Shown here: one piece after another, positions 1 through 64,000 of the stretch
How positions within the stretch are numbered: position 1 is the first letter of the stretch
How the letters are laid out: every line of letters begins with the position of its first letter
Source of the DNA: Tubiluchus corallicola
Taxonomy: Eukaryota; Priapulida; Priapulimorpha; Priapulimorphida; Tubiluchidae
DNA: 64,000 nt
Direction of reading: 5' to 3'
NCBI GenBank assembly: GCA_030141605.1
Contig: JAQGDQ010000685.1
Span: 48,914 to 112,913, forward strand
The notes under the pieces: model-generated
What the model saw: only the letters and a program-made list of their open reading frames with translations
What the model was told of the DNA's origin: nothing
Databases searched by the model: none
Made by a program: the position numbers and the translations under genes

Positions 1-3000
1 CAAGACCATGCAGAACCAATGTGGTAAGAATTCTCATTTCAGGCACCCTTCAAATGCTGACTTAAACTAACTTAATTTATTTATGTCTGTACTTCAAAAC
101 ATATTATAAATTTGTTAATACACTTTGATGTTCATTCATACGTGTACTTTAAATAGTGTTGTAAATTTACTCATTTTTTACTCATCTTTGCAGTTTATTT
201 ATGTCTGTACTTCAAAACATATTATAAATTTATTAATACACTTTGATGTTCATTCATACGTGTACTTTAAATAGTGTTGTAAATTTACTCATTTTTTACT
301 CATCTTTGCAGTTTATTTATGTCTGTACTTCAAAACATGTTATCAATTTATTAATATACTTTGATGTTCATTCATACGTATACTTTAAATAGTGCTGTAA
401 ATTTACTCATCGTTGCAGCTAAGTTTACTCATACATATGTTTGAAAACACGTATGTTTAATTACATACTTCGAAACATATTTTATACACGTACAAGTACA
501 CAAAGTCAGTTTAACGTGTTTTGAAGTACGCATATTTGAACTTATAAAACATTGTTCCAAATTTATTAACAAGGTAGGAATGAGTTTCTTCAAAACACGT
601 TCAAAGTTTGGGTGATACGTATATTTCAAGACGTGTTTTAAGGTTACCATATGTTCAAAAAACTCACAAAAATTTTTGAAAATAGGAAGATTTCTCTGGA
701 AACAAAAATTAGAATATTCTCAGCCTTAGTCGAAACTGTATTTCTGTATAACTCTGAGCTCTGGACATTAAAAGCAAATCATAAAGCTGAAATCGATGCG
801 TTTCAAAGGCGAAATTACAGAAACATTTTGGGTATTAGATGGCCAAAGAAAATTTCAAACAAAGATCTATATGAAGAAATAAAAGAAGAACCTTGGACAA
901 GAAAAATAAAAAGACGCCGTTTAAGATGGATTGGGCATATGCTTAGACTACCTGATGATATTCCAGTAAAGATAGCTCTTCAACAAGCCATAGAACAGCT
1001 AAAAAACCTGCAGGAGGACAAATGTTAACAAATTTAGATTTTGCACAGAAAGATTTAAACACTTCAGCATTGATCCTTAGAAATAAATCCACTTGGGGCA
1101 TTACGGCGAGCAGGGAGTCCTGGCATAGGGAGGTGAGCAGAATCATGTGCCTGGACGTATGATTCATTGGGTGATGATGATGATGATATCGTAAATAAAT
1201 TGTTTTTCACGAATTTAATATATTAGCTGAGATAGTTACTGACAATTTTTAATTCCTGACTTTAGGACAGAGAAGCAGCTGAAAGATGTGATTATAACCC
1301 ACGATCCACCACGGACTAGAGTAGACAAGGTAAGACGTTTAAAATGCATCTTCAAAAAACGATCTTCTAATGACGATGGAACATTGTGCTAAAACTAAAT
1401 TTACACTACATTCGCTTCAACAAAAAAACTAATGACATTATGGTACTGCGAACACGGGGCATTTCACAAATTAGAGGTCGTAGTGTTCCACGTGCAATTT
1501 AAATTCGGTTCAAATCCACGCTCGTCTGTAACTTATTCACATTTTTGTCAAATTCAGTTCAATAGCGGTTTATTTTTTCTTTCATCAACAGTGCTGAAAA
1601 CAAATTTCGCACGTAACCTGTTTTTGCATGTAATATTGAAAATTTGTCTAAATAAACCTTTTCACAGATTCGTTGTGCGCACGCGCAGTTTCTGCAGGTC
1701 AAAGATTAAGTGTACCACAGCAACGCGTCTTAACTACAATCGCCATGTGACGTTAAGCAAAACAAAGCCGCCTGTCGCATCAGTTCAGTAACTTCAGTTG
1801 ATTTGACGAACTTTGCTTAACTATGCATTAGTTTGTGCACAGAGTGATTTGCTAGCAGGATCTTGCTTGGGAACAAGAAAAAATGAACTAGGTAAGGTCT
1901 AGCTAGCTGTTATAACTGTTACTATTACAATAGCATGGGCTGCGAGGCACAAATACGTTGTTCGGTACACTCAACCTTTGACCTTTTCGCGATCATCATC
2001 AATCGCTGGAACTGTGAAAAGACTCATTGAAAACGTTTTTCTTTCAGGCGGCTTATTACACTGTACAGACTTTGAGGTCAGCATTCGATCTCTTCTCTGG
2101 TTATTCATTTGGACGAATGACAGAAGCAAAATGGATCAGGTAAAAAACCATCTCAGTAAACTGAAAACGACAGTTAGTTGTTTGGTTGGTTAATTAGTCA
2201 GACAGTAGTAGCTAGTTTGTCAATCAACGAGCATGTCAAAGTTCAGTCTGCATAAGATAAGACAGTATGTCAGTCAATTAGCGAGACAGCAAGACATTCA
2301 GTCAATCAACCAGATAGTCAGTTAATCAACCAGACGGTCAGTCACTGAAATGATCTAACAGGCAATAAGTCGGTCAACTAATAACGCAGGCAGTCAGTTA
2401 GTCAAACAAGCAAGCAGTCAGTCAATTAGAGATTTTGTTAACCAGTTATTCAGTCAATTATTGTGCTGGTAGCTTGGTCGTTGAGTCGGTCAGTCAGTCA
2501 CAAGTTGTTTAGTCATCCATTTGGCTAGTCAGTCAGCAGTGTAGACAAGTAAACAGATAGAACAGCATTGGTCAATCAGTTAGTCAGTTAGTTAGTGACT
2601 GAACTTGCTTTTGTTACTTTGATTACCTAACAAATCAAGAAAGAGAGAAAGAGAGAGATAGCATTTCCTTAGTCAATATACAGCTGGAGGTAACTTTATA
2701 AACAGACCTTTTTCGCCGTGAAGCCGGTCTCATTCTCATTCTTCTGCAACATGTTCAAGAACAAAGTTGAACCGGTTAACAGTTAGCTTATTACCATCGT
2801 TTCTGGAGCAGTAAGCAAAGACTATGTACAATGCTCGTGCGTTATTGATCACCAGTGGTTTGGTTTATTAGCGTTTAACATTTCACGCAGTTTCAACCTT
2901 GCGCAAAATGCTTTTGTTGTAGCTTATGATTTGTGTGGCATGATGTTGGTGGGTCGGTGGGTCGCGTAGCGTTGGGCGGAAAGCTTAATTAAGCGACTAA

Positions 3001-3305
3001 CAATGCTTTTCACTCCGGACTAACTACGTTTACTTGTGAACAAAACTCAGTAAAAGTAAAGTAGCCGAGTTTGAAGGATTTATCCTAATTTACAGGAGGA
3101 TAATATTCTTGGAGACAGTAGCTGGGGTTCCTGGAATGGTGGGAGGAATGATCAGACATCTTAACTCTTTACGTCGAATGAAGAGAGACCATGGTTGGAT
3201 TCACACATTACTAGGTACCTCTAATTATGGACTCTTGTTAACTCTTTCATTCCCTAATGGTTGAACTTTACTTTGCTATACTGTACAATTTGGTTATTTG
3301 TTACA

Positions 3306-3353
<48 letters not shown>

Positions 3354-6300
3354 ATAATCTTTATTTGCCATTAAAATACATTGATAATCACTGATAAAAA
3401 CTTTACAGAGATGATCAATCAGTGTTAGTTAATAAAAACTTACACTGCTAAAGGCAAATACGTCAGTGCAATCTAAACTACTGTGCAGTAATGGAAAGCA
3501 ACGACGAATAAAATCAAACATATTTACAACTATGCACAAAAAATGAAAAAATTATGATTTAATTAATATGGCCGTGGATATATGAATTCTGAGTTAGTGT
3601 GTATGTTGTCGTACCGGTGTGATGGTATTTCATATGTGGTTAATATTAGTGATTTTAATTTTGTTTTAAATACTAATAGGGACTTGATTTGTTTAACCTG
3701 TAATGGTAGAGAATTCCAAAGTAGAATTGCTTCTTAGGCGTAAATCTAGGAATGCTTTTTCAGATGAAGCTCAGAACGAAAGAATGCACTTGATAGTAGC
3801 ATTACAAATACGACAACCTGGACCAATATTCCGTGCAACTGTAATACTCGGTCAAGGTAAAAACAGTAGCACTTTAATAGTTGTTTTTCTATTCAAAAGG
3901 CGGCGCCATATTTCTTACATAACGTTCTATAGGAACATCAAATGTTTATAATACGCGTGTCGCTTTTTAGAACTAAAAAAAAGACAAGGCGATGTGAAAA
4001 GTTAATCTTTCTCCGACGCAGTTTCATTTTTTACATTTTCTTTGATTTGCAAATGTACACAATTCGTTTTACCTAGTGAATAGGATAGCTGAGAGGTTAC
4101 AATAGATCTGCGCTTAAAAACTGAAGTTAGGTAATACTAAATTTGATTGGTAACTGGACGAATGACTTCCCGCGTCATTGCCGTGCTACTGAGGATGTGA
4201 CTACTTATTCAAACTTGCCTTTTTCACCTTATCAGCATCCCATGTTAGAGAATTATCATTGAAAATGAGTTCTAATTGCTGCACAACTCTCTTTGTTGAG
4301 TACAGACCTGTGAGTAAGTGCTGGACACTGCCTTGCTGTGATTGAATTGCATAAAAACCCGGATTGTAAACAAACAACATAGAAAAACAATCTATTTGCA
4401 TTTCACAACATACTAATATGTGGGAAAGTACTGCTATGAACATTATTCTCTTACTGTCGTGGGTACAGGTGGCGCTGTTGGATTGTGAGCTGCAAGGATT
4501 TTTCAGTGTCTCCCAATGGGGGTATTAATGGCTTGCAGAAATTCTGGGAATCATTGACGTAAATAATTACCGTAATTATTCGAGTTTAACGCGCAAAATT
4601 TTCCATCCAAAAACAACTCAAAGTTTGGGTGCGCGTTATAAACGAGGGCTGGGGGTAGCTAAGGAAATAATCAACAATATTTGCGTCATCAGCAGACTTT
4701 GTCAGACGGTGCAACGTCTAGAGTCTACTCTATAACCTCTAGGTATAATTTAGACTCTAGACCGTTTGTCTAGACGGCGCCTGGCCCACGGAAATGTCAG
4801 AGATTAGAGTTGTTCAACAATGCACGTGTTCAACAACGTTTGTCACTTAAAATGCTTGGTCTGAGCCGAGAAAAAGTGAATCAAAATTTTATACCGATTT
4901 TTAATCGAAAATTAGGGGCGCGCGTTATACTCGAATAAATACGGTAATGAACGCAATTTATTTCAGGGGTTTTTGTTGGAGCATTCAGTCTTGCTTATTT
5001 GATCAGCCCCCGTTATTGTCATCGCTTTGTGGGATATTTAGAAGAGGAAGCAGTTAAAACTTACACAAAATGCTTAGAGGTAAACGTCTAGATACAAATT
5101 ATATAGTACAGATCTTGAATCTTAATAAGCCTTTTCACAGTTCCAGCGATTGATGAGAATCATGAAAAGATCAGAGGTTAAGTGTACCACACAACACATT
5201 TGTGTACATTGACAATGCCTCGCAGCCCAAGCTAATAGTAACAGCTTTAACAGTTAGCTAGAATCTTACCTAGGTCATTTTTTCCTGTTCCCAAACAAGA
5301 CCGTGCTAGTAAATCCCTCTATGTCGATGTAATACGACTTTACTGAACTGATGCAGCAGGCGGCTTTTCTTTACGCAAATGTCACGTGATTGTGCAGTTA
5401 AGACATGTTGTTGTGGTACACTTAACCTTTGACCTACAGCGAGTGCGCTTGTGAACAATGAAGCTGTGATAAGGCCTATTTGGACATAATAGTGATTGAG
5501 AATTGGAATAAACTTAAAAAATGATTACTTGAAATCAAACTCCGATTAAAAAAGAAAATGAAAGGAAAAAGTCAGAACTGGGCTTGGTTTTGAACCTGTG
5601 AACTTTGGATTACAAATTAACTGTCACAGCCGCTATTCCGAAGTCTTTTGTGATTCATTGCATGATATTCAGATTGTAATCCATCATCCTTGAACAGGAA
5701 AAAACTTTTTCCATATTTCCTTATTTTCAATCAAAACATGATTTAAAAAAAACTAATAAGTTTATAACAATTATAAAATTCATTAGTATAGACCTATAAT
5801 TATATTACATCTTTGCTTGCAGCAGTTTCCTCTATGTTTGTAAAACCCACACTCTGCAACAGGTTTAAGTCATATGGTAGTGTTATGCAGAACACTGCAC
5901 AAAATTTGTAATGTATTGTACTATTGTTACAGCATGTAATTTACAATGTATTGTACTATTGTTTACAGCATACACAACACTATATATAATTTACAATGTA
6001 TGGCAGTATTGTTTGCAGCATGTACTACACTATACATAATTTACAATGTGTGGTACTTGTGACGAGTTCTTATCTATGGTTTATATTTTAATGTTTGTGC
6101 TCACTAAGGTTTCCCCCTCGCTGTTTTTAGCGGCCAAGCCACGTGGCGTTACATTCTCTAGACGTATCATGGCAGCAGTCTTTGTGAATAAACAGATTAA
6201 TAAGCAAGAAAGATTTATGTTAAATGTTCTATAAAGTTTCTAACAAAGTTACAAATGTTGCCAAGACGTTACAGTACTATTGTTTGCAGCCTATACAACA

Positions 6301-6543
6301 CTATATATAATTTACAATGTATGATACTATTGTTTACAGCATATCAAGGAAGGTAGCATTATGCACTGGCAGAACACGGTGGCTTCAGACGTGGCTATTA
6401 ACTACTGGAGAATGAAGCCAGGTTCCACCATACACGACATGATCAGAAACATGAGAGCCGATGAAGCAAATCATAGAGAAGTCAACCACACCCTGGGCTT
6501 GCTGGGACAGTATGATGCGGTTCCTTTTCCTGCACCTAAATAG
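1..6543 (+). CDS. AOX: Alternative oxidase (AOX), mitochondrial, 3' seven exons; 5' end outside window
   Basis: AOX is a di-iron ubiquinol oxidase of the inner mitochondrial membrane that passes electrons from ubiquinol directly to oxygen, bypassing complexes III and IV. Exons: <1-23, 1266-1329, 2048-2139, 3096-3214, 3764-3856, 4967-5079, 6340-6543 (stop TAG). All introns are GT-AG and the phases agree, giving 235 C-terminal residues. Family motifs are visible in order: [15 protein letters not shown] (first iron-ligand Glu), NERMH (ExxH), YLEEEA, and [12 protein letters not shown] (second ExxH), so all six expected di-iron ligands are present. The first fragment (1-23) reads QDHAEPMW and joins in phase to TEKQLKDV. 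The mitochondrial targeting sequence and first exons must lie upstream. Introns carry MITEs and a LINE 3' end. The last intron contains repeated copies of its own acceptor. The C-terminus (PFPAPK) extends a little past the last ligand helix. Identification is very secure; that the gene is expressed is inferred from intact exons. Confidence 0.95.
77..418. repeat. Tandem repeat, about 118 bp x 3, in an AOX intron
   Basis: Three consecutive near-identical units run from a motif like TTTATTTATGTCTGTACTTC to ACTCATCTTTGCAG. The third unit is slightly shorter and more diverged. It lies in the intron between AOX exon 1-23 and exon 1266-1329. Each unit ends in a pyrimidine-rich stretch plus AG that resembles a splice acceptor, but no coding sequence follows. 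Confidence 0.85.
660..1190 (+). mobile_element. LINE 3' fragment (reverse transcriptase C-terminal region)
   Basis: Plus-strand reading shows a typical non-LTR retrotransposon post-RT region: [19 protein letters not shown], then [13 protein letters not shown], then [15 protein letters not shown]. It ends in a (GAT)n-type tail near 1170-1190. The frame is broken after about 1028. A second copy sits on the minus strand at 31862-32312. This is a 5'-truncated dead copy inside an AOX intron, not a host gene. I cannot assign the clade without a search. Confidence 0.85.
1655..2024. mobile_element. MITE family A, copy 1 (TIR AGCCTTTTCACAG type)
   Basis: It has terminal inverted repeats resembling CCTTTTCACAG on the left and CTGTGAAAAG on the right. 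It is one of four copies in the window (also 5128-5476, 14734-15124 and about 31029-31402). They share internal sequence such as the stretch around CTAGCAGGATCTTGCTTGGG. Length is about 370 bp with no coding capacity. It lies in an AOX intron just before exon 2048-2139, with the right TIR 23 bp from that acceptor. Confidence 0.8.
2185..2600. repeat. Degenerate GTCAGTCAAT-like low-complexity tract
   Basis: Many imperfect copies of GTCAGTCA, GTTAGTCA and CAATCAAC follow each other with no fixed period. This looks like an old, decayed short tandem repeat inside an AOX intron. No gene was seen here. Confidence 0.6.
3309..3725 (-). mobile_element. LINE 3' end with (AT)n tail
   Basis: This stretch matches 63530-63915 nearly base for base. 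On the minus strand the better copy reads as an RT C-terminus ([10 protein letters not shown] ... [10 protein letters not shown]), followed by a 3' UTR ending in AATAAAGATTATT and an AT dinucleotide run (3309-3350). The element is heavily 5'-truncated and sits in the AOX intron directly upstream of exon 3764-3856. Its internal boundary is about 40 bp from that acceptor. Confidence 0.8.
4570..4944. mobile_element. MITE with CCGTAATTATTCGAGT TIRs and TA target duplication
   Basis: Left end CCGTAATTATTCGAGTTTAA and right end, on the opposite strand, CCGTATTTATTCGAGTATAA form inverted repeats of about 25 bp flanked by TA on each side. It is 375 bp and non-coding. TA flanks suggest Tc1/mariner-pogo mobilisation, which is inference from the family rule. 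It sits in an AOX intron and ends about 20 bp before exon 4967-5079. Confidence 0.8.
5128..5476. mobile_element. MITE family A, copy 2
   Basis: Left TIR AGCCTTTTCACAG, right end CTGTGATAAGGCC, with TA on both flanks. It shares its interior with the copies at 1655, 14734 and 31029. It lies in the last AOX intron. Confidence 0.8.
5560..5665 (-). repeat. tRNA-like / possible SINE head
   Basis: On the minus strand a box-B-like GGTTCAAAACC follows a stretch resembling an anticodon arm (TTTGTAATCCAAAG) and D-arm. A related pattern (GGTTCAAATCC) is on the minus strand at 11035-11100. The arms do not pair well enough for a functional tRNA, so this is a degenerate tRNA-derived sequence at best. Confidence 0.3.
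5924..6339 (+). repeat. Repeated copies of the last AOX splice acceptor (about 50 bp unit)
   Basis: A unit of about 50 bp, of form TACTATTGTTTACAG + CATRYAC..., ends in AG at 5934, 5968, 6018 and 6289 before the true acceptor at 6338-6339 (exon begins CATATCAAGG). The block is interrupted by unrelated sequence at about 6052-6265. Each copy carries a polypyrimidine-like tract plus AG and, in three copies, the CAT that starts the real exon. Confidence 0.8.
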
Positions 6544-8073
6544 GTGCTTTGAACATCACCACTCCCCCCTCCCCCCCTCCTTGTACATGAGAGATTCTTG
6601 TAAATATTAAGGTACCTAAACATCGAAATTAATTGCGTTTATTGTTGATAATGTCAGTTTTTGACAATTAATTACAGTTTTGCTGATTATCTTTAACCTC
6701 AGTTTACATTGTGAAGAGTACTTTAGTTTTTATTTTTACAGAAAATATACGATACTCCCTCTGTTGGAAAGAAATGTCTGTACAGTTCATTGTCACAATT
6801 AATTGTACTGAATAAGAAAATGGACATTGCATTCCACCAGGGTACAATGTTCTCAACTGCCTAGCCAGTACATTCCAAATGCTAATTCAATGATAATTAT
6901 TTTCAAATGATTCTACTCACAGAATTTCTAATGAGGTCTAGCGGATTTCATGCAGTTATTATCACATTACAATTTGACCTCATTTTGAGTATGTTTGCAA
7001 TGTAACAATATTTTTGCATAATAACCAGTAGTCGAGTATTTTTTCTCTATTGCAGTAAGTTCCTCTATATGCAAAATGGATTATGTATAATACTCATTAC
7101 TGCAATTTGTATACTGTAGTAGCCTTTCATTTTAAATAGCGGTTATCGTGACCGTTGCTTGGTTAGTGGTAAGCTATACAGGGGTGCCGGAGCCATGGGG
7201 CAGCGGCCCCCATTTAAAACGTGTGGTTATACATGATTACCCGTAGGAGTTTACCCGAGAAGGCATTTTGGGTGCTTTAAATATACCCTTATATTTAAGT
7301 CATATCGTTACTAGCGTGACCATAGAAATATGGGTAAACAAAATGTACCCTTTTCAAAAATGCTGCCCCCACCTCTGTATTTTGCTGCTGGCACCTCTGA
7401 AGATTTAGATGTCAGTCGTGAAGTGAGTTGTTTTATTTTTAATAGAAGTTAAAAAATTTATAAGCTATTAATAGTTCAACTATGAAACTGCGAAAATTTT
7501 TGAGAATTCAAATTAATGCAACTGAGACAAATTATTGCTGATTTCTCATTTATTTTAAATTATAATTTTGAACTGATTTTGGAATTACAAAAGATGTATA
7601 TATAGTGCAGTTGCAACTTAAAGATAATAATTATTAATCATAATCATGTGTACATATTACAGCCTATATAAGCTTACAATAAATTGTTTTACTGTGAAAA
7701 ATATACCACTGAAATGTATCTAAATATAATATATTTTTTGTAAAGCCTAGACAAACTCCATTAGACAAACTCCATAGTTATTATTACAGATAAGTAAACA
7801 ATACAGTAACATAGGTACATAAACATGGCACTGATATAGACATGGAACATACCATCAAACATAGAAACTTTAACAATAAACAACTTTACAACTGTACTAG
7901 GTAATAAGAATATCACAAATGTCAAAATTAATTATAGGCCTAACCATTTACAATCAAAACTTAAATATTCCAGGAGTAATTATCATAAATATGTTAATGA
8001 TTAGCTTCTTACACAGTTTTTGATTAATACATCATTACTGTTTTCTTAATCATCACACTTCAGCTTAGAGAGT
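6544..8073. other. Intergenic, AOX 3' end to gene-2 3' end
   Basis: The tail-to-tail interval is AT-rich. Apart from a hAT-like MITE at 7179-7399 I see no coding sequence. It presumably holds the 3' UTRs of both genes. Confidence 0.6.
7179..7399. mobile_element. hAT-like MITE, 221 bp
   Basis: Terminal inverted repeats CAGGGGTGCC and GGCACCTCTG. Flanking 8-mers AAGCTATA and AAGATTTA agree at six of eight positions, consistent with an aged 8-bp target duplication. Non-coding. Confidence 0.65.
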
Positions 8074-11000
8074 TCAAGTAATGACTAGCCTGTCCCGGGC
8101 GTTGCTGCTCATATCTTCAACCTGGAAAAACAGAATGTTCATATTTAAGGGAATACCTGGAAAGGTCAAGCCTTCTGCGAAGTTAAGCTTATTTCAATGT
8201 TTGCAAAAAATGTTAAAAGGACTTGGTAATAAAACTGCAATAAGCGTCTCTTGTAATTAGTAAAATCACTTTAAAATTGCGATCACTTCATGCTTGAGTG
8301 CTTCCATTTTCAATGTCCATTCCTCTTCAAGTGATGTCATTCATCTTCAACAAAAGTAGCATACTGTCAATCTTCAGCAAAAGTACAATAAGTTTTTACA
8401 AAAAAATTAGATAGTAATTTTGTAATATTTTTGCTTAAACATTAGGTAAGCTGCAGAACTGTGAATTAGTTTAAGCAGTGTGTGCTTACGGAAAGTGACG
8501 TTTTGTCATTTTTCCACCAGTGACGTTGTGTCATTTTTCTACCAATGACGTATGTTCATTGGCTAAAGAAAAGCAACACACTGCCAATTTTCTTCAAAAG
8601 TTTAATAAGTTTTTCAAACTAATTTTGTGACATTTTTTGCACGAACATTAGGTAAGCTGCAGAACTGTGAATTAGTTTAAACAGCGTGCGCTCCTGCAGT
8701 GTTTACGGAAAACCACGAATCTCTCCCTGTTACGTCATGATTTTCAAGTGTCTGGTGGCAACGACCTGAAAATTTGTATTCAGAGGCAGTATATCCTAAA
8801 TTTATGCTTTATAGGCAGTTTTTTTGCACATTTCTTTCTTACATTTTTCTATGTTCAAGTGATAACAGTACAATGAACCCAGCATACTGAGTGACTTGTT
8901 ATTTCCTTTAAAACAAGCCAAAGATAGTTTAAAGTAGTCAGGGAATGTTGCCACTAAGTAAAACAATAGAGAACTGATAATGAATTCTTGCAACACGTGT
9001 GCCTTTGCTAAGAAGAGGTGTGCTAATATCCTTGCCTGTTCAACTTGACCTCATACGGTCTCAACACACTGCAATTCTGAGACAAGTTGCTCAAATAGTA
9101 GTATCACCCACAAGCAAACTTGATCTTAGACAGTGTTACAAGCTTGCAAACGATATCAGAGAGTGTTACAAGCTTGCAAACGATATCAGAGAGAGTTACA
9201 AGCTTGCAAACGATCTCAGAGAGTGTTACAAGCTTGCAAACGATCTCAGAGAGTGTTACAAGCTTGCAAACGATCTCAGAGAGTGTTACAAGTTTGCAAA
9301 CGATCTCAGAGAGTGTTACAAGCTTGCAAGCGATATCAGAGAGAGAGTCACAAGCCTGCAAACGATCTCAGAGAGAGTTACAAGCTTGCAAACGATATCA
9401 GAGAGTGTGTTACAAGCTTGCAAACGATATCAGAGAATGTTACAAGCTTGCAAATGATATCAGAGAGAGTTACAAGCTTGCAAACGATATCAGAGAGAGC
9501 GTTACAAGCTTGCAAACGATCTCAGAGAGTGTTACAAGCTTGCAAACGATATCAGAGAGTGCTACAAGCTTGCAAACGATTTCAGAGAGAGTTACAAGCT
9601 TGCAAATGATATCAGAGCGTTTGCAACACGTGTTTACAACTATGTTACAAGCTTGCAAACGATATCAGAGAGAGTTACAAGCTTGCAAATGATATCAGAT
9701 GGTGTTACAAGCTTGCAAACGATCTCAGAGAGTGTTACAAGCTTGCAAACGATCTCAGAGAGTGTTACAAGCTTGCAAACGATATAAGAGAGAGTTACAA
9801 GCTTGCAAATGATATCAGAGAGAGTTACAAGCTTGCAAACGATCTCAGAGAGAGTTACAAGCTTGTAAACGATATCGGACAGTGTCACAAGCTTGCAAAC
9901 GATATCAGAGAGAGTTACAAGCTTGCAAACCATCTCAGAGAGTGTTACAAGCTTGCAAACGATATCGGACAGTGTCACAAGCTTGCAAACGATCTCAGGC
10001 AGTGTTACAAGCTTGCAAACGATCTCGGAGAGTGTTACAAGCTTGCAAACGATATCGGAGAGAGTTACAAGCTTGCAAACGATCTCAGAGAGTGTTACAA
10101 GCTTGCAAACGATCTTAGAGAGTGTTACAAGCTTGCAAGCGATTTCAGAGAGAGAGAGTTACAAGCCTGCAAACGATCTCAGAGAGAGTTACAAGCTTGC
10201 AAACGATATCAGAGAGAGTGTTACAAGCTTGCAAACGATATCAGAGAATGTTACAAGCTTGCAAACGATATCAGAGAGAGTTACAAGCTTGCAAACGATA
10301 TCAGAGAGAGTGTTACAAGCTTGCAAACGATCTCAGAGAGTGTTACAAGCTTGCAAACGATATCAGAGAGTGTTACAAGCTTGCAAACGATATCAGAGAG
10401 AGTTACAACCTTGCAAACGATATCAGAGAGAGTTACAAGCTTGCAAACGATCTTAGACAGTGTCACAAGCTTGCAAACGATCTTAGACAGTGTCACAAGC
10501 TTGCAAACGATCTTAGACAGTGTCACAAGCTTGCAAACGATCTCAGAGAGTGTTACAAGCTTGCAAACGATATCGGACAGTGTCACAAGCTTTAAAACGA
10601 TCTCAGATCATGCCACAAGCTTGCAAACGAAGTGTCTTACTTCATCATGTTCATCAGTCAATGGGGTCCTGTGATTATCCTGCCCGCAGCGTCGAGTAAG
10701 CCTCGGACTCACACGTTTCACAGTCTCCTGGACAGAGGTCAAGCACTTCTCTGCATACTCCTTGGTTGCAACTGTAGCTTGAGCAGTAGCTTGCTGCAGA
10801 AATATCATAACAGTAAAAGCTACTTGTTTTATGCTAACCAGAGATGAACTGCAAACAGGGATGAGTGAAACTCCCATGGCAAATAATTATTTTAATGCAA
10901 GTATGTGGTAACAAGCAACAAATTACATAATCTAAAGTGCAATGTAATTAATTAACAAAAGAAAAATTCATTTGAAATTTTCTAAACTTCTCAATCCATA

Positions 11001-14000
11001 AACGATCAAAAAACGAAATGTAAAAAAAAAACGCAAGTTGGATTTGAACCGCTACCATCAAGTTACAAATTTAACAGCTCTTAAATGTTGAGCTTATAAC
11101 TCAAATGTTGTCTATTTCACAAACAGGAAATTTTAACAAATTATCAGCTAATTGCATTAAAAAGGTTAAAGAAGTTATAAAGAAACCTGAAATTCTGGAA
11201 AAATGTTTGCAGTTCCGTTGTTCTCCATCTTGGATGCCATTTTCTTTATTAGAATCTTGGGAGACACTTTTCCTTCAGGCTTCTCTGACACAGCAAGATT
11301 TTGGGAATTAGTTTCAGGAATGGAAAGTTGAAGTGTCTCCAATTCTGGCATGTTTCTTGGAGAACTCGAATCATTCATCGATATTAAGGCCTGTTGTTTT
11401 TGATTACCAGGAATGCTCAATGTTTGTCCCGTTTCCTACAAATATATTAATCCAGTCACTCCCTAATCTGGTGAATTCATATTGTAATCCGGTCGCAAGA
11501 CAAAACACATAAATAACAGAGTTTCTTTAGATTAAAAACCCATTAACCAACTCAACCAAGATATGCAAAACAATAATTATTAATAACATTTGCCACTGAT
11601 GAATTACTGGTGGTAAATAAACAGTGATTTCTACCACAATGTTGCAGTCGCTGCGTGCTTAAAGGACAAGAAAAGGGGTACCTGAAGTAGGCTTCAGAAA
11701 AATCGCCTTAAAAATTAAGTTGCTTTACAGCAATTTTATGCGTATGTCTTACTCGCGCTGAAAGGAATTTTAGTTTGTTTTCGTTTTAAATCTCCCGCAA
11801 TACTGTTCCGAAGTCGCCATTACATGACGTCATCTACCAAACGTAAATCAAGGGAAGAAAAGGCAATGTTAAATTATATCTCAAAAGATTTTCCTTGCAA
11901 ATCTATATTACTTAGAATTTCGCTTACCTACTAGAAAGACTTATGTAACTAGAAAAGAAAATTATTAATTATTTACATGTTTTCACCAATTGGTAAAATG
12001 TCGCTGACTCACCCTCCAGGATGCACCACTCACTAACCAAAAAACACATTTTTAATCTTATTGACAAGATACAGTAATTTTAAATTTTATTTAGTTAATG
12101 ACATGTGCGCTACGAATGCTCTGATTATTTTTTCAAACTTTACAAAATGTTACCTAAACTTGTTTCAAATGACCTGTCGTGAAAATGGCTGCATCTAACG
12201 GTCATCGCGGGAGTTTAAATTTACATGTTTTATACAGCGTGACTGCCGATTGAAGTCCTGCACGCAAAAAGGCAGTATGTAAGTGATATAAAATTTCAAA
12301 ACGAATTCTTTAAGCATTACGTTTATGAAGGGTTGTCTTGTGCTTTAATGCAGTGATCAGAAATGAGCACGATGACGTTGCAACGTTAGATGTAGCTGTG
12401 TCATGAAAGGCAAAAATTACAAACTCAAAAGCCATTTCATATTAATGATTCTTTCTTTAGTAATTCAGTTAAACTTCAAGTTCAGGGCCATAAATGCAAC
12501 GGAATATGACGCATGAGACATTGATTAGGTGTACCATTAAACCAAACATGATTATATTAAAATAGTAGCAATGGTTTACTGAAGAGGCAGTAAAGGTAGT
12601 GATCTGTGTTGTTTGTGGACACAGGATGCAATGTTAATACTTTAATAACGACTGTGTCCACAAACAACACAGCTCACTACCTTTACTGCCTCTTCAGTAA
12701 CTTACACAAATAATAGGAGGATCTTCCACAATCAGCTTAACCCAATTAGTCATTTTTATCCTAAGAATTTCACTGTTAGTAAAGCTTCATCCACAGTAAA
12801 CACATAAACATAAAAAGTCCTGCACGTTCTTCATGCTCTGCTTTTACTATTTTCTCAGTTTATGTTTTACATCCTATGCAAATAATATCGGCAGCTAAAA
12901 CAAATGTCACCAGTTTAAGTATACATCAGGGAGTATTATAGTCCTACTTAACATTCTCACGAACTAAACGAAAACACCAAATAAAGAGATAAAAGTGCAC
13001 AAGATACAGCAGTTGAATTATTGCATGGTGGTGGGCGGGTGGGTGGTTGGGGGGTCTTTATACCTGTTTGCTTTTTGATTCGTCCTCGGAAGTGTTATGT
13101 TCATCATCACTCAGTTGTAAAAAATCACCATTTTTCTTCAGCTGTCTCATTTTGATCTGCAAAACAACAGAAAGCTTAGTGTGAGTGAAGTTTGGAAATG
13201 CAAAGTGTATGTTGTGTAGTGAAGTGAAGTGACAAAGTGCAAATAAAGTAGTGACTTGAAGTACTGTATTGAAGTAAAGCAATGTAAAGTGAAGTGAAGT
13301 GAACTGACAAAGTGCAAATAAAGTGAAGTGAATTGAAGTACTGTATTGAAGTAAAGCAATGTGAAGTGAAGTGACTAAGTGCAAATAAAGTGAAGTGAAT
13401 TGAAGTACTGTATTAAAGTAAAGCAATGTGAAGTAACGTGAAGTGAAGTGAACTGACAAAGTGCAAATAAAGTGAAGTGAATTGAAGTACTGTATTAAAG
13501 TAAAGCAAAGTGAAGTAAAGTAAAGTGAAGTGAAGTGAACTGACGAAGTGCAAATAAAGTGAAGTGAATTGAAGTACTGTATTAAAGTAAAGTAATGTGA
13601 AGTAAAGTGAAGTGAAGTGAAGTGAACTGACGAAGTGCAAATAAAGTGAAGTGAATTGAAGTACTGTATTAAAGTAAAGCAATGTGAAGTGAAGTGAAGT
13701 GAAGTGAAGTGAACTGACGAAGTGCAAATAAAATAAAGTGAACTGAAGTACTGTATTAAAGTAAAGCAATGTGAAGTCAAGTCAAGTCAAGTAAAGTAAA
13801 GTGATGTGAAGTCAAGTGAAGTAAAGTCAAGTAAACTGACGTAATGTGAAGTGAAGTGAAGTAAAGTAAAGTGAAGTGAAGTCAAGTGAAGTAAAGTCAA
13901 GTAAACTGATGTAATGTGAAGTGAAGAGAAGTAAAGTGAAGTAAAGTAAAGAAAGTAGCAAAATAAAGTAAACTAAAGTAAGGCAAGGTAAGTTAAAGTA

Positions 14001-16992
14001 AAGAAAAGTAAAGTAGAGCAAATATAAAGTAAAGTAAAGTGATGTAAAGTAAAGTGAAGTCAAGTCAAGTGAAGTGAAGTGAAATCAAGTAAACTGGTGT
14101 AATGTGAAGTGAAGTGAAGTAAAGTAAAGTGGCAAAATAAAGTAAACTAAAGTAAGGCAAGGTAAGTTAAGGTAAGGAAAAGTAAAGTAGAGTAAATATA
14201 AAGTAAAGTAAAGTAAAAGTAAAGTAAAGCCAGACAAAGCAAACCAACGCAATGCAGAGCAGTCAAGTAAAGTTAGTCATTTCAAGCAAAGCACACAAGT
14301 TTATTTGACTGGCCCAGCCTGCTTTACCTGTCATTAATTACAGCTGAATTAAATTTAGGTTAATAGCCTACCTTCTTTTTTGTTGCTGAGGCTGACTGAG
14401 CTATTTTGGACCACCAAGGAAGCTTAGCATCCGAATCAGGATTTGAAGGTGTTTTAGCCTCCACCACAATGTTCGTCTCCAGTTGCCCCTTTTCTTTATC
14501 GCAATTGTTCTCATTGAAATCATTTTTAGCCTCTTTTATCTAATCAGCAGAAACAAAATTACGAAATGATAATTACTGCAAGGATCAAATGCACAATGAA
14601 TCAAATTGCACATTGCAACCATTATCTACAATTGTTACACCTGCGCAACCACATAATTTGAATTTGATTTAAAACTTTAAGGTAACAAAAATTTACGCTT
14701 ACAAACAATTGGAAACTGTAGATCAAACAAATAAGCCTTTTCACAGTTCCAGTGAATGTTGATGATCGCGAAAACTTCAGAGGTTAAGTGTACCAGACAA
14801 CACACTTCTGTACACTTGACAACGCCTCGCAACTCATGCTATTGTAAAAGTAGCAGTTTTAACAACTATCTATAACCTTACCTAGTTCTTTTTTTTCTTG
14901 TTACCAAGCAAGATTCTGCTAGCAAATCACTCCGTGCACAAACTAATGCATAGTTAAGCAAAGTTCGTCAAATCAACTGAAGTTACTGAACTGATGCGAC
15001 AGACAGCTTTACTTTGCCTACATGTCACGTGGCAGTTGTAGTTAAGACCCGCTGTTATAGTACACAGCAATTGTGTACTATCTACAGCAATTGTGCAAGT
15101 ACACAGCGAAACTGTGAAAAGGCTTACTAGTTTCATTTTATTATTATCACATTTTGTATAATACTAACCTGGGAAATTTAAACAAAATGGCTGCTGCTTG
15201 TTCTCAAATACTGAAAGCAGAAGTATGAGACAACTTTTTCTGTCTTTCATTAATGCTTGTAAGGATAATTGGATGGCAATCCCAGAGAAACTAATAACAA
15301 CACCTTTACACACCTTACATTTTACAGAAGATGTTAGCAGACCCTACCTGTTTTTCCTCTTTCTTGTTCTGCATTTTAGCCAATGACTGTGTGTCAGGAA
15401 CTCTAGATCTTTCAGAAACAGAAAGCCAGGATCTTCGCTGTTGACTCTGCGGTTTTCGAAAACTAAAATTTCAAAAAACAAGTTTAGAGTTTGATGCAAC
15501 TGAGATAAATTACAGTTCCAGTAATAAATTTTTCACTATCCAATCTCAGTCTAATCAAGCTGAGAAGAAAATAATGAAGCTTCATTTGTGCAATTCAGAG
15601 ATAATTTGTGACATTTTGGATATTTGTTCTTGTTAACGTATTTGTTCTCTTCCAGACAGACATATTTTAGATAATGGTTTTGTGTGACCTCTAAACTCTG
15701 ATCATCATCATCGGCGCAGTTTAGTCATAAGTCATAAGTCATTTATTTCACATTACACATTTACAATAGTTTAATGTACAATATCTAGTGAAAGGGCCTA
15801 CAATGAACGTAATACAAATAAGAAATACTGCACAGGAAAAGCTTCAAACACTGTTCACCTATATACGAAGGTAAATGTGTTGCGGGCAATCAAAAGGCAG
15901 GGCTTGTTAAATTGTCCCACACAGTGAAAGGAAAAAAAAGTAATGGAGATAATCTGAAAATTTAAAGTGAATCCTGTGATAAAAAACATTAGTGCTTAAA
16001 ATGGAATGATGTAATGAATGAAGCTCATATATGGGATGATATAAAAGATAGAAAGACTATTATTTGTTAATAGTATGTGAAATTAAGATAACTTGATTAA
16101 GCTAACACCACTATTTTGCAACTACTATGAGGATGGATACTGATAGAAATTTTGATTACTCCCTGATACTTACTTAAAATTTGATTTTTTAGCATTTTTT
16201 AAATCTAGTAATAGATCTGCTATTTTTTGCGGATTGACAAATCTCATTCCAGACTTTTGGTCCTTGATATATTATAAAATGTTTAGCTATGTTGGTTCTA
16301 CAGAAAGGCACAGTGTATTGATTAAATCTTGTATTATGTCTCTTAGATGTCAATTTGACAGGAATTGCAAAAAACTTAGGAAATGGTCTATTATTGCATT
16401 TATACATAATAGACTATTTCCTAAGTTTTTCGCAATTCTTGTTTGTGCTTACCTAGCATTTAACATTGGTATCTAATTATTAACAATCGTTAACTACTTG
16501 AAAAAATTACACAGGCTGACTCAATGATGCACAGTTATACCACTTAGGTCTACTTTATGATCGTTTTCCCATCATTCTTTGTGAACGCTCATCTTTAACA
16601 TTTTTTATTTATAATAATTTTTGCATTAACATATCACCCCAGCCATGAATCATAATACAAATCTAAAAAACTGAGATTTATTTAGTTAAGAAACCATCAT
16701 AGCCATAGCCGTCATGATAGAGGAAAGCATGTGTAAGCATGTGCAATGCTTCCCACTACTTGTGGTAGTAACTACATATATATTGACAAGAAAATAGCGG
16801 TAGTCTAGCGTTGTTTCAAGGACTCATACAGGTAACGGTAAAATAATGGTGACAATACATCTATAATTAACACCACGCAACTACAAATGGATAATTTGAT
16901 ATGAAAATTTACCTGGCTTCTATCTCGTCGTCAGACGACACGAGTTCGGTCGCACCCGAGTCTTGTTTGAGCAGTCTACTTAGCGATATCAT
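8074..16992 (-). CDS. Unrecognised hydrophilic protein, seven exons, about 301 aa
   Basis: The model follows phase-consistent GT-AG splicing on the minus strand: 16913-16992 (ATG), 15348-15462, 14372-14539, 13064-13156, 11187-11435, 10641-10793, 8074-8121 (TGA). The protein starts MISLSRLLKQDSGATELVSS and ends NARDRLVIT. It is rich in Lys, Glu, Ser and Gln, with acidic CK2-like patches (SSDDE, LSDDEHNTSEDES). A conserved-looking PWWSKIAQSASA stands in exon 3 before a basic KKK run. An amphipathic stretch (KEYAEKCLTSVQETVKRV) stands in exon 6. There is no signal peptide or membrane segment. I do not recognise the family; a largely disordered nuclear or chromosomal protein would fit the composition but is only a guess. 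The weakest junction is the exon 5 donor (CAG|GTTTCT). Extra exons could be missed. Introns hold a LINE, a MITE, a large hairpin and two satellites. Confidence 0.7.
8335..8700. repeat. Local segmental duplication, about 150-200 bp x 2
   Basis: The block with AACATTAGGTAAGCTGCAGA and ACTGTGAATTAGTTTAA occurs at about 8440-8490 and again at 8645-8690, with flanking similarity (CAATCTTC.../CAATTTTC..., AAAAGT..AATAAGTTTTT). It lies in the last intron of the minus-strand gene. Confidence 0.65.
9129..10629. repeat. 30-bp HindIII-containing minisatellite, about 50 copies
   Basis: The unit is close to GTTACAAGCTTGCAAACGAT + ATCAGAGAGT, repeated about 50 times with small length variants (26-34 bp). 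ATATC/ATCTC alternation and GAGAG/GACAG variants suggest subfamilies. The array fills the last intron of the minus-strand gene and stops 11 bp from the donor of exon 10641-10793. Open frames through it in all directions are a by-product of a period divisible by three. Confidence 0.97.
11030..11105 (-). repeat. tRNA-like / possible SINE head
   Basis: The minus strand shows GGTTCAAATCC (box B) preceded by AAATTTGTAACTTGATGG. It resembles the piece at 5560-5665. No convincing cloverleaf and no tail were defined. Confidence 0.3.
12576..12700. repeat. Near-perfect inverted repeat, 48-bp arms, about 29-bp loop
   Basis: The left arm begins TTACTGAAGAGGCAGTAAAG and the right arm ends with its complement CTTTACTGCCTCTTCAGTAA. 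One mismatch (GATC versus GAGC) was found across 48 bp. The loop is about 12624-12652. It sits in the intron between exons 13064-13156 and 11187-11435 of the minus-strand gene. Confidence 0.9.
13190..14275. repeat. GAAGT/AAAGT satellite with higher-order units
   Basis: Runs of GAAGT, AAAGT and CAAGT fill about 1.1 kb. In the left half they are organised in larger units containing GACAAAGTGCAAATAAAGTG and TGAAGTACTGTATTAAAG; the right half has looser AAAGTAAGGC units. It lies between exons 3 and 4 of the minus-strand gene and starts about 35 bp from the exon 4 acceptor. Confidence 0.95.
14734..15124. mobile_element. MITE family A, copy 3
   Basis: Clean TIRs AGCCTTTTCACAG and CTGTGAAAAGGCT with TA on both sides. 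It is the best-preserved of the four copies (391 bp). It is in intron 2 of the minus-strand gene. Confidence 0.85.
15724..16440 (-). mobile_element. LINE 3' fragment with inverted 5' end
   Basis: Minus-strand reading gives an RT C-terminal piece (FPKFFAIPVKLTSKRHNTRF, then HFIIYQGPKVWNEI) followed by a 3' UTR ending in AATAAATGACTTATGACTTA. At its 5' end a 33-bp segment is present again in inverted form: 16362-16394 pairs with 16406-16438, so FPKFFAI is readable on both strands. It lies in intron 1 of the minus-strand gene. Confidence 0.8.
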
Positions 16993-19900
16993 TTTATCAG
17001 AAAAAACGAGTACTTTCTTACATTACACAAGGCTGTACCAGACAGCGGAACATTCAACACAGAGTATCTTTACTTATTCGTATTCGCACAGCGTTATTAA
17101 ATTTATCACGATAAAGACCTAGTCATAATTTACAGAACAACTGCGCTATCACGTTGTCAAACTTACTGCTATGTGGTAATTAATGCGTGTTTTTACTGCT
17201 GCGTGATATATTCATCTATGAAGAGTTTCACCAACTGTTACAACGCGGTCGACCACCTGCATGTATTACGATCGCACTACTTATGCTGGTTCTTCCTTCA
17301 AACTGTTTGTCTCCCCCGAACGCCACAAATCCACTTGAGCAAACTAAGAGATTTCCACACAAATGACGAAGTTAATTAAGCACATTTATCCTCATCTCTA
17401 AATCTGGATGTGGCAAATGTATCCTACATCCTACTTCCGCACCTGCAAATAATTTTAATAAATCAGTGTTTAAAATGTCAACGTACCTGGATACAGCCTA
17501 TGTAAGCTTGCTTATCAATAAAACAACGCCTTTTGCGTTCCAACACGTGTTTTCCATCTACAGTTCTCACATGACTAGCAAAACTACCCTTCGTGCCACC
17601 CCTAATTACAAACACAAACCCGTCAGACGAAGCCCTTTTTGTTCAAACGTCTTTCTACAGCAGAACTATAAACAGCAAACAAAATAATTAGTTTACTGTG
17701 AAATGTGGCAGGTTTACTTTGTGTTCAATGACCCTTGCACATCATCTGGATGCACTGACTCTCTCATACAGGTTTCGTTGCAAGCCAGTAGCTGTTTACA
17801 CGTGTAAAGTTACTCTAACAAAAATTGTTGAATTGTTTATTGCCGGAGTTCATGACTAGACGCTCAGTCTGAGTCATACCGTCATTGCAATAATGATTCA
17901 GATGCAAAGTCAGCCAGTCACACTGTCTGCAGTGCATTGTAAATAATCTTCTACGTTAGCACGACAAATGAACGCAATCTTTACGATTGGTTTGATACGT
18001 CAGTGTCATTGTTGTCACTGTCGTCATCATCATGATCGTGATCACCACCATCATCATCGTCGTCATTGCTATCTTTATCATAATTAGTATCACCTTTATC
18101 ATCATTATCATCGTCATCATCATCATTATCATCGTCATCATCATAATCATCGTCGTTATTGCTTTGGGGAAGTGAATTAGAGAAATTGCTTGCATAGAGG
18201 AAAATAGCTAGGCTATTATGGTTCCATGGGTGTGTGGTTGGCAAACAAAGTTAAACAACGGTAACGTGGTTGTGAATAGATGGGTGATGCTCGGAAAAAC
18301 GTCTGAGCTGTTTCGTCTTCTCGCTTGCGTCTGGTTATTCACAAATGTTTTCACATCTGAACGTGGTTAAGACGCCACCTGCTGGTTCAGTGGTTCATCT
18401 TAGAACAGATACCGGTCGCGCCACAACTTTCCAATGTTAATTGTTAATGAAAAAGATTATTTCTTCGGTTTCATGCACTTGCCAGTTGCAGCAACGCAGT
18501 AGACACAAGTAAGCAATACAGGCAGATATAATAAAGTATTACCAGAGTAGAACATAATAAACTCAGTCTTACCTTAAAGGTAACTTACCTTGATTAATTA
18601 CTTAAAAAGTAACAAAACAAACAATTAACATAAATAAGCGTTTCTCTGCTTACACTAGAATCATTGCCGAGTTTTTAATTACTAGCAGACACGTTTTAAT
18701 CTTATCACAATAAAAAATACCTTTGATTCGAGCAAGCTACGTACGCTTTCGATACCCTCACTAAAACCACTAAAATAGTCATTACAGATCTGTAAATTAA
18801 TTTGATATCATCTTAATTAGATGCTCGATCAAGATGAGATAAATTTGTGCTCACAAAAATGTTTGCATTTTTTCAAAAAACGTTGCACAACAGGCCGAGA
18901 TTAGTGCAAGCCGTCGGTAAGTGGAAAACTGCGTCATGAAATTTCATCATTTTTCACTTCTAACGCGCGCAATGGTGCTAATAAATATGTCAAGACGTTT
19001 GCTGCTATCTGTACGCGTTATCTTTTTGCATGAATTCGTTTTGCACACAATGCTCTGAAGTTCTACATATGTGGGTCAGTTGAAATTGCGTTACGTATGA
19101 CCCAATTCAATGAATTTTATTATTATGCAACCGTGCTATGCCTCCAGGAATAGTTAACATTTTTCATTACTTAGTATGACTTCATGAGACTAAAGAAGGA
19201 AGGAAAATTTGATCGCGCACGGGGGGGGGGGAAGAGGGCATAGCATTTGTTGGCGATATCGAATATTTGGTTCAGTATGCTAAGGTTTCAAGTGCTAATT
19301 TGGCCGAGGAAGTATTAATTTTTCTATGATTCGTTTAGCAAAAATTACTACCGACTAAAATGTTATGACTGAGAGCAAAACTACATGTAACCTGGAATTC
19401 TTTTGGCTGCTAACTAACTACATTGTTAAAATATGACAAAAAGAGAAAGCAAAGAGTATTCAACCAGACCAACCATCCATTCAACTAAATAAAAACCAAC
19501 AAAACATTCAACCAACCGACCAACTAACAACTTACCTCACAATCAACCAACCTTAGCAACTCACATTCCAAAAAAATAGCCAACAAATAACCAACTAACC
19601 AGCCGATCTACAAGTAATGATTCAACAAACCAACCGACTAACCAATCAACCAGCAAATTTAACAGTAAACCAACCATTGACCAGCCAACGCACACCTAAC
19701 TACTCAAATCTTCCCAGATTTACCCTATTCTTTGCTAAGTGATTCTAACACAATATTCTTAACTAATGTGCTCTGTTTTCTGTCAGTAAAGCAGATTTGG
19801 AGCCAGGTTCATCACGTTTCTAGTAACAAAATGTGTAAGGTGAAATGTCAAAATCAACAATGTAAAAGGCTAAGCTGATGTCCAGCAACAATAGTAACGT

Positions 19901-21932
19901 TACATGTTGTCTGTCCATATTCTTCATTATATCAGTATAAATTTTAGTTGATAATAAAAAATAATCTTATTGCTTAGTATGTTTTTATAATTTATGCCGA
20001 ATTCGATGTGGGATGTAGGTCATTGCCTTCAAGAATCAAAATGGCTGCTGTGTGCATCACTTTTAAAAGAAAGGGCATGTTAGTAATTGGTCTTCAATTC
20101 TTGTAAACCAACTTAATTTCTTTTTTCTTCAAAAATGATGTGACTAGAACGCTTTTCCAAGTTTCTAGAAATTGATCATGAATATTGAATTAATGTTAGC
20201 TATGAATCATTAATTGGGCTTGTAACTGGTGCTATTAAAACATCAGTGCAACAGTTTTAAGCAGTGTCGTTGGTATTGGATCTTGTGAAAGTCATGTTTA
20301 AAGTTGTAGATCACTCACTTTGTTTTGATTGAGTTTAGGCACAGAAGTATGAACAAGAATAAAACATCTATAATACATATTAGCACTGCACAAACAGAAA
20401 AGTGTTTATTAAACTACAGACACACGAGTAGCATGACTGCTGCACTGAACACTGAGAGTGAGAGTGACTAGAAAGCAAAAACAGTCAGTATATATAGGTA
20501 TAGGTGACCTATGCAGACTTGCACAGGCTTCACAAAAACCATTACTTTAAAATAGGGAGAGAACCAGTAAATATGCATTCACTGGCATATACACAATTAT
20601 ACTGGGGGTAAGTTAGCTGGTAGAATGTAACAGGATTAGTTCATAGATGGCAGCACCTAATTATAATGTACAATTCCAACTTCCACAGATCTAATAAGCA
20701 GATTTTTCAAAAGTGAATAATTTTATTCTAGGTTGGACCAAAAGTTCAGTGAATTTGTTGAGTGCAAACTACGTTGTGGAATATACCATAAAATTGACTC
20801 TTGAAAATAACGGGGGAAAAGCTAATGCCCACATTAATAAGCAAGTAGAAATATTTTAAAATCTCAGTATAATGTATTTAATCAGAAGCCAGTGAAGATG
20901 AAACAAAATTGGTGTTATATGATCGAATTTCTTTGTTTTGATTACAATTCGAGCTGCTGCAATTAGAGCTATATACTTCATCATGATGTCTTTAACCTGT
21001 TCATGAGATAACTTTAGAAATTAACTTTAGGGAAAAGAAAGGCTATTATTACCACACATAAGTTTTGAGATTAAGACGATGCAGTTCTTTCGATAGTCGC
21101 CACATTTTTGTACTGTTCCAAATAATAACGCTGCTTAGTCGCGTCGCACATCTTCACATACTCAAGAGTGTTTCTCTTGAAGTCAGCCTAGTCTTCGGCA
21201 TCTTTACTATTCAGCCAACAATCTCAGTTCTTCTTCGTTGTTTTTTCTACAATTTCAGTTTGTCATCGTGCCATGGAATGTAGCCCTTAATTCATCGTTA
21301 GCAGTTTTCTAATCTCCGTTGCATGTGAGTATAAAAGCAATTAATGTGTTGTCATAATAATGTGACTCACTCATCACCGGATAAATTTTTGGAGTCAGAA
21401 TTATATAGGCGGTTATAATCCATTCGCATTGATGTGTTTAATTTTCCTAAATATAATTTTTAGATTTTACCAAAGTGACTCCTACTTGTACAGAACGATT
21501 GTCAGAAATAATCGTGATTCAGGTTAGTCAATAAGATTATCGTTCCTATCCCTATAGTGACGATAAGATCCTGTATGCCCGAATATGAGTACCAATCCAT
21601 TTTAAGCCCTCAACTGTTCATCAAATCAATGAACTTCTTTGCAGTGTTATCAACATGTATATATTGAAATTCCAGCCCATAATTAATTTGTCTGTTATTG
21701 TTAGCAGTGATACCAAGCTGTCACCACATTTTTCCAAAAACGTTGCAAGACATATAGATGACGTGTTGAGTATGGTGCCCTATAAAAAACATAATTCTGA
21801 GGCATACTTTAGTGTTCATTCAAGAACGGAGGTCAAGCTTGAATGCTTGCTTCTTGGTGCTCGGTGCAGTATTTATTTACTATTCGGCAGAGCGTCAAAG
21901 GACAGGAAAGATTTTGACTGTAGTACAAAAAT
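16993..21932. other. Intergenic, between the divergent gene 2 and PGLS
   Basis: About 4.9 kb holding the promoters of both genes. It contains an ATC/GTC trinucleotide run (18018-18152), a decayed AACCAACC-like tract (19465-19690) and a poly-G run (19221-19232). No open frame here resembles a known protein. Confidence 0.6.
18018..18152. repeat. CAT/CGT trinucleotide microsatellite
   Basis: An almost uninterrupted series of TCATCATCG-type triplets. Minus-strand open frames of Asp or Met/Thr runs come only from this repeat. Confidence 0.9.
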
Positions 21933-24900
21933 ATGGGCGCGCCTGTGAAGCATGTATTTAACGATGAGGAAAAAGTTGCAGAAAAAGTTTGCGCGTTTAT
22001 AGACACAGTGGCAAAAAAAGCATTGGCCACAAATTCTGTGTTTACTGTAGGACTGTCAGGTCTGAAGTGTCGTAATTTTATTTTTGTTTCGTATTCATTT
22101 TCTTGTAATAATACATCCCTTGCAAGAGCTTTAAAGTTTTATTATCTCAGAATATGTAGTCAACTTTGGTTCATAACAACGTGCTGCAGCATTTCTTAAT
22201 TAAACATTTATTATTAGAGATTTTAAAATGTAGGTTGGTCATGTAAATAGCTCACTATCTCACCTACTGCAATTAAAGTAAATCACTAAATGTTAACAAC
22301 AAGTTTGATAATTTTAATGTTTATTTAGGTGGAAGCCTACAGAAGTACATTTGTAAGCATTTGCCCTCAATAAATACTAACTGGTCTCAATGGAGAATTT
22401 ATTTTTGTGATGAGAGGGTAGTACCTTTTGACAATGATGACAGCACGTACAAATATTATCGTGATAACCTGATGTCGAAGGTTCCAATAGGTGACAATCA
22501 GATTTTCCCAATAAATCCAGCAATGACGGGTAATGAATTTTCATTTACAATTTGCAACCATCATTAATCGATGTGCTTGTTGCTTTTAGTTCTGCAAGAC
22601 TTTTGTATAACATGATTATTTATTTATGTGAATACTGATACAATTTATGGTTTAAACTATAGATCTAGAACAATTTTTTTATTGTATTGCATCATAGCTT
22701 TACATGATTTAAATAACTTAAACACTCATATGCTTCAGGTCAATGACGTGTGTTAGGAAAGTGTTCATCATAATGATGCATAGCCACAAAATTCTCCATT
22801 AGTATTTTTTCTTTTGCAGTTGACGATTGTGCGAAGGATTACACGGCAAAGTTACGTAAAGTGTTTACAGACGTATCAAAGCTACCTCGCTTTGATTTAC
22901 TGTTGTTAGGAATGGGGCCAGATGGTCACACTTGCTCTCTCTTTCCTGGACATAAATTACTACAGGTATTATTGTTGTTGCTACCGTAATTAAGTATAGT
23001 CTTCATTATGTTTTTAACTGTTTTTAATGGAAAACGTGACAGTTTTTCAGACCTGACCTTGTTTTGACATATGTGTGCTTGCAAACCAAAACCGTCCATA
23101 AGTCGGCATAGTTAAAACTACGTTATGCTGCTTCAAAGTAGAATGCACCAAAAGTTTGGTCAAATGTCGATTTTTTATTTCTTTATGAAAACAAATGCTA
23201 AATATATTGGACTTTTATATTCTAGCATCAAACTATCAGGAGATTGTCCAAAAATACTAAAAATCTAATTTTATAATTCCTTGCCCACTTTCGTGTCTAT
23301 AAATTAGTACTGTAAAAAACTTGTACATTTAAACTCATGGAAGCATTTTGCTTCGGGTTTTTCTGTTGACAAGGCCAGATCTTCGTTTGGAAGAACCATC
23401 TACTGCATTTAAATGTAACTTCAATGTAACTCTTGTAAAATCCATAGCAACCACACTTTCGTACAGTTGTTAAGTGTTTTGTAGAAACGCGACAAAAAAC
23501 AATGGCTGACTTTAACAGCGATTTTCTCAAGATTACATTTTTTAATGTGTAGCCTGCACCTCAACTTCAATGTGGATTATCTCAGCTTAGAAATAACATA
23601 GAGCGATGAGCTCAAAATGATCCTCTTGAAATGGAGATACGTGAATAAATAGAAAAGCTTAATTGCCGTCTTATGGATGACTTTGCTATGCAAGCACACA
23701 TATGGTCTAAAGTAGACATTTTTACCTGTAATAATTTGCAAAACAGGCTTTTTTATAAATAAATTAAATATTTTATTAATTTAATAAATAGTCTGTTACT
23801 CTTGGGTACAGTTTTCTACCAGCAGGGATGTCTTTTGTGAGCATCTTACGTATGTTTCCAGAAACAGAAGCTGACAGCATCGCTCGCTAACAATAAACAC
23901 AAAAATTATGAAACTTTTAAGTTCATCTTTCAAATTTCAATTTTGATATTGGGCAGATATTATTTCATGAGGCTATCCAGATGTCATGAATTGGTTGTAG
24001 TCTGCTGATCAGGTACAGCACCTCTTTTTCGCATAAAGTGTTTCTGAGAAGAAGGTGCTGTTGTCCATCTAAATTTGTATCCGTTGAGAGCGTACAACAG
24101 CAGAAACTGATAGGCTTCTCAAATAATTGTTTACTTCATCCTTAAATGAGTAAATTTTTGCTTTTTGCTATTTTACACTTTCTACTGTAAATTAAGCTGT
24201 AAAATAACAACCAAAAAAATATATGCTTTATTATTTCAATTCTATTATTATAGTGCCATAAAATCCAAACATTTCAATTTGTGATATTATATTTAGACTT
24301 GACATAACAAACTTGTTTCACATTTTGATGCTAGGAGACGGAATTGTTGGTAGCACCTGTCACTGACTCTCCAAAACCCCCTCCAAATCGCATAACCCTC
24401 ACATTCCCAGTGATAAACAACGCCAAGTGTGTGGCCTTTACAACATGTGGACAAAGCAAAGCCGACGTTGTGAAAGTATGTATTTTAGATTTTGCATTCA
24501 GTTTTACATTTTGAACTGGCATCTCGCGTTTTGCTTGTCTTTTTTGTCTCACTTGAATGTTTAGCCACCTCTATAATGTTCAGGGATGAGAATTTTCCGC
24601 TGATATGCGGAATTCCGAGTTTGTGGAAGACCAGTAGTGCCATTATTGTAAATTGCCTAAATTCGTTGAGAAAATTTTTACCCACCCAGTACATTATTTC
24701 ACAAGCTGACCGCTAGTTGGCAGGCCGTCACTTTGTTTACATCACGTACATGAGTGTAACCACGTGTATATCTCTATGTATAAAAATATAGAGTCAATTG
24801 TACGGAGTTATTTGAGTCAATTGCAGACAGTTTTTATATACTTTTGCATAGGAGCGGTCAGTACTTAGGCATTTTTGAGACAATTAGGTATCATGTATCC

Positions 24901-25262
24901 TTGATAGTTGGGTATTTTAAATTATGCATGAAACAAGGTAATTGATATTTTAAGTCCACTTAGAGGCTCTCTATGGTCATAAAATTGCAGTTTGTTGCTT
25001 CGCCCCCCTTGAGCCCCCATGGGGACCTATGCGACTCCCAAACTCCCGGCCTGTTTCAGAGTTTTTTTTGCAATTGATCAATCTCATCCCTGAATGTTTG
25101 AATGCATTATAGGATCCGTTTTAGTTTCTCATTAATTTCATACAGAGAATACTGGAAGGTAATGAAACGGATCCACTGCCGTCGGCTCGTGTTTCACCGC
25201 ATTGCGGAGAGTTACACTGGTTTCTTGATAGAGCAGCTGCATCTAAACTGAGTCAGCTGTGA
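21933..25262 (+). CDS. PGLS: 6-phosphogluconolactonase, five exons, 243 aa
   Basis: PGLS is the cytosolic second enzyme of the oxidative pentose phosphate pathway, hydrolysing 6-phosphogluconolactone to 6-phosphogluconate. Exons: 21933-22059, 22329-22529, 22820-22965, 24335-24475, 25146-25262 (TGA). All introns are GT-AG with matching phases. Motifs in order: TVGLSGGSLQKY (phosphate-binding loop), [40 protein letters not shown] (family signature with the catalytic-region GPDGH), [20 protein letters not shown] and [12 protein letters not shown] near the end. The length is slightly below the human enzyme because the C-terminal tail is shorter. The ATG at 21933 opens directly into the expected N-terminal helix. 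Intron 4 holds a 512-bp MITE. Confidence 0.95.
24581..25092 (+). mobile_element. MITE family B, copy 1 (CAGGGATGAGA TIR, 6-bp TSD)
   Basis: Termini CAGGGATGAG and CTCATCCCTG with target duplication AATGTT on each side. Length 512 bp. It shares its interior (TGAGTCAATTGCAGACAG, GCATAGGAGCGG, CTTGATAGTTGGGTATTTTA) with three other full copies. It lies in PGLS intron 4. Confidence 0.93.
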
Positions 25263-25325
25263 TTTTAACATGGAATTTGTTTCCTGGAGACTGATGACGA
25301 TCTTGCAGGTAAATGTTTATAAATG

Positions 25326-26423
25326 CAGTAAGTTCTCGCTAAATGGCGCTAATGCATTCCAGGAAATGCGACCCTAAGTGAAACGAAGCCAAGAATTCCA
25401 TTGAAAGTAATGTAATAGAATTGAGATACGTTATGTATGTAGTCTGTTGACTAAAACAAGTTACATGTATACACGAGGAACGAGGTATATGCCACGATTG
25501 AAACATTAGTGATTTTAGTCCAGATTGTCACTTTACGTACATTTCCTACTCAAGGTTATGGCATTAAAAACAGTGTTATGCATACAAGGTACATCAGCAT
25601 AAAAGTTGCAAAATTTCATAACATATTATATAACAATTAGTGTGCTCAAAGAAGTGAGTTAAATCAGCAAAGTTTACATTGTCGTAACAGTTTCTAATAT
25701 TTGATGTTAGGGGGCGTGTCTGTATAACGTGTTTCTCAGTTTGAATGTTCCCACAAGGACATATCCTATTTTCCCTCGACTGTCTCGCCCATCTACCCGT
25801 TTCTGTCCGCAGCCTATGTGATTGAAGACGCATTCTTGTGAAGCTTATCCGATGATGCTCAAATATTGTCGATTCAAATCGAGGAGTTTCGAGACCGTTG
25901 GAAAGACAAAACCAAATACTGATTTAATCAAATAAGTTAAACATTCTATGAGTTTTATTCGTATTTCTACTGATTAATGTCTCTTTCGTTGACGTTTAAA
26001 CCTAATCAGCAGATGAACAATAAATACTGCAGAGTCAAGCCCTGGAGAGACTTTAGGAATTTTGTCCACGTACTTAGTCTGGTTGTCACAGCAATGGGTT
26101 CCAGGCAAAATTGCTCGCTGGTCACTTTATACACAAACTGCTAGTAAATCAGTATTAGTGTCAGTAGTTAGTCAGGAAGTAAAAACATGTATAATAATTA
26201 CACTGTTTTCATTACTAGTGCGTTTTTAGAACAGAATAATGCAATGGGTGCTGTTTCAATGCATCAGATTAAGTCAGAATTTTGTTAATCGAATAAAAAT
26301 TTGCATTGAGCAAAGTAAAAAAATCGTCGTTAAAGCGAAATGTGCGTCGTTAAGTGAAACAAAAGTATCAAATGATCGGCGTCGTTAAAACGGAACGGGA
26401 TGTTGTTAAGCGAGGACTTACTG
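25326..26423. mobile_element. TIR transposon relic, family C, copy 1
   Basis: Left end CAGTAAGTTCTCGCTAAATG and right end, reverse-complemented, CAGTAAGTCCTCGCTTAACA. The interior near both ends matches the interrupted copy at 52663-56654. A LINE fragment is inserted at about 25590-25860. TA follows the right end. A mariner/pogo-like origin is inferred from the TIR and TA. Confidence 0.75.
25590..25860 (-). mobile_element. LINE fragment (zinc-knuckle-like RT tail)
   Basis: Minus-strand reading RLRTETGRWARQSRENRICP followed by CGNIQTEKHVIQTRPLT is the C-terminal C-x-C...H...-type segment common at the end of LINE ORF2 proteins. It ends in a stop at about 25594. It is embedded in the family C transposon. 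Confidence 0.7.
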
Positions 26424-26499
26424 TATTATTATTATTATAATCTTGCTTTATTTTTTCAATATTTTATCAAAGTGTGACCTACAGTCGTAATTCAGTAAT

Positions 26500-26981
26500 C
26501 AGGGATGAGAATTTTGCGCGGATACGCGGAATTCCGAGTTTTTGGAAGACCAGTAGTGCCATTTTTGTAAATCGCGTAAATTCGTTGAGAAAATTTTTAC
26601 GGACCCAGTACATTATTTCACAAACTGACTGCTAGTTGGCAGGCCGTCACTTTGTTTACATCACGTACATCAGTGTAACCACGTGTATATCTCTATGTAT
26701 AAAAATATAGAATCAATTGTGCAGAATTATTTGAGTCAATTGCAGACAGTTTTTCTATACTTTTGCATAGGAGCGGCCAGTACTTAGGCGTTTTTGAGAC
26801 AATTAGGTATCATGTATCCTTGATAGTTGGGTATTTTAAATTATACATGAAACAAGGTAATTGATATTTTAAGTCCACTTAGAGGTTCTCTATGGTCACA
26901 AAATTGCAATTTGTTGCTGGCTCCATGGGGGTCTCGCTGGCCTGTTTCAGAGTTTTTTGCAATTTGTCATTCTCATCCCTG
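26500..26981 (+). mobile_element. MITE family B, copy 2
   Basis: CAGGGATGAG / CTCATCCCTG termini with AGTAAT duplicated on both sides (26494-26499 and 26982-26987). 482 bp. It inserted just downstream of the family C relic. Confidence 0.93.
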
Positions 26982-27141
26982 AGTAATTTCCAGTATAGAT
27001 TTTTCTCTTTCTTTGTTGCGTACCTTGTCATCATGACTCGTGGTTTTAGTGCAAATGAATCTGACTTTTTCCAGTTTTCTTGGTGAACATGCAATTTACA
27101 CAGAAAGGCAAAGCCATAATCCAAGGTTCTTTGTGACCAGT

Positions 27142-27904
27142 ATATGCATGTTCCATGTATTATACATTCAAACTCAATGAGCAACATATGCATGTTCCAT
27201 GTATTATACATTCAAACTCAATGAGCAACATATGCATGTTCCATGTATTATACATTCAAACTCAATGAGCAACATATGCATGTTCCATGTATTATACATT
27301 CAAACTCAATGAGCAACATATGCATGTTCCATGTATTATGCATTCATACTCAATGAGCAACATATGCATGTTCCATGTATTATACATTCAAACTCAATGA
27401 GCAACATATGCATGTTCCATGTATTATGCATTCATACTCAATGAACAACATATGCATGTTCCATGTATTATGCATTCAAACTCAATGAGCAACATATGCA
27501 TGTTCCATGTGTTACACGTTCAAACTCAATGAGCAACATATGCATGTTCCATGTGTTACACATTCAAACTCAATGAGTAACTTATGCATGTTCCATGTAT
27601 TATACATTCAAACTCAATGAACAACATATGCATGTTCCATGTATTATACATTCACATTCAATGAGCAACATATGCATGTTCCATGTATTATACATTCAAA
27701 CTCAATGAGTAACTTATGCATGTTCCATGTATTATACATTCAAACTCAATGAACAACACATGCATGTTCCATGTATTATACATTCACATTCAATGAGCAA
27801 CATATGCATGTTCCATGTATTATACATTCAAACTCAATGAACAACATATGCATGTTCCATGTGTTACACATTCAAACTCAATGAGCAACATATGTATGTT
27901 CCAT
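27142..27904. repeat. 44-bp minisatellite, about 17 copies
   Basis: The unit runs from ATATGCATGTTCCATGTATT through ATACATTCAAACTCAATGAG to CAAC. Variants (TTACACA, TTATGCA, ATTCAATG) occur in more than one unit, and a two-unit block containing CTTATGCATG repeats, so blocks of several units were copied together. Intergenic. Confidence 0.97.
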
Positions 27905-28988
27905 ATAGATTATGTTTAGGTTCACTAGTTAAAATATAACCAACGCAGAGACTGTTTTATATGCAGAGGTCATGTAATTGCCATTTTACCATAGAACTGA
28001 CATTAATAGAAATGTACGTAATGGATAGCACAAAACACGGATAGTACAAACGAGTCCCATGAAAATCGTATCATTTAAACAAAGTTACTTACAACTTCCA
28101 CTTGAAATTTTACCTTTAGTATTATTTATTGATATGCTGTGTGCATGAGATGATATGTTTTATTGTAGATGGAGATTAGCAGCACTTATGGACTGAACTG
28201 TTGCTATTTCTACACAGACAAAATTTCGATGATACCGGTAGTATCTTCCTGCACAGGTGTCACACTTCCCACAGACTGAACCTGTGTGGTGTGGAGCCGC
28301 GGAACTCGTACGTTTCACACTCCGTGTATATTTAGATGTGTGGTTTCATAGGTTTTCCAACACATAGAATTCTAGAGGCAAGTCAGGCAGCAGAGCAACA
28401 CCATTCAGTGAATAATTGCACAGTTATTCTGTGTATTTCACGATCTCAATAGCGGCTCATTACGTTTTAAAATCATTAACAGTCCGAGCACACCCTGATA
28501 ATTATGTAAATCTTCTTGGTTACTGACCTTTAAATATTGGAAACATTTGGATGCAGTCTTAAAAAATTTCATTTTGTTTTAATACATGCAACATCCCATT
28601 GTTAAAATTTTTGGAAGGGTTGTTTCAAAAACCTTCTGCTAAAAAGTCATTTCACGCTACATTTAAAATAAAGTGTAATTTGATTGGATTAGACTGCAAT
28701 TTTACTGGAATTGTTTAAACAGGTACACTGGGATCATGAACAACAGGGTTTAATCACAAGTTGATTTAATCTTATAATTGTTTTGCTACCAATATATGAA
28801 GTTATATCATATTTCTTATGATTTTTAATACTGCGGTTGTCTTCACATGAGATGCTTTGATATAGGTTCTTTTTTTATACCTGTTAACTAATCACTTTGT
28901 AACATCATACGATTTCAGTTGTTCGTGTATGTATTGTTTCAATTTTCTGTGTACTAGTAAATGTAGTTTAAACCAAGTTGACTTAATA

Positions 28989-29305
28989 CAGTCGACCCTC
29001 GTTAAACCGGACCCCGTTAGCCCGGATATCGGATAAGACGGACGTCATCCGTGGTAAAGCAAACTGACCGATTTCCGTCCGAGCCGGAGCGCTAAACACA
29101 ACACGGCCTACCAACTGTACAATAATTTCTTTATCCTCACAGGTTAACTATTTTAAAGTAATATACAGTATAGTATATAGTGCAATGTATATAGGCCTTA
29201 TTAAGGTGATTATTCCTGTATAATATAGACCATATATAGGCATATCGGATAAACCGGACCACCAGCACCCCCCCCCCAATTAGTCCGGTTAAACGAAAGT
29301 TGACT
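28989..29305. mobile_element. pogo-like MITE (CAGTCGACCCTCG TIR)
   Basis: Left TIR CAGTCGACCCTCGTTAAACC and right end complement CAGTCAACTTTCGTTTAACC, with TA on each side. 317 bp. A near-identical but right-truncated copy is at 39570-39865. The TA duplication and CAGT...ACTG ends fit the pogo/Tc1-mariner group. Confidence 0.85.
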
Positions 29306-29675
29306 GTACACAGTGAATAGCTATTTACATTTATACGTTAACGTAATAACATCAACGGGTATTAGAATTTGAAAAAATATATTTTTATATTATAGCACTC
29401 TTAGTTTTATTAAATTGTAAAGCTTGTTAAGTTCACACATTTTTATATATTTTAGAATTTGTAATTCAGAAGACGGAAATATGCAGATGATCGATATATA
29501 GGCAGTTATTAGTGTTTTTAGTCAAGGTGTATGACTAGCACTGGTTCACAATAAACTCGAGCAACTTGTTTAGAATGAGAAATACGCGTGTCATACGTTT
29601 TTGAAGATTTTCTTGAGCGGTAGAATTTCCCTAGTAAAAGATAATATATGAGACTGGCATCACAGATGTAGTAGT

Positions 29676-30860
29676 AGCGCAGCTGACAAACAAGCGTGGC
29701 TGACAAACAAGCGCGGCTGACAAACAAGCGCGGCTGACAAACAAGCGCGGCTGACAAACAAGCGCGGCTGACAAACAAGCGCGGCTGACAAACAAGCGCG
29801 GCTGACAAACAAGCGCGGCTGACAAACAAGCGCGGCTGACAAACAAGCGCGGCTGACAAACAAGCGCGGCTGACAAACAAGCGCGGCTGACAAACAAGCG
29901 CGGCTGACAAACAAGCGCGGCTGACAAACAAGCGCGGCTGACAAACAAGCGCGGCTGACAAACAAGCGCGGCTGACAAACAAGCGCGGCTGACAAACAAG
30001 CGCGGCTGACAAACAAGCGCGGCTGACAAACAAGCGCGGCTAAACAAACAAGCGCGGCTGACAAACAAGCGCGGCTGACAAACAAGCGCGGCTGACAAAC
30101 AAGCGCGGCTGACAAACAAGCGCGGCTGACAAACAAGCGCGGCTGACAAACAAGCGCAGCTGACAAACAAGCGTGGCTGACAAACAAGCGCGGCTGACAA
30201 ACAAGCGCGGCTGACAAACAAGCGCGGCTGACAAACAAGCGCGGCTGACAAACAAGCGCGGCTGACAAACAAGCGCGGCTGACAAACAAGCGCGGCTGAC
30301 AAACAAGCGCGGCTGACAAACAAGCGCGGCTGACAAACAAGCGCGGCTGACAAACAAGCGCGGCTGACAAACAAGCGCGGCTGACAAACAAGCGCGGCTG
30401 ACAAACAAGCGCGGCTGACAAACAAGCGCGGCTGACAAACAAGCGTAGCTGACAAACAAGCGTAGCTGACAAACAAGCGTGGCTGACAAACAAGCGTGGC
30501 TGACAAACAAGCGTAGCTAAACAAACAAGCGTAGCTGACAAACAAGCGTGGCTGACAAACAAGCGTGGCTGACAAACAAGCGTAGCTAAACAAACAAGCG
30601 TAGCTGACAAACAAGCGTAGCTGACAAACAAGCATAGCTGACAAACAAGCGTGGCTGACAAACAAGCGTGGCTGACAAACAAGCGTGGCTGACAAACAAG
30701 CGTGGCTGACAAACAAGCGTAGCTAAACAAACAAGCGTAGCTGACAAACAAGCGTAGCTGACAAACAAGCGTGGCTGACAAACAAGCGTAGCTAAACAAA
30801 CAAGCGTAGCTGACAAACAAGCGTAGCTGACAAACAAGCATGGCTGACAAACAAGCGTAG
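29676..30860. repeat. 17-bp minisatellite, about 68 copies
   Basis: The unit is GACAAACAAGCGCGGCT. The left two thirds are almost identical copies of the CGCGG form; from about 30440 onward CGTGG and CGTAG forms dominate and TAAACAAACAAG length variants recur. With a 17-bp period, 17 residues repeat per 51 bp in every frame, which produces long but meaningless open frames on the minus strand. Intergenic. Confidence 0.98.
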
Positions 30861-31028
30861 TGCAAATTATGTTTAATTTGTATCGTTTTGAAGATTTTCA
30901 GTTCGGTGATTAAAACACGTCGGTTTGATTCTTTACAAAGCAAAGTACAGTTGAATATAGTTAAAAGAAAGCAATGGGTCACACTTTACTTTTGATCACA
31001 TAAACTAGAAACACTATAATGAGCAAGA

Positions 31029-31402
31029 ATTTTCACAGATTCATTTCACACATGTGAGTTGTAGGTCAGAGATTAAGTGTATGACAGCAATGCGTTTTAA
31101 TTACAATTGTCAGGTCATGTATGGATAAAGCAAAGCCATCTGCCGCATCAGTTACTTCAGTTGTTTTATGTGGAGTTTATTTGTTTATTCATTAGTCTGT
31201 GTGTAGAGTGATTTACTAGCAGGATCTTGCTTGGGAACAAAGAAAAAATGAACTAGGTAAGTTCTAATAGCTGTTAAAACTGTTAGTATCACAGCAGCTA
31301 GTTCTGCGACGCATTGTCAACTGCACACAAATGCGTTGTCCAGTACACTTAACCATTTACCTTTTCCTGATCATCATCAATTGCTGGAACTGTGAAAAGG
31401 CT
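31029..31402. mobile_element. MITE family A, copy 4
   Basis: Left end TTTTCACAG (the outermost bases are lost), right end CTGTGAAAAGGCT followed by TA. The interior matches copy 1 (CTAGCAGGATCTTGCTTGGG). Confidence 0.78.
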
Positions 31403-31861
31403 TATTGCAACAGGCTTGACCACTGCCCACTTTACAACTAGTGTAAGAAAACTGAATGCAGCGTGAACCGTAGGACACATTTGCCCATTCCACGTAACAC
31501 CATAAACCAGTAACGACTAGCTAGACACATCATTACAGCTGTTCACAATTTCAATAAAAGCACAAGACTTACCGACCTGAAACTTATTACACGACCGTCG
31601 TCTTCAAGGGGATTACTTACGCACATTTACAAAATTTGACTTGACCAACAAACGAAAATGTACTCAAGTACTTAAAAATGCGATTTCTAAATTTTGATTT
31701 GATATGCAACAAATAAGTATTGTTATAATCAATTACACGAAACAATTACACTAATGCAAAATAAGACAGACTAGTACTGTAGTTGGCAGTCGTACAATGT
31801 TGATAATATTCTAATCAAATTACATGAAACATTTGCATGTCCACAACTAGGCATATCATAT

Positions 31862-32312
31862 ACCATCGTCCAATGAATCACACGTCCAGTGACGTGATTC
31901 TGTTCACCTCCCCATGCCAGGACTCCCTACATGCTGCAATGCCCCAAGTGGATTTATTTCTAAGGATCAATGCTGAAGTGTTTAAATCTTTCTGTGCAAA
32001 ATCTAAGTATGTTAACATCTGTCCTCCTGCAGGTTTTTTAGCTGGTTCTATGGCTTGTTGAAGAGCTATCTTCACTGGAATATCATCAGGTAGTCTAAGC
32101 ATATGCCCAATCCATCTTAAACGGTGTCTTTTTATTTTTCTTGTCCAAGGTTCTTCTTTTATTTTTTCATATAGATCTTTGTATGAAATTTTCTTTGGCC
32201 ATCTGATACCCAAAATGTTTCTGTAATTTTGCCTTTGAAACACATCTATTTCAGCTTTATGATTTGTTTTTAATGTCCAGAGCTCAGAGTTGTACAGAAA
32301 TACAGTTTCAAC
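31862..32312 (-). mobile_element. LINE 3' fragment, same family as 660-1190
   Basis: Minus-strand [32 protein letters not shown] and [17 protein letters not shown]. The reading frame runs on through [20 protein letters not shown] to a stop near 31878, so this copy keeps more of the ORF end than the one at 660. Intergenic, downstream of PPP6C. Confidence 0.85.
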
Positions 32313-32370
32313 TAATACAATCATACACCAGCACATCAGAAACTGCTTCTTTAGTGCTTCGTTCCTAAAA

Positions 32371-32632
32371 CACTGAATCTAGTTAATTTAAACCTGTTTT
32401 TTTCTGAACACATTAAGCAACTGCAGCAAACAGGCCAATACTGTAATATTTACATTACTAAACTAAATTTTCTTCACTCGCTGGTGCACTGATCGAGTTT
32501 GCACTGAATCTAGTTAATTTAAACCTGTTTTTTTTCTGAACACATTAAGCAACTGCAGCAAACGGGTCAATACTGTAATATTTACATTACTAAACTAAAT
32601 TTTGTTTGCTCGCTGGTGCACTGACTGAGTTT
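32371..32632. repeat. 131-bp direct duplication
   Basis: Two head-to-tail copies start at CACTGAATCTAGTTAATTTA (32371 and 32502) with only a few differences. Located just past the PPP6C stop codon side. Confidence 0.9.
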
Positions 32633-32804
32633 ACACTGTTACAATAACCATCACAGTGGAATGTTAACAACTTAAGACAATGTCATCGTTGAATGGTCAT
32701 AGCTGTCGCTACACATTGTAACATAGACACTCAACACGGTAGTTGCATCTTGGATTTCATGGCTGGTCATAACCGCAATTTTTCATCATCAACAGCCCAG
32801 CAAA

Positions 32805-35800
32805 TCATAGGAAATAAGGCGTTGTGATCTGAGGCGGGATGACCCGTTGAGAATCCGGAACGGCGCGGAAAAGTTTCGGTTCTTTAGTTTGTGCATCGGA
32901 GAATGCCAGTATGGAAGCTACGTTTCCACAACGATAGCAGTAATTAGGAGCAGACCACACGGTAACGAGTTTTTCTTCAAACATGAACTTGTACCCTGAA
33001 ATGTGAAGTAGAAGCCTGTGATGATATGGAAAATAAAACACACTGAATAAAACGTTAGTCTGAATCAAAGACCACACGGTAACGAGTTTTTCTTCAAACA
33101 TGAACTTGTACCCTGAAAAAGTGAAGTAGAAGCCTGTGATGATATGGAAAATAAAACACACTGAATAAAACGTTAGTCTGAATCAAAGACCACACGGTAA
33201 CGAGTTTTTCTTCAAACATGAACTTGTACCATGAAATGTGAAGTAGAAGCCTGTGATGATATGGAAAATAAAACACACTGAATAAAACGTTAGTCTGAAT
33301 CAAAGACCATGTGGTAACGAGTTTTTTTCTTCAAACATGAACTTGTACCCTGAAATGTGAAGTAGAAGCCTGTGATGATATGGAAAATAAAACACACTGA
33401 ATAAAACGTTAGTCTGAATCAAAGACCATGTGGTAACGAGTTTTTTTCTTCAAACATGAACTTGTACCCTGAAATGTGAAGTAGAAGCCTGTGATGATAT
33501 GGAAAATAAAACGCACTGAATAAAACGTTAGTCTGAATCAAAGACCACACGGTAACGAGTTTTTCTTCAAACATGAACTTGTACCCTGAAATGTGAAGTA
33601 GAAGCCTGTGATGATATGGAAAATAAAATTCATTGAATAAAACGTTAGTCTGAATCAAAGAAACGTGAGGTAAGAAGTGAATAGCTAAGCAGTTAGAATG
33701 TGTGATTGAATTTAAGCATTACCGAACCTGGTCGGTAATCGAATGGGCGAACGCCAGGTTCAATATATTGTATGGTAGTGTGATTGAATTTAAGCATTAC
33801 CGAACCTGGTCGGTAATCGAATGGGCGAACGCCAGGTTCAATATATTGTATGGTAGTTCTCGAAGCACAATAATACGATTTACAGATTTCGAGTTACGCG
33901 ATGTTTGGTAAACAGAAAATCTGCTCCACGAGATCTGTTCAGAGGTACAAAAGAGCGTTCGAGTTAGAGCGGGTCGAGTTATACATAGTTTACACTATGT
34001 AGAAAAAAACAAATAAATTTCTATACCTTCATGAACAAGCTGGTGAGCTCGGCATATCAGCTTGAGGTTATTCGTGTTAATAAACTCAGTGACTACTTTG
34101 TTCCCGAATAGCCATCCGGCCCCGCGCGGAGACGTCGACCAAGTGTCCACTTCCTCGGGGTCCGACCATACCAAATGTGAGTAGGAGTTAAGGAAGTAAG
34201 TCAATATCATTAAGCTTAGAAGTTGCTAACTAACCATTAAAACCTCCACGTTCGTGTATTTAACCAGTAAAAATTTGTGTCAGTTGTAAAAGTGAAGCAA
34301 ATCCCAATGGCGTGCAGATCTGTTCCGCATATTTGACGAATTTTAGAATCCGTTATAGAAATTAAAATGAAAAATTCTATACCGCCAGATAAGTTAAAAT
34401 TTATATCAGTTCTACTTCAACGTTTTCTAAAATCAGAAAGGAGCTGCAGAAGCCATAGTCTCTCAACTTTTTCTCTTAAAGGGAGATCAAGGAGCTGCAG
34501 AAGGTATAGCCTTTCAACCTTTTCTCTTAAAGGGAGATCAAGGAGCTGCAGAAGCCATAGCCTCTCAACTTTTTCTCTTAAAGGGAGATCAAGGAGCTGC
34601 AGAAGCCATAGCCTCTCAACTTTTTCTCTTAAAGGGAGATCAAGGAGCTGCAGAAGCCATAGCCTCTCAACTTTTTCTCTTAAAGGGGAGATCAAGGAGC
34701 TGCAGAAGCCATAGCCTCTCAACCTTTTCTCTTAAAGGGAGATCAAGGAGCTGCAGAAGCCATAGCCTCTCAACTTTTTCTCTTAAAGGGAGATCAAGGA
34801 GCTGCAGAAGCCATAGCCTCTCAACCTTTTCTCTTAAAGGGAGATCAAGGAGCTGCAGAAGCCATAGCCTCTCAATCTTTTCTCTTAAAGGAAAATCAAG
34901 GCGCTGCAGAAGCCATAGCCTCTCAATTTTTTTCTCTTAAAGGGGAGATCAAGGAGCTGCAGAAGCCATAGGCTCTCAACTTTTTCTGTTAAAGGGAGAT
35001 CAAGGAGCTGCAGAAGCCATAGCCTCTCAACCTTTTCTCTTAAAGGGAGATCAAGGAGGTGCAGAAGCCATAGCCTCTCAACTTTTTCCCTTAAAGGAAG
35101 ATCAAGGAGGTGCAGAAGCCATAGCCTCTCAACTTTTTCTCTTAAAGGAAGATCAAGGAGGTGCAGAAGCCATAGCCTCTCAATCTTTTCTCTTAGAGGG
35201 AGATCAAGGAGCTGCAAAAGCCATAGCCTCTCAACTTTTTCTCTTAAAGGGAGATCAATGAGCTGCAGAAGCCATAGCCTCTCAACCTTTTCTCTTAAAG
35301 GAAGATCAAGGAGCTGCAGAAGCCATAGCCTCTCAACTTTTTCTCTTAAAAGGAGATCATAGTTGTCAATGTTTAAAAATTTATTAGCAAATGTGCCAGA
35401 ATAAGTGATTTTTGCAAAAAGGATATCACAAAAAGCCCCCTGGTGTGGAATTTCTATGCACCGGTCAATTGTCCGAATTTGATCTAAAGTTTTGATCTCA
35501 GGTGACAGACCTCCATGGACACAGAGTATCTGTTCATCTATGATCTGCAAGAAAAATTAACTCTCATTGACGAAAAAAGTCAAAACAGGACGTCATTGGC
35601 ACATATTTAGTTACGTTTATTTTGCAGAGAATGTGTTCTACAGTTTCTTTAAAGCTAATATTACACTCATATCCCGGTTTGCCGGACAAAACCAGGGAGA
35701 TGTCGGTTTGAATTTGCCATTGTCCATATTTTCCGATACTAAGCTAATATAGTAGGCGCTGTTTATTAGACTCACGGTAATGTAGAATCAATCGTTTAAT

Positions 35801-38800
35801 TGTCTCAAAAACGTCTAGTGCTGGCCGCTCCTATGCAAATACTATATAAAAACTGTCGGCAATTGACTCAAATAACTTCACATAATTGACTCTATATCAC
35901 TTACCTCTATACACGCTGATTAAACCATTAAACACCAAACATACAATGTACACGTGTCGTAGCACGCTGCTTGGATGTGAACAAAGTGAGAAACAGCCAA
36001 CTAGCGGTCACCTCACAAAATAACAAACTGTGTCTGCAGTATATGGGGACTTTTAGCGGACCAGATTTCGTCTGAATTTTCCAACATCCGTAAAAGAAAG
36101 GTCCGGCTAACCGAGATACGAGTGTACTGCAAATACTACACGACGAATTTATTACACAAAAGTAATTTCTGATATTTCGTATAAATAAAGATATTTTAAA
36201 ACATTCAGATCGTTCCTCTAAGGCTGTATAGCATTAAAGTCATTTTTCCTACATTAATAACACGACTTACAGCAGCGACTGTGAGAAGATCAAACACACG
36301 ACAACAGTACCTCCAAGCATTCGCATTACCATATTTATTCTGGCATTCATCTGAAAAAATATAAAATTTAATTTCTCAGTCACAATCAAACCCAACCACT
36401 TACAATTGTCATACACTTTATGCAACGCAACAACTTGCTAAAATCGTAAGTAACTTCAGTTACAGGAAACTTAGTTTAGACTAGGGCTGAGATGGTTACG
36501 TTTTTTAACTAACCATATAAAGATGACATCACACATTCATTCTCTCATTCTTTGAAAGAGTAAGCAGTGCGGTTCAATTATAGCATGTGCCGGCGAGAAT
36601 GTCCAACATGGCGGCATCCTCGTAACATAGTCAAGTGAAAATTTTTTTGCAATTTACCATTAAGATGCTTCTTAGGCAACCAGATTAATTGAAACAATGT
36701 TGTAAATAGTAGAATTGTATGTAAGCGGGACATTGCTAACTGCGAAAGGGCCAACTTTGAAAAGATACAAGGATTCATTGGTGCGGATAAACTTGGGTAA
36801 GTATTGGTGGAAAAGTTAGTGATTTTCTAGATGGTTACACCAGTCAGTGATTTTCTAGATGGTTACACCAGTCAGTGATTTTCTAGATGGTTACACCAGT
36901 CAGTGATCAGTTAAACGGTTAACCCTCTCAGCCCTAGTTTAAAGTAAAAGTATCTTGACGATAAATAACGTACATTTTATGAACTTACCGTAAAAACCAT
37001 AGACCTGGGTAATTTGCCTACTTTCATGATTACCTCGTAACAGAGTGATACGATCCGGCCATCTGAAATAATCACAAAAAATCTTGTATCCATAAGAACT
37101 TCAGAATTTCCGACATTATGGTGAACTAATTAAACGTAGATCAAGAAACATAAATTAGCACACACAATTAATCAGAGTGAAAAGCTTTGTAAACTGCAGT
37201 TTTTTTAATGGAAATTAGTTCTGATAAGTTATTTTGCAGTCAATTGAATCTTTCATCATTTAATAAAAAATGTTTTAAATCGGCAATAAATAATTCTTAA
37301 AGTGTGAAAAGGGCTTTAGTCAATAGATGTAGCAACATAAACCAAACTCCAGTGGCACAAACACTTTATTATTGACTGTCTTTTCTGTACACTACGTTGT
37401 AACTCCTAGATTAAAACTGTAACAACTCAAATCAGTTGAAACTGGTTAACCTTGGGTAATGCATATCAGAAACCAGTCAGGTGACAAAATGATTCACTGT
37501 AGTCTAACTTGCTGTAAAGTTGTAATGTTGCTAAAGTTTATAAAGTTTATAGTGTTCATAAAAAAACTCGTGAATCAGTTCACAACATAAAGGAAGGCTG
37601 GTTGATTTTTCATGACTACCCAATTTTCAAGTATGTTATTAAATCTGTTACTTAAATCTGTTATTTGCTTTTTACCATACATTTTAACACCAATAACACT
37701 GGAAAACTGTTTGTGATACTGAAATAACGGATTAAATTTTAAAATTTAACAGCAGGCGAACCAATTATTGATGACATCACAAACGAACAGCAGAAATATT
37801 CCATGAGTGTGCTGCACATGTTTGCGAAAGCGAAAATTGAGGCACAGTAAGATATTCGGTGTGTTGTACCGAAATCAGACAAGTTTTAAGATAAAATTTC
37901 AAATTTAGCATTGTGCTCATGCCTGAGCTGTCGAACGTGTGCAGTTCACCACAAATGGACACATCTGAACTGAGACGTACAGCACCCGTTTTTTTTGCAA
38001 TGTGTTTCCGAAATGCGGGCGCTGGCGCCCGTCTGACTAGCCAATGCCGAAATGCACGTAAATGTGAAAAACTAGAGGCGCGAATGCGAAAATGAATTTG
38101 TGTGGTAATAATTCTTTTACGTAAGTCATTCTTGAAGAACGTTTTGACCTACAGTTTACGATTGGGGCCGGTTTTGCTTTAATGCTTATTCATTTTACAC
38201 ATACAAAATGTGGTTCACAAAAACTACTAAGAATGCAGTGAAATTTAGAACTTCAGTAAGTTTCTCACAGAATGCCATGCGAAACAAAAACATACTTTGC
38301 TTTAAGTGTCAAAAGTCGTGTAAATGTTTCCAAGCTGTAGTAACCTCTATCAACAAAGTCACCCTGCAAGGTAAACACAGTAAACATTAGTAAGTTTAAA
38401 TTAATCTGAAAATATTCATTAATCGCTTTCACGTGTAATTTTCTTAGCTTAATACGAATGAAAATATGACATCACAACAGACTAATATAATTTTCAACAT
38501 TGTACTAAATTCCTGGGATGCCCACACTGCATCTCGACACTAGGTGGAGGAGCTGCACAAGCAGCCAACGGCTAGAGGGCGGAGGAGGTCAAGTGACCCA
38601 ACGGCCATGTGTAGAGGAGTAAACCTTCCAAATCAGGAGTGGAGCCCCGAAGGCGAACCAGTGCAGCATGCTCACTGACTCCGGCAGCTCCTGCAGCCAA
38701 CCTGGTGCCAAACGTATCGCTCTGCTTTCCTTTGGACTACACCAGGGAGGAAGAGAGGGGGTTCCTGTTGTCTGGGCAACTCAGGATCTCCATACACCTT

Positions 38801-41800
38801 GCCCAGGCATGTGCCCTGGAGAGACCACTCCAGTGGTTCAAGGATCTGACTGCTCAGCCACAGTTGACGCTGCAGCTCCATCAATGTGATCAATAACTGA
38901 CTTTTTTGGCGCACATTCCTTTGTCTTCCGAGACAGAAGGATGCCAACAACAACTAAATTCCTACTACTAACTTTCGATGTTGTTGTCTACTGCTAAGTG
39001 AATATAGTCTCAAATAGCACGTAGGTCTATTAACTCAAACACACAATTTTAAAACTGTCATTCAGCAAACTTTTTCATATCTCTCGTCTTAATAACTATA
39101 CAAAGCTGCAAGAATTTATCAATTTCATATAAAAAGTATGATTTCTGACATACTACAATAATCAGGCCTGCATAACAATATCAAGACCAGAGATAGGCAG
39201 ATAGTGAATTTGGGGTCACACGGTTGCAGAATGTGCAATAATTTTGCAAATAGTGAATTATGTGCGGATATGCGGACTGAGGAATTCTAATGTCTAAAAT
39301 TGCAGATTTTACGCGAAATTGCAACAAATTTATTCTCTTGTACATTAAAAAGCTTATTGCCACATTAAACACCTTTAATCAGTTTAATCACTAGTTTCTT
39401 TTAAGATGTCCTCATCACCTTCTGCTTTTTTGCTGCTTTCCGATATTTTACGTGGAAATTCCTAGACGCAAAACATTGCTTGTAATTACAAATATTATAG
39501 TTTTTTTTGCTCGAGCCTATTGTGGTTTGTGGCGTGGTGTCATGGGCATGATTATGGTCTAGTGATGTACAGTCGACCCTCGTTAAACCGGACCCCGTTA
39601 GCCCGGATATCGGATAAGACGGACGTCTTCCGTGGTAAAGCAAACTGACCGATTTCCGTCCGAGCCGGAGCGCTAAATACAACACGGCCTACCAACTGTA
39701 CAATAATTTCTTTATCCTCACGGGTAAAGTATTTTAAAGTAATATACAGTATAGTATATAGTGCAATGTATATAAGCCTTATTAAGGTGATTATTCATGT
39801 ATAATATAGACCATATATAGGCATATCGGATAAATCGGACAATCGGCTAAACCGGACTCCCCAAATTAGATCACAACTAATTTACTTTCCAATTACATAC
39901 GCTTACGATCCATGTCTATTTATAATTTATGCATAAAGTAAAACTCGTTGTTGAAAAATGATTCTAGTCGACTATTAACGCTACCATGAATACGTAGTTC
40001 GTTTCCGGCACTTGACCTCCCGTTCGAAAAAGTTCTTCCAGATCGTAGAACTGCAAAAGATAAAAAATCATAATCAGACAAGAAGATATCAAAAGACAAA
40101 TGAAACAACTCATTCAAGCACCGTCACAGATTAGAAGTATAAATATTTATAATTCAGAAGCTTGATCTTAATTTACTTGAGCTTTAACCTGGAATCGTGC
40201 CAAAAATGATAAAAATTTTCAATTTATTAATGATTAATTAATTTGCTACTAAGTTTACTACCAAAAAACCTTTTCAATTTCAAAGTTTTTATTTGGATCA
40301 CTTCTGCCTCTTAAATAATATTTATTTAGCAAATCTGAGATGTATTACAATTTTGTAGAGAATATTTTAAGCTTTCTAGCAATACCGAAGTTACTGTAGT
40401 TGTTTTATCTCATCGGGAAAAATTCCATGTAAAATTTTTCAAGAGTTCTCATAAACAACACATATGCATTAATAATTATTAGCACAAACTGCAAGTTTAA
40501 CAGCTGATATATTTGAATTTTCCAAAGGCATCTCCTCACTTTAAGCAAATACTCAGCACTACAAAAAAGTACATCCGTACAAATAACACATCTTCACTTA
40601 AAGATTGTAATAACAGCCACTTTAAAGATACTTTCGGTAAGTAGCAGCTTTAGCTATCTTGACTCTTTCAGACTGGTAAAAGTTTTCAATTAACGCATTT
40701 AAAGTTAGCGTTTACCTGTCCAAGAAGCAGACTTACCTATCTTGACTCGTCAACACTGGTAAAACTTCTAATTAACACATTTAAAATGACCGTTTACCTG
40801 ACCATGGATGTCACCACAAATTGTCACTGGGGTAGACACCGGTTGAACATTGGATTCTTCTAGTAGCAACGCACAAACGTGGTCACATAGTTTCTGAAAA
40901 TGAGGTTCAAGGTGTGATAAAAGGACACAATATCATGCAGCAATGTTATGCAATGAACAACAAAATCTAGTTTACACTAATGTAATGTAATTACAACGTT
41001 ACGAGGTAATGTAGTAATCCCGTTACGAGGTTTGTGTATAATTAAAACTTAACAGTTTAGGTCTAGAAAAAAATATGTTTGTTTCCGGTCATCGACCGAT
41101 TGTGTCATTTCATAAGCGACTCAATTTATTATGTCGTTTATTAGCACAAAATATGCCTACAGATCATTGACCACATTCACGTTTCATACAGCAGCGTCTA
41201 AAATGCAAACGAAATGACCAGTGGTCACCCACGCAAAATTGTAACTGAATACCAAAGTAGCTATCAGGCATGGTTGCAGCATGCACAATGTGATTGATAA
41301 AGAAGAATCTGGTACTGATCACTCGTCAAAGTGATCACATTGATCACTGATCAAAGTGTAGATGTTTGTCATTATTTGAGCTAACAATATCAAAAATAAA
41401 ATGATCAATTTTCACTAATGAAAAGGGAGCCTCTCAAAGCATTTTATGTACCAGTGAGTTTGGGACTCGGCACAGTTTATATTTGGCACTTTTTAACTGA
41501 ACTGATAACTAAAGTATAGCAAACAGAACATAGCGACATAAGATTCAAAACTTATACAATACAAAAACTATCTACAGTACAGTCACATTTAGTGCAAATT
41601 GTAAATTCAGCCTAGTTACAAAAAGTAAAAGCAAAAATTATAAAAGAAGTAAAAACATAAAATAATTAAATCATAAAGTTATATAAAATTAATAACCTTC
41701 TTGTTATTTTACACAGTAGCTAATGCACACTAATGTTCAGCCATATAGTGTTCAGTTGCATTAACTCAGGGGTGTGCAAATTATCTGACTAGACGGGCCA

Positions 41801-42900
41801 CATTAAACATTCCTGCGGGCCACATGCAGTTTGGTCAAGGAGCCAAGTACAGTAGGACCTAATAACGATTTTTTTCATCCGATTTGCACACATCATTACT
41901 ACTGCACTACTACACTCAAGAAACTATTTTAGCAGTCTATATAAAATTTATATTAAAAACCATATATTTCGTCATGTCTGACAGTGACATTAAGTGATAA
42001 CGGTCTTGTAAGGGTTAATGCCATCCGATCTAGAGGAAAAAACTACCCGCACTATCTTTGCGATATTGGCGTAGACTTCAGCTGGATCGCGTGGGCCGCA
42101 CTTTCATTACATTGACAAACCTCTTCGCCGCACAAGATCTCTCGGTGGGCCGCAAGTGGCCCGCGGGCCGCAGTTTGCACACCCCTGCATTAACTGCTGA
42201 AACTGCTTCAGCAGTACCTGTTCTCATGAATTGGTTATATTAATAATATTAATAATTCCTACAGGTGGCTAACCTTGATAACTCATAGTTCTTAAACCAG
42301 CCTGTCAAAACTAATCAGTCATTATTTTTGCACTTTGTAATATTATTGTATGTTGTAGAGAATTATAAATCATTTAGTTATGTATTTTACTATTACAAAA
42401 AAATGGTGATTAACTAATAAACTTACTTACTTACATGATCACTGCTCAATGGCCAGTTATAATGCACACAATTACGTGTACATATTCTGGATTATTCATT
42501 TAATTTAAAAAGGAAAATCAAGCACAGAGAAGCACAAGTACCTTTTATTAATTAGTTAAAAAGTGAATTTATATATAGACTATTTTTAAATAACATTACA
42601 TTTATAAACTGAAAAAAGTGAAGAACTCTTCAAAATAACACTTAGCAGTTGGTAATCTGGTCAAAAATGTGGTTAACTGGCAATACGTAGATATATAACA
42701 AAAAATGAAATAAAATCCCTACCTACCCAAACGGTAAAATAGCAACAATTCCGAACAATTCCGAAACAAACAAGTTTTAGGACATCATAATATAACTTTT
42801 ATAAGCCACCCTTCTACCTACTCACCTTCAAATCATGCTCTGGCAAATATTTGCATTCTTTTGCAATCTCAACCCATTTATTCAATTCCATAATGCCCAT
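32805..42900 (-). CDS. PPP6C: Serine/threonine protein phosphatase 6 catalytic subunit, nine exons, 305 aa
   Basis: PP6 is a PPP-family metallophosphatase acting with SAPS/ankyrin regulatory subunits in the cytosol and nucleus. Exons, minus strand: 42826-42900 (ATG), 40798-40893, 39985-40050, 38296-38363, 36989-37062, 36271-36350, 35427-35544, 34027-34176, 32805-32995 (TGA). Phases agree throughout and the total is 305 codons plus stop, the same length as human PP6. Catalytic motifs: [37 protein letters not shown] and [14 protein letters not shown]. The C-terminus is TTPYFL, the conserved carboxyl-methylation tail. Start [20 protein letters not shown] aligns residue-for-residue with the known N-terminus. 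Intron 7 is AT-AC (U12-type); the others are GT-AG. The last exon's 5' end is tandemly repeated in the preceding intron. Divergent from CDC73. Confidence 0.97.
32953..33661 (-). repeat. 117-119 bp tandem array spanning the PPP6C exon 9 acceptor
   Basis: Six units. The lowest contains the true acceptor and first 42 bases of exon 9 ([14 protein letters not shown]). The other five (equivalent points at 33071, 33189, 33306, 33425 and 33544) each repeat the polypyrimidine tract, CAG and the same coding bases, then continue into intron-like TTTGATTCAGACTAACG. Unit spacing is 117, 118, 117, 119 and 119. Only the copy next to the exon is in frame: using its acceptor would add exactly 39 residues. Copies farther away shift the frame. 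Confidence 0.95.
33702..33857. repeat. 78-bp perfect direct duplication
   Basis: Two adjacent copies starting GTGATTGAATTTAAGCATTA appear identical. Located in PPP6C intron 8. Confidence 0.93.
34177..35426 (-). other. U12-type AT-AC intron (PPP6C intron 7)
   Basis: On the minus strand exon 7 ends TTTTGTG and the intron begins ATATCCTTTTT, the minor-spliceosome 5' consensus. It ends TTCCTTAACTCCTACTCAC, a perfect U12 branch site (TTCCTTAAC) about 11 nt before a terminal AC. Joining TGTG to ATTTGGTATGG gives C-D-L-V-W, exactly the PP6 protein sequence in phase 1. No GT-AG alternative restores this. The intron is 1250 bp and most of it is a 51-bp satellite. Confidence 0.95.
34438..35368. repeat. 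51-52 bp minisatellite, about 18 copies, inside the U12 intron
   Basis: The unit is GGGAGATCAAGGAGCTGCAG + AAGCCATAGCCTCTCAACTT + TTTCTCTTAAA. Variants (GGTGCAG for GCTGCAG; AATCTTTTC) are shared by neighbouring units. It ends about 58 bp from the intron's 5' splice site and leaves the branch site region untouched. Confidence 0.96.
35664..36124 (-). mobile_element. pogo-like MITE sharing its core with MITE family B
   Basis: TIRs CACTCATATCCCGGTTTGCC and, complemented, CACTCGTATCTCGGTTAGCC with TA on each side. The interior at about 35795-36010 is the reverse complement of the family B core (TGGCCGCTCCTATGCAAA, AACTGTCGGCAATTGACTCA, CAACTAGCGGTCA), although the ends are unrelated to family B. 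Located in PPP6C intron 6. Confidence 0.8.
36818..36910. repeat. 28-bp tandem repeat, about 3.3 copies
   Basis: AGTGATTTTCTAGATGGTTA + CACCAGTC repeats exactly. PPP6C intron 5. Confidence 0.93.
38515..38952 (+). mobile_element. Retroposon-like interspersed repeat, copy 1, 11-bp TSD
   Basis: Flanked by ACTAAATTCCT on both sides (38504-38514 and 38953-38963). Starts GGGATGCCCACACTGCATCT and ends with a short CAACAACA tail. No terminal inverted repeats. Open frames on both strands mirror those of copy 2 and look accidental. PPP6C intron 3. Confidence 0.85.
39570..39865. mobile_element. pogo-like MITE, truncated copy of 28989-29305
   Basis: Begins TA + CAGTCGACCCTCGTTAAACC and matches the other copy for nearly 290 bp, then breaks off near CCGGACTCCCCAAATTAG without the right TIR. 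PPP6C intron 3. Confidence 0.83.
41767..42187. mobile_element. hAT MITE, copy 1, 8-bp TSD
   Basis: TIRs CAGGGGTGTGCAAATT and AGTTTGCACACCCCTG with perfect 8-bp duplication CATTAACT. Related copy in opposite orientation at 52913-53413. Subterminal GGCCCGCGGGCC-type palindromes. PPP6C intron 1. Confidence 0.93.
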
Positions 42901-44644
42901 TTTGAATTTTCTGAGCACAGGGTTCTACATGTAAACTAAATTTTCGCAAGTCAAAAAATTTACTTCTAACGAAGAAATTCTCTTAAAAACACTAACATGT
43001 ACAGTACAGTACATCAGTATTTTTGAGATGTTTAGAATATGGCCGTTAATTCAAGAACCCTCCTAAATGCCGAACCAAATGCACCCACTACGCCATCATT
43101 ACAATATTTTTTGAACTTCTCTGCGCCCACTCGACAGAGTCGACATGCTAGGCTAACAGACAGCCATTTGTCTTGTTATTACCTCACCCGATAAGTGATA
43201 ACTGATAAGCTCACCCGGAAATGTACAATGGGCAAGGCACTAGTCACTGTAAAATTTTCAATTGCTGTCTAATCATTGTTAATTTGCCTCCTCAGCAGAT
43301 AACTGAACCAGTTACAGCTCCTGCTCCAAAGCTCATCAGTCACCGTTTTTACCTGAGCTACGTCTGCCATTTCTTGATTAGCCATTCTGAGTATCCTTCA
43401 CAGGCACTTGAATTAAAATGCAAAAAGTTTCTTCTGCTCTGTTATCAACATATTCCACAGCTCATTTTCTCATCATTTTCCATGCCTCACTTAATGTGCA
43501 AAAGAACCAATCTCACAAGTGATTTGACTAGCTTCATTTTTGCCCTTGCACCAATGTTTCTTGTTCTTTAGTCTTCTATAATATGTTACCTGCACTTGCC
43601 TGCTTACTATATCTTGTGTTCCTCCACCTACAATAATTGTTGACAATGCACAATGTCACTCGCAGGAATGCAAACTCTTCTGTGTCCTTCACACTTATCA
43701 GTTTTACTTTTTGCCAATTGTTGCATTCCTCTAGTTGCCCAAGACTTTCTCTTGCTGCTATGTCAGGTTGAAGATATCTGTAAGCCATCAAATCATTTCC
43801 TCTATATCCACTGTTACTATGCCACTCTGATCATCTATATACTTTTCCAAGTTCATATTTTTCAATGCTGTCTTAATGTCTTGTTGTTTTATTCTTCTTC
43901 AGTGGATTGCATCCACTCCTTGCATGTGTTCCATTTAACCCTCTCTTGCAGAAGTTTCAGGGTATTTGTTCTTGAGTAGATTTTCAGGGTCTTCACAACT
44001 ATACATATTTACAGAAATAGGTTGTCACCCTAGACCCAAACTTCATATATCTTCACTACTACAGGGAGACCAGTGGAATCCTGAAAAATTTCACAAACCA
44101 TTGAAAAACTGGGCTAAGCCAAGTCTTTGTTTTTTAAAAAAAATACTTTTCATTAGTTTGCAGTTCACCTTTTGGCTAACATCTAATCAGCTTTGCTTGC
44201 CATCAAGTCAAATTAGAAGTGGCTAAAATGAAATAGCATTATTTTAAATACATTTTTTTGCTCCGCTCGCTTGACAAACTATGGTAAAAAACCGCAAATA
44301 GCTTACCTACGATACTCTTACTCTTTCTAAATTTAACTATTAAAAGATTCCTATTAAATGTTTTCTCTTTAGTCTTTTCTTACCATTCCATACTTCTGTC
44401 TTGTGTTAAAATTATACTACCAACTCTAATACCCCTCAGCATATTTTTCTTATTGGCCTAACTAATTTTCCGAAATTATGATCATTTCTGAAATTCAAAA
44501 TAATAGTAATTGGTCATTTATGTTAGCCATTATAGTGGCTAAGGCAAATTGCGAATTAACAAAAACCAATTTACGTCGGAAAATCAGGGACTTGATTTAA
44601 CCTATTTTTTCCAATGGTTTGTGGGACTTTTTCGGAAGGACAAG
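42901..44644. other. Interval between divergent PPP6C and CDC73 start codons
   Basis: About 1.7 kb holding both promoters and 5' UTRs. The middle (43240-44230) has somewhat coding-like composition with several open frames but none that I recognise. It may be a decayed repeat. Confidence 0.55.
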
Positions 44645-47600
44645 ATGGCAGACCCGCTGAGTTTGTTGCGCCAGTATAACATTAATCGAAAAGATATAAT
44701 TGAAAGAGATTCACAAATAATTTTTGGTGAATTTTCATGGCCGAAAGCTGTTAAGACAAACTATTTGGCATGGGGGTAAGCAAATTGTTTTACTGACTTT
44801 ACAGTCATCATTATAGTATGATCTGTTCTAGTATTTTTAAATTCAAGTATGGTCTTAATTGGCTCAAGTATATTTGAATGTATTGTGATCTTTATTTTAA
44901 TTGTTATAACTGTTAAGTCTTGGGGGAAAAGCATAGCTGTGACATTACGTCTTGTCAGATTGTAGTTAGTTATTTCAAAGCAATTGACTTCTTAAATGTA
45001 TTCTTGGGTGCATTGACTGTTTTACAACAGTTCCTTACAATACAGCAGCCTACCAATAGGCAATACCTTACCGTATTGACTGTTTCCATGACACTATAAG
45101 CGCTATGCATATCAACAGAGCTCACTGCATTCTTTCTGCTATTTTTCGTCGCTATTCACGAAAATTGCAAGCAATAATTTTTGGAAACCATGTATCTGTC
45201 GAAATTTAAGCGTGATAATTACAGCTGTAGCATTAACTTATTATTGTACTATTAGACGGAAAAGTTTCCCATCTGTCTATTGCTGAGTGATACTTATTTG
45301 AATGATAGTGATCACATTCGAATGAATACGGATCTTCCACGCGCATTACGCATACATAAAGTCATACCTTTAGTTGTAAATAACAATTGCATTACATTAT
45401 ACTTACTCACAAGTAGGTGGTGCACTGTGTCTAACAGTTGTAGTGGGTAAGACGACAGCAGAAAAAGAATTGTTTGACTGATGTAGCTAGGCTTAGACGT
45501 ACTAAATAGAAGACAAGGAACTTTCATACAATGTGTTTTGTTTGCGCATATATTTGCATATTTTTTTACCGTAAATTGATTTCCAATTATGTACTACTTT
45601 CAGGTCAGGAAGGGATGGAACTGCAAAAGAGTATTATACATTGGACTGCGTGCTTTTCTTATTGAAAAATGTTCATCTTTCTCATGGCATATACGTCCGA
45701 CAAGCTGCGGTAATTATCCAACTTTTTAACTATTCATGCAGCCTAGGTGCTGACCGCCTTAACCCTTTCATACCCGTGGTATCCCGTGGGATACGAGAAT
45801 ATTTTCTGCTTTTAAAATTAATAAAATTTTAAAACTGACAGTTGTTTGATCTGTTAATAGTTATTTTGATTTAAGCCAATAACAACAGACTAAAAATGGT
45901 GATAAAATGGCAAACTAGAAAGTCTGCATAGCATAAGAACTGTGCGAGGTACAGTACTCTAGAAATGACTTTGTACAGGTCAGCATAGCATGCATACTAA
46001 ATGTCTTAAATACTTTAAAAAATTACCAACAGTTGCAAAATGAAGCACATTTCATGCTTCCATTGAATCCCAATGTATCCCGTGGGATACAGGCTATATT
46101 TAGCACGCGGGCACAGGTAGAAAAAAAATAATTATTATGTGTAAACAAGATGGACATACTGAACAAAAGTACCAAGCCAAAATTTTTTTTCTTATTAAAA
46201 AATAAAATGGGACTGAAAGGGTTAAAACTTGACATTATTGAAGTTTTTTCATTATATGCACCTTGCTGAATTACTTCAGTTACGATACTTAGTCAGTTAC
46301 GATTCTTAGATCTCATATTTTTCAAACCACTTACCATGTGTAGATTGTTATCTGTGGTTATAAGGAGGCTTAAGCATTAGTGATTCATATTTTTGTTAGC
46401 ACTAAAATCTTGCACATAAATATTACGGAAAAACCTTTTTCATTTCATGAATTAAAAACATTTTGAGCGGGTTTTGCGAAATAAGTGAGCCAGTGGTAAA
46501 CGATTTTATATGGCAGTTGTCTGTAGAAAATTATCAGTGCAGATTGTAAAAATACAGTTGACTTTAAGCCTAGTTTAGTTTGTCAGTGTCAGTTGAAGAT
46601 GCCGAAAGAATTGATACCCACTTTAAATCTACAGGTAGTTGCAGTGACTTACTACCTATGCGATTTACGACTATTCTACTTTAAGTAATTAATTATGCGA
46701 AACCAACTATAACTCATGTTTCTTTGTATTTTTTAAGCAAATTAACTTTAAATAGCTATCTGTTTTGATAAATGAATCGTAGGCACCGCCATACTTAGTG
46801 CACGTACACATGCACCATTTTCCGTGTTGGGATCTAGACTGTGCCGGTCCGACTTGCGTTAAATTCATCTTATGACCAATCCGGTGGTCTCAATTGTGGT
46901 CTGTCATCGACTTGTAATTGCATTTTCTACCCTTTGCCGGTACTACCCATTTTCAAGGAAGTTTTGTCAACATCTTTACTAGGCTGAAAACATACCGGTT
47001 GTGCGACGTCCAGACAGGAGAGATCTTCTAGCTTATCTCAATGGGGAGACGAGTACCTCAGCCAGTATTGACAGGAGTGCTCCGTTGGAACTTCCCTCGC
47101 AAGGTAACATCTGCTTTACGATGTTTTTGCTTTGTTTGTTTGCGCATAATTGTTATAAGAAAACAAAAGCATTTTGAGCTACTCGCATCATTACATTATT
47201 AGGAAGCCATGTTTTCTCGGTAACCACTGAACCAGTTTGTAACAAATAAGAAATCAGAAGAACCATTTATCCTTTTATGGTCTTACGGAAGGTTTATTTT
47301 CTAAAATTAAATCCATCAATAACGCCCATTAAAGATTATATATATATATTATATATTATATATTATACACATATATATATATTGAAGAATTAAACGTAAC
47401 ATCAAGCTCATGAACATGAATATAATTATATGTACCTAATATATATATTTATATTTTATATATTATCATTATTATTTATATTATATGTATTAGCTTGATG
47501 TTGAGTTTAAGTCTTCAAGGGTATATGTGTATTTGCTCATCTATAAATGTATCAAAAAGTAAGTATATATATATGTATATACAATGTTATAAATGTTTGA

Positions 47601-50600
47601 AAGCAATGCTAAATGAGAGTTTGAAAAACATTTACGCCTAATCTGGGGCACGAACCCACGCCTTCTATTATCCATGTGGCGAGCACTAACTTTCATTATT
47701 TTTGTGCAGTTAAGAGGTCGGCACCAGAGCCAGCACCCGAAGTTACAAAGAAACCAAGAATTGAGGTAAAACACGATCGCCATTCGTTTACCAGTCGTAC
47801 CTTGTGTTGCTTAACTCTGTAGCCGAGCGGAATCATCGCTTGGTTATAGCCTCATCATACTTGGTTTTAGTTGGCGTGCTCGGTCAACTGGAATTCCCTT
47901 TTAAATGTTATTTTGTGACGAATAATGAGCACGAAACCGGTGTGCAAGGGAAATGCGCAGAACTAGCAAGTTTTGTTGGCTCCCCATCAACAAACCACCT
48001 TCTCTCAACCTTCTATTATCCTGATTGTAACTCGTTCTTCTTTCAATCTGCTTCATTACTATATTTAATTCTAATGGCAGGTTCAGACTAACGAGTTTTC
48101 TTTCGCAACTTTAAATTCGCAAGTGTGGACTGCTTTGCGAATTGCTATCGGTAAGAATTTGCTGATAGAACGACTATCTAGTGTGAACGCTTCGGCGAGT
48201 AACTCTCGACTCTTCTCACAGGGAGGAGAGAAATGAGTGTCAAGTGTCAATTCGCGCTTACTGTCGCAGAGTAACTTGCAGGAAGTGTTATTTTCTTGTA
48301 CGAACATGCTTGCGAGTTACTTTGCCAGTTACTTGGCGAGTTAACTTGGCAAGAATGCTCGCCAACACATAGTTTTGTTGTACGTACGTGCAGTTATTGT
48401 AGGTCAAAAAATGATAAAACCAACTATAAGCAGCTAAAATTGACAAGGTAAGATCATTTATGGCTGCTCCCTTAGTGGTTTATTAAGCAGTGACTACTAT
48501 ATTTTCATATCTATTAGTAATATTCACCTTTCATAATTTTAAATGATTGTTTTTAAGAAAGTGATGCTTGATGTTTGCTGTTAAAGACATTATGTGTTTA
48601 TTATTATTGTTTAGTGACGTTCACCTTCATGTTTTCAGGAAGAGAAGGTGGCAGCTGCAAAAGAGAGACTTGCCGCTCGTTTAGATGCACCAAAAGAGGG
48701 AAGGGTTCAAGCTTATCAGCATGAAATCAGGTTTGGTGTTAAATGTATGCTAGGTGTTGGTCTTCCAGCCATTCATTCCTGTAAAATTTGAATATGTGTC
48801 TTTGTCCCTTATATATTTTCAGGTCTGCTTAGTTTAAAAATTTAGTCTATCAATACATAAATGATGTTTTTAGTCCCTGAACATCGTTATTAAGGGTTTA
48901 AACAGTGGCGGTTCACAGCTAAAATTAGTGGGGGCGCTGCTTCAGAACATTTTTAGCCATTGTTTTAATATTGTGTAAAATGAAACAAACATATAAAAAG
49001 AAACTTATACATAAATGTGATAAAATCCTAAATAAAAATTTATTTACTTTATAGTTGTTACAGTTCAAGTTAAATTGATTTAATGAATTATTTTACTAAG
49101 TTTAAATTGATCCATTCATTTTAAAAAGAAAATCCATTCTTCTCGTTTTAGTTTGCGCGAAAAGATTAATAATTTTCTTCTTGATCTGTCAGCACTCTCT
49201 ACCTCTCTTTCTACCTATCCTGCAGCATCTTATTTCAAACATGTGCACGTGGCTGCATGCACACAGCAGCCAAACACCACGTTGCTACAGCTGTGAAGCG
49301 TACAGTCCTGAAATTGTGCTTTGCACAGTTCTGTAATGTGCTCTGATTACATATAAGAGTTTACAAGTATGAAGCAACAATTAAAGAAAAAAGACTCATT
49401 GTATTGAATATTAACAATAATATCGAATGAAAATAGAGGGTACGATGCCTATACGAAGAGCCGCCACTGGGTTTAAAACACATGTTCAATATCTAAACGA
49501 ATGATTCCTCACACTGACTAGTTTTACTTTTTAGATGCAATGATTTCTATTAACTTTGAAAAGTTGTCTTAATTATATTACGGAAATGTTCTCTTTTTTT
49601 CACCTTTGTTATAATTGGTAATTATATTCGGTGTTATGAAATTCGTTAGTTTCGATTTAGGTCTGCAAAGCCTGCTTAATAGTTTCTTATTCTCTTGTTT
49701 AACAGAGACTACGAAAGCTTTTTGTGCTCTTTTCATTAGATCACTATCTGAGACAATGTCTGTAGAGAAAATCCTCGCTATCAAAGCGAAGCGTTTGGCA
49801 AAGAAACGCACGATGATTAAAGGCGTCGGTGAGCCGGACGACGGACTCCTGGAACAGCGAAGCTTCGTCGACGCAGAAGTGGACGTGACTAGAGATATTG
49901 TCAGCAGAGAGCGGTTATGGAGGACGCGGACTACTATACTGCAAAGTACAGGAAAGGTAAATGTTTTGTAACTTGATAACTATTTGTAGTGTGTTAGTGA
50001 TGGTGATGTGCAATGATTCTGAAACTGATAGAAACCAGCCATGTTTTCCACCCTTGCAGGCACTAGGGTCTTAGAAACTAGCCATGTTTTCCACCCTTGC
50101 AGGCACCAGGGTCTTAGAAACTAGCCATGTTTTCCACCCTTGCAGGCATCAGGGTCTCAGAAACTAACCATGTTTTCCACCCTTGCAGGCACCAAAGTCT
50201 TAGAAATTAGCCATGTTTTCCACCCTTGCAGGCACCATTGTCTTAGAAACTAGCCATGTTTTCCACCCATGCAAGCACCAGGGTCTTAGAAACTAGCCAT
50301 GTTTTCCACCCATGCAAGCACCAACGTCTTAGAAACTAGCCATGTTTTCCACCCATGCAAGCACCAGGGTCTTAGAAACCAGCCATGTTTTCCACCCATG
50401 CAAGCACCAGGGTCTTAGAAACTAGCCATGTTTTCCACCCATGCAGGCACCAACGTCTTAGAAACTAGCCATGTTTTCCACCGATGCATGCACCAACGTC
50501 TTAGAAACTAGCCATGTTTTCCACCCATGCAGGCACCATTGTCTTAGAAACTAGCCATGTTTTCCACCCTGCACGCACCAGGGTCTTAGAAACTAGCCAT

Positions 50601-53600
50601 ATTTTACACCCATGCAGGCACCAAGGTCTTAGAAACTAGCCATGTTTTCCACCCTTGCAAGCACCAGGGTCTTAGAAACTAGCCATGTTTTCCACCCTTG
50701 CAGGCACCAGGGTCTTAGAAACTAGCCATGTTTTCCACCCTTGCAGGCACCAGGGTCTTAGAAACTAGCCATGTTTTCCACCCATGCAAGCACCAGGGTC
50801 TTAGAAACTAGCCATGTTTTCCACCCTTGCAGGCACCAGGATCTTAGAAACTAGCCATGTTTTCCACCCTTGCAGGCACCAGGGTCTCAGAAACTAACCA
50901 TGTTTTCCACCCTTGCAGGCACCAAAGTCTTAGAAATTAGCCATGTTTTACACCCATGCAGGCACCAGGGTCTTAGAAACTAGCCCTGTTTTCCACCAAT
51001 GCAAGCACTAGGGTCTTAGAAACTAGCCATGTTTTCCACCCATGCAGGCACTTTTGTCTTAGAAACCAGTCATGTTTTCCACCCATGCAGGCACCAAGGT
51101 CTTAGAAACTAACCATGTTTTCTACCCATGCAAGCACCAAGGTCTTAGAAACTAGCCATGTTTTCCACCCATGCAAGCACCAGGGTCTTAGAAACTAACC
51201 ATGTTTTCCACCCATGCAGGCACCAGGGTCTTAGAAACTAGCCATGTTTTCCACCCATGCAAGCACCAGGGTCTTAGAAACTAGTCATGTTTTCCACCCA
51301 TGAAAGCACCAGGGTCTTAGAAACTAGCCATGTTTTCCACCCATGCAAGTACTAGGGTCTTAGAAACTAACCATGTTTTCCACCCATGCAGGCACCAGGG
51401 TCTTAGAAACTAGCCATGTTTTCCACCCATGCAAGTACTAGGGTCTTAGAAACTAACCATGTTTTCCACCCATGCAGGCACCAGGGTCTTAGAAACTAGC
51501 CATGTTTTCCACCCATGTAGGCACCAGGGTCTTAGAAACTAGTCATGTTTTCCACCCATGCAAGCACCAAGGTCTTAGAAACATGCCATGTTTTCCACCC
51601 TTGCAAGCACCAGGGTCTTAGAAACTAACCATGTTTTCCACCCATGCAGGCACCAGGGTCTTAGAAACTAGCCATGTTTTCCACCCATGCAAGCACCAGG
51701 GTCTTAGAAACTAGCCATGTTTTCCACCCATGCAAGCACCAGGGTCTTAGAAACTAGCCATGTTTTCCACCCATGCAAGTACTAGGGTCTTAGAAACTAA
51801 CCATGTTTTCCACCCATGCAGGCACCAGGGTCTTAGAAACTAGCCATGTTTTCCACCCATGCAGGCACCAGGGTCTTAGAAACTAGCCATGTTTTCCACC
51901 CATGTAGGCACCGGGGTCTTGTGCAGAAACTACAGGAATACATGTCAGAAGATTTTTGAAGAATTCTTAGAAGTTATTCAGTCACACATTCACTCACTCT
52001 ATCTGTCACTTTTTCAACTTTTCAACTCTAAATGAGCTACTCCAGAAGCTCCTAAATGAAGTTACTCCAAAAGTGTTCATCCAAGTGAAATTGATTGGGT
52101 AGTGTGTCCTTGGTCCCAGGCAACAGATTTGTCACAATTAGCTAATTAATTAGACATGTTTAATTAATTAATATTATTTGATCCATTTCCAAATATATTT
52201 AACCGAGTTGAATTTTTTTGTGATGATTAGCTAAGACGTCCTTGATTCAAGATCCAAAATTTGTAGCAGTTTGTAAATTAGTTGATTAATTACAGCTGTT
52301 GAATTAATTTTCAATTGATTTGCACAGCATCAAACCTCATTCGTTTGATAGCCCTCTGTCAGTTCTGTTGCATTTTAGTCCACATTTATCCTTGCAAACC
52401 TTGATGCTCGTGTAGTAAACCTTTAGATTTTCTCATTGTATTTTGTAGAATTTTGCTAAGAATATATTTGGTATCTTGGCATCTATTAAAGCCAGAGAGG
52501 AAGGGGTTAAACAACCCGATGCACAAGCCAAGGCTCCAGTTGTTAACAACAATGAAGTAAAAGTAAGTCGATTTTTTTTTGTAGCTTTCTAGTTTTTTAA
52601 GCCTGTGTCCATTAGAAATTGGGCTCCACATTGTTTGTGTTCTATCATAAATGTAACTCATACGCTAAGTCCTCGCTTAACGACGCTACTGCGTTCCAGC
52701 AAAACACGGCGTTAAGCGTAACGTCGTTAAACAAAGGCTTCCATAGAAAGTAATGTAAAATGTACTAATGTAAAATCAATGGAAAGTAATGCAAAATGAG
52801 GTACGTTCCAGAATAAAAAATCAGCGTTACTTAAATCATGTAAATTAAACGTTTCATGAATTTTATTGAATGTTTCTAATGATTTATCTCTTGTTAACAT
52901 TTAAGTTTAGGCCAGGGTTGTGCAAATTGTGGCCCGCGGGCCACTTGCGGCCCGCCGAGAGAATTTGTGCGGCCCGCGCAGAGATTTGTCAACCTAATGA
53001 AAGTGCGGCCCGGGCGATTAATTGAGTGTATCCAGCTGAAGTCCGTGCCACGATCCCAAAGATAGTGCGGATAGTTTTTTCTACTAGATCGGATGCCATT
53101 AACCCTTACAAGACGGTTGTAGCTTAATAACACTGTACTACACAGACTGTGTGATACACATTACTAATATGCATTGTAATGAAATTACCACTATCTGTCC
53201 TGAAAGTAGAAATATATGGTTTGTAATATAGATTTTAATAACTTCTAAAATAGTTTCTTGAGTGTAGTAGTAATGATGTACGCAGGTCGGATGCAAAAAA
53301 AATCGTTATTAGGCCTTTCTGTACTTGGCTCCTTGATCAAACTGCCTGTGGGCCACAGGAATTGCGGGAAAGTTTAATGTGGCCCGGCTAGTCAGATAAT
53401 TTGCACACCCCTGGTTTAGGCAGTGGATAAACAATAATCACTGTAGCAGAGCCAATGCCAAGCACGGGGCGACCTCGGCAATTTTATCTAGTCTAGTTAC
53501 TATAGCAACAGGTTGCAGGCAAAATTTCTTACTCCCATGTCTCGCTTGATACAAACGTGTAGCATTTAGTGGTCAGTTGGAAAGCAGAAACATATACTTA

Positions 53601-56600
53601 TGTAGCATTTAGTGGTCAGTTGGAAAGCGGAAACGTCTACTTATGTAGCATTTAGTGGTCAGTTGGAAAGCAGAAACATATACTTATGTAGCATTTAGTG
53701 GTCAGTTGGAAAGCAGAAACGTATACTTATGTAGCATTTAGTGGTCAGTTGGAAAGCAGAAACGTCTACTTATGTAGCATTTAGTGGTCAGTTGGAAAGC
53801 AGAAACGTATACTTATGTAGCATTTAGTGGTCAGTTGGAAAGCAGAAACGTATACTTATGTAGCATTTAGTGGTCAGTTGGAAAGCAGAAACGTATACTT
53901 ATGTAGCATTTAGTGGTCAGTTGGAAAGCAGAAACGTATACTTATGTAGCATTTAGTGGTCAGTTGGAAAGCAGAAATGCACTCTTATGTAGCAGTTAGT
54001 GGTCAGTTGGAAAGCAGAAACATATACTTATGTAGCATTTAGTGGTCAGTTGGAAAGCAGAAACGTGTACTTATGTACCATTTAGTGGTCAGTTGGAAAG
54101 CAGAAACGTATACTTATGTAGCATTTAGTGCTCAGTTGGAAAGCAAAAACGTATACTTATGTAGCATTTAGTGCTCAGTTGGAAAGCAGAAACGTATACT
54201 TATGTAGCATTTAGTGGTCAGTTGGAAAGCAGAAACATATACTTATGTAGCATTTAGTGGTCAGTTGGAAAGCAGAAACGTATACTTATGTAGCATTTAG
54301 TGGTCAGTTGGAAAGCAGAAACGTATACTTATGTAGCATTTAGTGGTCAGTTGGAAAGCAGAAACGCACACTTATGTAGCATTTAGTGGTCAGTTGGAAA
54401 GCAGAAACGTCTACTTATGTAGCATTTAGTGGTCAGTTGGAAAGCAGAAACGTATACTTATGTAGCATTTAGTGGTCAGTTGGAAAGCAGAAACATATAC
54501 TTATGTAGCATTTAGTGGTCAGTTGGAAAGCAGAAACGCACACTTATGTACCATTTAGTGGTCAGTTGGAAAGCAGAAACGTCTACTTATGTAGCATTTA
54601 GTGGTCAGTTGGAAAGCGGAAACGTATACTTATGTAGCATTTAGTGCTCAGTTGGAAAGCGGAAACGTCTACTTATGTAGCATTTAGTGGTCAGTTGGAA
54701 AGCAGAAACATATACTTATGTAGCATTTAGTGGTCAGTTGGAAAGCAGAAACGTATACTTATGTAGCATTTAGTGGTCAGTTGGAAAGCAGAAACGTATA
54801 CTTATGTAGCATTTAGTGGTCAGTTGGAAAGCAGAAACGCACACTTATGTAGCATTTAGTGGTCAGTTGGAAAGCAGAAACGTATACTTATGTAGCATTT
54901 AGTGGTCAGTTGGAAAGCAGAAACGTATACTTATGTAGCATTTAGTGGTCAGTTGGAAAGCAGAAACGTATACTTATGTAGCATTTAGTGGTCAGTTGGA
55001 AAGCAGAAACGTATACTTATGTAGCATTTAGTGGTCAGTTGGAAAGCAGAAACGTATACTTATGTAGCATTTAGTGGTCAGTTGGAAAGCAGAAACGTAT
55101 ACTTATGTAGCATTTAGTGGTCAGTTGGAAAGCAGAAACGTATACTTATGTAGCATTTAGTGGTCAGTTGGAAAGCAGAAACGTATACTTATGTAGCATT
55201 TAGTGGTCAGTTGGAAAGCAGAAACGTCTACTTATGTAGCATTTAGTGGTCAGTTGGAAAGCAGAAACGTATACTTATGTAGCATTTAGTGGTCAGTTGG
55301 AAAGCAGAAACGTATACTTATGTAGCATTTAGTGGTCAGTTGGAAAGCAGAAACGTATACTTATGTAGCATTTAGTGGTCAGTTGGAAAGCAGAAACGTA
55401 TACTTATGTAGCATTTAGTGGTCAGTTGGAAAGCAGAAACGTATACTTATGTAGCATTTAGTGGTCAGTTGGAAAGCAGAAACGTCTACTTATGTAGCAT
55501 TTAGTGGTCAGTTGGAAAGCAGAAACGTATACTTATGTAGCATTTAGTGGTCAGTTGGAAAGCAGAAACGTATACTTATGTAGCATTTAGTGGTCAGTTG
55601 GAAAGCAGAAACGTATACTTATGTAGCATTTAGTGGTCAGTTGGAAAGCAGAAACGTATACTTATGTAGCATTTAGTGGTCAGTTGGAAAGCAGAAACGT
55701 ATACTTATGTAGCATTTAGTGGTCAGTTGGAAAGCAGAAACGTATACTTATGTAGCATTTAGTGGTCAGTTGGAAAGCAGAAACGTATACTTATGTAGCA
55801 TTTAGTGGTCAGTTGGAAAGCAGAAACGTATACTTATGTAGCATTTAGTGGTCAGTTGGAAAGCAGAAACGTATACTTATGTAGCATTTAGTGGTCAGTT
55901 GGAAAGCAGAAACGTATACTTATGTAGCATTTAGTGGTCAGTTGGAAAGCAGAAACGTATACTTATGTAGCATTTAGTGGTCAGTTGGAAAGCAGAAACG
56001 TATACTTATGTAGCATTTAGTGGTCAGTTGGAAAGCAGAAACGTATACTTATGTAGCATTTAGTGGTCAGTTGGAAAGCAGAAACGTATACTTATGTAGC
56101 ATTTAGTGGTCAGTTGGAAAGCAGAAACGTATACTTATGTAGCATTTAGTGGTCAGTTGGAAAGCGAAACGTACTTATGTAGCATTTAGTGGTCAGTTGG
56201 AAAGCAGAAACGTATACTTATGTAGCATTTAGTGGTCAGTTGGAAAGCAGAAACGTATACTTATGTAGCATTTAGTGGTCAGTTGGAAAGCAAAAACGTA
56301 TACTTATGTAGCATTTAGTGGTCAGTTGGAAAGCAGAAACGTATACTTATGTAGCATTTAGTGGTCAGTTGGAAAGCAGAAACGTATACTTATGTAGTAA
56401 TTGCACCGTTTACATTACTAGTGCATATTCAGAACACACTTATGTAGTAATTGCACTGTTTACATTACTAGTGCATATTTAGAACAGAATAATGCAATAT
56501 GTACTGGTGTAATTCTTCAAATTAGGTATAAATGTTGTTGATAAAATAAAAATTGGCTTTGAGCCAAGTAAAAAAAAAATCGTCGTTAAGCAGAAAAGGA

Positions 56601-59600
56601 TGTTAAACGATCGGCAGCGCTAAAACGAAATGTCGCTAAACGGAGGACTTACTGTATCAGCTTTTGTGTATTTTGTCAACTTACTTAGATTAATTTACTT
56701 ATCGTTACACACAATAATATAAACACGTGCAATTGTAAATACTTAATACTTGCTGTTTTGTTTCTAGCAAACAACAAAACCTCAACAGCCTGTAGTATAT
56801 AACAGATACGAACAAGAACAGCTAACGAAATCAAAAGAAGGTACAATTTTCTTTATAGTATAATATGTACAAAAAAGCTTATCGTTTTCTCATTTTTACA
56901 CCTGCCTAACATTTAATTGCTCGGCATCCTTCTGTCTCGGAAGACAATGGAGTGTGCGCCAAGAGAGTCAGTTATTGATCACATTGATGGAGCTGCAGCG
57001 TCGACTGTGGCTGAGCAGTGCGATCCTTGAACGTCTCCAGGGCACACGCCTGGGCAAGGTGTATGGAGATCCTGAGTTGCCCGGACATCAGGAATCCCTT
57101 CTCTTCCTCCCTGGTGTAGTCCAAAGGAAAGCGGAGCGATACGTTTGGCACCAGGTTGGCTGCAGGAGTTGCCGGAGTCAGTGAGCATGCTGTACTGGTC
57201 AGCCTTCGGGGCTCCACTCCTGATTTGGAAGGTTTACTCCTCTACACATGGCCGTTGGGTTCCTTGACCTCCTCCGCCCTCTAGCCATTGGCTGCTTGTG
57301 CAGCTCCTCCGCCCTCTAGCCGTTGGCTGCTTGTGCAGCTCCTCCACCTAGTGTCGAGATACAGTGTGGGCAACATTTAATAAAGGCATAATAATCTTGG
57401 GGTCAATTAAACATTTGTTAATTGAGTATGAAATACAGGAAGCATAAAAAGCTTTACAGGAAATGACTTCCTTCGAACAAAAATGTTTTGTTAGTGAGTA
57501 ATGAAAGCAAGAAACATTTTTCTTTGTAGCTATGTCAATGGTAAATAGACTGGCAAATAACCGTTTTTATTTTTCGTCCTGCAGAAACGGAAGGATTTAA
57601 AATCGACACCATCGGTTCTTACCACGGCATGACATTGAAGTCGGTGACAGAGGGCGCTTCGGCTCGGAAAGCTTTGCCCGAACCACAACAACCACAGACG
57701 CAGCAGCCGAAACCGATATCACAGGCAAGACCACCAACTTCTAGTAAAAGAGGTAACATTTTCACTCTCTCCTGTGAAAGTTCAATGAAGTCTGTTCATG
57801 TAGCTGATCTGTTTTTTTAAGTGAAACAGTGCAGGGATGAGAATTTTCCGCGCAAATTCCGAGTTTTGACTAGTTGGCAGGCCGTCACTTTATTTACATC
57901 ACGTGCATCAGTGTAACCACGTGTTTATCTCTATGTATAAAAACATAGAATCAATTGTGCAGAGTTATTTGAGTCAATTGCAGACAGTTTTTATATAATT
58001 TTGCATAGGAGCGGCCAGTACTTAGGCGTTTTTGAGACAATTAGGTATCATGTATCCTTGATAGTTGGGTATTTTAAATTATGCATGAAACAAGGTAATT
58101 GATATTTTAAGTCCACTTAGAGGCTCTCTATGGCCACAAAATTGTAGGCTGCTTAAGTGGGGGCTTAAGTGGCCCCAAAACTCCCAGCCTGTTTCAGAGT
58201 TTTTTGCAATTTGTCATTCTCATCCCTGACAGTGTGAGAGTATGGTTTTATTTTTCAGGTTCTCGCACACCGATTATCATCATTCCAGCAGCAACTACGT
58301 CAATTATAACCATGTACAATGTGAAGGACATGCTACAAGATACGAGGTTGGTAAAATATTTCATATCTACATTTACATACATCGTTTGGAAACATTAGTT
58401 TTACCCAAGAAAGTTTTCCACAAATGCGTTTCTTGTAGGTTCATAAGTACAGACGATAAGAAGAAACAAGGAGCTAAGAGAGATAACGAAGTTTTGATAC
58501 AGCGTCGAAAAGAGGGTGGACATACGGTGCCATACAGAGTCATTGATAATCCACTTAAATTAGCACAGGAAGACTGGTATGACTGTTACTCAATTTCCTG
58601 AATGAATCATGATTTTTTTGCCTCAAATGTCATTGATAATCCACTTAAATTAGCACCGGAAGACTGGTATGACTGTTACTCAATTTCCTGAATGAATCAT
58701 GATTTTTTTGCCTCAAATGTCATTGATAATCCACTTAAATTAGCACCGGAAGACTGGTATGACTGTTACTCAATTTCCTGAATGAATCGTGATTTTTTTG
58801 CCTCAAATGTCATTGATAATCCACTTAAATTAGCACCGGAAGACTGGTATGACTGTTACTCAATTTCCTGAATGAATCATGATTTTTTCGCCTCAAATGT
58901 CATTGATAATCCACTTAAATTAGCACCGGAAGACTGGTATGACTGTTACTCAATTTCCTGAATGAATCGTGATTTTTTTGCCTCAAATGTCATTGATAAT
59001 CCACTTAAATTAGCACCGGAAGACTGGTATGACTGTTACTCCGTTTCCTGAATGAATCGTGATTTTTTTGCCTCAAATGTCATTGATAATCCACTTAAAT
59101 TAGCACCGGAAGACTGGTATGACTGTTACTCCGTTTCCTGAATGTACAGTGCCATACAGAGTCATTGATAATCCACTTAAATTAGCACCGGAAGACTGGT
59201 ATGACTGTTACTCCGTTTCCTGAATGAATCATGATTTTTTTGCCTCAAATGTCATTGATAATCCACTTAAATTAGCACCGGAAGACTGGTATGACTGTTA
59301 CTCAATTTCCTGAATGAATCATGATTTTTTTGCCTCAAATGTCATTGATAATCCACTTAAATTAGCACCGGAAGACTGGTATGACTGTTACTCAATTTCC
59401 TGAATGAATCGTGATTTTTTTGCCTCAAATGTCATTGATAATCCACTTAAATTAGCACCGGAAGACTGGTATGACTGTTACTGTATTTCCTGAATGTTCA
59501 GTGCCATACAGAGTCATTGATAATCCACTTAAATTAGCACCGGAAGACTGGTATGACTGTTACTCTATTTCCTGAATGTGCAGTGCCATTCAGAGTCATT

Positions 59601-61929
59601 CATAATCCACTTAAATTAGCACCGGAAGACTGGTATGACTGTTACTCCATTTCCTGAATGTTCAGTGCCATACAGAGTCATTGATAATCCACTTAAATTA
59701 GCACCGGAAGACTGGTATGACTGTTACTCCATTTCCTGAATGTACAGTGCCATACAGAGTCATTCATAATCCACTTAAATTAGCACCAGAAGACTGGTAT
59801 GACTGTTACTCTATTTCCTGAATGTTCAGTGCCATACAGAGTCATTCATAATCCACTTAAATTAGCACCGGAAGACTGGTATGACTGTTACTCCATTTCC
59901 TGAATGTACAGTGCCATACAGAGTCATTCATAATCCACTTAAATTAGCACCAGAAGACTGGTATGACTGTTACTCTATTTCCTGAATGTTCAGTGCCATA
60001 CAGAGTCATTGATAATCCACTTAAATTAGCACCGGAAGACTGGTATGACTGTTACTCTATTTCCTGAATGTTCAGTGCCATACAGAGTCATTCATAATCC
60101 ACTTAAATTAGCACCGGAAGACTGGTATGACTGTTACTCTATTTCCTGAATGTACAGTGCCATACAGAGTCATTGATAATCCACTTAAATTAGCACCGGA
60201 AGACTGGTATGACTGTTACTCTATTTCCTGAATGTTCAGTGCCATACAGAGTCATTGATAATCCACTTAAATTAGCACCGGAAGACTGGTATGACTGTTA
60301 CTCTATTTCCTGAATGTGCAGTGCCATACAGAGTCATTCATAATCCACTTAAATTAGCACCGGAAGACTGGTATGACTGTTACTCTATTTCCTGAATGTT
60401 CAGTGCCATACAGAGTCATTGATAATCCACTTAAATTAGCACCGGAAGACTGGTATGACTGTTACTCTATTTCCTGAATGTACAGTGCCATACAGAGTCA
60501 TTGATAATCCACTTAAATTAGCACCGGAAGACTGGTATGACTGTTACTCTATTTCCTGAATGTACAGTGCCATACAGAGTCATTCATAATCCACTTAAAT
60601 TAGCACCAGAAGACTGGTATGACTGTTGCTCAATTTCCTGAATGAATCGTGATTTTTTTGCCTCAAATGTATCCTTTTGCCCAAAAATAAATTTTCCTTT
60701 ATCAAAGTTTAATAGCTTCATAGATTTGAAAGAAAGCGGGCTGATGTTTTTAACATAAGAAAATAGTCAGAATTTTTTCAACAACACTGCAGGACCCAGA
60801 TTTTTCAAATTAGCACTTTTTACTGACTTTATACGAAACTCATGCAGGCTGAATCCACATGCCAGCCCCATTGTTCGCTGTTGCTCGAAAATATGTAACG
60901 ATGATCTCGGCTAGTTAACTTTGAAACAGGCTAACCCCGTTGTGGTCAGCGGTCAAACAAATTAGCTGCACACGGTGTCAGGCAATCAGAATCAGGGATG
61001 AGAATTTTCCGCGGATACGCGGAATTCCGAGTATTTGGAAGACCAATAGTTTTTACGGACTATGTATAAAAACATAGAATCAATTGTGTGGAGTTATTTG
61101 AGTCAATTGCAGACAGTTTTTATATACTTTTGCATAGGAGCGGCCAGTACTTAGGCATTTTTGAGTCAATTAGGTATCATGTATCCTTGATAGTTGGGTA
61201 TTTTAAATTATGAAACGGGTAATTGATGTTTTAAGTTCACTTAGAGGCTCTCTATGGTCACAAAATTGCAATTTGTTGCTGGCTCCCCTTGAACTCCATT
61301 GGGGGCCTAGATGGCCCTAAAACCCCCGGCCTGTTTCAGAGTTTTTTACAATTGGTCATTCTCATCCCTGCAGAATATTCATTAGCATAGATTTGCGCTA
61401 ATAATTTTGCTCCGCGTTACTTAAAATGCTGAAAAACTGCCAAAACACGTTAAACCACCAAGTTGGTTTCCTTGATTATGAGTTTTGGATAGTGCTGCCA
61501 CCTTCAGGTGTTCTTGTTAAAATTGTTAAAGCTTTCTCTTTACTGTTTAAATTTTCATTGGCTTCTACAGTCTTTATGAATGCATAATCTCTAAACCTGT
61601 TTTCACACCTAAATGATTTCACCTGTAGTTTTGGTCACTTGGTTTTCTGCTTTTCAACAGGACACTACTTCACTGTTTATGTAGACACTTCAGAATAAAA
61701 TCTTAAAACCAGTTTTTTGGTTTCTTCAAACCAGCCACCTATAAGGGATTTCTAAGTTTTCATGAAATTATGCATCTGATTTTGTTACCAAATTGTTTTC
61801 AAATATTTCTATTATGTTTTTCCGCTTTGTTTAACAGGGATAGAGTCGTGGCCGTGTTTGTGCAGGGACCAGCCTGGCAATTCAAGGGATGGCCATGGAA
61901 CGGGAATCCAGTGGAGATTTTTGACCGAA
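44645..61929 (+). CDS. CDC73: CDC73/parafibromin, exons 1-12 (last coding part inverted or missing)
   Basis: Cdc73 is a PAF1-complex subunit that binds RNA polymerase II during elongation. Exons: 44645-44775, 45604-45709, 46983-47103, 47710-47765, 48639-48730, 49740-49956, 52449-52562, 56768-56840, 57585-57752, 58259-58346, 58439-58576, 61838-61929. All introns are GT-AG and phases agree; 465 complete codons. Landmarks: [13 protein letters not shown] start, [107 protein letters not shown] and [16 protein letters not shown]. Exon 12 starts the Ras-like C-terminal domain and ends in phase 1 at GTATGG. The next exon is found only on the opposite strand (63183-63324), and no terminal exon was seen. 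Introns are crowded with MITEs and three large satellites. Confidence 0.96.
45763..46221. mobile_element. piggyBac-like MITE with TTAA duplication
   Basis: TTAA on both sides, ends CCCTTTCATACCC and, complemented, CCCTTTCAGTCCC. A 16-bp palindrome GTATCCCGTGGGATAC occurs near each end (about 45779 and 46075). 459 bp, CDC73 intron 2. TTAA plus CCCT ends fit piggyBac; Kolobok also uses TTAA. Confidence 0.83.
47331..47500. repeat. AT-rich microsatellite block
   Basis: Interrupted TATATA runs surround an inverted pair around ACATCAAGCT / AGCTTGATGT. CDC73 intron 3. Confidence 0.7.
48903..49469. mobile_element. hAT MITE with 8-bp TSD
   Basis: TIRs CAGTGGCGGTTC and GAGCCGCCACTG, target duplication GGTTTAAA on both sides. 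567 bp, CDC73 intron 5. Unrelated in its ends to the hAT copies at 41767 and 52913. Confidence 0.9.
50031..51919. repeat. 43-bp minisatellite, about 44 copies
   Basis: The unit is TTAGAAACTAGCCATGTTTT + CCACCCATGCAAGCACCAGG + GTC. TTGCAGG/ATGCAAG/ATGCAGG variants come in blocks, and multi-unit blocks recur, so expansion copied several units at a time. CDC73 intron 6. Confidence 0.97.
52913..53413. mobile_element. hAT MITE, copy 2, 8-bp TSD
   Basis: TIRs CAGGGTTGTGCAAATT and AATTTGCACACCCCTG, duplication GTTTAGGC on both sides. Reverse orientation relative to 41767-42187. Nested in the family C relic. Confidence 0.92.
53559..56396. repeat. 43-bp minisatellite, about 66 copies
   Basis: The unit is GTAGCATTTAGTGGTCAGTT + GGAAAGCAGAAACGTATACT + TAT. 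The right half (from about 54880) is nearly homogeneous; the left half has more variants (CATATAC, GTCTAC, GCACAC, GCTCAG). CDC73 intron 7. Confidence 0.98.
56918..57371 (-). mobile_element. Retroposon-like interspersed repeat, copy 2, 10-bp TSD
   Basis: Reverse-complement relative of 38515-38952, flanked by AACATTTAAT at 56908-56917 and 57372-57381. It carries an extra internal duplication of CAGCTCCTCCGCCCTCTAGC near 57260-57340. CDC73 intron 8. Confidence 0.85.
57832..58228 (+). mobile_element. MITE family B, copy 3
   Basis: CAGGGATGAG / CTCATCCCTG ends, duplication ACAGTG on both sides. 397 bp. Its right end is 30 bp before CDC73 exon 58259-58346, so it supplies the sequence just upstream of that acceptor. 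Confidence 0.93.
58541..60665 (+). repeat. 90/82-bp tandem array spanning the CDC73 exon 11 donor
   Basis: The 3' end of exon 11 (coding [13 protein letters not shown]) with its donor GACTG|GTATGA is followed by 24 further copies. The common motif CCACTTAAATTAGCAC starts at 58551 in the exon and then at 58641 through 60591. Early units are 90 bp (ending GCCTCAAAT); most later units are 82 bp and include more exon sequence (GTGCCATACAGAGTCATTGA). Copies read LAPEDW where the exon has LAQEDW. Reading past the first donor meets a stop (YDCYSIS then TGA). Confidence 0.97.
60993..61370 (+). mobile_element. MITE family B, copy 4
   Basis: CAGGGATGAG / CTCATCCCTG ends with CAGAAT duplicated on both sides. 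378 bp. CDC73 intron 11. Confidence 0.93.
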
Positions 61930-63182
61930 GTATGGACAGATAATAATTTTGTTGTTATATGAACGACCTCCTGTTCTCCACAGAAAACAGCGGAATTCAG
62001 GAAAATGGGCATCTGAAACAGAAATACCTATGAAAACCGGAATTAGCGCGATTTCCGACTTTTCTGTAAATTTAATGCATCTTTGACGCGGAATTTTCTT
62101 CCCTTGTTACTTGCAAAACTAAGCCGTTTTTTCAGCATTTCGCAACTTTAATAGAAGTACTTCCTCGAGTTTTATTTTTTATGCAACTTGCGTTCCTACT
62201 TTCCCTTTTTCGTATTTGCCACAAGAAATTTGGGAAATCCTTTAGTGCGAGGCTTGTAACGAATAGCAGTACATTTGTGGAAAGGTTTCCCATGTTGACA
62301 CAAACACGATATGACGATGTTATGCGTGTGACAGCTAGCTTCCTGATGATTTGTATTGCGGATGCGCCCAGTCCAGGCAAAGAAACGGCAAAAATCAGTA
62401 TTGAACTCTGCGATAGACCTGCATTTTATTAAAATAACAGATCACAAAAAGTGCTTAAGAATGTGCTAAAGGTTATTACTATTTAGACAAAATAAAAAGT
62501 TAGATTTAAGAAGACACAAATTATTACTTTATGATTCTAGACATTTGAAGCAATTCTAACCAATTTAAACTATTAACTAATTATTAAAGTAGATGGTGAC
62601 TTACATTTACTGGTGACAACTTTGACTTGAAAATACAATTAGGGACTGTTAAATTGTAACAAAATAGACAAAGCAATGCAAGTATCACCAAAATGGCATG
62701 ATCAGCATAGCGGCAACAGAAAATGTAACTACGTGTAAGAACAAGTGTGATTGATAGGTGGCGTATACTACTAAAGCTTAGGTCACATGACTAAGGCTGG
62801 CTTTGTTTTAAACACTTTCAGGAAATGCATGTTGGTAAAAATGCGAAAAGAAGACAAATAATTATAGAATGCTAGATTAAATTGCTTGACACCAACATGT
62901 ATGAATATGATAGGATATTGTTCTGTAACTTTTGTGCGCGAATTAAATGTTGGCGTTCTTATTTTATTTTAGCCAAATACAAATACCTGATAGAGTACAT
63001 ACTTAATTCATATAAAAAAATTATTGTTTTTTATTACCATCTATCGAACATCACATAATTTGAGGATTAGTATTAGTTACCGGGCCATGTAGCTTCTAAT
63101 TTCTGCGAAGCGGAATTGAAACAGAATTGATGATTCTTTGAAAATTACGAAGGCCCTTCTTCGCAAACTCATCCATACTTAC
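61930..63182. other. Sequence between CDC73 exon 12 and the inverted exon
   Basis: AT-rich, no repeat family recognised and no exon found on either strand. One edge of the inversion that turned exon 13 must lie here if the inversion is real. Confidence 0.5.
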
Positions 63183-63324
63183 TTGTCCAAAACTTCCCAA
63201 AACTTGATTAACGACGCCCGATCTAAATGTCTCTTCATCTTGCTCAGTTGAATCACATGAACCGACCACTTGGCAACGTTTGAATCTAGCGGCAGTTCAT
63301 CCCATTTTACGTGAAATGCTTTAA
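63183..63324 (-). CDS. CDC73: CDC73 exon 13 on the opposite strand (C-terminal Ras-like domain)
   Basis: Minus-strand translation reads IKAFHVKWDELPLDSNVAKW, then SVHVIQLSKMKRHLD and IKFWEVLDK, matching the segment after the FVQGPAW exon in Cdc73 proteins. It has its own acceptor (TATTGCAG) and donor (AA|GTAAGT). It starts in phase 1: the single A left over at the end of plus-strand exon 12 plus TT gives the expected Ile. It ends in phase 2, as expected before the last dozen residues. The sequence is undamaged. As presented it cannot be spliced to exon 12. Either the segment is inverted in this individual or species, or the assembly has a local orientation error, or this is a second copy and the plus-strand original lies beyond the window. 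Confidence 0.93.
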
Positions 63325-63529
63325 CTGCAATATGAACATGAACCGTGAACAAAAACGTGAACATGAACAGTATCTCATTGGCTGTTATGCAAATTCAAGA
63401 CGAAACACAGACAGATTTATAAAATATTTGGAACAATAATCATAATATCATAGTCCCATAATCAAAATGTTAATGTAAAAAATTTATTCGCATTTTACAT
63501 GTGTTAGCATGGCATAGATTACGTATATA

Positions 63530-64000
63530 TATATATAAATAATAATCTTTATTTGCCATTAAAATACATTGATAATCACCGATAAAAACTTTACAGAGAT
63601 GATCAATCAGTGTTAGTTAATAAAAACTTACACTGCTGAAGGCAAATGAGTCAGTGCAATCTAAACTACTGTGCAGTAATGGAAAGTAACGACGAATAAA
63701 ATCAAACATATTTACAGCTATGCACAAAAAAATGAAAAAAACTATGATTTAATTAATATGGCCGTGGATATATGAATTCTGAATTAGTGTGTATGTTGTC
63801 GTGCTGGTGTGATGGTATTTCATATCTGGTTAATATTAGTGATTTTAATTTTGTTTTAAATGCTGATGGAGACTTGATTTGTTTAACCTGTAATGGTAGA
63901 GAATTCCAAAAAGTGAATTGGTTGTTTGATTACAGAGTTCGTTCCATAGTGGGTATTTGTCCTAATTTGTTTTAGATTGCTTGTTCTGGAATTAACGATA
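63530..64000 (-). mobile_element. LINE 3' end, same family as 3309-3725
   Basis: Minus-strand [20 protein letters not shown] then LKSLILTRYEIPSHQ is a typical ORF2 C-terminus, followed by a 3' UTR ending AATAAAGATTATT and an (AT)n run at about 63524-63537. It continues past the window edge. A frame break precedes the quoted part. Confidence 0.82.

Follow-up and report, generated by a model that had tools for sequence, protein, structure and literature searches.

An apparently inverted CDC73 exon in Tubiluchus corallicola is most likely an assembly artefact at a contig end

The stretch of DNA analysed here (the window, 64,000 nucleotides) is part of the genome assembly of the priapulid Tubiluchus corallicola and corresponds to positions 48914-112913 of a contig of 112,913 bases, C1507; position 64000 of the window is hence the last base of this contig. 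The window harbors exons of CDC73, identified by Pfam profile searches of the genome. The preliminary description had placed all exons upstream of exon 13 on the plus strand, and the CDC73 matches found upstream (four to CDC73_N, two to CDC73_C) are all in this orientation. The features of the gene and of its 3' end are the following:

44645-44782, 45596-45709, 46980-47102 and 49735-49968, plus strand: CDC73_N matches (N-terminal exons)
58261-58356 and 58431-58583, plus strand: two upstream CDC73_C matches
58527-60644, plus strand: tandem array in intron 11 with a unit of 82/90 bp, made of the last part of exon 11 together with the splice donor
61838-61929, plus strand: CDC73 exon 12, flanked by TTTAACAG and GTATGG, matching CDC73_C
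63137-63143, plus strand: junction with a 7-bp inverted microhomology, TTTGAAA (C1494 30639-30633, minus strand, and 29711-29717, plus strand)
63144-64000, minus strand: terminal segment of 857 bases, flipped relative to contig C1494 and reaching the last base of C1507
63183-63324, minus strand: CDC73 exon 13, flanked by an intact acceptor (ATTGCAG) and donor (GTAAGT), matching CDC73_C

Exons 12 and 13 were described as oppositely oriented, with intact splice sites and matching phases, and this is confirmed by their flanks, by their in-frame joining and by the profile matches. Exon 12 followed by the reverse complement of exon 13 reads in frame to a peptide ending in FWEVLDK, and both exons score above the cut-off in the genome search with CDC73_C (PF05179; E=7.3e-8 for exon 12, E=1.0e-8 for exon 13). 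The Pfam match rules out that exon 13 is a chance open frame. Stops reported within two of the CDC73_N matches sit at the edges of these matches, after LAWG and before AENIPV, and are read as exon edges rather than broken frames. Exon 13 is located 676 bp from the end of the contig.

The 3' limit of exon 11 is position 58576, and the donor sequence GACTG/GTATGA has 25 exact occurrences in the intron 11 array, including the true donor at 58576/58577; 24 near-identical donor copies thus lie downstream of the true one within the 2.1 kb of the array. In many of the 82-bp units, an AG also precedes the exon-like part at a short distance. Intron 12 carries a dispersed repeat (about 62354-62897), for which the best 40 of 1,533 candidates, those that were scored, include at least 37 other long genomic matches (92-96% identity). 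Four long minisatellites are found elsewhere in the window:

9128-10630: unit of 30 bp, 49.9 copies
29676-30857: unit of 17 bp, 69.2 copies
50029-51920: unit of 43 bp, 44.0 copies
53558-56397: unit of 43 bp, 66.1 copies

The genome search with PF05179, in which all 8 of 8 candidates were scored, returned seven matches. Two of them are exon 13, on C1507 and on a second contig, C1494. Exon 12 accounts for three, one on C1507 and two on C1494, and the two upstream matches are confined to C1507. Exon 13 thus occurs at two places in the genome, in agreement with a further genome search. CDC73_N has four matches, all on C1507 (5 of 5 candidates scored). A second CDC73 gene is unsupported, as CDC73_N is restricted to C1507 and exon 13 to two places. 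On C1494, the 3' part of the gene is arranged as follows:

31952-31861, minus strand: exon 12, collinear
29898-29757, minus strand: exon 13, collinear
28527-28491, minus strand: exon 14 (terminal), encoding YMIKHKPHLRW followed by a stop, from a motif search

The three exons lie on one strand and in the normal order, and their spliced frame is open to the C terminus. The resulting 89 residues match CDC73_C with E=1.1e-28 (100.3 bits, for a cut-off of 32.8). In a comparison with human parafibromin (6ted_X, 531 residues), the spliced C terminus aligns to residues 440-531 (E=1e-37), the match reaching the last residue of the chain. It matches the CDC73/parafibromin family (PF05179) with no anomaly in the 89 residues compared, and what is unusual is the layout of the contig. 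Between C1507 and C1494, exon 12 shows no base difference (0/92) and exon 13 a single, silent one (1/142).

This copy bears on several claims of the preliminary description. Its suggestion of a remarkable fixed inversion is contradicted by the collinear exons 12-13-14, and the alternative it offered, a mis-oriented assembly segment, is the better supported of the two given the correctly ordered copy. It had also named a second intact exon 13 beyond position 64000 as evidence against a true inversion; in substance such an exon exists, collinear with its neighbors 12 and 14, on C1494 and not on C1507, which ends at 64000. Exon 13 belongs to the C-terminal part of the gene, as had been proposed, but it is not the last exon: the motif search for YMIKHKPHLRW-stop finds its match on C1494 and none in the window.

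Comparison of the two contigs delimits the flipped segment. Window positions 61479-63143 match C1494 32319-30633 on the opposite strand at 96.9% identity (30 mismatches and 22 gap positions in 1687), and positions 63134-64000 match C1494 29707-30583 on the same strand at 96.6% (16 mismatches and 14 gap positions in 879). As the match is on the opposite strand until 63143 and on the same strand after it, only the last 857 bases of C1507 are flipped. The join falls in the heptamer TTTGAAA; C1494 has this heptamer on either side of the segment, one copy inverted relative to the other. C1507 stops 49 bases short of the point where either a second breakpoint or the retrace of a foldback would begin; this contig therefore cannot by itself discriminate between an inversion and a foldback. 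Likewise, a self-pair search of the tail of the window detected no pair, the contig stopping before any retrace would start.

The end of C1494 does contain such a retrace. Positions 34358-35523 repeat 31302-32467 exactly in reverse orientation (1,166 bp), with a loop of 1.9 kb between the two, and the second arm ends 15 bases from the last base of the contig. This foldback yields the second exon 12 of C1494, in the opposite orientation. Two parts of the loop, 32449-32902 and 33038-33459 (~0.9 kb), align with the plus strand of the window's intron 11; the orientation of this match fits the plus-strand exon 12 on the right and not the minus-strand exons on the left. The rest of the loop, to about 34357, has no good match in window positions 54000-64000. 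At the join, at 32467, there is an exact match of 4 bp (10/12 if imperfect matches are allowed) with the last unit of the intron 11 tandem array.

Inverted pairs were also searched for at other contig ends. From each of 20 contigs picked by number, the first and the last 4,500 bases were taken (40 end pieces); the internal control comprised 27 pieces of that length, of which 12 came from the sampled contigs, 13 from the window and 2 from C1494. With a strict threshold (inverted pairs no shorter than 200 bp and no less than 88% identical), pairs were found in 6/40 ends and 0/27 internal pieces (one-sided Fisher p=0.038), a modest p-value for a threshold chosen after a first look at the data. 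The six pairs, at the right ends of C974 and C1083 and the left ends of C1302, C1420, C1888 and C2255, have identities of 88.9-99.8% and loops of 0.5-2.6 kb. Their outer arm lies at most 2 bp from the contig end in five of the six; this precise coincidence of arm and end carries more weight than the rest of the control. Overlapping hits are numerous for several of the pairs, which have a repetitive look, and an assembly may also be stopped by a genuine inverted repeat. Pieces containing N are also confined to the ends (6/40, against 0/27 internal). Once every inverted pair from 100 bp upward is accepted, including palindromes (loose threshold), pairs are found in 8/40 ends and 4/27 internal pieces, with no clear contrast; as the loose threshold removes most of the difference, the control is support and not proof. 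A literature search on inverted duplication at contig ends found no paper.

Taken as a whole, the data are very probably explained by a single-copy CDC73 with a normal exon order, divided over two abutting contigs, C1507 and C1494, each of which would end in a terminal foldback chimera. The contigs would overlap at their ends, where they probably represent two haplotypes of ~97% identity. Where it meets a short inverted microhomology, each contig would switch strand to a point ~0.9 kb (window) or 1.9 kb (C1494) ahead and then run back. The retrace is observed in C1494, and we infer that the tail of the window is a foldback as well; this contig would end within the loop, so that only exon 13 and its surroundings look flipped. 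The strand switch presumably arose in the library, the reads or the assembly and not in the animal. A possible route is priming by a displaced 3' end on a displaced strand close by, as happens when chimeras form during multiple displacement amplification (MDA); another is a strand-switched read of a different origin.

In the MDA study by Lasken and Stockwell (2007, PMC1855051), 406 of 475 chimeras are inversions, and complementarity is reported for 93.5% of the inverted joins less than 10 kb apart. The two joins described here resemble the inverted chimeras of that account: each links segments less than 10 kb apart (0.9 and 1.9 kb) that share a short complementary sequence (7 bp and 4 bp). They differ from them in being seen at the level of contigs rather than of single reads. 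The geometry would fit a 3' end that anneals further on to a displaced strand and from there copies in the reverse direction, and another strand-switching artefact would look alike.

An inverted haplotype was the other alternative of the preliminary description, and the present data only make it unlikely. It would take the form of a real heterozygous inversion of ~0.9 kb between the 7-bp inverted repeats: exon 13 would be flipped on the C1507 haplotype, leaving the 3' end of CDC73 non-functional, and the C1494 haplotype would be intact. If true, one of two segregating haplotypes of this animal would carry a null allele of CDC73, a Paf1-complex gene, kept in the heterozygous state. The tail and the collinear part have similar identities to C1494 (96.6% and 96.9%), which suggests that both belong to one and the same diverged haplotype, and a microhomology of 7 bp at the join fits a real small inversion equally well. 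C1507 nevertheless ends just before the second breakpoint would show, C1494 terminates in a foldback with the same geometry, and skipping of exon 13 (142 bp) shifts the frame, which is costly for a gene of the Paf1 complex. No sequence elsewhere in the assembly matches the predicted far-side junction, as composed from C1494, even when three mismatches are allowed. This search is weak, because C1507 ends before that place and the pattern comes from the other haplotype, which may differ, and gaps or withheld stretches of the assembly could hide a match. A genome search with C1494 26000-29720 recovered the whole stretch on C1494 only, and no second contig carrying the inverted allele onward, among the best 40 of 5,350 candidates; only ~1 kb of this query is informative, as much of the query is a tandem array (26000-28145) and about 29192-29655 is a dispersed repeat with at least 39 further long matches.

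Still more improbable is that exon 12 lies within a real inverted duplication and that each contig holds a different part of it. C1494 does have exon 12 both ways round with identical arms, but arms of 1,166 bp without any difference are hard to reconcile with the ~3% divergence between C1507 and C1494, and the second arm stops 15 bp from the contig end. The absence of a second exon 13 on C1494 is uninformative here, since the contig ends before one could appear. Finally, for a fixed inversion in which CDC73 is rescued by trans-splicing or by a replacement exon, the written orientation of the window is the sole point in favor; given the intact collinear exons on C1494, in the same genome, its probability is close to nil. 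A fixed inversion in CDC73 is not supported, and one with a functional consequence is ruled out by the collinear gene.

The result of the looser control, together with the limits of the onward-contig and far-junction searches, slightly weakens the support for an artefact. The flip of exon 13 nonetheless remains most likely an assembly artefact at the end of C1507 rather than a true inversion, and it leaves the knowledge of CDC73 unchanged. It is a caution for this assembly: contig-end foldbacks can mimic both exon inversions and exon duplications, and structural claims that concern the terminal few kb of a contig therefore need a second contig or reads.
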